From: Rathayibacter sp. Leaf185
Lineage (GTDB): Bacteria; Actinomycetota; Actinomycetes; Actinomycetales; Microbacteriaceae
Reading direction: 5' to 3'
NCBI RefSeq assembly: GCF_001423885.1
Contig: NZ_LMPP01000002.1
Location: forward strand, 256,575-320,574
DNA length: 64,000 nt
Part shown: positions 1-64,000 of the stretch, in pieces
How positions within the stretch are numbered: the stretch's first letter is position 1
How the letters are laid out: every line of letters begins with the position of its first letter
Position numbers and translations under genes: made by a program
The notes under the pieces: model-generated
Seen by the model: only the letters and a program-made list of their open reading frames with translations
The model's database searches: none
Told to the model about the DNA's origin: nothing

Positions 1-1
1 C

Positions 2-280
2 GTGCAGCAGGGGCCGCTGCAGCGGCTGCTCGGGCTCGCCTCGGCGCGGGTGCACACGGTCGCGGGCCCGGTGACGCCGATGGTGCCGGTGATGAGCGTC
101 GCCGACGGGCGCGTGTTCTTCGACGAGCTCGCGCGTGCCGGGGTCGCCGCGGCCGGGCGCGACGAGAGCCACCAGTGGGGGAGGCGCGCCGCCTCCGCGC
201 CGGCCGTGGCGCCCGCCGCCCGGCCCGCCCCGCTCGAGCGCGCCGCCTGGCCGGCGCCGGAGGGACCACCGCATGCCTGA
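2..280 (+). CDS. PH-domain (YdbT/bPH2-like) membrane protein, C-terminal end, partial
   Basis: Only the last 92 residues are inside the window; the frame is open to the left edge, so the GTG at base 2 is not taken as the true start. The segment QRLLGLASARVHTVAGPV followed by VFFDELARAGV resembles the last strand-helix unit of bacterial PH domains in membrane-flanked YdbT-type proteins, which usually follow two membrane segments. The final 40 residues are Ala/Pro-rich and probably unstructured. Its stop overlaps the start of the DUF2520 gene by 8 bp, which suggests one transcript running towards panC. The family call rests on a short tail and is moderate. Confidence 0.55.
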   Translation: MQQGPLQRLLGLASARVHTVAGPVTPMVPVMSVADGRVFFDELARAGVAAAGRDESHQWGRRAASAPAVAPAARPAPLERAAWPAPEGPPHA

Positions 281-965
281 CACCCGCCGGGACGGACGCC
301 TCGGCGTCGGCGTCATCGGAGCCGGCCGGGTCGGCCCCGTGCTCGGTGCCGCCCTCGCGGGCGCCGGCCACGCCGTGATCGGCATCGCGACGACCAGCGA
401 GAGCGGCCGCGAACGGGCGGATGCGCTCCTCCCCGGTGTGCCGGTGCTGGCCGTGCCCGACCTGGTCGAGCGCAGCGAGCTCGTCATCATCGCCGTCCCC
501 GGAGGCGAGATCGCGGCTCTGGTCGCGGGCCTCGCCGCGACCGGAGCATGGCAGCCCGGGCAGCTCGTGCTGCACACGGCGCCCGAGCACGGCTTCGGCG
601 TGCTGGCGCCGGCACTCGCCTCCGGAGTGATCCCGCTCGCGGTCCACCCCGCGATGGCCTTCAGCGGGACGAGCCTCGATCTCGCCCGCCTCTCCGAGAC
701 GTACTTCGCGGTGACCGCGCCCGGCCCGGTGCTGCCCATCGCGCAGGCGCTGGTCGTCGAGATGGGCGGCGAGCCGGTCACGGTCGCGGAGGCGGATCGT
801 GCGGCATACGCGGAGGCCGTCTCGACCGCGACCACCTTCTCGACCGCGATCGTCGATCAGGCCGCGGGACTGCTCGCCGGCATCGGCGTCGAGAAGCCGG
901 GTTTCTTCCTCTCGAGCCTCGTCCGCTCCTCCGTCGACGATGCCCTGCGCCGCGCGGCGGGCTGA
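273..965 (+). CDS. Rossmann-like and DUF2520 domain protein (putative ketopantoate reductase-like oxidoreductase)
   Basis: A 230-residue protein. Residues about 9-30 hold a Rossmann nucleotide-binding turn (VIGAGRVGPVLGAAL), followed by an NAD(P)-binding half ending near residue 120 and an all-helical DUF2520 half. The ATG at 273 was chosen because GGAGGG lies 8-9 nt upstream and the Rossmann fold starts just after it. It overlaps the preceding gene and sits about 100 bp upstream of panC. In Actinobacteria this family is a habitual neighbour of panC and looks like 6-phosphogluconate or ketopantoate reductases in fold, so a role in making pantoate for coenzyme A is a reasonable inference but is not shown here. 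Confidence 0.85.
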   Translation: MPDTRRDGRLGVGVIGAGRVGPVLGAALAGAGHAVIGIATTSESGRERADALLPGVPVLAVPDLVERSELVIIAVPGGEIAALVAGLAATGAWQPGQLVLHTAPEHGFGVLAPALASGVIPLAVHPAMAFSGTSLDLARLSETYFAVTAPGPVLPIAQALVVEMGGEPVTVAEADRAAYAEAVSTATTFSTAIVDQAAGLLAGIGVEKPGFFLSSLVRSSVDDALRRAAG

Positions 966-1050
966 CCACCGCCCGCCTGCCTCACTCGCTCGCGAGCCGA
1001 CCACTCGAGCCGCAGGCTTCTCCCGGGAGGAGCGCGCTCGCCCCCGCCGG

Positions 1051-1056
1051 TAGGGT
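1051..1056 (+). promoter_or_regulatory. -10 element of leaderless panC
   Basis: TAGGGT lies exactly 6 nt before the GTG start of panC, so the transcript should begin at or next to the start codon. There is no Shine-Dalgarno sequence. The same spacing recurs at many genes in this window. Confidence 0.6.
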
Positions 1057-1062
1057 TCTCGG

Positions 1063-1911
1063 GTGATCAGCACCATCGAACGCATCGACGCCCTCCGCGA
1101 GCGGCTGCAGGAGGAGCGTCGCGCCGGTCGGAGCATCGCCCTCGTCCCGACCATGGGCGCCCTGCACGACGGTCACCTCGCGCTCGTGGAGCGGGCCCGC
1201 GAGATCGCGGACGTCGTGGTCGTGTCGATCTTCGTCAATCCGCTGCAGTTCGGCCCCTCCGAGGACCTCGACCGGTATCCGCGCGATCTCGAGTCCGACC
1301 TGACCCTTCTCGAGCGGGAGGGGGTCGAGTACGTCTTCGCACCGACCGTCGCCGAGATGTACCCCGACGGCCCGACCTCGACGCGCGTCGTGGCGGGCAG
1401 GGTGGGCACCCTCTACGAGGGTCGCTCGCGCCCGGGGCACTTCGACGGGATGCTCACCGTCGTGTCGAAGCTCCTGAACATCGTCCGGCCCGACGCCGCT
1501 CTCTTCGGCCAGAAGGACGCGCAGCAGCTGTTCCTCGTGCGCCGGATGGTGCGCGACCTCGACCTCCCCGTCGTGATCGAGGCCGTGGAGACGGTCCGCG
1601 AGGAGGACGGACTCGCGCTCTCGAGCCGCAACCGCTATCTCGACCCGCGCGAGCGCCGCGCAGCCCGCACAGTACCGCTGGTGCTCGAGGCCGCCGCGTC
1701 GGCCGCCGACCGCGGCGTCGACTCCGTCATCGCCGCCGCGCAGTCGGCCGCGATGGGCGAGCCGCTGGTTAAACTGGACTACCTCGTCGTCGCCGACCCG
1801 ACGACGCTCCTCCCGGTCGACGACGACCACCGCGGCCCGGCCCTCGTGCTCGTCGCCGCGGTCGTCGGCTCCACCCGCCTCCTCGACAACGGCCCGATCC
1901 TGCTCGCCTGA
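1063..1911 (+). CDS. panC: Pantothenate synthetase (pantoate--beta-alanine ligase)
   Basis: Cytosolic enzyme that joins pantoate and beta-alanine using ATP to give pantothenate, the vitamin B5 precursor of coenzyme A. The 282 residues are the normal length. The family signatures are all present: [10 protein letters not shown] (residues 29-38, the HIGH-type ATP site), a [11 protein letters not shown] pantoate-binding stretch near 64-74, FGQKDAQQ near 148 and SSRNRYL near 187 (KMSKS-like loop). The GTG start is fixed by the -10 hexamer 6 nt upstream and by alignment of the N-terminus. panB and panD are not in the window. It is followed 38 bp later by lysS. Confidence 0.97.
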
Positions 1912-1949
1912 TCGCGCCCGCCGCCTCCGATCGAAAGCACCGTCCCACC

Positions 1950-3467
1950 ATGGCCGACACCCCCGACACCCCCGACGAGCTCTCCGCCGAGGAGGCCTCC
2001 GAGCAGAAGGCCGTGCGCCTGGCCAAGCGCGAGCGCCTGCTCGAGCGGGCCGGCGACGACCTCGGCGGCGGCGCGTACCCGGTCGCCGTCGGCGTCACCG
2101 ACTCGATCGCGGCGGTCCGCGCGCGCCACGAGGGCATCGAGCCCGACGTCAAGACAGGCGAGCGCGTGGGCGTGGCCGGCCGCGTCGTCTTCCAGCGCAA
2201 CACCGGCAAGCTCTGCTTCGCGACGCTGCAGTCCGGTGACGGCGCGCGCATCCAGGCGATGGTCTCGCTCGGCGACGTCGGCGACGAGTCTCTCGCCGCC
2301 TGGAAGGAGCTCGTCGACCTCGGCGACCACCTCTTCGTCGAGGGCGAGGTGATCTCGAGCAAGCGCGGCGAGCTGAGCATCTGGGTGTCCGAGTGGACCA
2401 TCGCCGCCAAGGCGATCCTCCCGCTGCCGAACCTGCACAACGAGCTCGGCGACGAGACGCGGATGCGCCAGCGCTACCTCGACCTGATCGTGCGCCCGCA
2501 GGCCCGCGACACCGTCGTGACCCGCGCCACGGTCAACGCCTCGCTCCGCAGCACCTTCGTGGGCCACGACTTCCTCGAGGTCGAGACCCCGATGCTGCAG
2601 GTGATGCACGGAGGCGCCTCCGCCCGACCGTTCGCCACGCACTCGAACGCGTTCGACACCGAGCTCTTCCTCCGCATCGCGCCCGAGCTGTACCTCAAGC
2701 GCGCGGTCGTCGGAGGGATCGAGCGGGTGTTCGAGATCAACCGCAACTTCCGCAACGAGGGCGCCGACTCGACGCACTCGCCCGAGTTCGCGATGCTCGA
2801 GGCCTACCAGGCGTACGGCGACTACACGTCGATCGCCGACCTGACGCAGGAGCTGATCCAGAACGCGGCGCTCGCCGTCGCCGGATCGCACGTGGTCACC
2901 TGGGCCGACGGCACCGAGTACGACCTCGGCGGCGAGTGGGAGCGGATCTCGATGTACGAGAGCCTCTCGCTCGCGGCCGGCATCGAGATCACTCCGTCGA
3001 CCGCGCTGGTCGAGCTCGAGACGCTCGCCGAGCGCGAGGGCGTCGAGGTGCACGTGCCCACGCACGGCAAGTACGTCGAGGAGCTGTGGGAGCACTTCGT
3101 GAAGGGCGGCCTCACGCGGCCCACCTTCGTGATGGACTTCCCGGTCGACACCTCGCCGCTCGTGCGCGCGCACCGCAGCATCCCGGGCGTCGTCGAGAAG
3201 TGGGACCTCTACGTCCGCGGCTTCGAGCTCGCGACCGGCTACTCCGAGCTGGTCGACCCTGTCGTGCAGCGCGAGCGCTTCGTCGAGCAGGCGCGCCAGG
3301 CGGCCGCGGGCGACGACGAGGCGATGCGCCTCGACGAGGACTTCCTCCGCGCGCTCGAGCACGGCATGCCGCCGACCGGGGGGATGGGGATGGGCATCGA
3401 CCGGCTCCTCATGGCGATCACGGGCCTCGGGATCCGCGAGACGATCCTGTTCCCCCTGGTCAAGTAG
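1950..3467 (+). CDS. lysS: Lysyl-tRNA synthetase, class II
   Basis: Charges tRNA-Lys with lysine in the cytosol; essential for translation. The 505 residues comprise an N-terminal helical extension, an OB-fold anticodon-binding domain (about 70-175) and the class II catalytic domain. Class II motif 1 is near 208 (FLEVETPML), motif 2 near 260 ([11 protein letters not shown], continuing into STHSPEF) and motif 3 near 478 ([11 protein letters not shown]). The ATG start lacks a clear ribosome site but agrees with family length. It follows panC closely and is followed after 5 bp by a secreted protein gene, so the three may be cotranscribed. Confidence 0.97.
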
Positions 3468-3472
3468 GCCGC

Positions 3473-4471
3473 GTGGTCCGCGCATCCAGCATCGTCGCGA
3501 CGGCGCTCGCCGGCGTCCTCACCCTCGCGCAGTTCGGGGTGGGGGCGGCCGTCGCGACGTCCGTACTCGTCGACTCCTCCGACCTCGGCACGGCCCTCGC
3601 CGACCAGCGCGCGGCCGAGGCGTTCGTGCCCGACGACACGATCAGCGGATTCGCGGACCGCACGGCCATGTCCACGCGCGGCCGCGCCCTCTACTACGCC
3701 TCGAGCCCGTCGGTCGAGCCGACCGCGGGCTTCAACACCCTCTGCGGCTACGGCGCCTCCGACGACATCGTGCTCGGCTGCTACACCGGCTCCGACATCT
3801 ACATCTCCGACGTCGAGAACCCCGATCTCGACGGGATCCGCGACGTCACCGCCGCTCACGAGATGCTGCACGCGGCGTGGGTCCGCCTCGACGCCGCCGA
3901 GCAGGCGGAGCTCGGCGCCGAGCTCGAGGCGGCGTACGCGGCGCTGCCGCAGGACGGGCCGATCGCCGAGCGGCTGGAGCTCTACCGCACCGGTGGTCTC
4001 GGCGAGCGCGTCAACGAGCTGCACTCGATCCTGGGCACCGAGGTGGCGGACCTGCCGCCCGCGCTCGAGGCCCACTACGCCGCCTACTTCGCCGACCGCT
4101 CCGTCGTGGTCGGGCTGAACGCGCGCTACGAGGCTGTCTTCACCGACCTCGAGAACCGCATCACCGACCTGGTCGCCCGCATCGACGCGATGTACGCCGA
4201 CCTCACGGCGCGGGTCGACGCGAACAACGCCGAGTACGACGCGCTGAACGCCGAGATCGACGACTTCAACGCCAGGGCCGACAGCGGGGACTTCGCCTCG
4301 ACGGCCGAGTTCGAGGCCGAGCGAGCCGACCTGCTCGAACGGGGCGACGCGATCGACGCGACACGCGACACGATCGACGCCGACATCGCGGTCTACGACG
4401 GTCTGCGCTCCGAGCTCGAGGGGCTGAACGCGGACGCCTCCGCCCTCAACCAGTCGATCGAGAGCCGGTAG
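3473..4471 (+). CDS. Secreted or membrane-anchored protein with HExxH motif and coiled-coil tail
   Basis: A 332-residue protein with no recognised family name. Residues 1-25 form a hydrophobic export signal or anchor (SSIVATALAGVLTLAQFGVG). The globular part carries two Cys (LCGYG, LGCYT) that could form a disulfide outside the cell, and the sequence TAAHEMLHAAW near residue 126, an HExxH zinc-metalloprotease-type motif. Residues about 195-330 are heptad-rich and acidic (VDANNAEYDALNAEIDDF) and look like a long coiled coil. The GTG start 5 bp after lysS gives the signal peptide; no Shine-Dalgarno is visible. Peptidase activity is an inference from the motif only; the third zinc ligand was not identified. 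Confidence 0.75.
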   Translation: MVRASSIVATALAGVLTLAQFGVGAAVATSVLVDSSDLGTALADQRAAEAFVPDDTISGFADRTAMSTRGRALYYASSPSVEPTAGFNTLCGYGASDDIVLGCYTGSDIYISDVENPDLDGIRDVTAAHEMLHAAWVRLDAAEQAELGAELEAAYAALPQDGPIAERLELYRTGGLGERVNELHSILGTEVADLPPALEAHYAAYFADRSVVVGLNARYEAVFTDLENRITDLVARIDAMYADLTARVDANNAEYDALNAEIDDFNARADSGDFASTAEFEAERADLLERGDAIDATRDTIDADIAVYDGLRSELEGLNADASALNQSIESR

Positions 4472-4562
4472 CACCGCCTCTCGCAGACCGCACGGTCGCG
4501 CGCACGGCAGCGCCCCCGTCGCGCTGACCGGCCACTCCCGAGCCCCTCCCCGCGAGGCCCGG

Positions 4563-4568
4563 TAGGAT
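4563..4568 (+). promoter_or_regulatory. -10 element of a leaderless small-protein gene
   Basis: TAGGAT lies 6 nt before the ATG at 4575; no Shine-Dalgarno sequence is present. Confidence 0.55.
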
Positions 4569-4574
4569 CGCCCC

Positions 4575-4757
4575 ATGGACTGGGAGATCTGGAATCAGGG
4601 GCTGTGGGCGCTCGTACCGACGCTGAGCGTCGGAGTCCTCTTCTGGTTCATCATGCGCTCCGTGATTCGCTCCGACCGCAACGAGCGGCGCGCCTACGAC
4701 CGCATCGAGGCCGAGGAGCGCACGCGCCGGGGCCTCCCGCAGCGCGACGCCTCCTGA
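4575..4757 (+). CDS. Small single-pass membrane protein
   Basis: A 60-residue protein: a short extracytoplasmic N-terminus (MDWEIWNQGL), one transmembrane segment (about residues 10-30, LWALVPTLSVGVLFWFIMRS) and a highly charged cytoplasmic tail (RSDRNERRAYDRIEAEERTR). The compact layout, a -10 hexamer placed for leaderless expression and its position between two clear genes support it as real. Its function is unknown. The cardiolipin synthase start is 67 bp downstream, so a link to the envelope is possible but unproven. Confidence 0.75.
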   Translation: MDWEIWNQGLWALVPTLSVGVLFWFIMRSVIRSDRNERRAYDRIEAEERTRRGLPQRDAS

Positions 4758-4824
4758 ACCGGGCACGACCGCAGGTGCGCGCCGCGGCCGGCCCACTGAC
4801 ACGCACGACCGGCGAGGAGACGCG

Positions 4825-6300
4825 GTGACGGGACCCGACTGGTCGCTGGTGCTCGCCGTGGGGGCGATCGTCGTCGAACTCGTCGTCCGGGTCGTCGCCG
4901 TGATCGTCGTCCCGCGCAACCGCCGCCCGACGACCGGCCTCGCCTGGCTGATGGCGATCTTCCTGATCCCCTACGTCGGCATCCTGCTGTTCCTGTTCAT
5001 CGGGAGCTACAAGCTGCCGCGCAAGCGCCGGCGCAAGCAGGAGGAGATCAACCGCTTCATCCTCGAGTCGACCGACGGCATCGACCGTGTCGCGCGCAAC
5101 CACCCGTGGCCGCAGTGGCTCGAGTCGGTGGTCACCCTGAACCGCAACCTCGGGGCCATGCCGCTGGTCGGAGGCAATGACGCCAGTCTCCAGGGCGGGT
5201 ACGAGGAGACCATCCGGGCGATGGCCGACGAGATCGACCGCGCCCGCCGCTACGTGCACTGCGAGTTCTACATCCTCGCGGCCGACTCGACGACGGCTCC
5301 GTTCTTCGCCGCACTCGACCGCGCCGTGGCGCGCGGAGTGACGGTCCGGATCCTCCTCGACCACATCGCCTCCATCCGCGTGCCGGGCTACTTCACGGGA
5401 ACCCGCCGACGCCTCCGCGCGCTCGAGAAGGCCGGCGCGAAGTGGTCGTACATGCTGCCCGTGCGCCCGTGGCGGATGCAGTACCAGCGGCCCGACCTCC
5501 GCAACCACCGCAAGCTGCTGATCGTGGACGGCAACGCGGCCTTCATGGGGTCGCAGAACGTCGTCGACTCGAGCTACAACAAGCGCGGCAACATCCGCCG
5601 CGGTCTGCACTGGCACGACCTGATGGTGCGCCTCGAGGGTCCGGTGGTGCAGGGCATCAACGCCATCTTCATCACCGACTGGTACAGCGAGACCGACGAG
5701 CTGCTGCTGCGCGAGTCGGAGCCGATGGAGGCGCTGCAGAGACGCGACACCATCGACTGCCAGGTCGTGCCGAGCGGCCCCGGCTTCGACGGCGAGAACA
5801 ACCTCCGCCTGTTCCTCGCGCTGCTCTACTCGGCGCAGAAGTCGATCATCATCACGAGCCCGTACTTCGTCCCGGACGAGGCGATGCTGTACGCGATCAC
5901 GACGGCGACCCGGCGCGGCGTGCACGTCGAGCTGTTCGTCTCCGAGATCGGCGATCAGGCCGTGGTCTACCACGCGCAGCGCTCCTACTACGAGACGCTG
6001 CTGACCTCGGGCGTGCGGATCTGGATGTACCGCAAGCCGACGATCCTGCACGCCAAGCACTTCACGATCGACGACGACGTGGCGGTGATCGGCTCGAGCA
6101 ACATGGACATGCGCTCGTTCAGCCTCAACCTCGAGGTGTCGCTGATGGTCCGCGGGTCCGAATTCGTCGAGGATCTGCGCCAGGTGCAGCAGGACTACCG
6201 CGAGCACTCCCGCGAGCTGACCCTGCGCGAGTGGCGGCAGCAGCCGCTGCGCTCGACGATCCTCGACAATCTGTCCAGGCTCACCTCCGCTCTGCAGTGA
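4825..6300 (+). CDS. cls: Cardiolipin synthase, phospholipase D type
   Basis: Membrane enzyme that makes cardiolipin by phosphatidyl transfer. The 491 residues match bacterial Cls: two N-terminal membrane helices (about 5-27 and 37-60), a basic linker (KLPRKRRRKQEE), then two phospholipase D domains. Both HKD motifs are intact: HRKLLIVDGNAAFMGSQN near residue 229 and HAKHFTIDDDVAVIGSSN near 409. The GTG start at 4825 follows GGCGAGGAGA, a usable ribosome site 4-8 nt upstream, and supplies the first membrane helix. Actinobacteria may also make cardiolipin with a CDP-alcohol enzyme, so the physiological product should be treated as likely, not certain. Confidence 0.93.
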   Translation: MTGPDWSLVLAVGAIVVELVVRVVAVIVVPRNRRPTTGLAWLMAIFLIPYVGILLFLFIGSYKLPRKRRRKQEEINRFILESTDGIDRVARNHPWPQWLESVVTLNRNLGAMPLVGGNDASLQGGYEETIRAMADEIDRARRYVHCEFYILAADSTTAPFFAALDRAVARGVTVRILLDHIASIRVPGYFTGTRRRLRALEKAGAKWSYMLPVRPWRMQYQRPDLRNHRKLLIVDGNAAFMGSQNVVDSSYNKRGNIRRGLHWHDLMVRLEGPVVQGINAIFITDWYSETDELLLRESEPMEALQRRDTIDCQVVPSGPGFDGENNLRLFLALLYSAQKSIIITSPYFVPDEAMLYAITTATRRGVHVELFVSEIGDQAVVYHAQRSYYETLLTSGVRIWMYRKPTILHAKHFTIDDDVAVIGSSNMDMRSFSLNLEVSLMVRGSEFVEDLRQVQQDYREHSRELTLREWRQQPLRSTILDNLSRLTSALQ

Positions 6301-6341
6301 CACCCCCGGATGGGGCTGAGGCGAGGATGTCTCACGTCTTG

Positions 6342-6347
6342 TAGGCT
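6342..6347 (+). promoter_or_regulatory. Possible -10 element upstream of the araC-type gene
   Basis: TAGGCT about 54 bp before the GTG start; no convincing -35 element. Tentative. Confidence 0.3.
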
Positions 6348-6400
6348 CCCGGAGGACGAACGCTCTCCGAACGGTCGTCGTCACGATCGGAGTCGCCACC

Positions 6401-7366
6401 GTGGTCCCTCGTCCCACCTTGATCAATCCGCTGAGCGTGCCTCTCGGCCCGGGCGGCAGAGCCGTCCGACTGCGAGGGGGCGACGGCGTGGCGGCGCTGC
6501 GCCGCACCCTCGAGGTCGGCGTCGATCTCCCCGCGCGGTTCCGGATGGACCTCGCCATCGGCGCCGTCGAGCGGCTCCGCGTCCTGCACGTCGTCTCGAC
6601 GTCGTTCGCGGCCCGCTGGCCCGCTCCGTCCGCATCCGACGACGCCTCGGCGTTCGTGCTGCCGGTGGAGGGGACGCTCGGCATGGAGTCGGCCGGCGGG
6701 CACGTCGCGGTCGACGACGGCGCCCTGGTCCTCTCGGCCGACTCCCCGGCGATCCTCCGCGCTCACCGCGCCGTCCGATTCCTCGTGCTCTGCACCGACG
6801 GCTCCGCCTCCGATCGCTCGCGCAGGGTCGAACCCGCGCGCACCCTGCCCGAGTCGCCGCTGACGGCATCCGCGCGGACGATGCTGCGCGCGTTCCTCAC
6901 CGACCTCGACGTCGACCACGCGGTGCAGGCCGAGTACCTGCAGGGCACCGTGCTGCGGCTCGCCCGCATCCTCGGGGCCGAACGCGAGGAGGAGGAGACC
7001 GAGCGGCTCGGGCTGCACGACATGGTCGACGCCGCGATCCAGGTCATCCGGACCGACTACAGCGACCCGCTGCTCGACCCGGGGACGGTCGCGCGCCGCT
7101 GCCGGGTGAGCCTGCGCACCCTCCAGCGCGCTGTGGCCGACGAGCGCGGCACCACGCTGCGCGAGCTGATCTCGGCGATCCGCACCGAGAACGCACTCCG
7201 GCTCGTGGGCACGGCGGAGGCGGCGGGGCTGCCTCTCAGCGACATCGCGCGACGCTCCGGCTTCTCGTCGCCCGAGCGCCTGCGACGGGCGATCACGACC
7301 GAGACGGGGCTCTCGCCGAGCGAGTACCGGAGGCGCCTGCGTCTCGAGGAGCGCGTCGCCGGTTGA
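6401..7366 (+). CDS. AraC family transcriptional regulator
   Basis: A 321-residue DNA-binding regulator. Residues about 1-190 form a cupin-like sensor half (AraC-binding-like, with VLPVEGTLGMESAGG); residues about 210-318 are the AraC/XylS double helix-turn-helix, with VARRCRVSLRTLQRAV as the first and DIARRSGFSSPERLRRA as the second recognition unit. The GTG start at 6401 has GGAG about 9 nt upstream; a later TTG at 6419 is possible. It stands alone between cls and the NADH dehydrogenase gene, in the same direction as both. The effector is unknown. Confidence 0.88.
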   Translation: MVPRPTLINPLSVPLGPGGRAVRLRGGDGVAALRRTLEVGVDLPARFRMDLAIGAVERLRVLHVVSTSFAARWPAPSASDDASAFVLPVEGTLGMESAGGHVAVDDGALVLSADSPAILRAHRAVRFLVLCTDGSASDRSRRVEPARTLPESPLTASARTMLRAFLTDLDVDHAVQAEYLQGTVLRLARILGAEREEEETERLGLHDMVDAAIQVIRTDYSDPLLDPGTVARRCRVSLRTLQRAVADERGTTLRELISAIRTENALRLVGTAEAAGLPLSDIARRSGFSSPERLRRAITTETGLSPSEYRRRLRLEERVAG

Positions 7367-7499
7367 CGGCCGGCCGACCGCCGCGCAATCCCCTGGCCCG
7401 GTCGAGGATCGCGGCGTAGCGTCGGAAACTCCCGGCGTTCCGGTGCACGCGGCTCCGTCCTTCCGCGATGCCCGGCGCGGGGTCGAGAAGGGAACGGAC

Positions 7500-8882
7500 A
7501 TGACGGCATCCGGAACGACGCGCATCCTCATCCTCGGCGGCGGGTACGTCGGCCTCTACACCGCGTGGGGGCTCGAGAAGCGGCGCGGGGTCACGCCGAT
7601 CGACGTCACCGTGGTCGAGCCCAACCCCTACATGACCTACCAGCCGCTCCTGCCCGAGGTCGCGGGCGGTCATGTGCAGCCGCGCCACGTCACAGTGCCC
7701 CTGGTCTCGGCGCTCAAGCACACCCGCGTCATCCGCGGGGCGATCACGGGTGTCAGCCTGGCCGACCACGTCGCGACGGTCGCTGCGCTCGACGGCTCGA
7801 CCCGCACGCTGCCGTTCGACCAGGTCGTCTTCGCCCTCGGTGCGGTCACCCGCACATTCCCCACGCCCGGCCTCGCTGAGCATGCCATCGGCTTCAAGAC
7901 GGTCGAGGAGGCGGCGCACCTGCGCGACCGCGTCATCGAGAACATCGCGCAGGCGGCGCTGACCACCGACTCCGCCGAGCGCCGCCGGCTGCTCACGTTC
8001 GTCTTCGTCGGCGGAGGCTACACGGGCGTCGAGGCGCTGAGCGAGCTGCTCGATCTCAGTCGCCGCACGCTCGCCGCACAGCCGTCGCTCTCGATGGGCG
8101 ACGTCACCTGGCATCTCGTCGAGGCCCTCGACCGGATCGCTCCCGAGGTGGGCCCGGAGCTCTCGGCCTGGACGCTCGACCACCTCCGCTCGCGTGGCGT
8201 GCACGTGCACCTGAAGACGACGATGCCCTCGTGCGAGGACGGCGTGGTCGAGCTCTCGAGCGGCGAGCGGATCCCGACGGCGACCATCGTCTGGACGGCC
8301 GGAGTGAAGCCCCATCCGATCCTCGACGCGACCGATGCGCCGCGCGGGCCGAAGGGACACGTCTCGGCCGACGCGCGCCTGCGCGTGATCACGGACGACG
8401 GCGAGCCGATCCCCGGAGTCTGGGCCGCCGGCGACGGAGCGCAGATCCCCGATCTGACCGCCGAGAAGCAGCCGGCGTACTACCCGCCGAACGCGCAGAA
8501 CGCGGTGCGGCAGGCGAAGCTCCTCGCGCAGAACATCGTGGCCGACCTCACCGGCGGGGTCGTCGAGGAGTACCGGCACGTCTCGGTCGGCACGGTCGCC
8601 GAATACGGGCTCGGCAAGGGCGCGGGGGTCATCAAGGGCGTCAAGCTCCGGGGTCCGCTCGCCTGGCTCGCCCACCGCGCCTACCACGGGGCGGCGATGC
8701 CCACCCTCGATCGCAAGTGGCGCGTGATCTCGGGCTGGATCGCCGACGCGGTCACTCCGCGCGACCTCTCGCCGATGAGCGCGATGCAGGACCCCCGGCG
8801 CGCTTTCCGAGAGAGCGCGGAGGCCACCGACCGGGCCGCTGCCGAGAAGGCTGCCGAGAAGGCGGCGCCCGAGAAGTCCTGA
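7500..8882 (+). CDS. ndh: NADH dehydrogenase type II (FAD-dependent NAD(P)H:quinone oxidoreductase)
   Basis: Peripheral membrane flavoprotein that passes electrons from NADH to quinone without pumping protons. The 460 residues show the two dinucleotide-binding folds of the family: ILILGGGYVGLYTAW (residues about 9-23) for FAD and FVFVGGGYTGVEA (near 168) for NADH, plus the second FAD contact VWAAGDGAQIPD near 308. A C-terminal amphipathic region likely attaches it to the membrane, followed by an Ala/Glu/Lys-rich tail. The ATG at 7500 was preferred over an upstream start because AGAAGGGAA lies 6-10 nt before it and the FAD fold starts directly. A related quinone oxidoreductase substrate cannot be excluded. 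Confidence 0.88.
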   Translation: MTASGTTRILILGGGYVGLYTAWGLEKRRGVTPIDVTVVEPNPYMTYQPLLPEVAGGHVQPRHVTVPLVSALKHTRVIRGAITGVSLADHVATVAALDGSTRTLPFDQVVFALGAVTRTFPTPGLAEHAIGFKTVEEAAHLRDRVIENIAQAALTTDSAERRRLLTFVFVGGGYTGVEALSELLDLSRRTLAAQPSLSMGDVTWHLVEALDRIAPEVGPELSAWTLDHLRSRGVHVHLKTTMPSCEDGVVELSSGERIPTATIVWTAGVKPHPILDATDAPRGPKGHVSADARLRVITDDGEPIPGVWAAGDGAQIPDLTAEKQPAYYPPNAQNAVRQAKLLAQNIVADLTGGVVEEYRHVSVGTVAEYGLGKGAGVIKGVKLRGPLAWLAHRAYHGAAMPTLDRKWRVISGWIADAVTPRDLSPMSAMQDPRRAFRESAEATDRAAAEKAAEKAAPEKS

Positions 8883-8899
8883 GCCGGCTGCGTCCCGCG

Positions 8900-9883
8900 T
8901 CAGGCTCGGCGCGGTTTGAGCCTCACGGTCGGCAGCGTCGGCGCGGGCAGGGCTCGGCCGTCGTAGCCCTCGACCGTGCCGAAGGGGCCGTCGGAGGCGC
9001 CTCCGGCGATCACGTCCGACTGCCAGCGTTCGCGTGCGGCCGCGACGTCGTCGTGGCTGCGGCCGACGAAGTTCCACCACATCACCAGCTCCTCGGCGAA
9101 GGGCTCGCCGCCGATCAGCACGACGCGGCCGCCCGCATCGCCGGCCGTCAGCGCGAGGACGTCGTGCCCGGGTGCGACGTAGGCGAGGTCTGAGCGCTCG
9201 ACGTCGACGCCCTCGACCGCGACAGGGCCGGAGTCGACGAGCACGCCGTGCTCCCACGCCGGGTCGACCGGCAGCTCGACCCGGGCGCCCGGCTCGAGGT
9301 CGATCTGCGCGGCGACCAGGGGCGTGAAGGTGCTCGCGGGCACGGAGGCGCTGAGCATCCCGCCGACGAACACCCGGACGATCGCGCCCGGAAGGTCGAC
9401 CCGCACTCCGCGGTGGTGCTCGAAGAACGGATCGACGAGCCGCGCCTCCTCGGGCAGCGCGACCCAGAGCTGCACCCCGTGGAGCACGGGCTGCGCACCC
9501 GTCGACACCTCGGAGTGCGAGATCCCGCGACCCGCCGTCATCAGGTTCAGCTCTCCCGGACGCACCAGCTGGTGGCTGCCGACGCTGTCGCGGTGGTCGA
9601 TCTCGCCCTCGAAGAGCCAGCTGACGGTCTGCAGGCCGGTGTGCGGGTGCGGCGGCACGTCCATGCCGGCCTCGTGGCCGAGGCGCACCGGACCGTAGTG
9701 GTCCGCGAAGCACCAGGCGCCGATGGTCGAGCGCGAGCGCTGGGGCAGGGTGCGGCGCACCTCGATGGCCCGCGGCCCGCCGAGCGGGACGAGGCGCGCC
9801 TCCAGGATCTCGACCGGGGCGCCGCCCGCGGCGGGCTCGGAGGCGACCGGATGCTCGTCCGGATGCCGCTCCAGGTTGCTCAT
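8900..9883 (-). CDS. Pirin family protein
   Basis: A 327-residue two-domain cupin. The N-terminal cupin holds the metal-binding residues: HPHTGLQTVSWLFEG and, further on, MTAGRGISHSE, the usual pirin signature with His and Glu ligands. Bacterial pirins act as iron-dependent quercetinase-like dioxygenases or as redox-linked modulators; the role here is not determinable. The ATG at 9883 is supported by a TACACT hexamer 6 nt upstream (leaderless) and by the family N-terminus; an in-frame upstream extension would add about 24 residues without conserved features. It converges on ndh with only 17 bp between the stops. Confidence 0.9.
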   Translation of the reverse strand: MSNLERHPDEHPVASEPAAGGAPVEILEARLVPLGGPRAIEVRRTLPQRSRSTIGAWCFADHYGPVRLGHEAGMDVPPHPHTGLQTVSWLFEGEIDHRDSVGSHQLVRPGELNLMTAGRGISHSEVSTGAQPVLHGVQLWVALPEEARLVDPFFEHHRGVRVDLPGAIVRVFVGGMLSASVPASTFTPLVAAQIDLEPGARVELPVDPAWEHGVLVDSGPVAVEGVDVERSDLAYVAPGHDVLALTAGDAGGRVVLIGGEPFAEELVMWWNFVGRSHDDVAAARERWQSDVIAGGASDGPFGTVEGYDGRALPAPTLPTVRLKPRRA

Positions 9884-9889
9884 CCGGAA

Positions 9890-9895
9890 AGTGTA
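9890..9895 (-). promoter_or_regulatory. -10 element of the leaderless pirin gene
   Basis: TACACT on the minus strand, 6 nt before the ATG. Confidence 0.55.
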
Positions 9896-9954
9896 TGACG
9901 ACGCATGGAGCAGTCGCCGGTGCGAGCCGGAGGGACGGGGACCGAACGCCCTCA

Positions 9955-9968
9955 CGCCCAGGGCGAAC
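9955..9968 (+). promoter_or_regulatory. Candidate ClgR-binding site upstream of clpC
   Basis: On the minus strand the sequence reads GTTCGC-N5-GCG, an exact match to the motif described for ClgR, the actinobacterial activator of clp genes. It ends 28 bp before the clpC -10 hexamer, so it sits just upstream of the expected -35 position, the right place for an activator. Confidence 0.6.
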
Positions 9969-9996
9969 AGGGGGTCCGACCGGGAGGACCGCTGGT

Positions 9997-10002
9997 TACA
10001 GT
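9997..10002 (+). promoter_or_regulatory. -10 element of clpC
   Basis: TACAGT, 47 bp before the clpC ATG, with no recognisable -35 hexamer. The missing -35 fits an activator-dependent promoter with the ClgR-type box just upstream. Confidence 0.5.
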
Positions 10003-10048
10003 CGATCTATCGGAGCCCACCCCTGCGGGTTCTGTAGGGAGTGACAGC

Positions 10049-12559
<2,511 letters not shown>

Positions 12560-12570
12560 TCCGATCTCTC

Positions 12571-12604
12571 GAAGGCCCGTTCCTCCTCGGAGGGGCGGGC
12601 CTTC
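12571..12604 (+). terminator. Rho-independent-type terminator after clpC
   Basis: GAAGGCCCG (12571-12579) pairs perfectly with CGGGCCTTC (12596-12604); a smaller CCTC/GAGG stem lies inside the loop. It starts 11 bp after the clpC stop. There is no T tract, as usual in very GC-rich genomes. Confidence 0.75.
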
Positions 12605-12641
12605 GTCGTGCCCTTCGCGGGTGGGCGTCCGGTCGCGGCTC

Positions 12642-12647
12642 TAGGCT
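12642..12647 (+). promoter_or_regulatory. -10 element of the leaderless acetyltransferase gene
   Basis: TAGGCT, 6 nt before the ATG at 12654; no Shine-Dalgarno sequence. Confidence 0.6.
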
Positions 12648-12653
12648 GGACGG

Positions 12654-13163
12654 ATGTCCGATTGGAAGTACCCGGTGCGCCGGGCCCGCACGAGCGACGT
12701 CCCCTTCATCCAGGAGCTGAGCGAGCCGCTCGTCAACAACCGCGTCCTGCTGGGCAAGGACCGCGTGGTGCTCTACGGGGCGGTGCAGGAGTTCCGGATC
12801 GCCGAGAACGGCGACGGCGAGCGGATCGGCTGCGGCGCGCTGCACGTGATGTGGGACGACATCGCGGAGGTGCGCACTCTCGCCGTCGCCCAGGACTGGC
12901 TCGGCAGGGGCGTGGGGCACCACATCCTCGAGCGGCTCGAGAACGACGCGCGCGAGCTCGGGCTGTCGCGCCTGTTCTGCCTCACCTTCGAGGTCGACTT
13001 CTTCGCCCGGCACGGCTACTCGCCGATCGGAGAGAAGGTCGTCGATCCCGAGGTCTACGCCGAGCTCCTCCGCTCTCCCGACGAGGGCGTGGCCGAGTTC
13101 CTCGACCTCGCGCGCGTCAAGCCGAACACGCTCGGCAACACCCGCATGCTGAAGACGCTCTGA
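12654..13163 (+). CDS. GNAT-type amino-acid N-acetyltransferase (ArgA-like)
   Basis: A 169-residue single-domain GNAT enzyme. The acetyl-CoA-binding turn is AVAQDWLGRGVGHHIL (Q/RxxGxG/A type), and ALHVMWDDIAEVRTLAV resembles short actinobacterial amino-acid N-acetyltransferases that acetylate glutamate at the first step of arginine synthesis. The late FEVDFFARHGY stretch matches the typical end of the ArgA family. The start is fixed by the -10 hexamer 6 nt upstream. No arginine genes are nearby, so the substrate (glutamate or glutamine) is from family resemblance only. Confidence 0.8.
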   Translation: MSDWKYPVRRARTSDVPFIQELSEPLVNNRVLLGKDRVVLYGAVQEFRIAENGDGERIGCGALHVMWDDIAEVRTLAVAQDWLGRGVGHHILERLENDARELGLSRLFCLTFEVDFFARHGYSPIGEKVVDPEVYAELLRSPDEGVAEFLDLARVKPNTLGNTRMLKTL

Positions 13164-13177
13164 CGACTCGTGCGTCG

Positions 13178-13183
13178 TAGCCT
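13178..13183 (+). promoter_or_regulatory. -10 element of a leaderless membrane-anchored protein gene
   Basis: TAGCCT, 6 nt before the GTG at 13190. Confidence 0.55.
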
Positions 13184-13189
13184 GTCCTG

Positions 13190-13810
13190 GTGACTCCGCC
13201 ACCCCGCCGCCTGCCCTCCCGGGTCTACCGGAGGCGCAGGGCCGGGGTACTGCTCGCGCTGGTCGTGATCGTCGCCGGGCTCGCGGTGATCCTGTCGTTG
13301 CAGCCCTGGGCGGCCGCCGGATCGGGCGGCGGGAGTGAGAGTCCGTCGGCGTCGCCGCTGCCGACCCTCTACCCGTCGACGAACCCCGGGGCGACGCCCG
13401 CCGCCGCTCCCGCCTGCACCGCCGCGTCGGTCGCGGTGACCGCGGTGACGGATGCGACCAGCTACGCCGCGGGCGCGGATCCGCAGCTCTCGCTCTCTCT
13501 CGCGAACATCTCGAGTGCCGACTGCGTCATCAACGCGGGTACGAGCCAGCAGGTGTTCACCATCACGAGCGGCGCCGATCCGATCTGGACGTCGACCGAC
13601 TGCCAGACTGGAGCAGCAGACCTCGACGTGCTGCTGAAGGCGGGCCAGTCGGTGACCGGGAGCTCGCTCACGTGGGACCGCACGCGCTCTTCTCCCGACA
13701 CGTGCACAGGTGGGCGCGAGGCCGTGGCGGCAGGCGGAGCGGCGTACAACCTGTCGGTGTCGGTGGCCGGGATCCCCTCGGGATCGACGACGCAGTTCCT
13801 GCTGCAGTAG
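13190..13810 (+). CDS. Membrane-anchored extracellular protein of unknown function
   Basis: A 206-residue protein: basic N-terminus (RVYRRRRAG), one transmembrane segment (about residues 17-40), a Gly/Ser/Pro-rich linker (about 42-68) and an outer beta-rich domain with four Cys, probably two disulfides. The outer domain (SAPLANISSADC-like pattern, then TSTDCQTG, SLTWDRTRSSPDTC) resembles immunoglobulin-like secreted domains common in Actinobacteria. No catalytic motif was seen. The GTG start is supported by the -10 hexamer 6 nt upstream. The DUF2207 membrane protein follows after 56 bp. Confidence 0.75.
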   Translation: MTPPPRRLPSRVYRRRRAGVLLALVVIVAGLAVILSLQPWAAAGSGGGSESPSASPLPTLYPSTNPGATPAAAPACTAASVAVTAVTDATSYAAGADPQLSLSLANISSADCVINAGTSQQVFTITSGADPIWTSTDCQTGAADLDVLLKAGQSVTGSSLTWDRTRSSPDTCTGGREAVAAGGAAYNLSVSVAGIPSGSTTQFLLQ

Positions 13811-13853
13811 CCGGGTAGCCCGCCGGGGGGACGTGATCGTTCGACGCCGCGCG

Positions 13854-13859
13854 TAGCAT
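13854..13859 (+). promoter_or_regulatory. -10 element of the leaderless DUF2207 gene
   Basis: TAGCAT, 7 nt before the ATG at 13867. Confidence 0.5.
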
Positions 13860-13866
13860 CGCTGCC

Positions 13867-15732
13867 ATGACGCGGACGCTCGCCGGGATCCTGACTGCGA
13901 CGATCTCCGGGCGGTGGTCGCGGATCCGCTCGGGGATCGTGCTCGGAGCCGTAGCCGGGTTGCTCGGCGCGACTGCTGCCGCAGCGGCGCCCGCCACCGC
14001 GCTGCACGCCGGAGTCGACGACTTCCGGTTCTCGGACTACTCGGCCGTGTTCCGCCTCGGTCGCGATGACGACGGGCGCTCGACGCTGACGACGACCGAG
14101 ACCTTCGTCGCAGAGTTCCCCGACGCCGATCAGAACCGCGGGATGCAGCGCGCGATCCCGCTCGAGTACGAGGGACATCCGACCGACGTCGAGCTGGTCT
14201 CGGTCACGGACGGCGACGGCGCCCCGCGACCGGTCGAGACCGAGAGCGAGGACGGCATCCTCCTCGTCACGAGCGCCGGCGACGACTTCGTTCGCGGGAG
14301 CCAGACGTACGTCTTCACCTACACCCAGCGGAACGTCACGCTGCCCGCCTCCGGGACGGACAGCGGAGAGGACGAGTTCTACTGGGACACCAATGGAACG
14401 CAGTGGCGGCAGCCGTTCGATCGCTACCTCATCCAGGTCGAACTCGAAGACGGGCTCGCCGGCGCCGCGACGGGGGCGGCGAGCTGCTACCGCGGCGCGG
14501 CGGGATCGACCGACGGCTGCTCCGTCACCGAGGACGGGGGCATCGTCCTCGCGTCCGGCGCCGATCTGGCGGCGGGCGAGAACGTCACGGTGGCGGTCGG
14601 CTTCGCGCCCGGCACGTTCACCCCGCGCGACGACTCGTACGTCGCCTCCGGCTGGGCCTGGCTCCAGATCGCGGGCGTGCTGCTGTCGCTCGGAGCACTC
14701 GTCGCCGCCGTCGTCCGGCGCAGGACGGTGCTCAGAGACGCCCCGGGACGGCCGACGGTGATCGCCGAGTACGAGCCGCCGGCCGACGGGATCCTCCTCT
14801 CGGCAGCACTGAGAGGCAAGGCGTCCAAGGCGCCGGCGGCAGTGTTCGTCGACGCCGCTGTCCGCGGACTGGTGCGGATCGAGGAAGTGGAGGGCACGAA
14901 GAGCCGGCCGTCCTTCGTGCTGCGCGTCGAGGACGCGGCGGCGCCGCGCCCACGTCGGCCCTCGCCTCCACCGGCCGAGGACGATCAGCGCTTCCTCGAC
15001 ATCGCCTTCGGAGTGTCTCCCCGGCCGGGCACTGTCCGCGACCTGTCCGGGAAGGACAAGGTCTTCGGCAAGGAGGTGTCGGCGCTCCTGACCACGCTTC
15101 CCGCCCGCGCGACGGAGGCGGGGCTGCGCCGGGCGGGGACCGTCCCCGGCTCGGTTCTCGTGATCGGCGCGGCGCTGCTCGGGCTGATGGCTGCGGTGGT
15201 GGGTGGCGCGATCCTCCTGGACCAGGCGCTCGGCGGTGTGCTCCCGCTGATCCTGCTGCTGCTCTCGCTCGTCGCAGGGGTCGTCTCGACGGTGCTCGTG
15301 TCGAAGGTTCCGCTGACGGCGGCCGGGGCCGAGCTGCGCGACCACCTGAAGGGCCTCGAGCTGTACATCCGGCTGGCCGAGAAGGACCGACTCGAGATGC
15401 TGCAGTCGCCGACGGGGGCGGACCGCCGCAGGGACGGTGAGGTCGACGTCGTCGAGGTGACGGAGCGCCTGCTGCCGTGGGCGGTGCTGCTCGGGCTCGA
15501 GTCGCGCTGGGCCGAGGCGCTCGCCCTGGCCTACGAGCGGTCCGGTGCCGATCCGGTCTGGTACTCGGGGACCGGCGGCTTCCAGGCCGCGGCCTTCGCG
15601 GGCAGTGTCTCGTCGTTCTCGTCGTCGGCGTCGAGCTTCGTCGGGTCGTCGACGAGCTCGTCGAGCGGCGGCGCCGGTGGCGGCGGCAGCTCGGGCGGGG
15701 GCGGCGGCGGAGGAGGCGGAGGCGGGGTCTAG
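13867..15732 (+). CDS. DUF2207 domain-containing membrane protein
   Basis: A 621-residue envelope protein. An N-terminal signal segment (about 20-45) leads to an extracellular DUF2207 beta domain (about 48-250, starting with VDDFRFSDYSAVFRL), then a transmembrane helix near 260-280, a cytoplasmic stretch, two more helices near 430-480 and a cytoplasmic tail that ends in a Ser-then-Gly low-complexity run (last about 45 residues). This layout and the Gly-rich end are typical of the family, whose function is unknown. The stop shares the bases CTAG with the stop of the convergent LssY-domain gene. Confidence 0.88.
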   Translation: MTRTLAGILTATISGRWSRIRSGIVLGAVAGLLGATAAAAAPATALHAGVDDFRFSDYSAVFRLGRDDDGRSTLTTTETFVAEFPDADQNRGMQRAIPLEYEGHPTDVELVSVTDGDGAPRPVETESEDGILLVTSAGDDFVRGSQTYVFTYTQRNVTLPASGTDSGEDEFYWDTNGTQWRQPFDRYLIQVELEDGLAGAATGAASCYRGAAGSTDGCSVTEDGGIVLASGADLAAGENVTVAVGFAPGTFTPRDDSYVASGWAWLQIAGVLLSLGALVAAVVRRRTVLRDAPGRPTVIAEYEPPADGILLSAALRGKASKAPAAVFVDAAVRGLVRIEEVEGTKSRPSFVLRVEDAAAPRPRRPSPPPAEDDQRFLDIAFGVSPRPGTVRDLSGKDKVFGKEVSALLTTLPARATEAGLRRAGTVPGSVLVIGAALLGLMAAVVGGAILLDQALGGVLPLILLLLSLVAGVVSTVLVSKVPLTAAGAELRDHLKGLELYIRLAEKDRLEMLQSPTGADRRRDGEVDVVEVTERLLPWAVLLGLESRWAEALALAYERSGADPVWYSGTGGFQAAAFAGSVSSFSSSASSFVGSSTSSSSGGAGGGGSSGGGGGGGGGGGV

Positions 15733-17144
15733 GGCTTCAGGCGCTTTCTGCGGGTCCTCGCGTCAGCACGCTGCAGGCTCCGAGCGGCGGCGTAGTCGCG
15801 CGAGCTCCGGCTCGACAGGGCGAGGAGCACGAGCACGTCGAACGCCACGCTGCCGAGATTGGTCTGCAGGCTGATCGCGGCGCCGCCCTGGAGGACGGCG
15901 GTGAAGGCGGTGATCGTGCTGAGCAGGCTCGAGGTGAGCGCGAGGCCGCGGGCGGTGCCGGATCCGCGGAGGACGAGGGCCCCGAGGACCAGCCAGAGCA
16001 GCATCGCGGCCAGCAGGGCGGCGACGGCGATGCCGCGCGTCGAGGCCTCGTCGAGGGTGGAGCCTCCCGCGGTGGCCGTGCCGCCGTCGAGCCAGGTCAG
16101 ATCGTCGAGTGACGCGGCCCCGGCGAGGAGCAGTGCCGCCTGCAGCGCGTAGGCCAGACCTCGCGCGACGAGCATGAGCGCACCGACGCGGGTCGTGGCC
16201 GGGCGGCGGAGGCTCGCGGCGCTGTCAGTGCCCCCCGCGAGGACCGCCTCCGCGGAGACGACGGCCGCGTCGGCCGCGAGAGCAGGGGAGCCGGCGGGGA
16301 CGGTCACCGGGCGCAGATCGACGACGGGGAGGTCGCCGTCGGTGACGATCGAGTCGCCGCCGCCATTGCGGGAGTGATAGCCGGTCGAGAAGTCGCGGAT
16401 GACGTCGACCGTGACCTCGGGCTGGTGGGTGCGGATGCTCGTGACGATGTGGTCGCGCTCCCGATCGGTGTCGGGCGAGATCTTGTGGGTGACCTGCAGG
16501 GTGAAGAGCGAGAGGCCGACGCTGCGGTCGAACGTCCCCGCGGCGATCCACTCCGCCGGGAACCCGCCGGGCAGCAGCCAGCCCTCGGGGCAGCGCCAGA
16601 AGCGGACGTGGTGGCGTTTCGCCGGGTTGCCGGCGACCTCCTGCTGGAACGCGACGTCCTGCTGGCGACCGAAGACGAACAGCGGCGAGACGGGGGCCTG
16701 CAGGTAGCTGCGCCGGGTGAGGGTCGAGGTGATGATCCGCCGGCTCGTGGCGAGGGTCACCTCGTCGGCGCGGGTCCAGCCGGCGGAGGTCATCGTGTGC
16801 ACGAGTTGGGTGTCGCTGCCCAGGAGAGCGAGGTTGACGGGGTCACCCAGGAGGCCGTCGCTCGTGCGGGCACGGCCGATGAAGTAGTCGGGGACGTAGA
16901 GGTGGGTGAGGATCCGGTGCAGGCGCGGGAGCGCGAGGTAGGCGACGAGCACCCAGACCGCGACGTAGAAGCCGATCTGGGCCCAGCCGGAGCTGAGTCC
17001 GTCGGTGACGAGGACGACCGCGAGCAGCACCGCGGCCACCCCGCCGAGGACGAAGAACACCTGGTCGAGGAGCGCGGGGAGGGGGGATCGACGGCGCCGC
17101 GGGGGCGGCTCGCCCGCTCCGGTGCTGTCGTTCTCCCTGCCCAC
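15729..17144 (-). CDS. LssY C-terminal domain-containing membrane protein
   Basis: A 471-residue protein. Two membrane helices (about 22-75) precede an LssY C-terminal-type domain (about 95-290), with signatures such as GDPVNLALLGSD, AGWTRAD, RSYLQAPVSPLFVFGRQQD and RDHIV; three or four further helices fill residues about 330-455. The LssY C-terminal domain occurs beside PAP2 phosphatases or alone in envelope proteins, and its role is unknown. The GTG start has TAGGCT 6 nt upstream. The gene converges on the DUF2207 gene with a 4-bp overlap of the stop codons. Confidence 0.85.
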   Translation of the reverse strand: MGRENDSTGAGEPPPRRRRSPLPALLDQVFFVLGGVAAVLLAVVLVTDGLSSGWAQIGFYVAVWVLVAYLALPRLHRILTHLYVPDYFIGRARTSDGLLGDPVNLALLGSDTQLVHTMTSAGWTRADEVTLATSRRIITSTLTRRSYLQAPVSPLFVFGRQQDVAFQQEVAGNPAKRHHVRFWRCPEGWLLPGGFPAEWIAAGTFDRSVGLSLFTLQVTHKISPDTDRERDHIVTSIRTHQPEVTVDVIRDFSTGYHSRNGGGDSIVTDGDLPVVDLRPVTVPAGSPALAADAAVVSAEAVLAGGTDSAASLRRPATTRVGALMLVARGLAYALQAALLLAGAASLDDLTWLDGGTATAGGSTLDEASTRGIAVAALLAAMLLWLVLGALVLRGSGTARGLALTSSLLSTITAFTAVLQGGAAISLQTNLGSVAFDVLVLLALSSRSSRDYAAARSLQRADARTRRKRLKP

Positions 17145-17150
17145 GGCGTC

Positions 17151-17156
17151 AGCCTA
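17151..17156 (-). promoter_or_regulatory. -10 element of the leaderless LssY-domain gene
   Basis: TAGGCT on the minus strand, 6 nt before the GTG start. Confidence 0.6.
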
Positions 17157-17236
17157 GGGGTGGGTCGACCGGCGCCGTCGGCCGCGGAGCCCGATCACGG
17201 TGGTATGCCGTCGACGGGCGGCTGCGCTCCCGGCCG

Positions 17237-18604
17237 TCAGCCGCGGGCTCCGGCGGGGATCCGCTCGGGGACGGGCACCAGGGCATGCGTGATCGCACTC
17301 GACAGGGTGAAGGCGCTCGAGTCGAGGTGCGAGGAGTGCCCGAGGCGGGTGGCCTCGTTCGCGCGCTGCTTGGCGCCGGAGGCCGGGCGGATGTCGCCCG
17401 ACAGGCTGATCTCACCGAACGCGGCGATACCGGGGCGCAACGGCGTGTAGGCGTGGGCGGAGGCGATGGCGACCGCGATGGCGAGGTCGGCCGCCGGCTC
17501 CATCAGCTTCACGCCGCCGACGGTCGAGACGTAGACGTCGCAGCGGCGCAGGGGGATCCCGGCCTGGCGCTCGAGGACCGCGAGGATCATCGCGACCCGG
17601 GAGGCGTCGACTCCGTTGGTCACCCGGCGGGGGTGGTCGCCGTCGTTGGCGATGACGAGCGCCTGGATCTCGACCGGAAGCGCGCGGCGCCCCTCCATCG
17701 CGACGGTGACGCAGATGCCGGGGGTGGGGAAGCGGGTGCGGCTGAGGAAGAGGCCGCTCGGGTCGGGGATCTCGGCGATGCCCTCGGCGGTCATCTCGAA
17801 GCAGCCGACCTCGTCGGTCGGGCCGAAGCGGTTCTTGAGCGAGCGGACGAAGCGGAGCGCCGTCTGCCGGTCGCCCTCGAAGTGGCAGACGACGTCGACC
17901 AGGTGCTCGAGCAGGCGCGGGCCGGCGATCGAGCCGTCCTTCGTCACGTGACCGACCAGGACGAGGGGGAGCGCCCGCGACTTGCAGACCCGGATGAGGG
18001 TGGCCGCCACCTCGCGCACCTGGCTGGGGCCGCCCGGAAGCCCGTCGACGGTGTCGCTCGCGACGGTCTGCACCGAGTCGACGATCAGGAGATCAGGCCG
18101 CACCTCGTCGATCTGGCCGAGAACGGTCGCGAGATCGGTCTCGGCGGCGAGGTAGAGGCTGTCGTGCATCGCCCCGGTACGCTCCGCCCGCATGCGGACC
18201 TGCGCGGCCGACTCCTCCGCGCTGACGTAGAGGACCCGCTGGCCCTCGGCGGCGGCCCGCGAGGCGACCTCGAGAAGGAGCGTGGACTTGCCGACACCCG
18301 GCTCGCCCGAGAGCAGCACGACGGCTCCGGCGACGATCCCGCCACCGAGCACTCGGTCGAGCTCGCCCACCCCGGTCGGCCGGTGGTGGGCGCCCGACGT
18401 GGTCGGGATCTGCGTGATCGGCCGCGCCACCCGAGCGGCGGTCGGCGCCACCGCGGCGACGGCTCGGACGAGGCCGGTGCGCTCGGTGCTCTCGACGACC
18501 GTGCCCCACTGCTGGCACTCGCCGCAGCGGCCCGCCCACTTGGCGGCGGTCCAGCCGCACTCCGAGCAGCGGAAGGCGGCGGTGCGCGTCTTCGAGGAGG
18601 CCAT
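17237..18604 (-). CDS. radA: DNA repair protein RadA
   Basis: RecA-related ATPase/helicase that processes branched DNA during recombination and repair. The 455 residues include an N-terminal four-Cys zinc finger (CSECGW then CGEC, residues about 12-34), a RecA-like ATPase with Walker A GEPGVGKST near 97, the RadA-specific KNRFG motif near 251, and a C-terminal Lon-protease-like domain (SVGGVKLMEPAADLAIA). The ATG at 18604 was chosen over a longer reading because the zinc finger follows directly and AAAGGA lies about 7 nt upstream. A LexA-type box lies in the upstream region. Confidence 0.95.
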   Translation of the reverse strand: MASSKTRTAAFRCSECGWTAAKWAGRCGECQQWGTVVESTERTGLVRAVAAVAPTAARVARPITQIPTTSGAHHRPTGVGELDRVLGGGIVAGAVVLLSGEPGVGKSTLLLEVASRAAAEGQRVLYVSAEESAAQVRMRAERTGAMHDSLYLAAETDLATVLGQIDEVRPDLLIVDSVQTVASDTVDGLPGGPSQVREVAATLIRVCKSRALPLVLVGHVTKDGSIAGPRLLEHLVDVVCHFEGDRQTALRFVRSLKNRFGPTDEVGCFEMTAEGIAEIPDPSGLFLSRTRFPTPGICVTVAMEGRRALPVEIQALVIANDGDHPRRVTNGVDASRVAMILAVLERQAGIPLRRCDVYVSTVGGVKLMEPAADLAIAVAIASAHAYTPLRPGIAAFGEISLSGDIRPASGAKQRANEATRLGHSSHLDSSAFTLSSAITHALVPVPERIPAGARG

Positions 18605-18677
18605 GAGGGTCCTTTCGGGAGCGGGGTGCGGGGAGCGGGATGGAGAGGTGATCGGCGAACGGCGAGCCGGTGGAGTG

Positions 18678-18683
18678 AGGCTA
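18678..18683 (-). promoter_or_regulatory. Candidate -10 element of radA
   Basis: TAGCCT on the minus strand, 73 bp upstream of the radA ATG; the SOS-like box is centred about 38 bp further upstream. Confidence 0.35.
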
Positions 18684-18710
18684 GGTGCAGCCTCCGACAT
18701 CGACCGGGAT

Positions 18711-18726
18711 TCGAACGTGTCTTCGA
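18711..18726. promoter_or_regulatory. Candidate LexA (SOS) box upstream of radA
   Basis: TCGAACGTGTCTTCGA matches the actinobacterial LexA consensus TCGAAC-N4-GTTCGA at 11 of 12 defined positions and is palindromic in its outer bases. It lies in the 259-bp divergent region between radA and the hydrolase gene, next to the putative radA promoter. Confidence 0.5.
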
Positions 18727-18863
18727 CAGTACCGTCGAGTACCGACACGCGGAGGCGCCGCGCCCGGTGCTGGGGAGAACGACGGGGAGTCGGCGTCTGT
18801 GGAGTTCTCCCGCTCCCCGAGCGGCGGCCCGGCGGTGTCGGTGGTCTGCGGGAGACTGACCGC

Positions 18864-19760
18864 ATGGCGTCGACAGTGCACCTCCTCAAGTCCGGCCGCT
18901 CGCTCGGGGTCTCCTGGTCCGGCTCCGAGAGCGCCGAGCACGTGGTCGTCCTCGCGCATCCCGCGCCCGGTGCGGCCGACTTCGACCCCGATCCCGAGGC
19001 GACCGCGCGGCACGACGTCCGTCTCCTCTCGTTCGACCGCCCCGGCTACGGCGCCTCCTCCCTCCTCATCGACCTCGACCCCGCCGGCGCCGGCGTCGGT
19101 GCGAGTCCCGAGCAGGCGGCCGCCGACATCGCCGAGTACCTCGCGACCATCGGCGTCGCCTCCGTCGTCGTCGCGGGCTGGTCGGCCGGCGGTCGCGTCG
19201 CGCTCGCGCTGTCGGCCAACTACCCGGGCCTCGTCGAGCGCGTCGCCGTCATCGCGACTCCGGCCCCCGACGACCAGGTGCCGTGGGTCGGCGACGACAA
19301 CCGCGCGATGCTCGAGGCCTGGCGCGAGCTGCCTCTCGCCGAGGCCGTCCGCTCGCTCACCGCGATGCTCGACGGCGCCTTCGGCCCGGCTCCCGACCCG
19401 GCGGCCATGCTCGGGATGCTCGGCGCCTCCGAGGCGGACGCGCCGGTCCTCGAGGCGCCCGGCGTCCGCGACCGTCTGCTGCGGATGCTCGAGCGCGCCG
19501 CGGCGCAGGGCAACCTCGGCTCGGCCGCCGACATCGTCGGCTACACGCTCCAGGAGTGGGGCTTCGCCGTCGAAGGAGTGTCGTCGCCCGCACTGCTCCT
19601 CTACGGCGCCGAGGATGCCACCGTCGGCCGCGTGCACGGCGAGTGGTACGCCGCCCGCCTCACCGATTCGCGCCTCGAGGTCGTCCCCGAGCGCGGGCAC
19701 CTGCTCGCCGTCTCCGAGTGGGGACGAGTGCTCGACTTCCTGCTCCCCGGCAACGCCTGA
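18864..19760 (+). CDS. Alpha/beta hydrolase
   Basis: A 298-residue cytosolic alpha/beta hydrolase of unknown substrate. The nucleophile elbow is GWSAGG (Ser near residue 107), the oxyanion region is AHPAPGAADF, SFDRPGYGAS follows, and the late ALLLYGAEDATV and ERGHLLAV supply the expected Asp and His. The ATG at 18864 starts directly before the first strand. It is divergent from radA and ends 46 bp before tRNA-Ser. Confidence 0.88.
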   Translation: MASTVHLLKSGRSLGVSWSGSESAEHVVVLAHPAPGAADFDPDPEATARHDVRLLSFDRPGYGASSLLIDLDPAGAGVGASPEQAAADIAEYLATIGVASVVVAGWSAGGRVALALSANYPGLVERVAVIATPAPDDQVPWVGDDNRAMLEAWRELPLAEAVRSLTAMLDGAFGPAPDPAAMLGMLGASEADAPVLEAPGVRDRLLRMLERAAAQGNLGSAADIVGYTLQEWGFAVEGVSSPALLLYGAEDATVGRVHGEWYAARLTDSRLEVVPERGHLLAVSEWGRVLDFLLPGNA

Positions 19761-19769
19761 GGGTCCCGA

Positions 19770-19799
19770 TTGGCGCCGCTCCCGGCCGTCGCGTACACT
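19770..19799 (+). promoter_or_regulatory. tRNA-Ser promoter
   Basis: TTGGCG (19770-19775), an 18-bp spacer and TACACT (19794-19799), ending 7 bp before the mature tRNA 5' end. Confidence 0.65.
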
Positions 19800-19806
19800 C
19801 TTTCCC

Positions 19807-19896
19807 GGTACCGTGTCCGAGCGGCCGAAGGAGCATGTCTCGAAAACATGTGTGGGCTTGCGTCCACCGTGGGTTCAAATCCCACCGGTACCGCCA
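19807..19896 (+). tRNA. tRNA-Ser(CGA)
   Basis: A 90-nt class II tRNA. The acceptor stem GGTACCG (19807-19813) pairs with CGGTACC (19886-19892), followed by discriminator G and an encoded CCA (19894-19896). The anticodon stem CATGT/ACATG holds the loop CTCGAAA with anticodon CGA (reads UCG). The long variable arm (TGGGCTTGCGTCCA) and T arm GTGGG-TTCAAAT-CCCAC are as expected for serine. Confidence 0.97.
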
Positions 19897-19900
19897 CGAG

Positions 19901-19942
19901 AAGGCCCCCGCACCTCAGTCACCTGAGGCCGCGGGGGCCTTT
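19901..19942 (+). terminator. Terminator after tRNA-Ser
   Basis: AAGGCCCCCGC (19901-19911) pairs with GCGGGGGCCTT (19931-19941), with a second inner stem CTCAG/CTGAG, and is followed by TT. It starts 4 bp after the CCA end. Confidence 0.85.
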
Positions 19943-19985
19943 CGCATGACGTCCCGCCTTCAGGACGCCGAGGGACCGACGCCCT

Positions 19986-21254
19986 TCAGAGGGGGCTTCG
20001 CGCGGCCTCTCGCAGTGTGCCGAGGCCGGATCGGAACGAGTCCTCGAACCGTCCGAGTTCGAAGTGCGGGATGCCATTCGTTCGAGCGATATCACGCCAT
20101 CGCTCGAGTGCGTCTGCAACTCGAGTGAGCTCGACCCGAGCGTCGGCGATCGATAGCCTGCAGTCGGCTGCGAGCACCAGCAGCCCGTCGTTCTCCTGGG
20201 CGGACACCTCCGCGCCGCCGATCGTCGTCTGCCGGGCGGTCGCCTCGGGGTTCGGGTTGATGTCGAACGCTGGGCTTAATCGCCAACCTCCTCGTGCGCG
20301 GAGGAAGCCATGATTCCGCAGATGGTCGTCGGTGTTGTTGAGGCCGACGCTAAGAGCCGCGCGACGGAACAGCTCGTGCGCATCGTCGGTCGCGCTGGCG
20401 CTCACTTCGGGGAGCTGCTCGGCGATATCGGCGTAGTCGGCGGTCTCTCCGTCGTGCCGCTCGAGCATGGTCATGGCGCTCGTGTACCCGATGCGGACGG
20501 TCGGCCGCGATCCGCTCCGGTCGAATCGATCGAGCAGCAGGACATGGCGGCCGTCGATGCGGGAGAGCCTGCGCGAGGGAACGCGGACGCCCGATGCGGC
20601 GGCGAGGTCGAGGGCCGTCGCCTCCCAGGCCATGAGGTCCCATTCGTCGGAGTGGTGCGGGAACTTTACGATGAGCGGATGCCCGTCCTCGTCCAGAACG
20701 GACGCCTTCGGCCTGGCGCCGCCCAGAGACCCTGTGCCCGCGGCGAGCAGGATCTTCACGGCCTCGAGATCTCCATCGACGGGATCGCTGACGGCCGAGT
20801 CGGCCGCGCGGAGGAGCATCGGCAGGCTGATCAACCGCGGGACCTCGTGGTCGGGGTCGAGGAACGGGCCACGGGGATCGGCGCGGAACCGCAGTGCGCC
20901 CTGGCGGGTGACGTCGCTGACCCCGACGAGGAAGTCGACATCGTCGAGAGTCCGGGCACGGCGGGTCTGCTCGCGGGCACGACCGCGTTCCTGCTTCGCG
21001 ATGAGGTTCCGACCCCACCGGTCCGGTGCGGAGTCGGCGAACGCTCCGGGCAGGCCGGAGGTCTGCTGTGATCCCGAGACGAGCCGTAGGGCTGGATCGA
21101 TCGCGTAGGCGTCGGGGTCGCCCAGGTAGTCGGCGTCGTACTGGAACGTCGTCGAGGTGAGGGTTCCACGGGGTCGGTGGAAGTGGGCCCGGCCGACGAG
21201 CGCTGTTCGGCCGTTCAGCTCGACGTGGACGTCGAGTGCGTCGTGGCCGCTCAT
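19986..21254 (-). CDS. hipA: HipA family kinase (toxin of a type II toxin-antitoxin pair)
   Basis: A 422-residue HipA-type Ser/Thr kinase; E. coli HipA stops translation by phosphorylating glutamyl-tRNA synthetase. Visible elements: N-terminal HipA barrel (about 1-110), SLGGARPKASVLDED (Gly-rich loop, near 175), LIVKF (ATP-contacting Lys), RHVLLLDRFDR, the catalytic loop GLNNTDDHLRNHGF and the metal-binding SPAFDINPNP. All key residues appear present, so it is probably active. The ATG overlaps the antitoxin stop by 4 bp (ATGA), as in a coupled TA operon. It lies next to tRNA-Ser, but no integrase or attachment repeat was seen. Confidence 0.92.
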   Translation of the reverse strand: MSGHDALDVHVELNGRTALVGRAHFHRPRGTLTSTTFQYDADYLGDPDAYAIDPALRLVSGSQQTSGLPGAFADSAPDRWGRNLIAKQERGRAREQTRRARTLDDVDFLVGVSDVTRQGALRFRADPRGPFLDPDHEVPRLISLPMLLRAADSAVSDPVDGDLEAVKILLAAGTGSLGGARPKASVLDEDGHPLIVKFPHHSDEWDLMAWEATALDLAAASGVRVPSRRLSRIDGRHVLLLDRFDRSGSRPTVRIGYTSAMTMLERHDGETADYADIAEQLPEVSASATDDAHELFRRAALSVGLNNTDDHLRNHGFLRARGGWRLSPAFDINPNPEATARQTTIGGAEVSAQENDGLLVLAADCRLSIADARVELTRVADALERWRDIARTNGIPHFELGRFEDSFRSGLGTLREAARSPL

Positions 21255-21547
21255 CGCACGCGCTTGCGGAGCAGGAGATCGGCGCGTGCCCGGCCGAGGT
21301 CGGTGCTGAGCGGGTCGAGCGCCTCCGTCAGGGTGCCGAGAACGCCGAGCGCACGGGCGACGCGGAGCACGGCGGAGAAGCTGACCGTCGGGTCGCCGTG
21401 CTCGAGCTTGCGGAGGGTGTCCCGGGTGATGTCGGCCCGATCGGCGACCTGTTCGGCGGTGAGACCGAGGATCCTCCGCCAGCCGGCGAAGTCGTCGCCG
21501 ATGTCGCGCGCCGACCGGCGGATCACGGACGGCAGTTCACTGGCCAT
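21251..21547 (-). CDS. hipB: HipB-like XRE antitoxin
   Basis: A 98-residue DNA-binding protein with one XRE helix-turn-helix (residues about 20-70; GLTAEQVADRADITRDTLRKLE). Upstream and translationally coupled to hipA, the usual order of hip operons, so it should bind HipA and repress the operon. The ATG has GAGGAG 5-10 nt upstream. The C-terminus is basic (RARADLLLRKRVR). Confidence 0.9.
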   Translation of the reverse strand: MASELPSVIRRSARDIGDDFAGWRRILGLTAEQVADRADITRDTLRKLEHGDPTVSFSAVLRVARALGVLGTLTEALDPLSTDLGRARADLLLRKRVR

Positions 21548-21573
21548 CTCGGCTCCTCTCGGCTATGACGACC

Positions 21574-21579
21574 AAAGTA
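21574..21579 (-). promoter_or_regulatory. Possible -10 element of hipBA
   Basis: TACTTT on the minus strand, 26 bp before the hipB ATG. Only 36 bp separate hipB from the FUSC gene upstream, so a -35 would fall in that gene. Tentative. Confidence 0.3.
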
Positions 21580-21583
21580 GCCC

Positions 21584-22678
21584 TTATCGAGCCTTGTGGC
21601 GACTCTGCCCGCCATTATTCGGCCACCAGGGCAGCGAGTTCGCTGGTCGCCGGGTGGACGCCGCGTGCGCGAGCAGCGTCGCGGCGACTCCGACGGCGAC
21701 GCCGATCGCGGTCTCGAGGGCGCGGTCGCGGAGGAGGACGAGCTCGTCGGTGCTGTGCGCCAGCTCGACCATGAGGATGGCGAGCGGAGTCACGAAGGCG
21801 AGGGTCAGCCCGTAGTTGCGGCCGACGACGAGCTCGGCGGTCATCTGGAGGAGCACCACGACGACGATCGTGCCGAGCGGAGACAGCGGCAGGGCGAGGA
21901 GGGCGGCGGCGATCGCGACTCCGACGATCGTGCCGAGCATCCGGTGGCCGGCCCGGACGAGGCGCGCGGTCGCGTCGACTCCCGAGACCGCGGCGACGGC
22001 CGACACCATCGCCCAGTAGGGGTGGCCGAGGCCCGTCGCGGTGGGGACGGCGCCGGCGATCAGCACGACCGCGCCGAAGCGGAGCATCGCGGCGCGGGTC
22101 GCCGGCCGGGCCGCCACCGCGCGGAACGACGTGCGCCACGGGGTCGGTGCCAGGCGACGGGCGCGGGGCGACGCGACGCCGCTGACTCCGACGAGCAGCG
22201 CGAAGGCGGCGGCGCCGGCGGCCAGGGCGAACGCCTCCGGGATCCGCGACGGCGCGACGGGGACGGAGGCGCACGCGGTGACGGCGAAGACGGGGAAGAG
22301 CGGGCCGGGTGGGTGCCAGTGCAGGGCATCGCTGAGGTAGGCGCCTCCGGCCGCGACGATCGTGACCACCGGGATGATCAGCCACTCGCGCTGCGGAGAG
22401 AGGGCGACGGCGGTGCCGATCGTCACCATCGCGACGAGGTAGGCCGCTGCCGAGAGCTGCATCGCGAGCCGCGGGCGGTGGGTGTGCTGACGGCCGTACA
22501 GGGCGGTGAAGGAGCCGAAGGTCGCATACAGGGCGAGGTCGGTGCGGCCGATCGCCCAGAGCAGGAGGAGCGGGATAGCGATGGAGACACCGGCACGGAG
22601 GGCGACGCGGTGGGCGCCGGCGTGCGGGCCGAAGGCGATCAGCTCACGGGGGTGGGGCAGGGCGGTGGAGACGGGCAT
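21584..22678 (-). CDS. FUSC family transporter (aromatic-acid exporter type)
   Basis: A 364-residue inner-membrane protein with about ten hydrophobic helices in two blocks, the second block (about 195-330) being the FUSC repeat (YWAMVSAVAAVSGVDATARLVRAGHRMLGTIVG). FUSC proteins such as AaeB export hydroxylated aromatic acids or other organic acids. It is divergent from a MarR gene whose operator-like palindrome lies between the two starts, so MarR control is likely. A second FUSC-type gene lies just beyond marR. Confidence 0.85.
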   Translation of the reverse strand: MPVSTALPHPRELIAFGPHAGAHRVALRAGVSIAIPLLLLWAIGRTDLALYATFGSFTALYGRQHTHRPRLAMQLSAAAYLVAMVTIGTAVALSPQREWLIIPVVTIVAAGGAYLSDALHWHPPGPLFPVFAVTACASVPVAPSRIPEAFALAAGAAAFALLVGVSGVASPRARRLAPTPWRTSFRAVAARPATRAAMLRFGAVVLIAGAVPTATGLGHPYWAMVSAVAAVSGVDATARLVRAGHRMLGTIVGVAIAAALLALPLSPLGTIVVVVLLQMTAELVVGRNYGLTLAFVTPLAILMVELAHSTDELVLLRDRALETAIGVAVGVAATLLAHAASTRRPANSLPWWPNNGGQSRHKAR

Positions 22679-22723
22679 CGAGATCCTCGGGTCGTGGGAT
22701 CCGAGCGGCGGCGGTCGGCAGGA

Positions 22724-22741
22724 TGCTTCACGCGTGAAGCA
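22724..22741. promoter_or_regulatory. 18-bp palindrome, candidate MarR operator
   Basis: TGCTTCACGCGTGAAGCA is a perfect 18-bp inverted repeat in the 77-bp divergent region between the FUSC and MarR genes. It ends 2 bp before the marR -10 element and therefore covers the spacer and -35 region. MarR dimers bind palindromes of this size. Confidence 0.7.
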
Positions 22742-22743
22742 CT

Positions 22744-22749
22744 TATACT
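22744..22749 (+). promoter_or_regulatory. -10 element of the leaderless marR gene
   Basis: TATACT, 6 nt before the GTG start at 22756. Confidence 0.7.
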
Positions 22750-22755
22750 TTACCC

Positions 22756-23262
22756 GTGAATGATCAGAAGCGCGACGCCGTCGACGACATCCGGGCGGGA
22801 TGGGCGGTCCTGCGCCCCGAGCTCGACACGAGCCCGGTCGACGTCGTCGGGCGACTGATGCGCGCCTCCGCCCTGATCGTCAGGGCGACGGAGGAGCGGC
22901 TCGCCGCGTTCGGGCTCACGCGCGGTGAGTTCGACGTGCTGACGACGCTCCGCAGGGCGGGAGAACCGCAGTCGCCGACCGTCCTCCGCACGATCGGGCT
23001 CGCCTCCGCCCCCGCGATCACCAAGCGCGTGCACGCGCTCGAGAAGCGCGGGCTGGTCGCGCGGTCGGCGAATCCGGCCGACGGACGCGGGGCGCTGATC
23101 GCGCTGACCCCGGCGGGCGCCTCCCTCATCGATCTCGCGTTCCCGGAGGTTCTGGCGGTAGAGCGCACGCTGCTCGCCGCGGTCGAGCCGGGCGCTCACG
23201 AGGAGGCGGCGCGCTCCCTCCGCGCCGTGCTCGCGAGCGTGGAGGCGGCCTCGACGCCGTGA
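22756..23262 (+). CDS. MarR family transcriptional regulator
   Basis: A 168-residue winged-helix repressor. The core (about 30-145) contains the recognition region SAPAITKRVHALEKRGLVARS and the wing with ANPADGRGALIALTPAG, the standard MarR pattern. The GTG start is confirmed by the TATACT hexamer 6 nt upstream. It is flanked by two FUSC exporters, one divergent and one 22 bp downstream, and an 18-bp palindrome overlies its promoter; it likely represses itself and both exporters and releases them on binding a phenolic acid or similar ligand (inference). Confidence 0.93.
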   Translation: MNDQKRDAVDDIRAGWAVLRPELDTSPVDVVGRLMRASALIVRATEERLAAFGLTRGEFDVLTTLRRAGEPQSPTVLRTIGLASAPAITKRVHALEKRGLVARSANPADGRGALIALTPAGASLIDLAFPEVLAVERTLLAAVEPGAHEEAARSLRAVLASVEAASTP

Positions 23263-23272
23263 CGGCCGCGGC

Positions 23273-23278
23273 TACCGT
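23273..23278 (+). promoter_or_regulatory. -10 element of the second FUSC gene
   Basis: TACCGT, 6 nt before the ATG at 23285; gives the gene its own leaderless start in addition to read-through from marR. Confidence 0.5.
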
Positions 23279-23284
23279 GGACTC

Positions 23285-24325
23285 ATGCGCCTGACCTCGA
23301 GCTTCACCGTGGCCACGCGACCGCCGCTCCTGCAGCTGGTGAAGACGGCGGCCGCCACGGTGGTGACCTGGATCGTCGCGGGACTGATCTTCCCCGAGAC
23401 GCTGCCGGTGTTCGGCGCGATCGCGGCCCTCCTGGTCGTGGCGCCGAGCGTGAACCAGTCGTTCTCGAAGGCGATCGAGCGCAGCGTCGGCGTGATCGTG
23501 GGCGTCGTCGTCGGCTCGCTGATCGGCACGCTCTTCGGGGCCGACAGCACGATCGTGCTCCTCGCGATCGTGGCTGCGATCGCGGTGGGCTGGGCGATCC
23601 GGCTGACTCCCGCCTCCGCAGTGCAGATCCCGATCAGCGCGATGCTCGTGCTCTCGGTGGGCTCGGTCACGCCGAACTACGCGTTCGACCGCATCATCGA
23701 GACGCTGATCGGGGCGGTCATCGGAGTCGTGATCAACGGAGCGATCGTGCCGCCGGTCACGCTCGCGCCGGCCGAGCGGGCGGTGGGCGATCTGACCACG
23801 CAGGTCGCGGCGGCCCTCGACGATCTGGCCGACGCTCTGCAGGCGCCGGTCGCACGGGCCCGTCTCGACGAGCTGCTGATCAACGCGCGGCTGCTGCAGA
23901 CCATGCAGCAGAAGGCGGAGGAGGCGATCGCGACCGGCGAGGAGTCGCTGCGGCTGAACCCGCGCCGCTCGGCCCATCGCGACCGGCTCGTGGCCCTCGA
24001 CGAGGTCACGCCCCGCCTCGCCCGCATCGTGACGCGGGTGCGCGGGATGACCCGCACGGTGCACGACCTGTACGACGTGGACCTGGTGGGCGAGCCGACG
24101 ATCGCGGACATCGCGGTGCAGCTGCACCGGGCGGCGCACGATCTGAGACTGCTCGTGCAGTCGTCGGTCGCGGTGCCCGAGCCGGAGCCGATCACGGACG
24201 AGCTTCCCGCGCTCACCGCACCGCTGGTGATCGCGACCCCCCACCCTGAGCACTGGATCCTGATGGGGGCGCTCGCCGAGGACCTGCGGCGCATCCGCGA
24301 GGAGATCGTGGGCGAGGAGTCCTGA
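23285..24325 (+). CDS. FUSC/DUF939-like aromatic acid exporter family protein
   Basis: A 346-residue membrane protein. Residues about 15-155 form five or six helices of the FUSC type (FGAIAALLVVAPSVNQSFSKAIERSVGVIVGVVVG), followed by a soluble helical domain (about 165-346) rich in Glu, Arg and Leu. It lies 22 bp behind marR and is probably a half-size exporter of small organic acids. The C-terminal stop lies inside a hairpin shared with the convergent hydrolase gene. Confidence 0.85.
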   Translation: MRLTSSFTVATRPPLLQLVKTAAATVVTWIVAGLIFPETLPVFGAIAALLVVAPSVNQSFSKAIERSVGVIVGVVVGSLIGTLFGADSTIVLLAIVAAIAVGWAIRLTPASAVQIPISAMLVLSVGSVTPNYAFDRIIETLIGAVIGVVINGAIVPPVTLAPAERAVGDLTTQVAAALDDLADALQAPVARARLDELLINARLLQTMQQKAEEAIATGEESLRLNPRRSAHRDRLVALDEVTPRLARIVTRVRGMTRTVHDLYDVDLVGEPTIADIAVQLHRAAHDLRLLVQSSVAVPEPEPITDELPALTAPLVIATPHPEHWILMGALAEDLRRIREEIVGEES

Positions 24326-24336
24326 CGGGTCAGGAC
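24319..24336. terminator. Hairpin containing both convergent stop codons
   Basis: GTCCTGAC (24319-24326) pairs with GTCAGGAC (24329-24336). The stop codons of the FUSC gene and of the convergent hydrolase gene both lie in the arms, so the same hairpin could act as a terminator in both directions. The loop is very short and there is no T tract. Confidence 0.4.
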
Positions 24337-25415
24337 GTCTCTGCGTCGTCGTGCAGCGCGGCGGGGTCGGTGGCCTCGGCGTGCTGCGTCTTGCCCTCGG
24401 CGATCAGCGAGTCGTCGTCGAGGAGGACGCCGGCGAGCTCGGTCACGCGCCCGCGGACCGCGCCGAGCGGATCGGCGATGGGAGCGTCCTCCTGCGATCG
24501 GTCGATCTCGTCGTCGGGGAAGCGCTGCAGCTCGGCCTCGCTCCGGTCGGGCTGGGGGGCGCGGGCGTGCTCCACGCAGAGGCGTGCGACCTCTTCGGCG
24601 TGCCCGTGCATCACGGAGTGGGCGGCGTCGGGGATCTCCCACGAGCGGGCGTGCGGGATGGCCTCGGCGATCTCCTCGACCCACTCCCGCGGCACGAGCC
24701 GGTCGTGCTCGCCCCGGATGACGAGGGTCGAGGCGCGGATCCGCGGAACCGTCTGCTCGATCGGGTAGCGCATCATCTCGGGCAGCACCCGCGAGAACCA
24801 GCGCGGGCCGCAGAGGAGGTAGGCGGCCGCCGCGAGGATCGCGAGCTTCGGCGGCTCGCGGACGCTCGACTGCGCGAAGCGGAGCGCGGCGATCGGAAGC
24901 CGGCGCTCGTGGCGGTTCATGACCGGCCCCAGCAGCACGATCGTGGTGAGCTCGGGCCGGCGCGCCGCGAGCTCGGCGACGACCTGGGTGCCCATCGAGT
25001 GCCCGAGCACGACGGGGTCGACCAGCCCGAGCTCGTCGATGACCGCGCCGACGAGCTCGGCGTAGTCGGCGATGCTCATCCGCTCGGCATGCGGCGGATG
25101 CGGCACCCCGCCGAAGCCCGGCAGGTCGAGGGCGTGCACCGGACCGAACTCGTTGAGCGCGGGGGCGAGGCGCTCGAAGTAGGTGGCAGCGACTCCGATC
25201 CCGGGTACGAGCACGAAGGTGCGCTCACCTCTGCGACCGACGGTGCTCACGCGCGCCCAGACGCGGCCGTGGTGCACCCGCTGCACCGAGACGTCGGTGA
25301 GCGTGAGGCGTCGTCTCGGATCGCGCCGCCGCGAGCGCGTGGTCGCGAAGACGTCGCGCGCTCCGTTGCGCAGGCTCGCGGCGAGGGTGCGGAGGGGTCG
25401 GCCTGGTCGGGGCAT
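24330..25415 (-). CDS. Alpha/beta hydrolase
   Basis: A 361-residue alpha/beta hydrolase of unknown substrate. The nucleophile elbow is LGHSMGTQ (Ser near 134), the oxyanion segment is VLVPGIGVAATYF, and VIRGEHDRLVPREW plus IPDAAHSVMHG give the Asp and His. About 45 basic N-terminal residues precede the fold and an acidic, Gln/Glu-rich tail of about 70 residues follows it. GGAGG lies 7-11 nt before the ATG. It stands between the FUSC and MOSC genes. Confidence 0.88.
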   Translation of the reverse strand: MPRPGRPLRTLAASLRNGARDVFATTRSRRRDPRRRLTLTDVSVQRVHHGRVWARVSTVGRRGERTFVLVPGIGVAATYFERLAPALNEFGPVHALDLPGFGGVPHPPHAERMSIADYAELVGAVIDELGLVDPVVLGHSMGTQVVAELAARRPELTTIVLLGPVMNRHERRLPIAALRFAQSSVREPPKLAILAAAAYLLCGPRWFSRVLPEMMRYPIEQTVPRIRASTLVIRGEHDRLVPREWVEEIAEAIPHARSWEIPDAAHSVMHGHAEEVARLCVEHARAPQPDRSEAELQRFPDDEIDRSQEDAPIADPLGAVRGRVTELAGVLLDDDSLIAEGKTQHAEATDPAALHDDAETS

Positions 25416-25480
25416 GGGCGCCTCCTCTGATCTCGGCGGGGGATTCGGTCGGGAGCGAGCCTAGAGCCGCGTCGACGCGC

Positions 25481-26008
25481 TCAGATCAGCATCTCCTCCG
25501 AACGGTGGAGAACGAGGCGGGCCGGGCCGAGGTGGAGGACGCCGTTGGTGAGGGGCGTGCTGCGGATCCCGCCGCGCCTCCGCATCGCCTTGTGCGCCCC
25601 GGGCGCGAGCGAAACGTTCATCCAGGCGCAGGGGTTGGCGGGCCGGCCGCCCTGGAACTCGATCCGCTCGCCGGCCTGCTCGAGGGCGAACGTGCGGCCC
25701 GCGAGGGCGTCGATGTCGGCGCCTCGGACGACGATGTTGCGGCGGGTGTCGGCCGGATCGAAGGGAGGCGCGCCCAGCTCGGCGGCGACGTGCTCGAGCG
25801 ACTCGATCGCGAAGAGGGTGACGGCGGCGGTCCGGTGCGCCCGCTGCGCGAAGTAGCGGTCGCCGACGATGCCCAGGCCTGCGCGGATCTCGATCCGCTC
25901 GGGCTGCTCGTTGCCCTCGGAGGGGATCGGGCCGTCGGCGGGGCGGCCCTCGAAGCGGTGCAGGGGAGAGACGACGAAGCGCACGAGCTCGATCGCGGCG
26001 GCCTCCAT
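25481..26008 (-). CDS. MOSC domain-containing protein
   Basis: A 175-residue single MOSC domain. Visible family elements are LGIVGDRYF, DTRRNIVVRG and the strictly conserved Cys in GRPANPCAWMN, which in MOSC proteins holds sulfur or the molybdenum cofactor. Stand-alone bacterial MOSC proteins (YiiM, YuaD) handle N-hydroxylated compounds or sulfur transfer. The ATG at 26008 is preferred over a GTG at 26017 because TAGCGT is placed 7 nt before the ATG and overlaps that GTG. Confidence 0.88.
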   Translation of the reverse strand: MEAAAIELVRFVVSPLHRFEGRPADGPIPSEGNEQPERIEIRAGLGIVGDRYFAQRAHRTAAVTLFAIESLEHVAAELGAPPFDPADTRRNIVVRGADIDALAGRTFALEQAGERIEFQGGRPANPCAWMNVSLAPGAHKAMRRRGGIRSTPLTNGVLHLGPARLVLHRSEEMLI

Positions 26009-26015
26009 GGGTGCC

Positions 26016-26021
26016 ACGCTA
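26016..26021 (-). promoter_or_regulatory. -10 element of the leaderless MOSC gene
   Basis: TAGCGT on the minus strand, 7 nt before the ATG at 26008. Confidence 0.5.
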
Positions 26022-26065
26022 CGCGGCCGCCCCGTCCGGTGTCGGCGGGGGATCCAGATCTCGCC

Positions 26066-26110
26066 GAGGGAGCCGGTTCTCGCGGTGTCCCGGCGAGAAC
26101 TGGTTCCCTC
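26066..26110 (+). other. Long hairpin (18-bp stem, 9-nt loop) between the MOSC gene and tRNA-Arg
   Basis: The arm 26066-26083 pairs with 26093-26110 along all 18 positions when read as + strand RNA, with two G-U pairs; in the minus-strand RNA the same positions are mismatches. It lies 42 bp upstream of the tRNA-Arg -10 hexamer. It has no T tract. Its role is unknown. Confidence 0.55.
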
Positions 26111-26127
26111 ACCGGGGCCGCTGCCGA

Positions 26128-26157
26128 TTCGCGGAGGGGACGTCCGCCATGTATAGT
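26128..26157 (+). promoter_or_regulatory. tRNA-Arg promoter
   Basis: TATAGT (26152-26157) is a strong -10; the best -35 is TTCGCG (26128-26133) with an 18-bp spacer. The mature tRNA begins 42 bp downstream, leaving a 5' leader to be trimmed. Confidence 0.6.
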
Positions 26158-26198
26158 CGTACCTCGTTGCGTGCGCCCCTCGGGCCGCGCGATGGACT

Positions 26199-26271
26199 GC
26201 GCCCGTAGCTCAACGGATAGAGCATCTGACTACGGATCAGAAGGTTGGGGGTTCGAATCCCTCCGGGCGCA
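26199..26271 (+). tRNA. tRNA-Arg(ACG)
   Basis: A 73-nt tRNA without encoded CCA. The acceptor GCGCCCG (26199-26205) pairs with CGGGCGC (26264-26270), discriminator A. The anticodon stem TCTGA/TCAGA holds loop CTACGGA with anticodon ACG (read as ICG, decoding CGN). T arm contains GTTCGAATC. Confidence 0.97.
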
Positions 26272-26345
26272 CTCGGAATCCAGGCCCTCACCGGCCTCGG
26301 AGCCACCGAGTACTGGTTGAGACAGTGCCACTCGCGAGAGTGCTG

Positions 26346-26371
26346 AACGGCCCGCTTCGGCGGGCCGTTCT
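26346..26371 (+). terminator. Terminator after tRNA-Arg
   Basis: AACGGCCCGC pairs perfectly with GCGGGCCGTT across a TTCG tetraloop (26356-26359), followed by CTTCGTT. It lies 75 bp after the tRNA; the 180 bp from here to the aldo/keto reductase stop hold no recognisable gene. Confidence 0.85.
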
Positions 26372-26551
26372 TCGTTAATGGCTCCGCGAGCGGACGTTTC
26401 GCGCCACGCGAGGAACTACCGATCCCGCATGCTGCGACGCGGACGTCCCTGTCGAGGCGGTCGAGCCCGCCCGGTACCCTTCCGGTCCCGAGTGCAGCGA
26501 TCTTCACGGGTGCTCCTCTCGCGTCGAGGGGGGAGGGGAGTGCGGCGCCGG

Positions 26552-27637
<1,086 letters not shown>

Positions 27638-28039
27638 TCAGCGGCCTTCGTACTCGTCGTCGGTGATGTGCTCTGCCCAGGTGGTGGTGGTCGCGGGGTC
27701 GTCGGCGTTCTCGAGGATCGCGAGGTGCTCCATGAACACGCCGGGCGCGGAGGCGTGCCAGTGCTCCTCCCGGGGCGGGGTGTAGAGCGTCTGACCGGCG
27801 TGCACCTCGACGATGCTGCCGTCCCGGGTGCCGAAGCGTCCGATTCCGGCGGTGACGTGGAGGTACTGGCCGCGGGCGTGCGAGTGCCAGGCGGTGCGCG
27901 CGCCGGGCGCGAAGCGGACGCGGCCGACGACGGTGCGCTGGTCGGCGTCGTGGGGAGCGACGATCGGGTCGAGCCAGACGTGTCCGGCGAACTGCTCGGG
28001 CGGGTTCTCGACGGTCGGTGTGCGGGGTTCGATGTTCAC
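27638..28039 (-). CDS. Cupin domain protein (quercetin dioxygenase-like)
   Basis: A 133-residue single cupin. Motif 1 is TAWHSHARGQYLHV (two His and a downstream position for metal), motif 2 TPPREEHWHASAP. The GTG at 28039 was chosen because GGAGGA lies 6-7 nt upstream, whereas the longer ATG start at 28081 has no ribosome site. Such small cupins often sit with carboxymuconolactone decarboxylase-like proteins and dehydrogenases, as here, and may bind a metal to isomerise or decarboxylate small carbonyl compounds. Confidence 0.85.
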   Translation of the reverse strand: MNIEPRTPTVENPPEQFAGHVWLDPIVAPHDADQRTVVGRVRFAPGARTAWHSHARGQYLHVTAGIGRFGTRDGSIVEVHAGQTLYTPPREEHWHASAPGVFMEHLAILENADDPATTTTWAEHITDDEYEGR

Positions 28040-28094
28040 GGTGTTCCTCCGGTTCGGGGCGGCTGTCTCGACGGTCGGCATTGCCGACGCAAGG

Positions 28095-28979
28095 TCAGGA
28101 GTCGGCGCGGGTCGCCCCGGCGACGTCCTGCAGGTGGGTGGCGGCCCAGGTGCCGAGAAGGCGCAGCTGGTCCTCCGCAGCGCTGCCGGGGGTGGCGGCG
28201 TAGATCATCAGCGACAGACCGGGATCGGCGAGCAGCTCGGTTCCGACCAGCTCGAGGGTGATGGACCCGACCACGGGGTGGTTCGCGATCTTCGCGACGG
28301 CGTCGTGGCGGCGCACGTTCGCGTTCGCCCAGCGGTCGCGGAACGGCTCGCTCCGAGTGGAGAGCTCGCCGATGACCTCGGTGATGCGCTTGTCGAAGGG
28401 ATCCCGGCCTGCTTCGCGGCGGAGGACCGCGACGGTCGCGTCGACGGCGGCGATCCAGTCGGGATAGAAGGTCTGCGCGGCCGGATCGAAGACGTTGAAG
28501 GTGGCCAGGTTCGGTCTCGCCAGTCGCTTGGTGTAGATCGGCGAGTAGAAGGCACGGCCGAGGTCGTTGGCGGCGAGGATGTCCATGGCGCCGTTGCGGA
28601 CGAAGGCAGGCGCTCCGGTGATGGCCGCGAGAGCGGCGAGGATCCCGGGACGCACTCCCTGAAACGAGGGCCGCCGTGTCCTGACTCGCGCCGTGGCCTG
28701 AGCTCCCCGGGCGAGGTTGCCGAGGTACTCGCGTTCCGCGTCATCGAGCCTCAGCACGTTCGAGAGAGCATCGAGGACCTGCTCGGACACGCCGGAGATC
28801 TGCCCGCGTTCGAGGCGCGAGTAGTACTCGGTCGAGACGCCGGCGAGCATGGCCACCTCTTCTCGACGCAGTCCCTGAACGCGGCGGCGTCCACCGAAGT
28901 CCGGCAGGCCGACGTCCTCGGGACGCAGACGCGCCCGCCGGGAGGTGAGGAACCCGCGGACCTCGTTGCTGTTGTCCAT
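28095..28979 (-). CDS. XRE-type HTH regulator with MmyB-like ligand-binding domain
   Basis: A 294-residue regulator. Residues about 5-85 hold the helix-turn-helix (RREEVAMLAGVSTEYYSRLE), and 100-290 the MmyB-like ligand-binding domain (ILAANDLGRAFYSPIY, LVGTELLADPGLSLMIY). Regulators of this family usually control neighbouring oxidoreductases and may sense fatty acids or aldehydes. The ATG at 28979 has TAGCGT 7 nt upstream; a GTG at 28988 would overlap that hexamer. It is divergent from the CMD-ADH pair and co-directional with the cupin and AKR genes. Confidence 0.9.
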   Translation of the reverse strand: MDNSNEVRGFLTSRRARLRPEDVGLPDFGGRRRVQGLRREEVAMLAGVSTEYYSRLERGQISGVSEQVLDALSNVLRLDDAEREYLGNLARGAQATARVRTRRPSFQGVRPGILAALAAITGAPAFVRNGAMDILAANDLGRAFYSPIYTKRLARPNLATFNVFDPAAQTFYPDWIAAVDATVAVLRREAGRDPFDKRITEVIGELSTRSEPFRDRWANANVRRHDAVAKIANHPVVGSITLELVGTELLADPGLSLMIYAATPGSAAEDQLRLLGTWAATHLQDVAGATRADS

Positions 28980-28986
28980 GACGTCC

Positions 28987-28992
28987 ACGCTA
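28987..28992 (-). promoter_or_regulatory. -10 element of the leaderless HTH regulator gene
   Basis: TAGCGT on the minus strand, 7 nt before the ATG at 28979. The rest of the 197-bp divergent region has GTACGTAC (29023-29030 area) and a CCCTCC/GGAGGG hairpin that may be regulator sites. Confidence 0.45.
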
Positions 28993-29176
28993 GGTCGCCC
29001 CCGCCGATCCAGACATGCCCTGCGAGTACGTACACAACCGGTCCCTCCCGCCCAGGAGGGAACCGGAGTGGACTCGTTCCCGGCACAGGAGGACGCGGTT
29101 CCGGCGCCGACCGCCCACGAGACGACCCTCGAACTGCGCCCGCGACGACCCGACCCCCGATCGAGAGAAGAAGACG

Positions 29177-29506
29177 ATGACCGATCCCACTCCCCACCAG
29201 GTCGGCGGAGGCCGCCGCAGCCTGGGCGATTTCGCCGCGAAGCTCGCCGCTCTCACCGACGACGTGCTCTTCGAGGACGTCTGGAACCGCCCGGAGCTCT
29301 CGCCCCGAGACCGCAGCCTCCTCACCGTCGCCGTCCTCGCCGCCGGCGGCGACCTCGACCAGCTCGAGTTCCACCTCGGCCGCGGAGTGGAGAACGGTCT
29401 CACCCGGGACGAGCTGATCGAGGCGATCACCCATGTCGCCTTTTACGCCGGCTGGCCCAAGGGCATGGGCGCGATGACCGTCGCGAAGCGCGTCCTCACC
29501 GACTGA
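29177..29506 (+). CDS. Carboxymuconolactone decarboxylase family protein
   Basis: A 109-residue small helical CMD protein (WNRPELSPRDRSLLTVAVLAAGG, ELIEAITHVAFYAGWP). It lacks the CxxC pair of AhpD-type peroxidase partners, so it is closer to gamma-carboxymuconolactone decarboxylase-like enzymes. The ATG follows GAGAGAAGAAG. An alcohol dehydrogenase gene begins 52 bp downstream, and together they face the HTH-cupin-AKR unit. A full protocatechuate pathway is not present here, so the real substrate is open. Confidence 0.9.
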   Translation: MTDPTPHQVGGGRRSLGDFAAKLAALTDDVLFEDVWNRPELSPRDRSLLTVAVLAAGGDLDQLEFHLGRGVENGLTRDELIEAITHVAFYAGWPKGMGAMTVAKRVLTD

Positions 29507-29558
29507 CCGCCCGCTCCCGAACCCCACCTCACGACAGAAGAAGGAACCGGAAGAACCC

Positions 29559-30602
29559 ATGAGAGCAGCCTTCATGTTCGGCGCCGGCGACGTGCGCATC
29601 GAGAACGTCCCCGATCCCGAGATCCAGCACCCCACCGATGCCATCGTGCGCACGGTCCGCTCCTGCATCTGCGGCTCCGACCTGCACCCGTACCACTCCC
29701 TCCCCGCCTCGGAGCAGGGCACCCCGATGGGCCACGAGCTCATCGGGATCGTCGAGGAGACCGGCTCGGCCGTCTCCACCGTGAAGAAGGGCGACTTCGT
29801 CATCGTCCCCTTCTCCTTCAGCGACAACACCTGCTCCTTCTGCCGCGACGGATTCCACACCGCCTGCAAGCACGGCGGCTTCTACGGCACCCCCGAGGTC
29901 GGCGGCCTGCAGGCCGAGCTCTCCCGCATCCCGCTCGCCGACGGCAGCCTCGTCGTCGTTCCGGGCGTCACCGAGAACGACAGCGCGCTGTTCCCGAGCC
30001 TGCTGACCCTCTCGGACGTCTACCTCACCGGACACCACGCCGCCCACATGGGTCGCGTCGAACCGGGGAAGACCGTCACCGTCATCGGTGACGGCGCCGT
30101 GGGCCTCTCCGCCGTCCTCGCGGCGAAGCAGCTCGGCGCCGAGACGATCATCCTGATGGGCCGCCACACCGCGCGCACCGACCTCGGCCGCGACTTCGGC
30201 GCCACCCACGTCGTCGCCGCGCGCGGCGAAGAGGGCATCGCGGAGGTGAGGGAGATCACCGGCGGCGAAGGCAGCCACGTGGTCCTCGAGGCCGTCGGCC
30301 ACATGCCGGCCTACGAGCAGGCCTACGGGGTCGTCCGGCCCGGAGGCGTCATCTCCCGCGTCGGAGTGCCCCAGTACGAGGACGCCCCGGTCGGCTTCGG
30401 ATCCTTGTTCGGCACGAACATCACCCTCACGGGAGGACCCGCACCGGTCCGCGCGTACCTCGAGCAGGCGATCCCGCTGGTCCTCGACGGCACCATCGAC
30501 CCCGGCCGCGTCTTCGACCGGACCGTCACCCTCACCGACGTCCCCACCGGCTACACCGCCATGGACGCCCGCGAGGCCCTCAAGGTCCTCGTCACCGTCT
30601 GA
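29559..30602 (+). CDS. Zinc-dependent alcohol dehydrogenase
   Basis: A 347-residue medium-chain dehydrogenase. The catalytic zinc ligands are Cys in SCICGSDLHPY (near 37) and His-Glu in PMGHELIG (near 62); the Rossmann turn is VIGDGAVGLSAV near 178. The structural-zinc loop reads CSFCRDGFHTAC, with three Cys instead of the usual four, so that site may be altered. AGAAGGAAC lies about 8 nt upstream of the ATG. It is cotranscribed with the CMD gene and probably oxidises or reduces the same small carbonyl compound. Confidence 0.93.
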   Translation: MRAAFMFGAGDVRIENVPDPEIQHPTDAIVRTVRSCICGSDLHPYHSLPASEQGTPMGHELIGIVEETGSAVSTVKKGDFVIVPFSFSDNTCSFCRDGFHTACKHGGFYGTPEVGGLQAELSRIPLADGSLVVVPGVTENDSALFPSLLTLSDVYLTGHHAAHMGRVEPGKTVTVIGDGAVGLSAVLAAKQLGAETIILMGRHTARTDLGRDFGATHVVAARGEEGIAEVREITGGEGSHVVLEAVGHMPAYEQAYGVVRPGGVISRVGVPQYEDAPVGFGSLFGTNITLTGGPAPVRAYLEQAIPLVLDGTIDPGRVFDRTVTLTDVPTGYTAMDAREALKVLVTV

Positions 30603-30674
30603 ACCCGCACCGCCTCTCCGGCGGCTCCAGCGTCCTGCCGGGTGCTCGCGGTCAGGGCTCGCCCCACTGCTCGC

Positions 30675-30702
30675 TTGACACCCGGTGGCTATTAGTTATA
30701 GC
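30675..30702 (+). promoter_or_regulatory. Promoter of the hydrolase-TetR operon with inverted repeat
   Basis: TTGACA (30675-30680), 16-bp spacer, TATAGC (30697-30702). GCTAT (30688-30692) and ATAGC (30698-30702) form an inverted repeat across the -10 region, and TATAG/CTATA repeat again to 30713, a plausible site for the TetR protein encoded in the same operon. Confidence 0.5.
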
Positions 30703-30734
30703 TTCTGCCTATACCCACTAGCCTGGAGGCCGAA

Positions 30735-31583
30735 ATGCTCGAACACCTGATCACCGACGAGGGAACCATCGCCTACGACATCGCCGGGACCGGACCTCTC
30801 GTCGTCCTGGCGCACGGGATGGGCGACAGCCGGCACTCGTACCGGTTCCTCGTCCCCGAGCTCGTCGCCGCCGGGTTCCGGGTGGCGAACGTGGACATCC
30901 GCGGCTGCGGAGAATCCAGCACCGGCTGGTCCTCCTACGACCGGACGGCCATCGCCGGCGACCTGGTCGCCGTCGTGCGACACCTGGGCGGCCCCGCGGT
31001 CATCGTCGGCCAGTCCATCAGCGGGGGCGCGGCGACCATCGCCGCAGCGACGGCACCCGACGTGATCGCCGGGATCGTCGAGCTGGCCCCCTTCACCCGC
31101 AAGCAGTCCTTCGACCTCGTCGGCGTCCTCCGGCACAAGCACGTCCGCGCCGGGATGACCCAGCTCACTCGAGTCATGATGGGCAGCAGCCTCGCGGGGT
31201 GGATGAAGTACCTCGACATCGCGATCCCCGCCAAGCCGGCCGATTGGACGCTCGAACGGGCTCGCATCGAGACGTCGATGAGTCGGCCCGAGCGGATGGC
31301 GGTTCTGCACGCCATGACGAAGACCTCGCCGGCCGACGCGGGCGAGCACCTGGCAGCGGTCCGGTGCCCGGTGCTGATCATCGAGGGCAGCGCCGACCCG
31401 GACTGGGCCGATCCGCGCGCAGAGGGGATGCGCATCGTCGGCGATCTCCGCGCGGGCCTGGGTACCGTCGAGGTCATCGACGGAGCGGGGCACTACCCGC
31501 ACACGGAGACCCCCGCCGCCGTCCTCGCCCTCCTCCTCCCGTTCCTCGCGACGACTCTCCTCCCGACCTCGAGCGATGCCTAG
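30735..31583 (+). CDS. Alpha/beta hydrolase
   Basis: A 282-residue alpha/beta hydrolase. The nucleophile elbow is VGQSISGGAA (Ser near 95), with LAHGMGDSRHSY as oxyanion region, VDIRGCGESS, IEGSADPDW (Asp) and IDGAGHYPHTE (His). GGAGG lies 6-10 nt before the ATG. Its stop overlaps the tetR start by 8 bp, so hydrolase and regulator form one autoregulated unit; the hydrolase substrate is probably related to the TetR ligand. Confidence 0.92.
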   Translation: MLEHLITDEGTIAYDIAGTGPLVVLAHGMGDSRHSYRFLVPELVAAGFRVANVDIRGCGESSTGWSSYDRTAIAGDLVAVVRHLGGPAVIVGQSISGGAATIAAATAPDVIAGIVELAPFTRKQSFDLVGVLRHKHVRAGMTQLTRVMMGSSLAGWMKYLDIAIPAKPADWTLERARIETSMSRPERMAVLHAMTKTSPADAGEHLAAVRCPVLIIEGSADPDWADPRAEGMRIVGDLRAGLGTVEVIDGAGHYPHTETPAAVLALLLPFLATTLLPTSSDA

Positions 31584-32148
31584 AGCTGGTCCGGCGCCCG
31601 CGACCGTCATCCGGGTGGCTGCGGACCTGGCCGACGAGCTCAGCCCGGCGCACCTGAGCATGAGCGTCGTGGCCGACCGTCTGGGCGTGAGGGCTCCCTC
31701 GCTGTACAAGCACGTCGACGGGCTCGCCGACCTCACCCACCGGGTCGCCGTCCTAGGAGCCACCGAACTCGGCGATGCGCTCCGCGACGCGATGCAGGGT
31801 CGATCCGGCGGCGACGCCCTCGCGGCTGCGGCCCGGACGGTCCGCACCTACGTCAGGGAGCACCCGGGCCGCTACGCCGCCACCATCGGAGCCACCCCGA
31901 CCCGCCCCGACGACTCCCTGACCTCAGCACGGGAGCACGCCCTGCGCTCCTTCGCCGCCGTCCTGCACGGATACGACCTCGACCCCGGCCAGCAGATCCA
32001 CGCGATCCGCATGCTCCGCAGCACTCTGCACGGCTTCGCCGCTCTCGAGACCTCGAACGGATTCCCGATGAGCCCCGACGTCGAGGAGAGCTCCGCCTGG
32101 ATGGTCGACTTCATCGACCGCGGCCTCCGCGCGGCAGGACGATCGTGA
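31576..32148 (+). CDS. TetR/AcrR family transcriptional regulator
   Basis: A 190-residue repressor. The N-terminal helix-turn-helix (about 10-55) includes SMSVVADRLGVRAPSLYKHVDG, and the C-terminal part is a WHG-type ligand domain (MLRSTLHGFAALETSNGF). It overlaps the hydrolase gene by 8 bp and likely controls the shared promoter. The next gene converges on it with 60 bp between, containing the 12-bp palindrome CAGGACGTCCTG (32192-32203). Confidence 0.92.
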   Translation: MPRAGPAPATVIRVAADLADELSPAHLSMSVVADRLGVRAPSLYKHVDGLADLTHRVAVLGATELGDALRDAMQGRSGGDALAAAARTVRTYVREHPGRYAATIGATPTRPDDSLTSAREHALRSFAAVLHGYDLDPGQQIHAIRMLRSTLHGFAALETSNGFPMSPDVEESSAWMVDFIDRGLRAAGRS

Positions 32149-32208
32149 CCAGCGCGCCCCTCGCCACGAGTGACCCGTCGAGCTCGGGGTGCAGGACGTC
32201 CTGGTCGA

Positions 32209-33063
32209 TCAGATCTGCGTCCCGCGCTGCTCCCGCGGGCTGACGCCGTACCGGCGACGGTAGGCGGCGGCGAAGGCGGCGGGCGTGCCGTATCCGCAGG
32301 AGGCGGCGATCGACGCGACAGGGAGGTCGGAGCCGCGCAGCAGCTCGCGAGCGTGCTCCATCCTCAGAGCGGTCAGGTGCCGCATCGGAGTCGAGCCGGT
32401 CGTGGCCGAGAAGCAGCGGAGGAAGTGGAAGGGGCTGAGGTGCACGAGGGAGGCGAGCTCGTCCACCGTGACCGGGTCGGCGAGGTGTGCGGCGAGGTGC
32501 CCGGTCACGAGGTCGAGCTGCGCCCGAGACAGGCGCGGTCCGTTCGCGGGCCGGTCCGACTCCGGGAGGGACAGCAGGTGGGTCACGAGCGAGGTGCTGA
32601 CCGCGTCCGCCAGCAGCGGCGGCGCCCCGGCCCGCGCAGCGCGAGCCAGTTCGAGCATCGCGGAGCGCACGAAGTCGTCTCCGACGGCGAGGAAGTCGAG
32701 GCGGTCGGACGACGCCCCGGGAAGCGCCTCGAGGACTCCGGATACCAGCGGCGCGTCGATCGTGACATGCAGCGAGCGGAACGTCTCGTCGCTCGGGCTG
32801 CGCCAGGACGCGCGGATCTCGCGGCCGGGCGCCGTCGCGGCGGACCGCCCCGGGGACGCGAGCCCTCGCGCCCACCGTCCGTGCGGTCGGGCGCTCTCGA
32901 TGAGATAGGAGCCGGCGGTCACCAGGATCAGCTGGAGAGCCTCCGTCGCGGGCGCGGACACCTCGTGGTCGTGCGGATCGACGACCTCTCGCACGGCGAC
33001 GTCGGTCCACCCCGCGACGGGGCCGGTGAGCGGCGCAGAATCGCGGTCCGGCAGCGTGCTCAC
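32209..33063 (-). CDS. AraC family transcriptional regulator
   Basis: A 284-residue regulator: cupin-like sensor half (about 1-165) and C-terminal double helix-turn-helix (about 180-280; VTVDELASLVHLSPFHFLRC, SIAASCGYGTPAAFAAAYRR). The GTG start at 33063 overlaps the stop of the upstream SDR gene by 4 bp (GTGA), so the regulator is translated from the SDR transcript and probably controls that operon. Confidence 0.92.
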   Translation of the reverse strand: MSTLPDRDSAPLTGPVAGWTDVAVREVVDPHDHEVSAPATEALQLILVTAGSYLIESARPHGRWARGLASPGRSAATAPGREIRASWRSPSDETFRSLHVTIDAPLVSGVLEALPGASSDRLDFLAVGDDFVRSAMLELARAARAGAPPLLADAVSTSLVTHLLSLPESDRPANGPRLSRAQLDLVTGHLAAHLADPVTVDELASLVHLSPFHFLRCFSATTGSTPMRHLTALRMEHARELLRGSDLPVASIAASCGYGTPAAFAAAYRRRYGVSPREQRGTQI

Positions 33064-33872
33064 CGCACCGAGCCGAACGCCCGCACCGAGACGTCCTGCC
33101 ACTCGCGCCAGGTCTGCAGCCGTTCGGCGTAGAGGGCCTCGATGGCGGGCAGGACCGTGCCGAGGATGAGGCGGGCGGGCGGATCCTCCGCGTCGACGAG
33201 CTCCAGGATCGCCGCGCTCGTCGCCGCGGGGTCTCCGACGCCGAACTCCGGCCCGTCCGCGTGCACCGCCGCGTAGTCCGGCAGCTCGGCGCTCCGGCGG
33301 GAGCCTCGCGAGAGCCAGTCGGTGGCGTACGGGCCCGGCTCCACGCACGTGACGCGCACTCCGAAGGCCGCCACCTCCTGCCGGAGCGACTCGCTCAGTC
33401 CTTCCAGTGCCCACTTCGACGCGTGGTAGGCGCCGATGCCGGGGAAGGCGCGGACGCCGCCCTCGCTGGTGACCTGGAGCAGCCGGCCGCGCGAACGGCG
33501 GAGCGAGGGGAGCGCCGCCTGGGTCACCCAGAGGGCGCCGAAGAAGTTCGTCTCCATCTGCTCGCGGATCTCGCGCTCGGTCAGCTCCTCGACCATGCCG
33601 AAGTGCCCGTAGCCGGCGTTGTTCACCACGATGTCGATGCCGCCGAAGTGCTGCTCCACGCGATCGACTGCGGTGAGCACTTCCGTGCGGTCGGTCACGT
33701 CGAGCGCGAGCGGGAGCAGGCGCTCGGGGAATCGAGCGGCGAGGTCGGTGAGGCTGTCGATGTCGCGAGCTGTGGCCGCGACGCGGTCGCCGCGCTCGAG
33801 TGCAGCCTCGGCCCAGAGGCGTCCGAATCCGCTCGACGTGCCGGTGAGGAACCAGGTTCTCGAAGTCGTCAT
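33060..33872 (-). CDS. Short-chain dehydrogenase/reductase
   Basis: A 270-residue classical SDR. Cofactor motif TGTSSGFG (about 10-17), NNAGYGHFG (near 86), catalytic Tyr and Lys in YHASK (near 150). The length and the TSSGFGR variant resemble SDRs acting on small carbonyls or quinones; the substrate is unknown. GGAGA lies 8-12 nt before the ATG. Its stop overlaps the AraC gene start, and it is divergent from a LysR gene with 92 bp between. Confidence 0.93.
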   Translation of the reverse strand: MTTSRTWFLTGTSSGFGRLWAEAALERGDRVAATARDIDSLTDLAARFPERLLPLALDVTDRTEVLTAVDRVEQHFGGIDIVVNNAGYGHFGMVEELTEREIREQMETNFFGALWVTQAALPSLRRSRGRLLQVTSEGGVRAFPGIGAYHASKWALEGLSESLRQEVAAFGVRVTCVEPGPYATDWLSRGSRRSAELPDYAAVHADGPEFGVGDPAATSAAILELVDAEDPPARLILGTVLPAIEALYAERLQTWREWQDVSVRAFGSVR

Positions 33873-33952
33873 GCTGCGAGTCTCCGCTCATCGGAGTTCT
33901 TCCGGAAGCGAATGCTCGTCACCGTCAACAGTCCTCACTGGAATGTTGCGCG

Positions 33953-33958
33953 CATACT
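33953..33958 (+). promoter_or_regulatory. -10 element of the leaderless lysR gene
   Basis: CATACT, 6 nt before the ATG at 33965, in the 92-bp divergent region. Confidence 0.45.
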
Positions 33959-33964
33959 GGGACG

Positions 33965-34891
33965 ATGACGCTCGACGTGCATCCGCAGCTTCTCCGAGCA
34001 CTGGTGGCGGTGCTGCGCACAGGCTCCTTCACGGGGGCGTCGGAGGAGACCGGGTTCACCCAGTCGGCCGTCTCGAAGCAGATCGCCGCGCTCGAGGATG
34101 CCGTCGGCGCGTCGCTCTTCCAGCGCGGACCGCGGGGCGTCGTCCCCACTCCGGCCGCTCTCGGGGTCGCCCGGCACGCCGCGGCGGTCCTGGATCACCT
34201 CGACGCCGCGGCCCGCGAGGTCGCGGACCTCGGCCGGACGCCGCTCGGCAGGGTCACCCTCGGCTCATTCGCGACCGCCGCGATGCACCTCGCGCCGGAG
34301 GCGATCGCCCGCGTGACGCGCGCGCACCCCTCGATCGATGTCGCGCTCCTCGAGTCCTCGACCCCGGTGCAGCTCCGGCGGCTGCGCGCCGGGCGCCTCG
34401 ACCTCGCTGTCGTGGCCATCGGCTCGGAGCCCCACGAGTACGACCTCGCCGGCATCGACTCCGAGCCGCTGCCCGCCGGCGCCCTGCACGTCGCGGTGAG
34501 CGAGCGGCACCCCTGGGCGCACGCCCGCTCGCTGAGCCTCGAGGATCTCGCCGACGCCGACTGGGTGATCGGGCGGGGCGCGCGGGGCGAGCCGCAGTTC
34601 GGAGCGTGGCCGGCCCTCACGACGCCCAGGGTGGTCGCGGAGATCGACGGCTGGAGCAGCCGTCTCGGCTTCGTCGCCGCGGGCCTGGGCGTCACGACCG
34701 TGCCCGCCCTCGCGATCGCCGGCCTGCCGCGCGGGGTGGTCCCCGTTCCCGTCGAGGGGCCGCGCTGGGCGGCACGCTCGCTCCGGATCGCGTGGGTCGG
34801 ACCGGTCGGCGACGCGGCTCGGGTCGTCCGCTCCGCGCTGCACGCGGTCGCGGCCGAGATCGCGGCGGCGAGCGCCTCCGACCGGGGCTAG
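33965..34891 (+). CDS. LysR family transcriptional regulator
   Basis: A 308-residue regulator. Helix-turn-helix at about 5-65 (GSFTGASEETGFTQSAVSKQIAALE) and a periplasmic-binding-protein-like effector domain (about 90-300). The start agrees with the family and with the CATACT hexamer. It is divergent from the SDR-AraC operon, the usual target position for LysR proteins, and convergent with the SDR pair to its right. Confidence 0.94.
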   Translation: MTLDVHPQLLRALVAVLRTGSFTGASEETGFTQSAVSKQIAALEDAVGASLFQRGPRGVVPTPAALGVARHAAAVLDHLDAAAREVADLGRTPLGRVTLGSFATAAMHLAPEAIARVTRAHPSIDVALLESSTPVQLRRLRAGRLDLAVVAIGSEPHEYDLAGIDSEPLPAGALHVAVSERHPWAHARSLSLEDLADADWVIGRGARGEPQFGAWPALTTPRVVAEIDGWSSRLGFVAAGLGVTTVPALAIAGLPRGVVPVPVEGPRWAARSLRIAWVGPVGDAARVVRSALHAVAAEIAAASASDRG

Positions 34892-34916
34892 GGGCCGGTC
34901 AGGTCGCGGGAGCGTC

Positions 34917-35657
34917 TCAGGCGAGGCCGCCGTTGACGAAGACCACCTGCCCGTTGACCCAGCGGCCCGGGCCGGCCAGGAACGCGACGGTCTCGGCGAT
35001 GTCCTCCGGCTGACCGAGCCGCTCGAGCGGCACCGCGCCGGCCAGGCGGCCGATCTCCTCCTCCGTCTTGCCGTCGAGGAAGAGGGGAGTGGCGGTCGGT
35101 CCGGGAGCGACGGCGTTGACGGTGATGTCCCTGCCGCGCAGCTCCCGGGCGAGCACGAGCGTGAGTGCCTCGACGGCCGCCTTCGACGCCGCGTACGGCG
35201 CGTAGGTGGCGAACGAGGTGCGAGTGACGCTGGTCGAGAAGGTGATCAGCGCGCCTCCGGGTCGCAGTCTCGTCGCGGCGAGCTGCGCGATCACGAAGGG
35301 TCCGCGGATGTTGGTGCGGTGCATCCGATCCAGATCGGCGAGATCGAAGGTCGCGACGGGGCCGAGAATCATGATGCCGGCCGTGTTCACCACGACGTCG
35401 AGGCCGCCGAGCGCCTCCTCCGCCTCGGTGAAGGCCGCGGCCATCGCGGTCTCGTCCGCGATGTCTCCGCCGACGACGACGGCCTCGACGCCGTGCGCGC
35501 GGACCCCCTCGGCGACCTCCTCCGCGCGGCCGCGGTTCCCGGCGTAGTGGACGGCGACCGCGATGCCGTCGCGGGCGAGCCGCTCCACGACGGCGCGGCC
35601 GATCCCTCCGGAGCCGCCGGTCACGAGGGCGGTGCGGGCCTGGTCCTGTGCGGTCAT
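34917..35657 (-). CDS. Short-chain dehydrogenase/reductase (3-oxoacyl-ACP reductase-like)
   Basis: A 246-residue classical SDR: TGGSGGIGRAV (about 13-23), NTAGIMILG (near 92; Asn-Thr instead of Asn-Asn), catalytic Tyr-Lys in PYAASKAAVE (near 158), and a C-terminal WVNGQVVFVNGGLA typical of FabG-like members. The ATG overlaps the stop of the upstream SDR gene by 4 bp (ATGA), so the two SDRs are coupled. The substrate is unknown. Confidence 0.93.
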   Translation of the reverse strand: MTAQDQARTALVTGGSGGIGRAVVERLARDGIAVAVHYAGNRGRAEEVAEGVRAHGVEAVVVGGDIADETAMAAAFTEAEEALGGLDVVVNTAGIMILGPVATFDLADLDRMHRTNIRGPFVIAQLAATRLRPGGALITFSTSVTRTSFATYAPYAASKAAVEALTLVLARELRGRDITVNAVAPGPTATPLFLDGKTEEEIGRLAGAVPLERLGQPEDIAETVAFLAGPGRWVNGQVVFVNGGLA

Positions 35658-36586
35658 CGGTTCTCTCCCTGAGCTGTGGTCCGTGCGGGGGCGTCGGTGT
35701 CGGTGGGGGCGAGGAGATCCTGCATCCGGATCCGCTCGTAGAACTCGCGGCGCACGGCGTCGCCGAGCTCGAAGACGCGGGCGGCGCCGTCGTCGGCCGG
35801 GTCGATGACGACCCGGAAGGGCCGCTCACCGCGGGGCAGGCCGACCACGCGCGCGATCTCGACCGCGATCTCCCGCGGATCGGCATCGCTCGGTGCGAGT
35901 TCGGCGAGGCGCGCCGAGACGTCGTCCATCAGCCCCGGGTAACGGTCGTCGTAGGCGGCGGCGATCTCGGCGCGTGCTGCCCGCCCCGCGTGCGCGAAGT
36001 GGTTCGTCCCCGTCGTGTAGGAGCCGGGCACGACGATCACGGTGTCGATGCCGAAGCGCGCGACCTCGGCCGCGTAGCCGACGGCGAGCGCATCCTCGGC
36101 CGCCTTGGCCGCGAAGTAGGGCCCGAGGTAGGGCGGGGTGCCGCCGCGCGAGCTCGACGAGCCCACCCAGACGAGCAGGCCGTCCTCCTGCGCCCGGAGG
36201 ATCGGCAGCACCGCGTGGTTGAGCCTCTGCGTCGAGAGGACGTTGACGTCGTAGACCTCGGCCAGCTGCTCCACGGTGAACGCCTCGGTCGGCCCGAGGA
36301 CCATGTGACCGGCGTTGTGCACGACGACGTCGATGCGCTCGCTCTCCTGGGCGATCCGCGCGACGGCGTCGTCGACGGACGCCTGGTCGGAGACGTCGAG
36401 CTCGATCGGGCGCAGATCGACGCCGTGCTCGACGGCGAAGGCTCGGGCCTCCTCGGCGGCGGGAGCGTTCCGCCCGTCCATCGCCCGCATCCCCGCGTAG
36501 ACGCGGTGGCCCGCGAGAGCGAGCTCGCGCACGGTCATGGCCCCGAATCCGCTCGAGGCGCCCGACACGATCACAGTTCTCGACAT
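35654..36586 (-). CDS. Short-chain dehydrogenase/reductase
   Basis: A 310-residue SDR with a longer C-terminus than its neighbours. SGASSGFGAMTV (about 8-19), HNAGHMVLG (near 92), catalytic residues in GPYFAAKAAED (near 157), then PGSYTTGTNHF. The ATG at 36586 was chosen because AAAGGA lies 6-11 nt upstream. The upstream region carries two copies of a 13-bp direct repeat 21 bp apart. Translationally coupled to the next SDR. Confidence 0.92.
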   Translation of the reverse strand: MSRTVIVSGASSGFGAMTVRELALAGHRVYAGMRAMDGRNAPAAEEARAFAVEHGVDLRPIELDVSDQASVDDAVARIAQESERIDVVVHNAGHMVLGPTEAFTVEQLAEVYDVNVLSTQRLNHAVLPILRAQEDGLLVWVGSSSSRGGTPPYLGPYFAAKAAEDALAVGYAAEVARFGIDTVIVVPGSYTTGTNHFAHAGRAARAEIAAAYDDRYPGLMDDVSARLAELAPSDADPREIAVEIARVVGLPRGERPFRVVIDPADDGAARVFELGDAVRREFYERIRMQDLLAPTDTDAPARTTAQGENR

Positions 36587-36650
36587 GGTGGTCCTTTCGT
36601 GGGGAGAACGGGTCCCTCCCACTCTCGATCGGGTGCAGCTGCCGCGCTGT

Positions 36651-36684
36651 CGCGATCCTGCGCGCAAGGAGCGCGATCCTGCGC
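36651..36684. repeat. Two direct copies of a 13-bp repeat upstream of the coupled SDR genes
   Basis: CGCGATCCTGCGC at 36651-36663 and 36672-36684, 21 bp from start to start (two helical turns). The copies lie in the 111-bp gap between the SDR pair and the next SDR, 65-98 bp upstream of the SDR pair's ATG. Likely a tandem regulator site. Confidence 0.5.
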
Positions 36685-36697
36685 ACTCTCTCGAGGC

Positions 36698-37423
36698 TCA
36701 GGGAGCCGACGGCGATCGGAAGGGCGCGTAGAGCTCCTCCGGTGCGCGGTGGAGCTGCGCCTTGACCTCGGCGGTCTCGCCGTCGAGCGCCTCGGCGCGT
36801 CCGGCCGCGAGCGCGTCGAGCGCGAGTGCGACGGCGGCGCGGGGATGGTTCTTCGGGATGTCCCAGCCGGCCATCATGTCCGTGTCCGTCGAGGACAGGT
36901 GCACGCCGACGACCCGGGTGCCCTGGCTCGCCAGCTCGAGCCTGGTGCTGTTGGTCAGCTGCCACTCGGCGGCCTTCGCCGCCGCGTACGCCCCGTTGCC
37001 CGGGTGGACGCGGAAGGAGAGCAGCGACATGACGTTCACGATCGCGCCGCCGCCGTTCCGCTCGAGGACGGGGGCGAACGCGCGGGTCATCGCGAGGGTG
37101 CCGAAGAAGTGCGTGTCCATCTCGGCCCGGATCGCATCGAGGTCGCCCGTCACCAGGTTCTGCAGGGTCGCGATCCCCGCGTTGTTGATGAGCAGGTCGA
37201 CATCGCCTGCCCGGGCTGCGGCGTCTGCGACCTGCTCCGGATCCGTGATGTCGAGCCGGATCGTCTCGACTCGCGGATCGTCCCGCAGTCCCTCGAGACT
37301 CGGGAGGCTGCGGGCCGTCGCGTACACGCGGCGCGCTCCGCGCTCGAGCAGCTCCTCGACGAAGTGCCTTCCCAGTCCTCTGCCGGCGCCGGTGACGAGT
37401 GCGGTCGCTCCTGTGATGTCCAT
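36698..37423 (-). CDS. Short-chain dehydrogenase/reductase under MerR control
   Basis: A 241-residue SDR: TGAGRGLGRHFV (about 10-21), NNAGIATLQ (near 80), catalytic AYAAAK (near 144), STDTDMMAG after it. It is divergent from a merR gene, and its promoter has the long spacer with central palindrome that MerR activators need. TACGGT lies 6 nt before the ATG, so the transcript is probably leaderless. The pair suggests an inducible reductase for a reactive carbonyl or drug. Confidence 0.93.
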   Translation of the reverse strand: MDITGATALVTGAGRGLGRHFVEELLERGARRVYATARSLPSLEGLRDDPRVETIRLDITDPEQVADAAARAGDVDLLINNAGIATLQNLVTGDLDAIRAEMDTHFFGTLAMTRAFAPVLERNGGGAIVNVMSLLSFRVHPGNGAYAAAKAAEWQLTNSTRLELASQGTRVVGVHLSSTDTDMMAGWDIPKNHPRAAVALALDALAAGRAEALDGETAEVKAQLHRAPEELYAPFRSPSAP

Positions 37424-37429
37424 GTCGTC

Positions 37430-37461
37430 ACCGTAGGATCTGACATCAGTGTCAGCTTCAA
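37430..37461 (-). promoter_or_regulatory. MerR-type promoter and operator of the SDR gene
   Basis: Minus strand: TTGAAG (37456-37461), a 20-bp spacer and TACGGT (37430-37435). The spacer holds the perfect inverted repeat CTGACA-TCAG-TGTCAG (37440-37455). A 19-20 bp spacer with a centred dyad is the classic layout of MerR-activated promoters. Confidence 0.75.
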
Positions 37462-37479
37462 GAGGCCGGGGGAAACGGG

Positions 37480-37830
37480 ATGAAGATCGGCGAAGTGGCG
37501 CGGCGCACCGGAGTCAGCGTGCGGTCGCTCCGGTACTACGAAGCGCGGCAGCTCATCACCTCCCGCCGGACGGACGGTGGCCAGCGCCTCTTCGAAGCCG
37601 ACACCGTGGACCGGGTCCTGCTGGTGCAGCAGCTGTTCCGAGCGGGTCTCGGGAGCGCCGACGTGGTGCTGCTCCTGCCCTGCATCTACTCGGGCACGAC
37701 CACACCCGCGATGCTCACGCTGCTCGAGGACGAGCAGTCGCGGCTCGACGCGCAGATCGAGGAGCTCGTGGCGACGCGCGACCGCCTGGCGGAGCTCCGC
37801 GTGGATGCGGCCGGGCGCCTGGCTGCCTGA
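37480..37830 (+). CDS. MerR family transcriptional regulator
   Basis: A 116-residue regulator. The N-terminal winged helix (MKIGEVARRTGVSVRSLRYY, continuing EARQLI to about residue 70) is typical, followed by a dimerising coiled coil (LLEDEQSRLDAQIEELVATRDRL). It has a single Cys in LLPCIYSG and no metal-binding cluster, so a metal or redox sensor of SoxR type is unlikely; an organic inducer is more likely. GGGGGAAAC precedes the ATG. It faces the SDR gene it probably activates. Confidence 0.92.
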   Translation: MKIGEVARRTGVSVRSLRYYEARQLITSRRTDGGQRLFEADTVDRVLLVQQLFRAGLGSADVVLLLPCIYSGTTTPAMLTLLEDEQSRLDAQIEELVATRDRLAELRVDAAGRLAA

Positions 37831-37880
37831 CTGCACGCGTGCCCTGGTGCAGGCCCGCCGTCTCGCGGCACTCTGTATGC

Positions 37881-38231
37881 ATGACGTCGCAGATGATCGA
37901 TCCCTCCGTCCCTCCGAGCGGCCCCGGCTGCGTCGAGTGCGAGCAGTCGGGCTCATGGTGGCTGCATCTGCGCCGCTGCGCGCGCTGCGGGCACGTCGGC
38001 TGCTGCGACGACTCCCTCAACCGGCACGCGACCGCGCACTGGCGGGCCACCGGCCACACCGTGATGCAGAGCTTCGAGCCCGGCGAGGACTGGTTCTGGG
38101 ACTTCGCTGCCGACGACTACACCGAAGGCCCGCGTCTCGCCGACCCGCAGAGCCACCCGGCGGGTCAGACGACGCCCGGACCGGCGGATCGGGTGCCCCG
38201 CGACTGGCAGATCCTCCTCGCCGAGCGCTGA
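37881..38231 (+). CDS. UBP-type zinc finger protein
   Basis: A 116-residue protein that is almost entirely one UBP zinc finger (about residues 15-80): GCVECEQSGSWW, RRCARCGHVGCCDDS, RHATAHWRATGH, then FEPGEDWFWDF. The Cys and His ligand pattern is complete. In eukaryotes this fold binds the ubiquitin C-terminus; Actinobacteria have short stand-alone versions of unknown role, often near oxidoreductases. The ATG at 37881 leaves a short N-terminus before the finger. Confidence 0.9.
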   Translation: MTSQMIDPSVPPSGPGCVECEQSGSWWLHLRRCARCGHVGCCDDSLNRHATAHWRATGHTVMQSFEPGEDWFWDFAADDYTEGPRLADPQSHPAGQTTPGPADRVPRDWQILLAER

Positions 38232-38258
38232 GCGGAGCACGCCAGAGCGGCCCTGCGC

Positions 38259-38981
38259 TCATGCCTCCTCGAAGCCGTCCAGCGCCTCCGCCTCGGCGAT
38301 GCGCAGGCGCATCTGCCGGTAGCGGTGGAACTGGTAGACGCCGTGCAGCACCGCGAGGGCCGCGGCGGCGGTGATGCCCGCGGCGATCGACGGGAGCTCG
38401 GCGGCACCGCTCTGCGTGAGCGCCAGCGTGACTCCGGCTCCGGCGACGATCGAATTCACGACGGCGATCGCCGAGGACATGGTGAAGAAGATGCCGCGCC
38501 AGCTGCGCCTCCGGCCGATCTCGAGCATCTCGTTCGGAGCGTGCGGGCCGCGCGGCATCGTGAAGTAGCTGCCGGCGCCGGGCAGCAGGGTGCCGTAGTA
38601 GCGCCGGATGCGCTGGATGGCGGTGAGTGCGGCGATGTCCTCCATCGAGGTCTGCACGAGTCGCTCGTAGGTGAACACGCCGAGCAGGACGACGACCGGG
38701 ATGATCACCGCCAGGAACCCCATCGCGTACGGGGTGGGTGCGAGGAAGCCGAACGCCACGAGCGAGCTCGACAGCATCGTCAGGTAGAGGGACGACCTGC
38801 TGCTCGACTCGGTGACGGTGATGCCCCGTGCCGACTCGAGGACGAAGTGCTCGGTCAGCAGGGCGTTGAGGAACGCCGCGGGCCGGTCGGGGAGCGAGGC
38901 GGCCGACACGGAGGCCACGGGCAGCGCGTCCGGGCGCGGCGCCTCCTCCTCGTCGAGGCGGTCGCTCGGCTCGGGGTTCAC
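38259..38981 (-). CDS. Four-helix membrane protein of unknown function
   Basis: A 240-residue protein with a Pro/Ala/Glu-rich start, two hydrophobic helices near 68-110, a soluble middle (SMEDIAALTAIQRIRRYYG, PRGPHAPNEMLEIG) and two helices near 160-215, ending in an acidic tail. No family was recognised. The GTG start has GGGAG 7-11 nt upstream. It lies 22 bp behind the reductase-like flavoprotein gene, the third gene of the PucR operon, and may hold that flavoprotein or its partner at the membrane (inference). Confidence 0.75.
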   Translation of the reverse strand: MNPEPSDRLDEEEAPRPDALPVASVSAASLPDRPAAFLNALLTEHFVLESARGITVTESSSRSSLYLTMLSSSLVAFGFLAPTPYAMGFLAVIIPVVVLLGVFTYERLVQTSMEDIAALTAIQRIRRYYGTLLPGAGSYFTMPRGPHAPNEMLEIGRRRSWRGIFFTMSSAIAVVNSIVAGAGVTLALTQSGAAELPSIAAGITAAAALAVLHGVYQFHRYRQMRLRIAEAEALDGFEEA

Positions 38982-39003
38982 CAGGGGCTCCCGTGCGTCC
39001 GGG

Positions 39004-40278
39004 TCACGAGGACGTCTCCTGCAGGTAGCGGTGGGCGAAGGTCACGGCCATGGCGCCCTCGCCGACGGCCGAGGCGACCCGCTTGACGGAGCTGCGGCGC
39101 ACGTCTCCCGCGGCGAAGGAACCCGGGACGCTCGTCTCGAGGTAGAACGGCGCGCGCTCCAGGGGCCAACCGGGTGCCGCGTGCTCGCCCGTGAGGTCGG
39201 GGCCCGTCACGAGGTACCCGGAGGCGTCGCGGACGATGGCGGTGCCCTCGGCCCAGGAGGTGTCGGGCGCGCCGCCGATGCAGACGAAGAGGTGCGAGGT
39301 CCCGATCGCGCCGTGCACCCCCGTCGCGGTGTTCTCGACGTCGATCGACTCGAGCGCTTCGACGCCGTGCAGGCCGGTAACCCTCGAGTCGAGCATGATC
39401 GTCACGTTCGGCTGCCGGACGACCCTGTCGGCGAGGTAGGACGAGAGGCTGTCGGCCAGATCGGGACCACGCACGAGCATGGTCACGTGCCGCGCGTGGG
39501 CGGCGAGGTTCATCACCGCCTGGCCGGCCGAGTTCCCGCCTCCGACGACCACGACGTCCTGCCCCTCGCAGAGCGGCGCCTCGCTGGTGCCCGCTCCGTA
39601 GTAGACGCCGACACCGAGCAGCTCGTCCTCGCGCTCGAGGCCGAGCCGGCGCCACTCGATGCCGGTGGCGCAGATGTTGGCCCGCGCGACGATGGTCGTC
39701 CCGTCGGCGAGCCGCGCGTGGATCCGGTCGTCGGCGAACCGGGCCCTGATCCCCTCGCGCATCATCAGCAGCTCGGCGCCGAAGTCGACGGCCTGCTGCC
39801 GGGCGCGCTCCGCGAGGCTCGCGCCCGCGATGCCGTGCGGGAAGCCGAGGTAGTTCTCGATCAGGCTGCTGTAGCCGGCCTGCCCGCCGATCGCGGACCG
39901 CTCCAGGACGACCACGCGCAGCCCCTCAGAGGCGGCGTAGACGGCGGCCGAGAGACCGGCCGGCCCGGCGCCGTAGATCGAGAGGTCGTACTCGGCGAGC
40001 CGCGGGGAGCTGATCCAGCCGAGCCGGGTGGCGACCTCGGCGATGCTCGGATCCGATGCCCGGGTCCCGTCGGGGAAGACGACGAGGGGGAGGGCGGCTT
40101 CGGCGAGCGGTCGGCCGGCGACCGCGACGCACTGCTCGTCGGTGTCGAGCGGTGTCCACGAGAACGAGACCACGCTGCGCGAGAGGAAGTCGCGGATCTC
40201 CCAGGCGTCGCGGCTCTCGCGCCGCCCGTACAGGCGGACCTGCGGGAGCTCGGGCTCGCGGGGCGATCGCGCGGTCAC
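39004..40278 (-). CDS. Thioredoxin reductase-like flavoprotein lacking the redox CxxC
   Basis: A 424-residue FAD/NAD(P)H oxidoreductase. An N-terminal thioredoxin/glutaredoxin-like segment (about 10-90; VRLYGRRESRDAWEIRDFL) has no Cys pair. The reductase part starts at about 97 with LSIYGAGPAGLSAAVYA, has VVVVGGGNSAGQAV for NAD(P)H near 243 and a C-terminal GSFAAGDVR FAD contact. Where thioredoxin reductases have CATC, this has YYGAGTSEAPLC. This matches actinobacterial TrxR-like proteins often fused to cNMP-binding domains. The GTG overlaps the PucR-gene stop by 4 bp. Confidence 0.88.
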   Translation of the reverse strand: MTARSPREPELPQVRLYGRRESRDAWEIRDFLSRSVVSFSWTPLDTDEQCVAVAGRPLAEAALPLVVFPDGTRASDPSIAEVATRLGWISSPRLAEYDLSIYGAGPAGLSAAVYAASEGLRVVVLERSAIGGQAGYSSLIENYLGFPHGIAGASLAERARQQAVDFGAELLMMREGIRARFADDRIHARLADGTTIVARANICATGIEWRRLGLEREDELLGVGVYYGAGTSEAPLCEGQDVVVVGGGNSAGQAVMNLAAHARHVTMLVRGPDLADSLSSYLADRVVRQPNVTIMLDSRVTGLHGVEALESIDVENTATGVHGAIGTSHLFVCIGGAPDTSWAEGTAIVRDASGYLVTGPDLTGEHAAPGWPLERAPFYLETSVPGSFAAGDVRRSSVKRVASAVGEGAMAVTFAHRYLQETSS

Positions 40279-41387
40279 GACGCCCTCCGCGCCTCGAGTC
40301 CGCCGCGGAAGCGCATCAGCTTAAGGCACAGGTGCAGCGCACTCCGCGCGAGTCCGTCGTCGAGCGCGGCCCTGACCCCGGCCGGCAGGTTCTCGAGCCG
40401 GTAGTAGAGCGTGGTGCGGTGGATGTGCAGGATCGCGCACGCCTCGCGCACGCTGCCTCGCACGTCGAGGTAGACCTCGACGGTCTGCCGCTGGATGTCG
40501 TCGCCCTTCTCGAGCAGCGTCGCCGCCGCGGGCGAGAGCATCGCGAGTTGAGAGCTGTCGGCGGCGACGGAGGAGAGGAGCACCCACGCGCCGAGATCGG
40601 CGATGTCTCCGCGATCGCGGCCGTCGGGCAGCGAGCTGACGATGCTCGCCGCGAGGGAGGCGTGATCGGCGGTCGAGCGGAGGTCGTCGTCCTCCCGTCG
40701 GTGACGGGCGGACCCGATGGCGAGGACGCTCGTGCCGCGGCTGCGCGCCTCCGCGCGGACGACCGCGTCCGCCTCGTCGCCGAGGGTGGATCCCGGGGCC
40801 TCCAAGCTGACGAAGAGCAGCATCCCGCCCTCATCGGCGAGGAGCACGAGACCCGAGGAGGGGGACGCGTCGAGGCGACGCGCGAGCGACGCCCTCTGCA
40901 GCGCCCCGCCCGCGCGGTCGAGGAGCACCGCGCGGACGACGGTGTGCTGGTCGCGCCGCAGCCAGTGGCGCTCGACGGCCTCGGCGAACGAGGAGCGGCG
41001 CCTCGCCGGATCGGAGGCCAGCAGCCCCGAGAGGACCTCGGCTCGCCGGGAGCTGTCGGCGAGCGGGGCCGACGGGCTGAGGATGCGGCGGACGGAGTCG
41101 ACCGCCGCCTCGATGAGGGAGTAGTGCTCCGATGCCAGCGGCGGCAGCTGGTCGTGCCCGACGCGGAGGACCGCGAGGCGGCCGCGGAGGTCACCGACAG
41201 GGAAGAGGCAGCGTCGGTGCGCGTCCGGAGCGGCGCTGCGGGCGGGCTCCTCGGGGAAGCGCAGCGTCGCGCGCTGCCCGATGGCGCCTCCCGTGCTCGA
41301 GGCGAGCACGCAGCTGCGGGGATCCTCGATCGCCACGGGCCGTCCGAGTGCTCCGGCGAGCTCGTCGACCACGTTCTGCAGGTTCAT
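40275..41387 (-). CDS. PucR/CdaR family helix-turn-helix regulator
   Basis: A 370-residue regulator. The C-terminal helix-turn-helix (about 305-350) has the family signature VEVYLDVRGSVREACAILHIHRTTLYYRL, of which HIHRTTLYYRLENL is diagnostic. The middle is a GGDEF-like or GAF-like sensor region (LLADEGGMLLFVSLE). It is the first gene of an operon with the TrxR-like flavoprotein (4-bp overlap) and a membrane protein, which it probably controls. Confidence 0.9.
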   Translation of the reverse strand: MNLQNVVDELAGALGRPVAIEDPRSCVLASSTGGAIGQRATLRFPEEPARSAAPDAHRRCLFPVGDLRGRLAVLRVGHDQLPPLASEHYSLIEAAVDSVRRILSPSAPLADSSRRAEVLSGLLASDPARRRSSFAEAVERHWLRRDQHTVVRAVLLDRAGGALQRASLARRLDASPSSGLVLLADEGGMLLFVSLEAPGSTLGDEADAVVRAEARSRGTSVLAIGSARHRREDDDLRSTADHASLAASIVSSLPDGRDRGDIADLGAWVLLSSVAADSSQLAMLSPAAATLLEKGDDIQRQTVEVYLDVRGSVREACAILHIHRTTLYYRLENLPAGVRAALDDGLARSALHLCLKLMRFRGGLEARRAS

Positions 41388-41495
41388 CGGCGGATGTCCG
41401 GGTGGGGGCTCATGGGCCGATCCTCGTGGAGGGTCCGCCCCGCTAGCGTGCCCCTCGCAGGCCCCCCTTACCGGTGCCGGGGCGGCGGACCCGGA

Positions 41496-41990
41496 TCAGG
41501 CGTCGAGCGCCCACTTCGGGCGGACCCAGTGGCAGGTGTAGCCGCCGGGGTGCTTGCGCAGGTAGTCCTGGTGCTCCTCCTCGGCGTCCCAGAACTCGCC
41601 CGCCGGCTCGACCTCGGTGACGACCGGGCCGGGCCACCGTCCCGACGCGTCGATGTCGGCGATCGTCTCGCGGGCGACCCGCTCCTGCTCGGGGCCGAGG
41701 AAGAGGATGACGGAGCGGTAGGCGGTGCCGATGTCGTTGCCCTGCCGGTTCTTCGTGGTGGGATCGTGCACCTGGAAGAAGAACTCGAGCAGATCGCGGT
41801 AGGAGAGCTGCTCGGGATCGAACTCGATCTCGACCGCCTCCGCGTGGTCGCCGTGGTGGCGGTAGGTCGCGTTCGGAGTGCTGCCGCCGGCGTACCCGGC
41901 ACGGGTGCTGAAGACACCCGGCATGTCGCGGATGAGCTCCTGGAGCCCCCAGAAGCACCCGCCGGCGAGGATCGCGCGCTCCTCGGCCAT
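41496..41990 (-). CDS. msrA: Peptide methionine sulfoxide reductase MsrA
   Basis: A 164-residue repair enzyme that reduces methionine-S-sulfoxide. The active site GGCFWG (Cys near residue 12) and [18 protein letters not shown] are all present. Only one further Cys is seen (GGYTCHW, near 153), matching short MsrA forms with a single resolving Cys. The ATG is preceded by GAAGG about 10 nt upstream. It lies 108 bp downstream of the PucR operon start on the same strand and is probably expressed separately. Confidence 0.96.
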
Positions 41991-42152
41991 CAGGCGCCGG
42001 CCTTCGTGTCGTGCCCGGTCGTGTGCAGAGAATCCATCATGCGGATCAGTCCATCACGGACGAGGGCGTCCCGGTGGGCGTCGGAGGACACTCCGAGCAG
42101 GACGGCGCTTCCCTGGCCCTCCGATGGCCACGCTCGGGCGCGGACGTCGGAT

Positions 42153-42158
42153 TACCGT
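42153..42158 (+). promoter_or_regulatory. -10 element of a leaderless truncated regulator gene
   Basis: TACCGT, 7 nt before the GTG at 42166. Confidence 0.45.
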
Positions 42159-42165
42159 GACGGTC

Positions 42166-42714
42166 GTGGACGACGACGGAGCGGACGTGCCGCCGGATCC
42201 CGCTCGAGGGCGGGCGCTGCTGACGCCCTGGGCGCAGCGGCCCGCCGTGCTGCTCGACCGGCACCTCGAGGTGCTCTCCGCGACTCCTCTCGCGCGGGCC
42301 CTCTCGCCCGCTCTCGTCGAGGGCGTGAACATCGCCCGCTTCACGTTCCTCGACCCGCAGGCCCAGCAGGACAGGGCCTGCTGGCGGAACGCGGCGGACG
42401 AGATCACTGCTCTGCTGAGCGACTCGCTCGATCGGCACGAGGGGGACCGCGGGTTCCGGAGCGTCGTGGGAGAGCTATCGGCCAGGAGCCCGCGCTTCGC
42501 CACCACCTGGGCCGTCGGCGCCCGTGCCGCCGGGAGCGGGTCGGTCCGCTTCCTCGACACCGCCGTCGGCACCGTTCCGTTGGGCTACCGCGTGACCCGG
42601 CTGGACGACGAGCACACGCTGCTCGTGTTCGAGCCCGCCGACGCGGCGGCGCGCGATGCGCTCGGGCGTCTCGCTCTCACCGTTCGGGAGCCGCCGGCTC
42701 CGCGTTCGCCATGA
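42166..42714 (+). CDS. MmyB-like ligand-binding domain protein without its HTH
   Basis: A 182-residue protein that is only the C-terminal sensor domain of MmyB-type regulators: LLDRHLEVLSATPLARALSP, FTFLDPQAQQDRACW, GELSARSPRFATTWAV, YRVTRLDDEHTLLVFEP. No helix-turn-helix is encoded upstream; the -10 hexamer 7 nt before the GTG suggests it is expressed as a stand-alone domain. An ATG at 42124 is an alternative start but has no support. It could be a decayed regulator or a ligand-binding partner. Its 3' end overlaps the convergent full-length MmyB-type gene by 38 bp. Confidence 0.7.
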   Translation: MDDDGADVPPDPARGRALLTPWAQRPAVLLDRHLEVLSATPLARALSPALVEGVNIARFTFLDPQAQQDRACWRNAADEITALLSDSLDRHEGDRGFRSVVGELSARSPRFATTWAVGARAAGSGSVRFLDTAVGTVPLGYRVTRLDDEHTLLVFEPADAAARDALGRLALTVREPPAPRSP

Positions 42715-43570
42715 CGTCGGACACCGTCTGCCGAGCAGCGGGGCGGAGCGAGGCCAAGTGGTCGATCGCCGCGGCGGCGGGAGTCCCCGGTCGGGCGAGG
42801 TACGTCACCACGAAGTGGCCCGGTGCCACGGCCGATTCGAACGTCTGCATGTCGAAGTCGAGCCAACCGAACGGAGCCACGTCGATCCGCAGCGCTCTCT
42901 GGGTGATCGGGCGGACCTCGTACTCGGCCCAGACCGAGCGGAACTGCCGGTACCGCACCGAGCACTCGCCGACGATCTCCTGAAGACGCGGGTCGTCGGG
43001 ATCGCTGTAGAACCTCAGGGCGGCGATCAGTTCGCGGAAGATGCTGTCCCAGACCTCGAGCTGGTCGGCCGGGATGCCGTCCTCACGAGCGTGGACGTAC
43101 CCCTCCGCGACCGAGAGCAGGAGGTTCGCGCCTGGCACTCCCTTCTCCGGGGCGATGCGCCGGAGGAGGTCGTTCGTCCCGAGGACATCGAGGTTCCGGT
43201 CGAACGCGAAGGCCGGGGTCATCGGCCAGTGCTCCAGCAGCGCCTCCATCGATGGCGCCGTGGTCGACGGCGCCCGATCGCCCGGGGGAGGAAGCGGACG
43301 AGCGAGACGGAACAGGTAGGCGCGCTCGTGCTCGTCGAGGTCGAGCGCGTGAGCGAGCGCTCGGAGTACCTGATCCGAGGGGGTGATGTCGTGACCCTGC
43401 TCGACGCGGAGGTAGTAGTCGCGGCTGATCCTCGCGCGGTCGGCGACCTCCTCCCGCCGGAGACCGGGGACCCTGCGCCTCGTGCCGGCGGTGGTCAGGC
43501 CGACCTGCTCCGGTCGCAGCGCCGCACGCCTGGCGCGGAGGAAGCCCGCGAGGGGGCTGGGGCTGCTCAT
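42677..43570 (-). CDS. XRE-type HTH regulator with MmyB-like ligand-binding domain
   Basis: A 297-residue regulator: helix-turn-helix at about 5-85 (GLRREEVADRARISRDYYLR) and an MmyB-like ligand domain (about 105-290; FAFDRNLDVLGTNDLLRRI, LDFDMQTFESAVAPGHFVV). The ATG at 43570 has GGAG 8-11 nt upstream. It is convergent with the truncated MmyB-domain gene and sits upstream of, and co-directional with, nothing else; the 194 bp to the MFS gene stop hold no gene. Its target is unknown. Confidence 0.9.
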   Translation of the reverse strand: MSSPSPLAGFLRARRAALRPEQVGLTTAGTRRRVPGLRREEVADRARISRDYYLRVEQGHDITPSDQVLRALAHALDLDEHERAYLFRLARPLPPPGDRAPSTTAPSMEALLEHWPMTPAFAFDRNLDVLGTNDLLRRIAPEKGVPGANLLLSVAEGYVHAREDGIPADQLEVWDSIFRELIAALRFYSDPDDPRLQEIVGECSVRYRQFRSVWAEYEVRPITQRALRIDVAPFGWLDFDMQTFESAVAPGHFVVTYLARPGTPAAAAIDHLASLRPAARQTVSDVMANAEPAAPER

Positions 43571-43764
43571 CGTCGGACTCCGTCGGGTCATCTGGCGGTG
43601 CCGTGCTCGCCGCCCGGTGAGGGACGACGACACATGTCGATCAATGATCGCGCTCTCACGACGGAGGCGCCACTCGGCCCGCGCAGTCGCTCGCACGGTC
43701 GCTGGGCAACCCCCTTCTTCGCGAGTGGAGATTCAGGACGAGCCGCGTCGGGTGGATCCTCCGC

Positions 43765-45378
43765 TCAGCCCGGGGAGGACGTCCTGCTGGGGAAGAAGTG
43801 GCGTTCGAGGGGTTCGCCGTGGACGTGAGCCAGCGCAGCCGCGCGGATCTCGCGATCGCGACCCGTGAGACGTTGAGTCTCCTGCCGTCGGAACTCGCCC
43901 CACGACGGCACCATGAACGTCTCGAGCTGCACGTCGGCCTCTTCGCCGCTCCGGTAGAGGGCCCATCTCGAGGCCCCGGTCCGGCGTCGAGAACCTTCCA
44001 CGAGGCGCATAGCGGATCGGAACGCGGCGAGGGCGCCGGCGTCGACCGTGTAGGAGATCTGCACGAGCACCGGCCCGTCCGCGGGCTGCGGCTCGAACAC
44101 CAGCGTGGGTGTGGGCCACGACATCGAGATGCTGCGATCGACGGTGCTCGTTCCCGGGAGCAGAGGGAGCGCCCGCACGCTGGCCGCCACGACGAGCAGC
44201 AGGGCGGCCGACACCGCGTAGGCGAGCGAGGTGCCGAGGGCCTGCGCCACCAGACCCCAGCCGATCGAACCGATGGCCATGACCCCCATGAAGACGAAGA
44301 TGTAGATCGAGGCCCCGCGGGACCGCACCCACTGGGGCAGGGTGAGCTGCAGGGCCGCGTTCAGCACCGTCAGGGTCCCGATCCACGCCAGCCCCGCGAG
44401 GACCAGGAGGATCAGCGTCGGCACGAAGGGGAGGAACGCCGCTGCGAGCGACCCCGCCGCGAAGAGCACCGAGCTCGCTGCGATGACGAGGTTGTCGGGG
44501 AAGCGGTGTCGAGCGAGAGGCAGGGCGAAGATGCCGAGCACGGCGCCGACGCCGAGAGCACCGAGGAGGAAGCCGTATCCGCTCGAGTCGAGCTGGAGCC
44601 GTTTCGCGGTGAGCGGCAGGAGAGCCCAGAGGGCGCTGGCGGGGAGGGCGAAGAGCGCGGACCTCAGCAGGATCCGGCGGACGAGGTGCGCCGAGGCGAC
44701 GTACCGGATCCCGGCCTTCAACGCGGCGCCGAACTGCTCGCGATCGTCGAGGCCGGTCTGAGTGGGCCGCTTCCACCAGAGGAGGGCCAGCACCGCCCCG
44801 ATGAAGCTCAGCGCGTTGATGCCGAAGACGACGGGAGCCCCGAACGCCGACAGCACGACTCCTGCCAGAGCGGGGCCGACCGCTCGGGCGCCGTTCACCG
44901 TCACACCGCCGAGAGCGGAGGACGCGGCGATCAGCTCGCGCGGCACGAGCTCCGGCTGGATCGCCTGCCAGGCCGGCGAGGTCAGGGTGGAGGTGATGCC
45001 GAGCAGGAAGGTGAAGGCCAGGATCGTCCACGGCGTCAGAGCGCCGACGGCCGCCACGACCGTCAGGGCGGCCGCCAGCAGGGCGCTGGCCGATGAGCCC
45101 CAGATCAGCAGCCGTCGTCGGTCGAGGGAGTCGGCCAGGACGCCCGCGGGGAGGGCGACGAGGAGTGAGGGCGCCAGGCTCGCCGTCTGCACCAGGGCGA
45201 TGACCGCCGCACCCGCGGCAGCCTCGACCAGGTACCACTGGGCTCCGACGGTCTGCATCCAGGTGCCGATGTTGCTGCCCAGCTGGGCGAACCACAGCAC
45301 CCGGAACGCGGTGATCGCCATCGGTGCCCATGCCGACGGCGGCGCCGGTGGCGGGGCAGAGGATGAAGGCGAGCGCAT
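43765..45378 (-). CDS. MFS exporter (EntS/MFS_3 type)
   Basis: A 537-residue inner-membrane transporter with about 12 helices (first near AFRVLWFAQLGSNIGTWMQ, typical for this family) and a soluble C-terminal domain of about 100 residues (LVQISYTVDAGALAAFRSAM, ending ERHFF), as in MFS_3 proteins of siderophore or drug efflux. The ATG at 45378 is used; GAGGGAGGG abuts it very closely, and a GTG at 45408 overlapping the VOC gene is possible. Last gene of an esterase-VOC-MFS operon, which looks like a resistance or export unit. Confidence 0.9.
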   Translation of the reverse strand: MRSPSSSAPPPAPPSAWAPMAITAFRVLWFAQLGSNIGTWMQTVGAQWYLVEAAAGAAVIALVQTASLAPSLLVALPAGVLADSLDRRRLLIWGSSASALLAAALTVVAAVGALTPWTILAFTFLLGITSTLTSPAWQAIQPELVPRELIAASSALGGVTVNGARAVGPALAGVVLSAFGAPVVFGINALSFIGAVLALLWWKRPTQTGLDDREQFGAALKAGIRYVASAHLVRRILLRSALFALPASALWALLPLTAKRLQLDSSGYGFLLGALGVGAVLGIFALPLARHRFPDNLVIAASSVLFAAGSLAAAFLPFVPTLILLVLAGLAWIGTLTVLNAALQLTLPQWVRSRGASIYIFVFMGVMAIGSIGWGLVAQALGTSLAYAVSAALLLVVAASVRALPLLPGTSTVDRSISMSWPTPTLVFEPQPADGPVLVQISYTVDAGALAAFRSAMRLVEGSRRRTGASRWALYRSGEEADVQLETFMVPSWGEFRRQETQRLTGRDREIRAAALAHVHGEPLERHFFPSRTSSPG

Positions 45379-45400
45379 CCCTCCCTCTCGCGCAGCGTCG

Positions 45401-45778
45401 TCAGTCACCGGGGGGTGCCTGCCGCACCGAGAAGAGGTTGCCGAACGGGTCCAGCAACTGGCAGAGCCGCTCCCCGGTGAACACCGTCTTCGGACCGCGG
45501 TGCGCGAGGGCACCGTGGGCGATCCAGTCGGCGATGAAGGCGTCGACGTCGGGGACTGTCCAATAGGGACTGGTTCCGGCAGGTCCGGGCCGGTTCAGCT
45601 CGTCCCGCTCGTGCAGGGTCAGGCGCGTTCCGTTCAGGTCGAAGGCCACGAGCGCCCCTCCGCGGACGACGGGATCGCGCTGAAGGCGTGCCGAGTACCA
45701 GGCGACCGCCGCGTCGAGGTCGTCGACGAAGTAGAACACGTTGCCGATCCCGGCGAACTCCGCGGGCGCCATCCTCAC
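45401..45778 (-). CDS. VOC family (glyoxalase/bleomycin-resistance-like) protein
   Basis: A 125-residue single VOC domain: GIGNVFYFVDDLDAAVAWYSARL, LVAFDLNGTRLTLHE, WTVPDVDAFIADWIAHG and LLDPFGNLFSV. Such proteins bind or modify small toxic molecules through a metal. The GTG at 45778 overlaps the esterase stop by 4 bp; an ATG at 45772 is possible. Between an esterase and an MFS pump, it fits a resistance role. Confidence 0.9.
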   Translation of the reverse strand: MRMAPAEFAGIGNVFYFVDDLDAAVAWYSARLQRDPVVRGGALVAFDLNGTRLTLHERDELNRPGPAGTSPYWTVPDVDAFIADWIAHGALAHRGPKTVFTGERLCQLLDPFGNLFSVRQAPPGD

Positions 45779-46593
45779 GCCACCGAGAGCGCGTCGCGAA
45801 GGAAAGCGAGAGACGGGCCGATGGCCGCCTCCAGGTACCCCTCGGCGTGATGAGTGCCCGGGATCAGCTGCAGCGTGCTCGCGACGCCGACCGCCGACAG
45901 CGCCGCCTGCATGGCCTGCGCATCGCTGACCGGGACGAACTCGGCGAGCGAGTTGGCGAGGAACACCGGCCCGCCGGTCGGCGAGGCGTGACGAGGGGTG
46001 GAGGCCGCGGCGAGCAGGCTGCGGTCGCCTCCGACCTCGTTGAGGATCGTCCAGCGCAGGAAGGCGTCGTTGCGACCGGTCTGATTGATGTCGGCGCTCT
46101 TCATCGCGTCGAGGTCCTGCGACGTGGGGAGGGCCGGAAGGCCGTCCGTCGCTTCGACGATCTGCAGGAGGTCGAACATGCCCGACCAGCTGACCGCAGG
46201 CCGGCCGCTGGCGATGCTGGCCTCGACCACCAGGTTGCCGCCTGCCGAGCCGCCGAAGAACGCCAGCCTGCTCCTATCGAATGCCCAGTCGGACGAGACG
46301 GCCCACTGCGCCGCAGCGAGGACGTCCTCCCTGCTGGCCGGGAAGGTCGCCTCCGGGGCCTCGCGGTAGTTCGCTGCGAACACGATGTAGCCGGCGTCGA
46401 CCAGCTTCGTCGCCAGCGCCGGCTCCTTGCTCTTGTCTCCCCTGAACCACCCACCGCCGTGGATGAGGACGATGGCGGCTCGAGCACTGTCCGCCGCCGC
46501 GGACACCGTCCTGCTGTACACGTCGAGCAGCAGAGGAACCGACCCGACCAGGCCGTACTGGATGTTGGGACTGACTGACACCTCGTCCGACAC
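45775..46593 (-). CDS. Alpha/beta hydrolase, HSL-like esterase
   Basis: A 272-residue esterase of the hormone-sensitive-lipase group: oxyanion LIHGGGWFRGDK (near 42), nucleophile FFGGSAGGNLV (Ser near 113), late IPGTHHAEGYL with the catalytic His. AAGGAG lies 6-11 nt before the GTG start. It heads the esterase-VOC-MFS operon. The 237 bp upstream hold TAGGTT (minus strand, 46633-46638) as a possible -10 but no gene. Confidence 0.9.
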   Translation of the reverse strand: MSDEVSVSPNIQYGLVGSVPLLLDVYSRTVSAAADSARAAIVLIHGGGWFRGDKSKEPALATKLVDAGYIVFAANYREAPEATFPASREDVLAAAQWAVSSDWAFDRSRLAFFGGSAGGNLVVEASIASGRPAVSWSGMFDLLQIVEATDGLPALPTSQDLDAMKSADINQTGRNDAFLRWTILNEVGGDRSLLAAASTPRHASPTGGPVFLANSLAEFVPVSDAQAMQAALSAVGVASTLQLIPGTHHAEGYLEAAIGPSLAFLRDALSVA

Positions 46594-46830
46594 GGGGACT
46601 CCTTCTCCGGTTGAGTGCTGCGGCTCTGTCAGAACCTATGAGCGTGACCCGGGCTGAACCAGACCCTGGCGAGGTCACCCAGAAGCGTCCGGATCCTCCG
46701 CCGCCGTGACCGTGTCTCCCGCCGCCCGGACACCCGCCGAGAGCTGTGCCGCTCCGTGAAGGGGGACGGTCGCGTGGCGACCCGACTCGACGCTCGAGAT
46801 CCGACAGCTTCGCAGGGGTGTGCAGCCCGG

Positions 46831-47076
46831 TCACGGCTTCGACCCTTCCGCTATCCAGCGCTTGAGGACGGCGACTCGGGCGGAGGGCCAGGCGCCATCG
46901 CAGGGCATCGCGCCGCTCTCCACGGCAGAGAGGATCGCGTCCTGGTGAGCGACGACATCGGAGTAGTCCCACAAGTCGAACGCCGTGACCATGCTGTTCC
47001 GGTCGAAGTCCCGGAAGAGCGGTGTGATGTCGGTCGCGAAATGCAGGGCAGCAGTGCCCTCATCCGAGTCGATCAT
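46831..47076 (-). CDS. Small protein with cytochrome-c-like helical motif but no heme site
   Basis: An 81-residue soluble protein of no recognised family. The end, SGAMPCDGAWPSARVAVLKRWIAEGSKP (given here as MPCDGAWP and LKRWIAEG), resembles the last helix of small cytochrome-c-like domains, but there is no CxxCH heme site. GAGGAGAAC before the ATG is a strong ribosome site. It lies 57 bp downstream of the pyruvate oxidase gene on the same strand, probably in one operon with it, and could be an accessory subunit. Confidence 0.7.
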   Translation of the reverse strand: MIDSDEGTAALHFATDITPLFRDFDRNSMVTAFDLWDYSDVVAHQDAILSAVESGAMPCDGAWPSARVAVLKRWIAEGSKP

Positions 47077-47133
47077 GGTGTTCTCCTCTCACTGTCCAGC
47101 CGGATCTGAAGGTGTCGATGGCACCGGGAAGGG

Positions 47134-48858
47134 TCAGAGGAACTGGCGGAAGTTGGTCGATGCCAAGTCGAGCAGTTCGTCTCCGCGCCCGCTCAGTACT
47201 GTGCGGATGGCGTAGAGCGTGAAGCCCTTCGCCTGCTCCAGTGTCACGTTCGGCGGCATCGAGAGCTCCTGTCGATCCGAGCGCACTGAGATCAAGGCGG
47301 GGCCGTCGTGTGCCAGGGCTCTCGTCATCGCCTCCTCGAGCTCGTCGGAGTCGTCCACACGGAACCCGGCGATCCCGATCGCTTCGGCGACCGCCGCGAA
47401 ATCGGGATTCTTCAGATCCGTACCGAAAGAGACGAATCCGGATGCTTTCATCTCCAGCTCGACGAAGTTCAACGACGAGTTGTCGAACACCACGATCTTC
47501 ACCGGCAGGTTGTTCTGCACGATGGTGATCAGCTCGCCGAGCAGCATCGCCAAGCCGCCGTCGCCGGCCATCGCGATGATCTGCCGGTCGGGGAAGGCGG
47601 TCTGGGCGCCGATGGCGTGCGAGACCGCGTTCGCCATGGATCCATGGACGAAGGACCCGATCACGCGTCGCTTCCCGTTCGTCCTCACATAGCGCGCCGC
47701 CCAGATGACGGGAGATCCGACATCGGGGATGAAGACGGCGTCCTCGTCTGCGAGACGGTCGAGCACTCGAGCGATGTACTGCGGATGCAGGGGCTTCTGG
47801 TGCCCGGCCGGTACGGCCAGGTCGTCCAGTTTCTCGCGGGTCCTGGCGTAGTGCTTCCGAGCCTCGTCGAGGTGGTGACTGTGTCGTGAACCGTTCAGCA
47901 GCGGCAGGAGGGCGAGGGCCGTGTCTCTCACGGTCCCGACCAGTCCGATGTCGACCGGGTGCCGCTTGCCGAGCTGTTCGCCGCGGATGTCGACCTGGAT
48001 GTGCTTCGCTCCCGCGGGATAGAACTGCTCGTAGGGGAAGTCTGTTCCGAGCATGAGGACGACGTCCGCGTCCTCCATGGCCCGGTAGCCGGAGGTGAAT
48101 CCGAGAAGCCCGGTCATGCCGACGTCGTAGGGGTTGTCCCACTCGATGTGCTCTTTGCCACGAAGTGCATGCACTATCGGCGCCTGCAGACGTTCGGCGA
48201 GGGCGATCACCTCGTCGTGGGCTCCCTGCACGCCTGCGCCCGCGAGGATCGTCACCCTGCTCGCGTGGTTGAGCATGTCCGCGGTTCGCTGAAGCTCTCC
48301 TTCGGACGGGATGATGCGGGGCCTTGCCTGCTCCACCCGGACCGTGCGGTGGTGCCAGGCTTCGGCGACCAGGACATCGCCGGGGATGACGAGCACCGCG
48401 ACACCGCGCTTCTCCACCGCGGCGCGCATCGCGATCTCGAGCAGCCGCGGCATCTGCTTCGCGTCAGCGACGTACTCGACGTAGACAGAGCACTCACGGA
48501 AGAGCTCCTGCGGGTGGGTCTCCTGGAAGTAGCCGGTGCCGATCTCCTTCGTCGGGATGTGGGCCGCGATGGCGAGGACCGGGACACGCGATCTGTTCGC
48601 GTCGTAGAGACCGTTGATGAGATGCAGGTTGCCCGGGCCGCAGCCCCCCGCACACACGGCCAGGTCTCCGGTGAGTTCTGCGGAGGCGGCAGCGGCGAAC
48701 GCGGCGGCCTCCTCGTGACGGACGTGCACCCAGCTGACGGTGCCGTCCTTCCGCAACGCGTCGGTGAATCCGTTGAGGGTGTCACCGGGCAGACCGTAGA
48801 TGCGGCGGACGTCGTTCTCACGGAGAGTGGCGACGATGACTTCGGCGACGGTGGGCAT
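47134..48858 (-). CDS. poxB: Pyruvate dehydrogenase (quinone) / pyruvate oxidase PoxB-like
   Basis: A 574-residue thiamine-diphosphate flavoprotein that converts pyruvate to acetate and CO2 and passes electrons to quinone. N-terminal YGLPGDTLNGF and VRHEEAAAFAA (catalytic Glu near 50), FAD-binding middle, and the TPP motif GDGGLAMLLGELITIVQNN near 428-446 followed by VVFDNSSLN. The C-terminal helix is the membrane-contacting part in E. coli PoxB. The ATG at 48858 matches the E. coli N-terminus and has AAAGGAA about 10 nt upstream; an ATG at 48897 is possible. The small downstream protein may belong with it. Confidence 0.92.
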   Translation of the reverse strand: MPTVAEVIVATLRENDVRRIYGLPGDTLNGFTDALRKDGTVSWVHVRHEEAAAFAAAASAELTGDLAVCAGGCGPGNLHLINGLYDANRSRVPVLAIAAHIPTKEIGTGYFQETHPQELFRECSVYVEYVADAKQMPRLLEIAMRAAVEKRGVAVLVIPGDVLVAEAWHHRTVRVEQARPRIIPSEGELQRTADMLNHASRVTILAGAGVQGAHDEVIALAERLQAPIVHALRGKEHIEWDNPYDVGMTGLLGFTSGYRAMEDADVVLMLGTDFPYEQFYPAGAKHIQVDIRGEQLGKRHPVDIGLVGTVRDTALALLPLLNGSRHSHHLDEARKHYARTREKLDDLAVPAGHQKPLHPQYIARVLDRLADEDAVFIPDVGSPVIWAARYVRTNGKRRVIGSFVHGSMANAVSHAIGAQTAFPDRQIIAMAGDGGLAMLLGELITIVQNNLPVKIVVFDNSSLNFVELEMKASGFVSFGTDLKNPDFAAVAEAIGIAGFRVDDSDELEEAMTRALAHDGPALISVRSDRQELSMPPNVTLEQAKGFTLYAIRTVLSGRGDELLDLASTNFRQFL

Positions 48859-49321
48859 GAGGGCACGATTCCTTTCCTCGCAGCGTGATGTTGTCATCAC
48901 TGCCTTCCGACGATGATGGGCCGGTCGGCCGGGGAAAAGATTCATCAAATGACGGAACTCCCGCTCGATCGTCCGCACCTCCACCGTTCTTGCGGTCGAC
49001 GAACGGTTCGGCTCGCGAACTCGTCGACCCCGGAGCGGCGAGGGCCGACACGCGCGCGAGACGTGCCGACACCAGCCGCTCAGGCCGGTGTCGGCGGGTC
49101 GGGCCGGCGCGGCCGGACCGCGCGGCGGAGGGGGTCGCCTGGCTCTCTCTCCTTCTCGAGCGGTCTGACGACGACCGGGCTCCGAGCGGCTGAGCGGAGT
49201 GGGAGTAGAGGTACCCGGGGTTCCGCCGCGCCGGAGGGCGATCAGCGCGACCACGCGGCAGTCCAGGAGGAGCCGCTCCGTCCCGAGCGGTGATCCTCCG
49301 TGATCACCGTCTCCGGCCAGA
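48859..49321. other. 463-bp region without a recognisable gene
   Basis: Upstream region of poxB. No open frame with a known domain or ribosome site was found. It contains an A/T-rich patch near 48935-48950 (unusual for this genome, possibly the poxB promoter) and a 9-bp inverted repeat GCCGACACC/GGTGTCGGC (49065-49073 and 49087-49095). Confidence 0.6.
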
Positions 49322-49367
49322 GACGCGCAGATGCACCCCGCAACGTCCCGGGGTGCACCTGCGCGTC
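49322..49367 (-). terminator. Terminator of the haloperoxidase-like gene
   Basis: A 19-position stem with one mismatch: GACGCGCAG-A-TGCACCCCG (49322-49340) against CGGGGTGCA-C-CTGCGCGTC (49349-49367), 8-nt loop. It begins 24 bp after the stop of the minus-strand gene. Confidence 0.8.
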
Positions 49368-49391
49368 ACGACTGCCGGTGCCGCCCCGGTG

Positions 49392-50228
49392 CTACGCCTG
49401 GATGAACGCCAGCAGGTCGGGGTTGATGACGTCGGCGTGGACCGTCAGCATGCCGTGCGGGTAGCCCTCGTAGATCTTGAGGGTCGAGTTCTGCAGCAGC
49501 TCGTGCTGCTTCAGCGCGGCGTCCTTGTAGGGCACGACCTGGTCGTCGTCGCCCTGCGTGACGAGGACCGGGACGGTGATGGCCTCGAGGTCCGCGGTCT
49601 GGTCGGTCTCGGAGAACGCGGCGATGCCCTCGTAGTGCGCGAGCGCCGATCCGGTCATGCCCTGACGCCACCAGTTGTCGATCACCGGCTGCGAGACCGC
49701 CGCGCCGGGGCGGTTGAACCCGTAGAACGGGCCGGAGGCGACGGCCTGGAAGAACTCGGCGCGGTTGGCCGCGAGTGCCTCGCGGAAGCCGTCGAAGACG
49801 GAGATCGGCGTCCCGTCGGGGTTCGCCTCGGTCTGCACCATCAGCGGGGGCACCGACGAGACGAGGACCGCCTTCGCCACACGGCCCTGGGGCTCGCCGT
49901 ACTTCGCCACGTAGCGCGCGACCTGGCCGCCGCCCGTGGAGTGGCCGATGTGGACGGCGTTGCGGAGGTCGAGGTGCTCGACCACGGCGTTGACGTCGCT
50001 GGCGTAGTGGTCCATGTCGTGACCGGTGCCCACCTGGGTCGAGCGGCCGTGACCGCGACGGTCGCTCGCGATCACGCGGTAGCCGTGGGAGTGGAAGAAC
50101 AGCATCTGCGCGTCCCAGTCGTCCGAGGACAGCGGCCATCCGTGGTGGAACACGATGGGCTGCGCGTCGACGCTTCCCCAGTCTTTGTAGTAGATCTCTA
50201 AGCCATCGTCCGTGGTCACAAACGGCAT
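49392..50228 (-). CDS. Alpha/beta hydrolase, non-heme chloroperoxidase type
   Basis: A 278-residue enzyme matching non-heme haloperoxidases/perhydrolases: DGLEIYYKDWG start, VFHHGWPLSSDDWDAQ oxyanion region, SDRRGHGRS, nucleophile HIGHSTGGGQ (Ser near 97), VTQGDDDQVVP (Asp near 225), EGYPHGM (His near 254). Family members hydrolyse esters and make peracids in vitro; the natural role is unclear. GGAGG lies 8-12 nt before the ATG. The 203-bp upstream gap holds a 10-bp palindrome TCGAATTCGA (50273-50282) and no gene. Confidence 0.93.
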   Translation of the reverse strand: MPFVTTDDGLEIYYKDWGSVDAQPIVFHHGWPLSSDDWDAQMLFFHSHGYRVIASDRRGHGRSTQVGTGHDMDHYASDVNAVVEHLDLRNAVHIGHSTGGGQVARYVAKYGEPQGRVAKAVLVSSVPPLMVQTEANPDGTPISVFDGFREALAANRAEFFQAVASGPFYGFNRPGAAVSQPVIDNWWRQGMTGSALAHYEGIAAFSETDQTADLEAITVPVLVTQGDDDQVVPYKDAALKQHELLQNSTLKIYEGYPHGMLTVHADVINPDLLAFIQA

Positions 50229-50431
50229 GATCGAAACCTCCGTGCTCAGGTCGATCCCGAGCCCTGCCCGGGTCGAATTCGAAGTGGTCGTCGTCTCTGG
50301 GAGTCCAGAGTGGCTCCACGATAACGGCGGGTATTCGCGCTGCGCGGGGTCGTCGTCGATGTTCCTACGTTTGTCCAGACCCTCCTCTTCTGCAGGTGAA
50401 CGGGTGCTCTGCGGCGGGTGAACGGCTGCCG

Positions 50432-50923
50432 TCAGGAGGTCGCAGCCTCGACAGTGAGGGGTTCGGGGGACGTCGCCTGAGGACTCTGCGCAGCGGCGGT
50501 GAAGGACTCCGGCGTGATGTCGAAGCGCATGTCGAAGGCGACCGGAGGCAGCGCCTCGCCGGGAGCGATCGATCCTGACCAGAAGGCGGTGACGATGTTC
50601 CCGTCTCCGTAGTCGCCCAGTGTCCACCCCGCCTGCGCTCCGTTCGAGAGGCCGTAGCAGATTCCCGTCTCCTCGGCCGGGGCGAAGAGCAGCTGCACCG
50701 ATGCGGTGGTGACGGGAGAGGTCCCCCCGACGACCTCCAGCTGCACGCCCGGCTTGTAGAACGGCGCGCCGGTGACGGCGAACGTCCAGCTGCGCCAGTG
50801 CAGCTCGCCTCCTGTGCTGGCCGACGCACGGGGCGCACTGAGAGCGGCCGCGATGACGGGAGCGCTCCAGGCTCCCGCCCGCACAACGGTCCGTCGATCG
50901 ACATCGATGTGGTCGTGTGCCAT
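50432..50923 (-). CDS. Secreted protein of unknown function (Tat-like signal)
   Basis: A 163-residue protein. The N-terminus VDRRTVVRAGAWSAPVIAA carries paired Arg before a hydrophobic stretch ending ALSAPRASA, a possible twin-arginine signal with an AxA cleavage site near residue 36. The mature part is beta-rich (ELHWRSWTFAVTGAPFYK, FDMRFDITPESF) with a single Cys and no known domain. The ATG at 50923 starts just before the signal. The 182 bp upstream to the LacI gene hold TACGGT (minus strand, 50986-50991) as a possible -10. Confidence 0.7.
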   Translation of the reverse strand: MAHDHIDVDRRTVVRAGAWSAPVIAAALSAPRASASTGGELHWRSWTFAVTGAPFYKPGVQLEVVGGTSPVTTASVQLLFAPAEETGICYGLSNGAQAGWTLGDYGDGNIVTAFWSGSIAPGEALPPVAFDMRFDITPESFTAAAQSPQATSPEPLTVEAATS

Positions 50924-51105
50924 GAGAACCCCGGTCCCGTCGCGGAGGGCGGCCCACGGAACGGGGCGGCCGTCACCTGGTGAGGACCGTAACGCACGAG
51001 CGCGGTCGCGCCGGAATTCGTCACGCACTGTTCTTCGACCGGTTGGCCGATAGCGGAAGAAACTAGCGGAGAAGGCCTTCGACGAACGGCCCGGCGACGG
51101 CCTGC

Positions 51106-52125
51106 TCAGACGGAGTCGCGCCTCACCGGCGGGCACGCGACGAGCTGCGGGTGCTCGGCGGCAGTGGCACCCCTGCTCAGGAGGAGCCTGACGCCCGCTG
51201 CGCCGAGCTCGTAGTGGGGCAGGGCGACGGTCGTCAGCGGAGGCCGGAGGTGGGCCGCGATCACGTCCTGATTGTCGAAGCCGATCACGGCGACGTCCTC
51301 GGGGATCCGCAGGCCGTGCTCGCGCAGCCCGTCGTAGAGCCCCATCGCGACACGGTCGTTGTGGCAGAACACGGCGCCGGCGCGCGAGGCCAGGATCCGC
51401 TCGGTCGCGAGGTACCCGCCCTCCTGCTCGGGCGAGGCCTCGACGACCAGGTCCTCGTCGAAGGGCAGGCCGGCCGCGTCGAGAGCGGAGCGGTAGCCCG
51501 CGAGCCGGCCGCTGCGAGCGGGGGAGACCGTGGTCGTGTTGATGAAGGCGATGCGGCGGTGGCCCGCGGCCAGCAGCTCCTCGGTCGCCGTCCGGCCGCC
51601 CTGCTCCTCGTCCGGCACCACCGCAGGCAGGCCGCTGCCCGGGGCGAAGCAGTTCACCAGCACGGTGTCGGTCTCCTGCAGCATCTCCGGCACGACGATC
51701 TCGCGGTGGTACCAGGTGGAGTAGAGGATGCCGTGCACCTGGTGCTCGAGCATCATCGCGATCGCCTCGTCCTCGGCCGCGCGGTTGCCGTCGGAGTTCG
51801 CGATCAGGAGCACGTAGCCCTGTCTCCAGGCCTCGTCCTGAGCGCCGTGGATGATCTGGCCGGCGAAGGGAGTGGTCGCGATCGCGTCGGCCACGAGCCC
51901 GATGAAGCGGGAGCTCCCGTGCCGGAGCGTCTTCGCGAGGGCGTTGGGGCGGTAGCCGAGGCGGGCCACCGCCTCCTGGACCCGGAGCCGCGCACCCTCG
52001 CCGATCCGGGCCCCCGGCTTGTCGTTGACGACGTGGGAGACGGTCGCCACGGACACGCCGGCCGCCTTCGCCACGTCTCTCATGGTGACGACCGGTCCGT
52101 TGCGCCCGTGGTCCGTCGTGCTCAT
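51106..52125 (-). CDS. LacI family transcriptional regulator of the fructan locus
   Basis: A 339-residue repressor: N-terminal LacI helix-turn-helix (VTMRDVAKAAGVSVATVSHV, residues about 12-60) and a sugar-binding effector domain (PDEEQGGRTATEELLAAGHR, FCHNDRVAMGLYDGL, VIGFDNQDV). It overlaps the stop of the upstream permease gene by 4 bp, so it is the last gene of the GH32-like/ABC operon and should respond to a transported or processed sugar. The palindromes before the GH32-like gene are its likely operators. Confidence 0.95.
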   Translation of the reverse strand: MSTTDHGRNGPVVTMRDVAKAAGVSVATVSHVVNDKPGARIGEGARLRVQEAVARLGYRPNALAKTLRHGSSRFIGLVADAIATTPFAGQIIHGAQDEAWRQGYVLLIANSDGNRAAEDEAIAMMLEHQVHGILYSTWYHREIVVPEMLQETDTVLVNCFAPGSGLPAVVPDEEQGGRTATEELLAAGHRRIAFINTTTVSPARSGRLAGYRSALDAAGLPFDEDLVVEASPEQEGGYLATERILASRAGAVFCHNDRVAMGLYDGLREHGLRIPEDVAVIGFDNQDVIAAHLRPPLTTVALPHYELGAAGVRLLLSRGATAAEHPQLVACPPVRRDSV

Positions 52126-53036
52126 CCCTTGGTCGCTCCGCTCTCGAGGCCCTGGATCATGGCCTTGTTCAAGACGAGGAAGACCAGCAGAAGCGGCGTC
52201 ACCGTCACGCAGACCGCCGCGAAGGTGGCCGTCCAGTCAGTGTTCCCCATCGCGCCGATGTAGTTCTGCAGGCCGAGCGGGATCGTCTTCAACCCGTCCG
52301 AGAGGACGAAGGTGTTGGCGAAGATGAAGTCGTTCCAGATGAAGATGCTGTTCACCAGCACGACCGTGATGATCGTGTTCACCGACAGCGGCGACGTGAT
52401 CCTCAGGAAGATCCGGAACGGACCCGCTCCGTCGAGCGAGGCCGCCTCGTACATCTCGGCGGGGATGTACTCGTAGAACGACGAGAACAGGTACACCGCC
52501 ATCGGCAGGGCGAATGCGGCGAGCGGGATGATCATCGACAGGTGCGTGTCGAGGAGTCCGACCCGCGAGTAGTCGATGAACAGCGGGACGAGGGCGATCT
52601 GCACCGGCACGATGATGCCCAGGAGGAACAGCGAGCGCACGACCCTGCTCCCTCGGAATCCGAGGACCTGCAGGGCGAAGGCCGCCATCATCCCGGCCAC
52701 GACGATCACGGCGCTGGCGCCGAGGGTGACGATCAGGCTGTTGACGATGTTCAGCCCGAGGTTCCCGCTCCCGAAGGCGCGGGAGTAGTTCTCGAGCGTG
52801 ACCTCGGCGGGCAGGGCGAACGGGTTGCCGCCGGCGAAGTCGGCGGCGGTGCGGAAGCTGGTCAGGAACAGCCAGGCCAGGGGGTACACCTGCACGAGGA
52901 CGATCGCGACGACGGTCACGGTGAGCAGGATCCGCTGCGCCCGCAGCCGCGGGGACCGGTGCGGCCGGCGCGGGCGCGGTGCCGGGGTGGTCGGGAGAGC
53001 GGCCGCTGTCGGCCGGGTGAGCACGGGCGTGGTCAT
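52122..53036 (-). CDS. Carbohydrate ABC transporter permease (CUT1, MalG type)
   Basis: A 304-residue inner-membrane permease with six helices and the EAA loop for the ATPase contact (MYEAASLDGAGPFRIFLRITSP near 215). About 40 Pro/Arg-rich residues precede the first helix (ILLTVTVVAIVLVQVYPLAW). Start and stop overlap both neighbours by 4 bp. It works with the MalF-type permease and the binding lipoprotein just upstream; no ATPase gene is in this operon. Confidence 0.95.
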   Translation of the reverse strand: MTTPVLTRPTAAALPTTPAPRPRRPHRSPRLRAQRILLTVTVVAIVLVQVYPLAWLFLTSFRTAADFAGGNPFALPAEVTLENYSRAFGSGNLGLNIVNSLIVTLGASAVIVVAGMMAAFALQVLGFRGSRVVRSLFLLGIIVPVQIALVPLFIDYSRVGLLDTHLSMIIPLAAFALPMAVYLFSSFYEYIPAEMYEAASLDGAGPFRIFLRITSPLSVNTIITVVLVNSIFIWNDFIFANTFVLSDGLKTIPLGLQNYIGAMGNTDWTATFAAVCVTVTPLLLVFLVLNKAMIQGLESGATKG

Positions 53037-53971
53037 GAGTCGTCCCTTCGACGCAGGAGCAGGAGGATGATGCCGACCGCGATCAGGCACTCGATCACGA
53101 TGAAGACCGAGATCGCGCTGGCGTAGCCGTAGTCGGTGTGCACGAAGGCCGTCTTGTACATGTAGGTCGTCAGGAGCTCGGACGACTGGCCCGGCCCGCC
53201 GTTCGTGAGTAGGTAGGGGATGTCGAACCCGCGCAGGGCGAAGGTGGTGGCCATGATCGTCGTGGTGATCCAGACCGGGCGGATGTACGGGAAGCGCACT
53301 CGCCAGAACAGCTGCCACCAGGTCGCGCCGTCCAGCCGGGCCGCCTCCTCGAGCTCGCGCGGGACGGCCAGCAGGGCGGCGTAGATGATCAGCATGTACA
53401 GCCCGGTGAAGCGCCAGCCCTCCGGGATCGACACGGCGGCCAGCACCGTCGACACGTTCGAGAGCCAGGCCGTCTGCAGGCCGTCGAGCCCGATCCAGCC
53501 GAGAGCCTGGTTGAGCAGTCCCAGCGGCTCCAGCGAGTAGATCCGCTGGAACAGGATGGCGATCGCCACGGTCGAGATGACGGCGGGCAGGAGGTAGAGC
53601 GTCTTGACCAGCTCGCGGGCCCGCGGGAGGGCGGTGAGCAGGCTCGCGACGATGAGCGCGCCGCCGAGCTGGAGCACGAGGCAGATCGCCAGGTAGCCGA
53701 GGGCATTGCCGAACGAGGTCCAGAAGACGTCGTCGCGGGTCAGCATCTTGACGTAGTTGTCGAGGCCGACGAAGGCCATGTCGGTGATGCCGTCCCAGCG
53801 GAAGAAGCTCAGGACGAGCGACTGCACGATCGGGAGCAGCACGGCCAGCCCGTAGACCACGAGCGGTGGCAGGAGGAAGACGAGGACCGAGAGGCGGGAG
53901 CGGCGGGGGAGCATCGAGGCGACGGCGGGCCGCGCGCGTCGCCTCGTCGGCGCGGGAGCGAGCTCAGTCAT
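53033..53971 (-). CDS. Carbohydrate ABC transporter permease (CUT1, MalF type)
   Basis: A 312-residue inner-membrane permease with six helices (first VFLLPPLVVYGLAVLLPI; EAA loop LEEAARLDGATWWQLFWRV near 215). The ATG at 53971 overlaps the stop of the binding-protein gene by 8 bp. With the MalG-type subunit it forms the membrane channel for a sugar, inferred to be a fructo-oligosaccharide or related fructoside from the enzyme genes around it. Confidence 0.95.
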   Translation of the reverse strand: MTELAPAPTRRRARPAVASMLPRRSRLSVLVFLLPPLVVYGLAVLLPIVQSLVLSFFRWDGITDMAFVGLDNYVKMLTRDDVFWTSFGNALGYLAICLVLQLGGALIVASLLTALPRARELVKTLYLLPAVISTVAIAILFQRIYSLEPLGLLNQALGWIGLDGLQTAWLSNVSTVLAAVSIPEGWRFTGLYMLIIYAALLAVPRELEEAARLDGATWWQLFWRVRFPYIRPVWITTTIMATTFALRGFDIPYLLTNGGPGQSSELLTTYMYKTAFVHTDYGYASAISVFIVIECLIAVGIILLLLRRRDDS

Positions 53972-55304
53972 CGCTGTTCTCCGCGAGGGCCGCATCCATC
54001 GTCTCGACGAACTGGTCGGGAGTGGTGTCGCCCTGGACGAGCAGGGTCAGCTCCTGCTGCAGGCGGGTGTTGGTGGCGGGGTCGAGCTGGGTGTCCCAGG
54101 GCATCGCGATGGCGGAGCCGACGCTGTCGGCCTGCTCGACGGCGCGGGTGTACAGGGGCGTGGCGTCGGCGGGGACGGCCGTGGTGGCCGTGGTGGTGGG
54201 CGAGAGGGCGCCGGTGGCGGCGTAGACCTCGGGGTAGCGCTTCAGGGCGAAGGCGAGGAAGTCGCGCACCAGCGGGTCGTAGGTCTGGGAGTTGACGGCC
54301 ATGCCGATGCCGGACGGGGTGACGTACTCGTCGTCGGCGGTCACGGCTCCCTCGACGCTCGGCAGGGTGAAGTAGTCGACGGAGTCGCGGACCGCGGGGT
54401 CGAGCGCCTCGGTCGCGAGGTTGCCCAGCTCCCAGGTGCCGATGTTGTAGACCGCGGCCTTCCCCGAGGTGAAGAGCGCCTGCGCATCGGCGTAGCCCGT
54501 CGACGAGAAGCCCTCCTGGAAGCAGCCCGCCTCGCCGAGCGACGAGAGCCACTCGGCCGCGGCGCGACCGGGCGCGTCCGAGAAGGAGGCCTCACCGTTC
54601 TTGAGGTCCTGCACGTACTGCGGACCCGCCGTGCGGAACGGGTAATAGGCCATGTAGCGCTCGAGCGGCCACTGGTCCTGGCCGTCCAGGGCGATCGGCG
54701 TGACGCCCTGGGCCCGCAGCGCCTCGCACATCGCGGGGAAGTCGTCGAGGGTCGCGGGGACGGTGACTCCGGCCTTCTGCAGGAGCGCCTTGTTGTACCA
54801 GAAGAACTCCAGCTGGAACTCGAACGGGACCATGTACAGCGATCCGTCGTCGAAGCGCTGGTAGTCGAGGGCGGCCTCCCGGTACTCGTCGGCCAGGCCG
54901 AGGTCCTCGAGCAGGGCGTCGACGTCCATCATCCGGCCCTGCCCGGCGAGCTTCTGCGCGAACGGGGTGGCGTCGGTGTCGAAGAGCTCGGGCAGCTTGT
55001 TCGCGGCGGCGAGCGTCTCGTACTTCTGGACGTACGAGGGGCGGTCGGGGGTCGTGATCAGATCGAGCTCGAAGCCGGGGTGGTCGGCCGCGTACTCGTC
55101 GGCGATCTGCTGCATCGCCGTGATGACGCCTCCGTCGGCGGGGCGCGAGAGCAGCCACGAGATCGGGCGCGGGACGATCTCGCCCTCGGGGTTCACGTCG
55201 GTGGGGGCTGCACCGGACGAGCCTCCGGCGCAGCCGGAGAGGAGCAGGACGAGGGCGGTCGAGGCTGCGGCGAGGAACGAGCCTCTGCGCGTGATGGCGG
55301 GCAT
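53964..55304 (-). CDS. Extracellular sugar-binding lipoprotein of the CUT1 ABC transporter
   Basis: A 446-residue solute-binding protein. Residues 1-25 form a lipoprotein signal with lipobox LLLSGC, so it is anchored outside the membrane. SBP-type features follow (YVQKYETLAAANKLPELFD, MVPFEFQLEFFWYNK, FTSGKAAVYNIGTWEL, PSGIGMAVNS). The ATG at 55304 was chosen over 55319 because GGAGAT lies 7-12 nt upstream of it. It stands between the GH32-like gene and the two permeases. Confidence 0.95.
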   Translation of the reverse strand: MPAITRRGSFLAAASTALVLLLSGCAGGSSGAAPTDVNPEGEIVPRPISWLLSRPADGGVITAMQQIADEYAADHPGFELDLITTPDRPSYVQKYETLAAANKLPELFDTDATPFAQKLAGQGRMMDVDALLEDLGLADEYREAALDYQRFDDGSLYMVPFEFQLEFFWYNKALLQKAGVTVPATLDDFPAMCEALRAQGVTPIALDGQDQWPLERYMAYYPFRTAGPQYVQDLKNGEASFSDAPGRAAAEWLSSLGEAGCFQEGFSSTGYADAQALFTSGKAAVYNIGTWELGNLATEALDPAVRDSVDYFTLPSVEGAVTADDEYVTPSGIGMAVNSQTYDPLVRDFLAFALKRYPEVYAATGALSPTTTATTAVPADATPLYTRAVEQADSVGSAIAMPWDTQLDPATNTRLQQELTLLVQGDTTPDQFVETMDAALAENSDD

Positions 55305-55364
55305 GATCGGAATCTCCATTGATCGGTGTGGGTGGTGGGCGTGCGGGGTGGGGAGTCGACGGGG

Positions 55365-56834
55365 TCAGGCGTCGGCGGAGACGAGCAGGCGCGCCTCGTC
55401 GGAGTCGGTCGCCGGTCGGCGTTCGGCGAGGGCGAAGCCGACGATCTCGACCCGGCCCTCTCCGACGAAGACGCCGACCTCGCCGGCGGGGCGGTCGTAC
55501 AGGCGCGTGCTGAGCACGACGGCGTCGTCGACCGTGGCGATGCAAAGGTCGCCGTCGACGACGACCTCGAGCTCGTGGCGGCCGGGTTCGAGGCGGACCG
55601 GCCGCTCGAGCTCCACGGCGAAGGGGACGTCGCCCGAGATCTGCCACTGCTCGGTCCCGGTCGCCCGGCGGGGCCACCGGTCGATGACGAGGCGGTGGCG
55701 ACGCGGTTCGAGGCGCAGGACGTAGCTCTCGTCGCCGTCGGCGCTCGCCCGGAGGAGCACGCCGCACTCGGTGGTGCCGGCGCCGATGTCGAGGGTGGCG
55801 ACCAGGCGGAAGGCGGTGGGCGCCTCCGCCCCGGTCAGCAGCTGCGCGTAGCCGTCGGGGGCGTCGAGGACGCTCCCCTCGGGGGGCAGCGGGCGCGGCT
55901 CCTCGAAGCTCTCGCGCAGCTCGTCCGTCGGGTGGAAGGCGAGGGTGCCGTCGGCCCGCTGCTCGGCCTCGAGCACCGAGAGGGTGCCCGCCCACTGCCA
56001 GGCGCCGTCGTCGCTCGAGTCCTCGCGGGAGGCGATCCAGCCGAAGAAGAAGCGGCGGCCGTCCCGCTGGGCCGACTTGGCCGCGTAGAAGGCCCGGCCG
56101 TCGATCGTGTCGTGCTCGGGCACGAGCCAGGGCCCGTGCAGATCGCGCGACATCCGGTAGCGGGTGGCGAAGGAGTCGCTGAACTCCGACCAGACGAGGT
56201 ACCACCAGCCGCCCCAGCGGAAGACCTCCGGGCACTCGTGGGCGAGGTAGCGCCGCGGGTCCCAGAACGGCTCGGCCGGCTGCCAGACAGCCAGGTCGGT
56301 GGAGGTGCACTGCGCGATCACGCCGCGCCGTCGTGAGGGGCCGTCGATGTGGCGGGCCGTGATGAGCATGCGCCAGAGGCCCGCCTCCTCGTCGCGGAAG
56401 ACGAAGGGATCGCGCCAGTCGGCCGTCTCGTAGCCGGGGGTCGCGCCGAAGGTGTCCGCGGGGCGGCGCTGCCAGGTGCGCATGCCGTCGTGGCTGGTCG
56501 CGTGCAGGACGAGCTGCAGGGGGAGGCCGTCGGGACCGCGGTGCTCGGGGTTCTGGCCGGTGTAGAAGACGTGGTGGACGCCCTCGGCGTCCTGGACGAC
56601 GCTGCCCGTGTAGACGTTGAAGTCGTCCGAGTGGGGGCCGCCGGAGTCGAGGGCGACCCCCGCGTCCTCGAAGTCGATCAGGTTCCGCGTGATCACGCGC
56701 CGCCAGGGCATGCCCTCCTTCGGCGTCGCCCGCGTCTCGTGCAGGTGGAAGAGGTGGAACCCGTCATCGTCCTGCCAGGGGATGAGATCCCCGACCCAGG
56801 CGTTCTCGGGGCGGTGGAAGCCGCGCTGACTCAT
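55365..56834 (-). CDS. GH32-like glycoside hydrolase (divergent beta-fructosidase family)
   Basis: A 489-residue cytosolic enzyme (no signal peptide). Five-bladed propeller landmarks of GH32 are present in altered form: ENAWVGDLIPW at about 10-20 (WVGD instead of WMNDPNG; Asp as nucleophile), ADWRDPFVFRD (RDP motif, near 140) and HECPEVFRWGG (EC acid/base, near 205). A beta-sandwich follows from about 330. It should act on fructofuranosides, but the variant nucleophile motif suggests a different linkage or anhydride substrate. GGAG lies 5-8 nt before the ATG. First gene of the LacI-controlled operon. Confidence 0.85.
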   Translation of the reverse strand: MSQRGFHRPENAWVGDLIPWQDDDGFHLFHLHETRATPKEGMPWRRVITRNLIDFEDAGVALDSGGPHSDDFNVYTGSVVQDAEGVHHVFYTGQNPEHRGPDGLPLQLVLHATSHDGMRTWQRRPADTFGATPGYETADWRDPFVFRDEEAGLWRMLITARHIDGPSRRRGVIAQCTSTDLAVWQPAEPFWDPRRYLAHECPEVFRWGGWWYLVWSEFSDSFATRYRMSRDLHGPWLVPEHDTIDGRAFYAAKSAQRDGRRFFFGWIASREDSSDDGAWQWAGTLSVLEAEQRADGTLAFHPTDELRESFEEPRPLPPEGSVLDAPDGYAQLLTGAEAPTAFRLVATLDIGAGTTECGVLLRASADGDESYVLRLEPRRHRLVIDRWPRRATGTEQWQISGDVPFAVELERPVRLEPGRHELEVVVDGDLCIATVDDAVVLSTRLYDRPAGEVGVFVGEGRVEIVGFALAERRPATDSDEARLLVSADA

Positions 56835-56851
56835 GTCACTCCATCGTGTGG

Positions 56852-56863
56852 TTAATCGGTTAC
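56852..56863. promoter_or_regulatory. LacI-type operator, downstream site
   Basis: TTAATCGGTTAC matches the palindrome TTAATCGATTAA with two differences. It lies just after the predicted transcription start of the GH32-like gene. Confidence 0.55.
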
Positions 56864-56867
56864 GCAC

Positions 56868-56897
56868 ACCATAACCGCTTCTCGAGTCATTGATCAA
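56868..56897 (-). promoter_or_regulatory. Promoter of the GH32-like/CUT1/LacI operon
   Basis: Minus strand: TTGATC (56892-56897), 18-bp spacer, TATGGT (56868-56873), about 34 bp before the ATG. Both flanking palindromes touch it. Confidence 0.6.
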
Positions 56898-56908
56898 CCG
56901 TTTAATCA
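56891..56908. promoter_or_regulatory. LacI-type operator, upstream site
   Basis: TGATCAACCGTTTAATCA is an 18-bp palindrome with a central CG and two imperfect pairs, the usual LacI-family form; it covers the -35 hexamer. Confidence 0.65.
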
Positions 56909-56961
56909 CGCGAATTCGGCTCGAGTCGGCCCGGTCGCGACGACGGCTCGAGCGCGACGAA

Positions 56962-56990
56962 GGCCCCGGGCGCGGAGGCGCACCGGGGCC
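56962..56990 (-). terminator. Terminator of the GH172-Dpp-GH32-kinase operon
   Basis: GGCCCCGG (56962-56969) pairs perfectly with CCGGGGCC (56983-56990), 13-nt loop, 14 bp after the kinase stop on the minus strand. It separates the two fructan operons. Confidence 0.6.
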
Positions 56991-57003
56991 GGGTGTGGGG
57001 GCC

Positions 57004-57891
57004 CTAGACGGGACGCCGGAGGAGCCCGCCCGGCGAGCGGATCGTCGCCGCAGCGATCGCCATCGCTCGGGTGAGGGCGAGGATCGGATCCTGGTCGCCG
57101 AGGACGAGCCCGGCGACGACGGTGGTGAAGGTCGCGTCACCGGCACCCATCGTGTCGATGATCGCGCCCGGCGCCGACGCGATGGGCGCCTCGGTGCGCT
57201 GCGAGCGGCCCACGAGGGCTGCTCCGTCGGGCCCCGCCGTCTCGAGGACCACCCCGGCGCCCGCCGCGAGCAGCCGCTCGGTGGCGTCGGGCAGGCCGGC
57301 GCCGAAGACGAGCTCGGCGTCGTCGGCGCCGACCTTCACCAGATCGGCGCGGGCCGCCAGTCTCAGCAGGCCCTCGGCGAAGGCGGTCCGATCGCGCAGC
57401 AGGCCGTGCCGCGGGTTCGGGTCGAGCGCCAGCCGGGCGGAGGGAGGGAGGAGCGCCTCCAGGGTCCGCACCTCGGCGGGATCGTCGAACGGGAACCCGC
57501 TGACGACGATCACGTCGGCCCGGGCGGCCGCCTGCCGCAGCGCCTCCGTCGGCACGAGCGTCCGCCGGCGCGTCGCCTCGGAGAAGGAGTAGCGCGGCTC
57601 GCCCGCCGAGCGGTCGGAGACGGCGCGCCCGGTGCCGAGCGGAGCCTCGGTCGCCAGCAGCGCGACGCCGTGCGCCTCGAGGTGCCCGCGGAGCAGCGCG
57701 CCGGCCGGATCGTCGCCGACCATGCCGGCGAGCACGGCCGGGACGCCGAGCACCGCGAATCCCACCGCGACGTTCAGCGCGGAGCCTCCCGCGACATCGA
57801 TCGACCCCTCGGGCGTCCGCAGCTCGTCGATCAGCACGTCACCGAGGACGAGGACCGCCGGCCGGACGGCCCTCTCGTGCTCACCGGCCAT
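57004..57891 (-). CDS. PfkB family sugar kinase, probable fructokinase
   Basis: A 295-residue ribokinase-fold kinase: AGGSALNVAVGFAVLG (PfkB signature 1, near 35), DPNPRHGLLRD (near 180) and DTMGAGDATFTTVVAG near 250, with the catalytic Asp in GAGD. Length and motifs fit bacterial fructokinases. The ATG overlaps the stop of the GH32 gene by 11 bp, so it is coupled to the enzyme that releases fructose; it should make fructose 6-phosphate for glycolysis. Last gene of the upstream fructan operon. Confidence 0.9.
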   Translation of the reverse strand: MAGEHERAVRPAVLVLGDVLIDELRTPEGSIDVAGGSALNVAVGFAVLGVPAVLAGMVGDDPAGALLRGHLEAHGVALLATEAPLGTGRAVSDRSAGEPRYSFSEATRRRTLVPTEALRQAAARADVIVVSGFPFDDPAEVRTLEALLPPSARLALDPNPRHGLLRDRTAFAEGLLRLAARADLVKVGADDAELVFGAGLPDATERLLAAGAGVVLETAGPDGAALVGRSQRTEAPIASAPGAIIDTMGAGDATFTTVVAGLVLGDQDPILALTRAMAIAAATIRSPGGLLRRPV

Positions 57892-59254
57892 CGAGCACGG
57901 TGACGTCGAGGGAGACGTCCGCGAGCACCGCGGACTCGGAGCGCAGCAGCACGGCGATGTCGTCGTCGGCGGGGAAGATCTGGTCGGTGAGGACGATGCG
58001 GCCGTCGTCGGCGAACACCTCGATCGAGGAGACGTCGACCCACACGTCGAGCTCGACGCCGCCCTCTCGCGAGGGGACTGCGGCCGTCGAGACACTCGCG
58101 AAGGCGGGCGAGAAGCTCGTGTCGCCGGACTCCCGGCGGTCGATGCTCAGGCGGCCCTCCTCGATGCGGACGACGGTGCCGCGCGTGCCGTCGGCCGAGG
58201 CGCGCACGACCAGCTCGAGAGGTGCCGCGGCGGGCCGGCAGCGGAGGCGGATCCGGAGCGCCCGGCCGTGCGCGCTCTCCGGGACCGCGAAGAGCCCGGC
58301 GCTCGGCGACGGGTCGTCGGAGGAGAAGTCGGGCTCCCCGGTCGCAGGAAGGGCCGGACGCTGCACCAGCCGCTCGCCCTCGAGCGAGAGCAGGCGGGGC
58401 AGAGCGGCGGATCCGCGCCACGGCGAGGTCGGGACCGTGTGGGCGTAGTCCCAGTTGCTCATCCACCCGATCATCGTGGGCGCGGGGGAGTCGGACACCG
58501 TCACTCCCGCGTAGAAGTCGCGCCCGCGGTCGAGCCAGTCCCACGACGTCGCGGTGAAGGAGGTGCCGTCGAAGTCGCCGACGAAGTACTGCATGCCCGA
58601 GCCGCCCGCCGGGTTGCCGGGGTTCAGCGAGACCAGCAGCACCCAGCGGCCGTCGAGCGGGAAGAGGTCGGGACACTCCCACACCCCGTCCGTCGCGCCC
58701 GCCGGGCCGAACACCGACAGCGGCGTCCACGAGCGCAGGTCGTCGGAGCGGAAGAGGTGGACCTGGTGATCCAGCGCCTCCACGGTCGCCATCACCCAGT
58801 GGTCCTGGTAGCGGAACACCTTGGGATCGCGGAAGTCGGCGGTGCCGCGGTCCAGGACCACCCCGTGCTTCGTCCAGGTCTCGCCGCCGTCCGTGCTCGA
58901 GGCGAGGGCCTGCGACTGGCTGCCCTCGCGATCGGAGGTGTAGAGCGCCACGAGCGGAGGCTCCTCCGCGGTGCCGAGCCCGGAGGAGTTCGTCGCGTCG
59001 AAGACGATCGAGCCGGAGAAGACGCCCTCGTGCTCATCGTGCAGCAGTGCGACGGGGTGCTCGGTCCAGGTGAGCAGGTCGGCGCTGGAGGCGTGGCCCC
59101 AGCTCATGTTCCCCCAGTCGTCTCCGCTCGGGTTGTGCTGGAAGTAGAGGTGGTAGCGGCCGCCGTGGTGGATCAGGCCGTTCGGGTCGTTCATCCAGTG
59201 GCGGGCCGGTGCGAAGTGCACGGCCGGCCTCACGGAGAGGGCGGTGGTGGTCAT
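57881..59254 (-). CDS. GH32 beta-fructofuranosidase (sucrose/fructan hydrolase)
   Basis: A 457-residue intracellular enzyme. All three catalytic motifs of GH32 are intact: RHWMNDPNGLIHHGG near 20 (Asp nucleophile), FRDPKVFRYQ near 137 (transition-state Asp) and WECPDLFPLDG near 192 (Glu acid/base). The C-terminal beta-sandwich runs from about 310. No signal peptide, so it acts on imported sugars such as sucrose, inulobiose or short fructo-oligosaccharides. The ATG overlaps the ABC ATPase stop by 4 bp; the kinase follows with an 11-bp overlap. Confidence 0.95.
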   Translation of the reverse strand: MTTTALSVRPAVHFAPARHWMNDPNGLIHHGGRYHLYFQHNPSGDDWGNMSWGHASSADLLTWTEHPVALLHDEHEGVFSGSIVFDATNSSGLGTAEEPPLVALYTSDREGSQSQALASSTDGGETWTKHGVVLDRGTADFRDPKVFRYQDHWVMATVEALDHQVHLFRSDDLRSWTPLSVFGPAGATDGVWECPDLFPLDGRWVLLVSLNPGNPAGGSGMQYFVGDFDGTSFTATSWDWLDRGRDFYAGVTVSDSPAPTMIGWMSNWDYAHTVPTSPWRGSAALPRLLSLEGERLVQRPALPATGEPDFSSDDPSPSAGLFAVPESAHGRALRIRLRCRPAAAPLELVVRASADGTRGTVVRIEEGRLSIDRRESGDTSFSPAFASVSTAAVPSREGGVELDVWVDVSSIEVFADDGRIVLTDQIFPADDDIAVLLRSESAVLADVSLDVTVLDGR

Positions 59255-61125
59255 CGAGGGGTCCTCTCGGGGTGCGTGAGCAGGGTGGTGTCGGGGGTGC
59301 CGACGGGGGGAGTGCCTCCGAGGGCGCCGACGACGGGCCGGTCGGCGTCGTCGATGCCGTCGCGGTTCACCCAGTGCGTGCCGGTGATCCACTGCACGGC
59401 CCCGCGGTCGGCGCCCGCGCTGCGGCGGGAGGTGATGCCGGCGATCTCGGCTCGCGCCTGCGCTCGGTCGGCGCGGTCGAAGGCCTCGGTCCGGTGCGGA
59501 TCGGGCGCGGCCGAGATCAGGAGTCGCGTGTAGGGGTGGCGGGGCGAGTCCATGACCTCGGCGCTGCTGCCGCCCTCGACGAGGACGCCCTGGAGCATCA
59601 CGCTCGTGGTGTCGGCGAGGAAGCGGGCCGAGGCGAGGTCGTGGGTGATGTAGAGGATCGAGATCCCCCGCTCGTCTCGCAGGCGGCGCAGGAGCTGGAG
59701 GACCCCCATCCGCACCGAGACGTCGAGCATCGAGGTCGGCTCGTCGGCGAGGATCACCTTCGGGTCGGCGGCGAGGGCGCGCGCGACGGCGACCCGCTGG
59801 CGCTGGCCTCCGGAGAGCTCGTGCGGGTACCGGTCGAGGAACCCGGGGTCGAGCTCGACCGACTCCATCAGCTCCTGGGCGCGCGCGACGCGCTCGCGGG
59901 CGTTCAGCTCGGGAGCGTGCAGGACCAGGGGCCGCTCGAGGAAGTGGCGGACCTTCTTCGTCGGGTTCAGCGATCCGAAGGGGTCCTGGAAGACCATCTG
60001 CACCGTTCGGCGGTAGTTCCGCGACGCTCGGCGGGGCTCCTTCTGCAGGACGTCGACACCGTCGACGACCATGCGGCCGGAGGTCGGCTCGACGAGGCGC
60101 GCGAGCATCCGCGCGATGGTGCTCTTGCCACTGCCGGACTCGCCGACGAGGGCCATGATCTCGCCCGCGTGCAGCTCGAGGTCGGCGTGGTCGACGGCGA
60201 CCGTGGACTTCTTCGAGAAGAGCCCGCCGGTGCGGAACTCCTTGGTCAGCCCGCTGAGCGAGACGACGACCTCGCGCTCGTCGGCCTTCTCGACCGGGGC
60301 CGCCTCGCCGCCGGTGCTCCGCTGGATCGGCGGGAACGCCGCGATCAGCTTGCGCGTGTAGTCGCTCTGGGGGTTCGCGTACACCTCGCGCGACACTCCG
60401 CTCTCGAGGAGGCGGCCGTGCCGCATCACGCCGAGCCGCTGCGAGATCTCGACCATGAGGGAGAGGTCGTGCGTGATGAAGAGGATCGCGAAGCCCAGGC
60501 GCTGCTGCAGCTCCTTGATCTCGTGGATGATCTCCTGCTGCACGACCACGTCGAGGGCCGTGGTCGGCTCGTCCATGATCAGCATCGGCGGTTCGAGCGC
60601 GAGCGCGATCGCGATGACGGCGCGCTGCCGCATGCCGCCCGAGAGCTGGTGCGGGTAGGCGTCGATCCGATCGCGGTCGATCCCGACGAGCTCGAGCAGC
60701 TCGGCCGCTCGGGCCCTGGCGGCCCGACGGCTGTCGCCGCGGTGGGTGGCGAGGACGTCGACGATCTGGTCGCCGACGGTCATCACCGGATTGAGCGCGT
60801 TCATCGCGCTCTGGAAGACCATCGAGACGCGGCTCCAGCGGAAGCGGCGCAGCTCCTCGTCGTCGAGGGAGGTGACGTCGACGCCGTCGCAGTGGATGGA
60901 GCCCGAGACGACGCGGCCGTTGGCGCCGAGGAGCCGGAGGATCGCCGTGGCGATCGTCGACTTGCCACTGCCGGACTCGCCCGCGAGGCCGAACGTCTCG
61001 CCGCGGCGGATCGTGAAGGACACGTCGTCGACGGCGCGGACGGTGCCGGCCCCGGTCTCGTACTCGATCGAGAGGTTGCGGACGTCGAGGACGACGTCGT
61101 CGGTCGAGGGGGAGGAGGTGCTCAT
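59251..61125 (-). CDS. Dpp/Opp-type ABC transporter, double ATPase subunit
   Basis: A 624-residue protein with two full ABC domains in one chain (DppD-DppF fusion type). Domain 1: Walker A GESGSGKST near 50, signature LSGGMRQRA near 163, Walker B LIMDEPTTALD near 185. Domain 2: GESGSGKST near 322, LSGGQRQRV near 435, LADEPTSMLD near 458. Each is followed by the oligopeptide-transporter C-terminal element (NPQSDYTRKLI; SPRHPYTRLLI). It overlaps both neighbours by 4 bp. Placed inside a fructan operon, it probably energises oligosaccharide rather than peptide uptake. Confidence 0.95.
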   Translation of the reverse strand: MSTSSPSTDDVVLDVRNLSIEYETGAGTVRAVDDVSFTIRRGETFGLAGESGSGKSTIATAILRLLGANGRVVSGSIHCDGVDVTSLDDEELRRFRWSRVSMVFQSAMNALNPVMTVGDQIVDVLATHRGDSRRAARARAAELLELVGIDRDRIDAYPHQLSGGMRQRAVIAIALALEPPMLIMDEPTTALDVVVQQEIIHEIKELQQRLGFAILFITHDLSLMVEISQRLGVMRHGRLLESGVSREVYANPQSDYTRKLIAAFPPIQRSTGGEAAPVEKADEREVVVSLSGLTKEFRTGGLFSKKSTVAVDHADLELHAGEIMALVGESGSGKSTIARMLARLVEPTSGRMVVDGVDVLQKEPRRASRNYRRTVQMVFQDPFGSLNPTKKVRHFLERPLVLHAPELNARERVARAQELMESVELDPGFLDRYPHELSGGQRQRVAVARALAADPKVILADEPTSMLDVSVRMGVLQLLRRLRDERGISILYITHDLASARFLADTTSVMLQGVLVEGGSSAEVMDSPRHPYTRLLISAAPDPHRTEAFDRADRAQARAEIAGITSRRSAGADRGAVQWITGTHWVNRDGIDDADRPVVGALGGTPPVGTPDTTLLTHPERTPR

Positions 61126-62057
61126 TTCCGGAGGCCCTTCTTCTTCGCGCGGATGAGGCGCGGATTGGTGATCTCGTCGACCGCGTAGTTGATGAGCGCG
61201 AGCGAGAAGGCGACGAGCGCGATCGCGACGCCGGAGGGGACGAAGGTCCACCAGGTCGCCCGGATCAGGGAGCCCTCGATGCTCGACCAGTAGAGGTTCG
61301 TGCCCCAGCTGACCGACGAGACGTCGCCCAGGCCCAGGAACTCCAGGCCCGCCTGAGCGCCGATGCCGAAGATGACGCACGCGAGGAAGGTGCTCATCAC
61401 GACGGACGCCATGTTGGGGAGCATCTCGCGCAGCATGATGTGCAGCGAGCGCTCGCCGGTGACGACGGAGGCGTCGATGAAGTCCTTGCCGCGCAGCGAC
61501 AGCGCCTGCGAGCGGATGACGCGGGCCGAGCCCGCCCAGCCCGTGGCGACGAGCACCAGGATGATCGTGCCCGGCCCGGGCGGCAGGAACGCGGCGAGGA
61601 TGATCAGCAGCGGCAGTCCGGGGATCAGCAGGAACACGTTGGTCACGACGGAGAGCACGTCGTCGACGACCCGCCCGAAGTACGCCGAGGCGAGGCCGAC
61701 GATTAGTCCGACGACCGTGGCCGCGATGCCGACCGCGAATCCGATCGAGAGCGAGCTGCGCGACCCCCAGAGCAGGAGGGCGAGGACGTCCTCGCCCTTC
61801 GCCGTCGTGCCGAGCAGGTGGGCGAGCGAGGGCGCTTCGGAGCCGGCGACCACGGCGGTGTTCGGATCGCCGGGGGAGAGCAGGGGAGCGGCCAGCGAGA
61901 GGAGGACGAAGAGGGCGAGGATCGCGACGCCGACGACGGCGCGGCGGTCCTTGAGGATCCGCGCGAGGAAGTGGCTGCGCACGGCGCGGGTGGGCGCGGG
62001 CGTCGCGCTCAGCGGGTCGTCGATCGCGGTGGCGGGGAGGGGGTTCTGGAGGGACAT
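61122..62057 (-). CDS. Dpp/Opp-type ABC transporter permease, DppC-like
   Basis: A 311-residue permease: N-terminal cytoplasmic stretch, OppC-N helix (VVGVAILALFVLLSLAAPLL), GTTAKGEDVLALLLWGSRSS (GTDxxGRD-like element near 87) and five further helices, with the EAA-type loop GERSLHIMLREMLPNM. GGAGGGAC precedes the ATG. It begins 2 bp after the DppB-like gene stop and overlaps the ATPase gene by 4 bp. Confidence 0.95.
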   Translation of the reverse strand: MSLQNPLPATAIDDPLSATPAPTRAVRSHFLARILKDRRAVVGVAILALFVLLSLAAPLLSPGDPNTAVVAGSEAPSLAHLLGTTAKGEDVLALLLWGSRSSLSIGFAVGIAATVVGLIVGLASAYFGRVVDDVLSVVTNVFLLIPGLPLLIILAAFLPPGPGTIILVLVATGWAGSARVIRSQALSLRGKDFIDASVVTGERSLHIMLREMLPNMASVVMSTFLACVIFGIGAQAGLEFLGLGDVSSVSWGTNLYWSSIEGSLIRATWWTFVPSGVAIALVAFSLALINYAVDEITNPRLIRAKKKGLRK

Positions 62058-62059
62058 GG

Positions 62060-63037
62060 CTACCTCACTCGCACGCGCGGGTCGAGCCGCACGTAGACGA
62101 TGTCGATCAGGAAGTTGGCGATCAGGACGGCTGCGGTCAGGGTCAGGAAGATCCCCTGCATCAGCGGATAGTCGAGCGCCTGCACAGCGCGCAGCAGCTG
62201 GTACCCGATCCCCGGGTAGGCGAAGACGACCTCGGTCAGCAGAGCGCCGCCGACGACGAAGCCGATCGACATGCCGAACGAGGTGATCGAGGGGAGCATG
62301 GCGTTGCGGGCGGCGTAGCGGAACATGATGCGCCCCTCCCGCAGGCCCTTGGCGCGGGCCATCGTGATGTAGTCCTCGGCCGAGGTCGCGATCATCGTGT
62401 TGCGCATCCCGAGCATCCAGCCGCCGATCGAGACGGCGACGATCGTCACCGCGGGCAGGAACAGGTGGGTGAGCACGTCGCCGAGGAACTGGGGTGAGAA
62501 GGACGGCTGCGAGCCGAGCGTGAAGGCCTGCCCGATCGGGAACCACCTCAGCGTCACGGCGAAGAGGAACAGCGCGCCCATCGCGATGAAGAAGTAGGGG
62601 AACGAGCCGACGAAGACGAGCAGGGGCGGGAGGATGCGGTCGAGGACGCCGTTGCGGCGCCAGGCGACCACGATGCCGAGCAGGTTGCCGAGGATCACAG
62701 CGACGATCAGCGCGGAGCCGCCCAGCAGCAGGGTCCAGCCGAGCTGTGTGCCGATCACCTGGGTGACCGGCGTCGGGAACTGCGAGATCGACATGCCCAG
62801 CTGCCCGGTGAACACGTCGCCGAGGTACTGCACGTACTGCAGCGGCAGCGGTCGGTCGTCGAGCCCGAACAGGTGGCGGAACTGGTCGATCTGCTCATCG
62901 GTGAGCGAGCCCTGCATCGTGCCGATCATCCGGCCGACGGGATCGCCGGGGATGAGGCGGGGGAGCAGGAAGTTGATCGTCAGCGACGCCCAGAACGCGA
63001 TGAGGTAGAAGCCGAGCCGACGGAGCACGAAGGTCAT
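62060..63037 (-). CDS. Dpp/Opp-type ABC transporter permease, DppB-like
   Basis: A 325-residue permease: RRLGFYLIAFWASLTINFLLPRLIPGDPV at the N-terminus is the usual DppB start, six helices follow and the inner loop carries ARAKGLREGRIMFRYAARNA (EAA type). AGGAGGAC lies about 8 nt before the ATG. It pairs with the DppC-like subunit and the double ATPase. The matching binding protein is not in the window and may lie beyond 64000. Confidence 0.95.
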   Translation of the reverse strand: MTFVLRRLGFYLIAFWASLTINFLLPRLIPGDPVGRMIGTMQGSLTDEQIDQFRHLFGLDDRPLPLQYVQYLGDVFTGQLGMSISQFPTPVTQVIGTQLGWTLLLGGSALIVAVILGNLLGIVVAWRRNGVLDRILPPLLVFVGSFPYFFIAMGALFLFAVTLRWFPIGQAFTLGSQPSFSPQFLGDVLTHLFLPAVTIVAVSIGGWMLGMRNTMIATSAEDYITMARAKGLREGRIMFRYAARNAMLPSITSFGMSIGFVVGGALLTEVVFAYPGIGYQLLRAVQALDYPLMQGIFLTLTAAVLIANFLIDIVYVRLDPRVRVR

Positions 63038-63076
63038 GAGAGTGGTCCTCCTGAGGTGTTGGGGAAGAAGGAAGGG

Positions 63077-63106
63077 CGTCCCGCCCGGCGCGCGCCGGGC
63101 AGGACG
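63077..63106 (-). other. Strong intercistronic hairpin between the GH172 and DppB-like genes
   Basis: The perfect 18-bp palindrome GCCCGGCGCGCGCCGGGC (63083-63100) is extended by CGTCC and GGACG on either side. It starts 4 bp after the GH172 stop, with no T tract. It may be a partial terminator or an mRNA-stabilising structure that sets different levels of enzyme and transporter. Confidence 0.65.
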
Positions 63107-63109
63107 GAG

Positions 63110-64000
63110 TCAGCGGGGGACACGGTCCGCTCGCGACGGGAAGGGCCGAGCCGGGCGGCTCGGGGAGTCCTGGTACCAGTAGGCGACCGAGGACACGTCG
63201 TCGGAGCGCTCGACGAGGTCCGGGCCGACCTGCCCGATCTGCTGCAGGGTCACCCGCAGGCTCTCGTGGAAGTAGACCGGGTCGGGCTCGTGCCACCGGT
63301 ACATACCGTGGACGGGCGCCATCGCTGTCGCGTACACCGCCTGCTGGGACTCGTCCCGGGTCGAGTACTGGGGGTAGCCGACGTACGGGGCGCTGTAGGT
63401 GAGCACCTGCGGCTCGAACTCCTTCGACAGGCGGTCCTGGAACGCCCAGGCGCCGCCGTAGTAGTCCTCGGTCCCGGTGCCGCAGATCGTCGGGTGGTCG
63501 GTGTCGCCGTCGAGGAAGAACTTCATCTCGCCCTCGCCCCACCAGTACCGCTCGAGCTGGACGATCGTCAGCGAGGTGCCGACGAGCACTCCCGAGCCCT
63601 CGACGCCGTCGAGGACCGTGTAGTCCACGCCTCGGGTCGTGGGGTTCTCGCGCCGGTACTCCGCGTGGAAGCGGAGCGGTCCGATCTCCGACGTGTCCTT
63701 CTTCTCGAGGTAGTCGATCTGGTAGAACAGCCCGCCCACGTCGACGGGGTGCTGGTTCTCGAGGGTGATCCGCGCCCCGTCGGCGAAGGGCATCGTGAAG
63801 TACGCGTTCATCCCCCCGGTCGGCGCGACGAGCACCAGGCTCGAGGTGACCAGGCTGCGCTGCCCGTTCCCGTTGCAGAAGAAGTCGCCCAGCGGCGCCT
63901 CGACGGCGGGCGTCTCGGAGCCGTCCCAGTACATCCGCAGCACCAGGTCGCGCAGCACGAAGCCGACCGCCTCGGTGTGCGTGGACACCGTGAACCAGAG
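63110..64000 (-). CDS. GH172 (DUF2961) glycoside hydrolase, partial (N-terminus beyond window)
   Basis: The last 297 residues are visible; the frame is open to the right edge (LWFTVSTHTEAVGF at the border), so the start is outside. Family features: LRMYWDGSETPAVEAPLGDFFC, the GTGTEDYYGGAW motif near the middle with a conserved Glu, and HEPDPVYFHESLRVTLQQIG, with a Glu/Asp pair. DUF2961 became GH172 through a Bifidobacterium dentium alpha-fructofuranosidase that makes and cleaves difructose dianhydride I; other members attack D-arabinan. The GH32 and fructokinase neighbours favour the fructofuranosidase role. No secretion signal can be judged. Confidence 0.88.
   Translation of the reverse strand, partial: LWFTVSTHTEAVGFVLRDLVLRMYWDGSETPAVEAPLGDFFCNGNGQRSLVTSSLVLVAPTGGMNAYFTMPFADGARITLENQHPVDVGGLFYQIDYLEKKDTSEIGPLRFHAEYRRENPTTRGVDYTVLDGVEGSGVLVGTSLTIVQLERYWWGEGEMKFFLDGDTDHPTICGTGTEDYYGGAWAFQDRLSKEFEPQVLTYSAPYVGYPQYSTRDESQQAVYATAMAPVHGMYRWHEPDPVYFHESLRVTLQQIGQVGPDLVERSDDVSSVAYWYQDSPSRPARPFPSRADRVPR

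Follow-up and report, generated by a model that had tools for sequence, protein, structure and literature searches.

A two-module GH32 and GH172 locus in Rathayibacter sp. Leaf185 as a candidate route for the use of short levan products

The window analysed, 64,000 nucleotides of Rathayibacter sp. Leaf185, ends in a region where a GH172 enzyme is encoded among GH32 enzymes, a PfkB kinase, two ABC importers and a LacI regulator, and the question it raises is which sugars these genes serve. A sequence-only reading had proposed an intracellular route from alpha- and beta-fructosides to fructose 6-phosphate, with emphasis on alpha-linked dianhydrides. The two importers, the GH32s and the kinase speak for intracellular fructoside catabolism, but the emphasis on alpha-dianhydrides is on weaker ground, since the context in relatives points to levan (beta-2,6) and difructose anhydride (DFA) IV. 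Levan is widespread as a polymer of plants and bacteria, and DFA IV is beta,beta-linked. We lean towards the view that two separately regulated modules import short levan products, which are cut to fructose in the cytoplasm.

Pfam searches confirmed every gene type named from the sequence (GH172, Dpp/Opp-type importer, GH32s, PfkB, CUT1 importer and LacI), all on the minus strand (Table 1). The expected pair of adjacent, co-directional operons was borne out: the two meet in a 169-bp gap that separates PfkB from GH32A and contains an operator pair, and the operators of the modules differ. Sequence past position 64,000, proposed as a check, supplied the rest of GH172, an Opp-type binding lipoprotein, GH32B and LacI2. 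The completed order is LacI2, the Opp-type binding protein, GH32B, GH172, OppB, OppC, OppDF, GH32c and PfkB (module 1), then GH32A, the CUT1 importer and LacI1 (module 2). Given that the order from LacI2 to GH32c is kept in a congener (L016) at 86-98% identity, and that the same set of genes is seen again in Microbacterium (L057, L058, L059), the locus is not a chance assembly.

Table 1. Features of the two modules, inside the window and beyond its end
Feature	Position	Strand	Evidence or remark
LacI1, regulator, last gene of module 2	51106..52125	-	Pfam LacI 57 bits, Peripla_BP_3 123 bits
CUT1 permease, MalG type	52122..53036	-	BPD_transp_1 60 bits
CUT1 permease, MalF type	53033..53995	-	BPD_transp_1 67 bits
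CUT1 substrate-binding lipoprotein	53964..55304	-	SBP_bac_1 98 bits; N-terminal lipobox-like LSGC (by eye)
GH32A, divergent cytoplasmic GH32 of BT1760 type; candidate DFA IV / levanbiose hydrolase	55365..56834	-	GH32N 89 bits
Second site of LacI1-type operator pair, GTAACCGATTAACCA	56849..56863	-	adjoins GH32A start; conserved upstream of GH32A in relatives
First LacI1-type operator, GATTAAACGGTTGATCAA	56890..56907	-	pattern matches in genome and relatives
PfkB kinase, probable fructokinase, last gene of module 1	57004..57888	-	PfkB 102 bits; overlaps GH32c
GH32c, canonical beta-fructofuranosidase	57881..59257	-	GH32N 281 bits, GH32C 79 bits; motifs WMNDPNG, FRDPKV, WECPDLF
Fused OppD-OppF ATPase, start codon uncertain	59251..61131	-	two ABC_tran stretches, 224 bits; dipeptide/oligopeptide models
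OppC-type permease	61122..62063	-	BPD_transp_1 72 bits and OppC_N
OppB-type permease	62060..63037	-	BPD_transp_1 137 bits
GH172, C-terminal 296 of 368 residues inside window	63110..64000	-	PF11175 287 bits, cut-off 27
GH172 N-terminus	past window end; gene runs on to L003:15791	-	sequence beyond 64000
GH32B, third GH32, beyond window	L003:15788-17203		overlaps GH172 by 4 bases
Opp-type binding lipoprotein, beyond window	L003:17250-18917		sequence beyond 64000
LacI2, second LacI, beyond window	L006:6018 to about 7010		sequence beyond 64000

The best named models for PfkB are fructokinases but weak (72 bits, cut-off 450; 59 bits to PDB 7fca), and we regard it as a probable, only weakly fructokinase-like, fructokinase; no PfkB match follows GH32c in the congener. 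The top solved match of the Opp binding protein is a chitin-oligosaccharide-binding protein (265 bits). The gene list of the window places no ATPase gene in the module 2 operon, whose MalG-type permease has homologues of 62-96% identity in the module 2 of relatives.

The two modules carry unrelated operator patterns, each conserved in relatives, and the idea that the whole region forms one regulon was therefore rejected. The LacI1-type operator GATTAAACGGTTGATCAA is the sole match in the genome at up to one mismatch and occupies the same position in all four relatives searched, while its reversed control gave one match, in G116. At up to three mismatches the window holds four sites, two of them at this position, against a shuffled-window mean of 0.24. 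The module 1 pattern is confined to the locus in the two genomes searched, but its reversed control matches about as often, so that its uniqueness alone proves little. LacI1 homologues (54-82% identity) accompany the GH32A operon in relatives.

GH32A matches the GH32 N-domain model at 89 bits (cut-off 22.1) and the C-domain model at 26 bits (cut-off 21.9), and its three catalytic acids, Asp16, Asp142 and Glu200, are invariant in 11/11 aligned rows. Inspection by eye puts the nucleophile motif at residues 15-16, leaving no room for a signal peptide. By sequence both GH32A and GH32B are nearest to the endo-levanase BT1760 of the Bacteroides levan utilisome, with the GD, RDP and EC motifs kept, and in a predicted model, where predicted structures contributed the fold only, the overall fold of GH32A is also nearest to BT1760 (24% identity in the structural alignment). 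The differences are that BT1760 is cell-surface bound, whereas GH32A and GH32B are cytoplasmic, and that the BT1760 subsite residues Gln239 and Arg244 are absent from GH32A, where the printed alignment has Phe and a gap.

The link to levan comes from the relatives. Among Microbacteriaceae, GH32A is present in 12 of the 13 genomes with a levan fructotransferase (LFTase) homologue of at least 50% identity, a line chosen after the table was inspected, versus 15 of the 236 without one, and nine pairs lie on the same contig, 7.1-9.9 kb apart. An LFTase match is missing from 15 of the 27 genomes with GH32A, the four Microbacteriaceae genomes whose best LFTase-type homologue falls below 50% all lack GH32A, and in a class-wide scan GH32A was present in only 2 of 11 genomes bearing an LFTase homologue. 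The module 2 homologue of Plantibacter adjoins an LFTase (941 bits to 4fff), as do those of L057, L052 and L051. Likewise, a homologue of LevB1-type endolevanases (488 bits to 9h8i) lies beside GH172 and a BT1760-type GH32 in six loci, in one at just 42% identity. This context points to levan and DFA IV rather than to inulin or alpha-DFAs, and makes GH32A with its CUT1 operon a concrete candidate DFA IV hydrolase and importer, strongly linked to LFTase.

The Leaf185 genome (G000) gave no match to LFTase or LevB1-type endolevanase at E<=1e-60, and the strain may thus be a scavenger of levan fragments. Its secreted GH32 is nearest to the exo-inulinase 8i12. A search for GH91, run with no GH91 model, returned generic beta-helix matches only; of two frames near homologous loci that were examined as possible inulin fructotransferases, L047:14614-15969 gave no match and L045:15616-18207 is a MalT-like regulator.

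GH172 presents a separate question. The catalytic Glu228, Glu250 and Asp251, which correspond to Glu270, Glu291 and Asp292 of alphaFFase1, are invariant in 7/7 aligned members. The closest solved relative is ExoMA1 (8ic8, 269 bits; alphaFFase1, 127 bits), yet in a quick tree the protein falls in a third clade (55-row set, support 97), outside both the alphaFFase1 clade (9 rows, SH-aLRT 100) and the ExoMA1 clade (29 rows, support 100); rows L021_6773 and L043_823 were excluded from this tree, the second one made for GH172. At the selectivity position all seven aligned members have Ala258, a small residue that is not Gly, where alphaFFase1 has Gly299 at the fructose hydroxymethyl site and ExoMA1 has Asn253, which is reported to exclude fructose (PMC10509167). 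Lys147 of the alphaFFase1 +1-subsite is found in a 7-row subclade of the nine alphaFFase1 rows, and each of the 57 Ala rows has a gap at this position. Cleavage of alpha-DFAs, which the sequence-only reading gave as a known activity of GH172, cannot simply be carried over to this protein, which is outside the alphaFFase1 clade and has no +1-subsite Lys. A model of the close relative from L057, not of the window protein, gave a double jelly-roll fold (mean pLDDT 72; 88 of 364 residues under 50), with 8ic8 the top match (TM 0.72), then 4kq7, 8ah3 and 7v1v.

Neighbouring genes were compared among the best 80 of 430 relatives, a non-random sample with flanks of at most ~10 kb per side and clade labels assigned by hand from the tree; five 'Asn-clade other' rows, L043_823 among them, were kept outside both the Ala and Asn counts, and the duplicate loci L067 (equal to L013) and L110 (equal to L018) were corrected for. 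In this sample GH32 is near GH172 in 23/53 Ala-clade loci (13/24 genera) and in 0/24 Asn-group loci (0/14 genera), PfkB in 20/53 and 2/24, and DUF4185 in 0/53 and 14/24. A BT1760-type GH32 with all three acidic motifs occurs in 13/53 clade loci of the same sample (18/59 under a looser count). Residue and neighbour could be compared on only two pairs of independent tree branches, too few independent changes to decide, and the Ala/Asn contrast is thus one evolutionary split seen many times. Since 30 of the 53 Ala-clade loci among these 80 relatives have no GH32 in the fetched flank, the role of GH172 may be wider.

From these observations we infer the substrates, the role of GH172 and repression as follows. 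Fragments would probably be supplied by neighbours or by the strain's own secreted exo-inulinase-like GH32. The CUT1 system would take up DFA IV and/or levanbiose, which GH32A would open or split, leaving other fructosidases to finish, and the Opp-type importer would take up levan oligosaccharides like those freed by an endolevanase, from which GH32B and GH32c would free beta-linked fructose. GH172 might remove an alpha-D-fructofuranosyl unit, or open an alpha-linked difructose anhydride beyond reach of the GH32s; PfkB would form fructose 6-phosphate, and LacI1 and LacI2 would each keep their own module repressed as long as no sugar ligand is present. One objection to the levan reading is that levan or DFA IV with beta linkages only would leave GH172 little to do. 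Other points against it are the absence of LFTase and endolevanase matches from this genome, the genomes in which GH32A and LFTase occur apart, the two BT1760 subsite residues that GH32A lacks, the weak likeness of PfkB to fructokinases and its absence after GH32c in the congener, the Ala-clade loci with no GH32 nearby, and a secreted GH32 nearest to an exo-inulinase.

An inulin route as in Bifidobacterium dentium would have GH172 opening alpha-linked DFA I (or DFA III in a variant) to inulobiose, the GH32s splitting inulobiose and PfkB phosphorylating fructose, with levan uninvolved. In its favour, a B. dentium operon of LacI, GH32, GH172 and ABC transporter is on record (PMC8605356). The secreted GH32 of Leaf185 also fits it, as do the alphaFFase1-clade GH172s of Microbacteriaceae, which accompany GH32, PfkB and CUT1 (L019, L020, L021). 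We nevertheless consider it unlikely: the clade and the gap at Lys147 leave a DFA I enzyme in the B. dentium sense unsupported, and the extracellular enzymes neighbouring the locus in relatives are levan enzymes. Use of D-arabinan or alpha-D-arabinofuranosides, with GH172 as an exo-alpha-D-arabinofuranosidase like ExoMA1, would agree with the closest solved structure and with alphaFFase1 accepting both sugars, so that either activity is possible (PMC8605356). However, the separate clade, Ala in place of Asn253, the beta-fructosidases of the operon and the distribution of DUF4185 (GH183), with no candidates in the Leaf185 genome or in G221, G187, G120 and G165 and none in the 53 clade loci among the best 80 of 430 relatives, make this very unlikely, and D-arabinan degradation was rejected as the main function. 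A GH172 active only on D-arabinan, which the sequence-only reading had named as evidence against its route, is disfavoured on the same DUF4185 counts.

General scavenging of sucrose and fructo-oligosaccharides, in which any small fructoside is taken, with GH172 as a passenger and no significance in the adjacency of the modules, appears quite unlikely. It would account for the different operators, for module 1 occurring apart from module 2 in G221 (L016), a genome lacking GH32A, and module 2 apart from module 1 in G116, G120, G079 and G142, and for the 15 genomes with GH32A and no LFTase match. Against it, GH32B and GH172 adjoin each other in L003, L016, L057-L059 and L062, the modules are adjacent in a second, reversed arrangement in L057 and L059, and the linkage of GH32A to LFTase is strong.

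Returning to the levan reading, we note how far it departs from described systems. Operons of LacI, GH32, GH172 and ABC genes are already described; this core is shared by B. dentium BBDE_2039-2043 (with alphaFFase1, the founding GH172, and enzymes with no secretion signal). The exact gene set, for which the sequence-only reading knew of no described system, did not turn up in the open-access literature searched. The B. dentium operon has one importer and one GH32, and neither a GH32 of BT1760 type nor a further importer is mentioned in the available part of its description (PMC8605356); its GH172, which has the +1 lysine and Gly299, belongs to another clade. The D-arabinan locus of Microbacterium arabinogalactanolyticum likewise has an actinobacterial GH172, ExoMA1, near an ABC importer, but with DUF4185 (GH183) and GH116 genes, Asn253 and, in the text available, no mention of GH32 (PMC10509167). 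The three-stage DFA III pathway of Arthrobacter and Blautia comprises extracellular dianhydride formation, ABC uptake and intracellular hydrolysis, with a GH32 and a kinase (PMC8605356; PMC11538131), but uses inulin and GH91, whereas GH32 chemistry on levan is predicted here, with the extracellular enzyme in relatives and not in this genome.

What appears new is the candidate DFA IV importer and hydrolase, a described gene for either of which we did not find in the open-access literature, and at least one large GH172 clade that by sequence lies outside both characterised ones. More speculatively, and we consider this doubtful, GH32A might found a family of cytoplasmic DFA IV hydrolases, with CUT1 completing a levan to DFA IV to fructose pathway parallel to that from inulin through DFA III, and the Ala-clade GH172s might be a third functional class opening alpha-linked or mixed difructose anhydrides from levan or beta-2,1 branch points, serving here a scavenger with no extracellular levan enzymes of its own. 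DFA V would be an example; it is alpha/beta 1,2':2,6', and the enzyme forming it was called not yet isolated (PMC6245366). Because the selectivity residue of the Ala clade is intermediate, the question of fructose versus arabinose in GH172 is directly testable. DFA IV is itself of interest as a functional sweetener (PMC6828762), and were Leaf185 indeed a scavenger, this would be cross-feeding on a sugar that its producer makes in order to hoard.

The genes that the sequence-only reading had placed here (a GH172, GH32 enzymes, a PfkB kinase, two ABC importers and a LacI regulator) were all found, on the minus strand of a window with 71% G+C that spans G000:C2:256575-320574 of a 4.1 Mb Microbacteriaceae genome. 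The DNA past position 64000, checked as that reading had suggested, holds the rest of GH172, an Opp-type binding lipoprotein, a further GH32 (GH32B) and a second LacI regulator (LacI2). The genes form two modules (Table), with overlaps of a few bases at GH32B/GH172, OppB/OppC, OppDF/GH32c and GH32c/PfkB. A congener (G221, locus L016) has module 1, minus PfkB, and lacks module 2, while G116, G120, G079 and G142 have module 2 and lack module 1; the two are adjacent in the source genome (G000) and, in reverse order, in the Microbacterium loci L057 and L059.

Table. Features of the locus and of related DNA; plain numbers are window positions
Feature	Coordinates	Strand	Content
Module 1, transcription order		-	LacI2, Opp-type binding lipoprotein, GH32B, GH172, OppB, OppC, fused OppD-OppF, canonical GH32 (GH32c), PfkB
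Module 2, transcription order, after 169-bp gap		-	GH32A, CUT1 binding lipoprotein, two CUT1 permeases, LacI1
First palindrome-like site	56890-56907		upstream of GH32A
Second palindrome-like site	56849-56863		upstream of GH32A; promoter-like stretch between the two sites
Third module-1 operator copy	G000:C2:323874-323887 (L003 about 18875-18888)		CTGGCGCGCGTTAG
Second GH172 of the same clade	L005:8592-14223 (G000:C2:191591-197222)		LacI-CUT1-GH172 operon, ~128 kb away
Large GH32	L053:8123-11404 (G000:C1:913 kb)		1094 residues, N-terminus secreted-looking
Open frame in G113, a fragmented genome	L024:1399-5391		1331 codons, two GH172 stretches
Frame downstream of the locus	47134-49254		pyruvate-oxidase-like thiamine-diphosphate enzyme (named by eye from translation)

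The locus most likely serves the import and hydrolysis of levan fragments, with GH32A the best candidate for an intracellular hydrolase of difructose anhydride (DFA) IV, or of levanbiose, and the CUT1 system the best candidate for their importer. Levan fructotransferase (LFTase) is the enzyme that forms DFA IV from levan, and in Plantibacter G120 (L046) the module-2 operon and a GH32 precede a protein that scores 941 bits to the Arthrobacter LFTase and has, by eye, a twin-arginine-like N-terminus. Homologues of this protein adjoin module 2 in L057 (72% identity), L052 (66%) and L051 (52%). At 50% identity or more, a line set after the table was seen, GH32A has homologues in 27 and LFTase in 13 of 249 Microbacteriaceae genomes, and 12 of the 13 also carry GH32A (Fisher p = 2e-12 by genome); nine of these pairs share a contig, spaced 7.1-9.9 kb, and the remaining three are on separate contigs. 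Counted by genus, eight of the nine LFTase genera fall within the 19 GH32A genera, of 85 genera (p = 1e-5). GH32A is missing from the four Microbacteriaceae genomes in which the best LFTase homologue falls short of 50% identity, and a class-wide scan finds it in only two of 11 genomes with an LFTase homologue. An LFTase match is absent in 15 of the 27 Microbacteriaceae genomes with GH32A, the source genome included.

Homologues of the endolevanase LevB1 adjoin module 1 in L057-L059, and in L060 and L063 they adjoin a GH172 and a BT1760-type (endo-levanase-like) GH32. The copy in L058 scores 488 bits to LevB1 vs 316 to LFTase; those of L057, L059, L060 and L063 are 69-75% identical to it, and a more distant one (42%) occurs in L062. 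Four of the six match a crude pattern for twin-arginine signals. The source genome has no LFTase-type match at E <= 1e-60, in a search that found LevB1-range homologues (39-46%) in other genomes, and its single clear secreted GH32 is nearest to an exo-inulinase. In the large GH32 of L053 the N-domain match is split by ~340 residues, as it is in G221 and G045.

The role of GH172 is the weakest link of the levan-fragment reading. Because levan and DFA IV are beta-linked, GH172 would, if that reading holds, need an accompanying substrate with an alpha linkage, either a mixed dianhydride or an alpha reducing-end species, unless its target lies outside the options considered; the Bifidobacterium dentium GH172 alphaFFase1 acts on the alpha reducing-end species in the case of inulobiose. 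PfkB may be a fructokinase, an assignment that is weak by score and comes mainly from context.

Among solved relatives the window GH172 is nearest to the exo-alpha-D-arabinofuranosidase ExoMA1 (269 bits), followed by 4kq7, 8ah3 and alphaFFase1 (127 bits). In a quick tree of 123 rows it belongs to a 55-row set supported at SH-aLRT 97, in which the selectivity position is Ala in 53 rows and Gly in 2; the clades of alphaFFase1 (9 rows, 100) and ExoMA1 (29 rows, 100) are separate. Gly299 of alphaFFase1 explains the acceptance of fructose and Asn253 of ExoMA1 its exclusion (PMC10509167), and alphaFFase1 mutated at Lys147 retains 4.8% of its activity on inulobiose but 94% of that on aryl-arabinofuranoside (PMC8605356); the window clade has Ala at the former position and lacks Lys147. 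The GH172 of L005 is 57% identical to the window enzyme, and its operon, of a type common to many of the 80 fetched loci, lacks GH32, kinase and Opp genes. An assembly labelled as a Halobacteriales archaeon (L102) holds a GH172 of 57% identity with Gly at the selectivity position.

Within the fetched flanks, Ala-group loci have a GH32 in 23 of 53 cases, a complete BT1760-type GH32 in 13, PfkB in 20 and the endo-D-arabinanase DUF4185 in none; the counts for the 24 Asn-group loci are 0, 0, 2 and 14. A GH32 lies near all seven alphaFFase1-type Gly copies, none of 14 Cys and three of 12 Ser, where about 1.6% per 21 kb is expected by chance, assuming three GH32 genes per 4 Mb. By genus, GH32 is nearby in 13 of 24 for the Ala group vs 0 of 14 for the Asn group (p = 0.0009). 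The rows counted are related to one another, and the split between clades amounts to essentially a single event. In L065 and L082 (Acrocarpospora and Streptomyces) the module-2 operon also includes a GH172, with a CUT1 permease on one side and LacI1 on the other, and the copy so placed in L105 aligns in two pieces. The short contig of L024 also carries a GH32A homologue, and L025 and L045 (G359:C190) are one ~30 kb stretch that combines an Ala-clade GH172 with a GH32A-CUT1 module, additional GH32s and another GH172 that is more distant (34% identity). The Ser-type clade (L116, L118-L120, L122, L124, L126, L127, L131, L132, L134 and L135; support 99) is, judging by record names, mostly from Clostridia.

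Among solved structures, the Opp-type binding protein scores highest to 1zty, a chitin-oligosaccharide-binding protein (265 bits) whose entry set also bears a peptide-binding label; next come rows labelled peptide binding (244-246 bits), with a mannoside-binding protein at 157 bits and the classical dipeptide-binding protein 1dpp at 56. Because of this ranking we infer that the Opp-type system is probably a sugar importer. In eight of the 14 Cys-group loci, from Paenibacillus, Opp-type importer genes stand right beside a GH172 from a different clade, which independently hints at an association of this importer type with GH172. In these eight (L098, L104, L111, L123, L125, L128, L130 and L136) the importer genes come first and the Cys-type GH172 directly after, and GH32 was not found within the fetched flanks.

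For B. dentium, operons of LacI, GH32, GH172 and ABC genes have been published, together with a proposal that they serve in DFA I use (PMC8605356). Published too are DFA III clusters of Blautia that combine GH91, GH32, a sugar kinase and ABC genes (PMC11538131) and a D-arabinan locus in Microbacterium arabinogalactanolyticum (PMC10509167). The open-access library searched yielded no paper that describes genes for importing DFA IV or for hydrolysing it inside the cell, and the present finding makes a specific, testable addition to what is known.

The first palindrome-like site before GH32A is the sole genome match at <=1 mismatch and recurs at the same position in all four relatives searched; its reversed control gave one match, in G116. 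The putative operator upstream of LacI2 is a different one, CTAACGCGCGTTAG paired with CTGGCGCGCGACAG; L016 retains it, and L057-L059 have it in varied form. The third copy of the module-1 operator, also present in G221, sits inside the Opp binding-protein gene, at its 5' end and ~1.2 kb away from the main copy; DNA looping of the lac O2 kind is conceivable, though chance or codon constraint may also account for the site.
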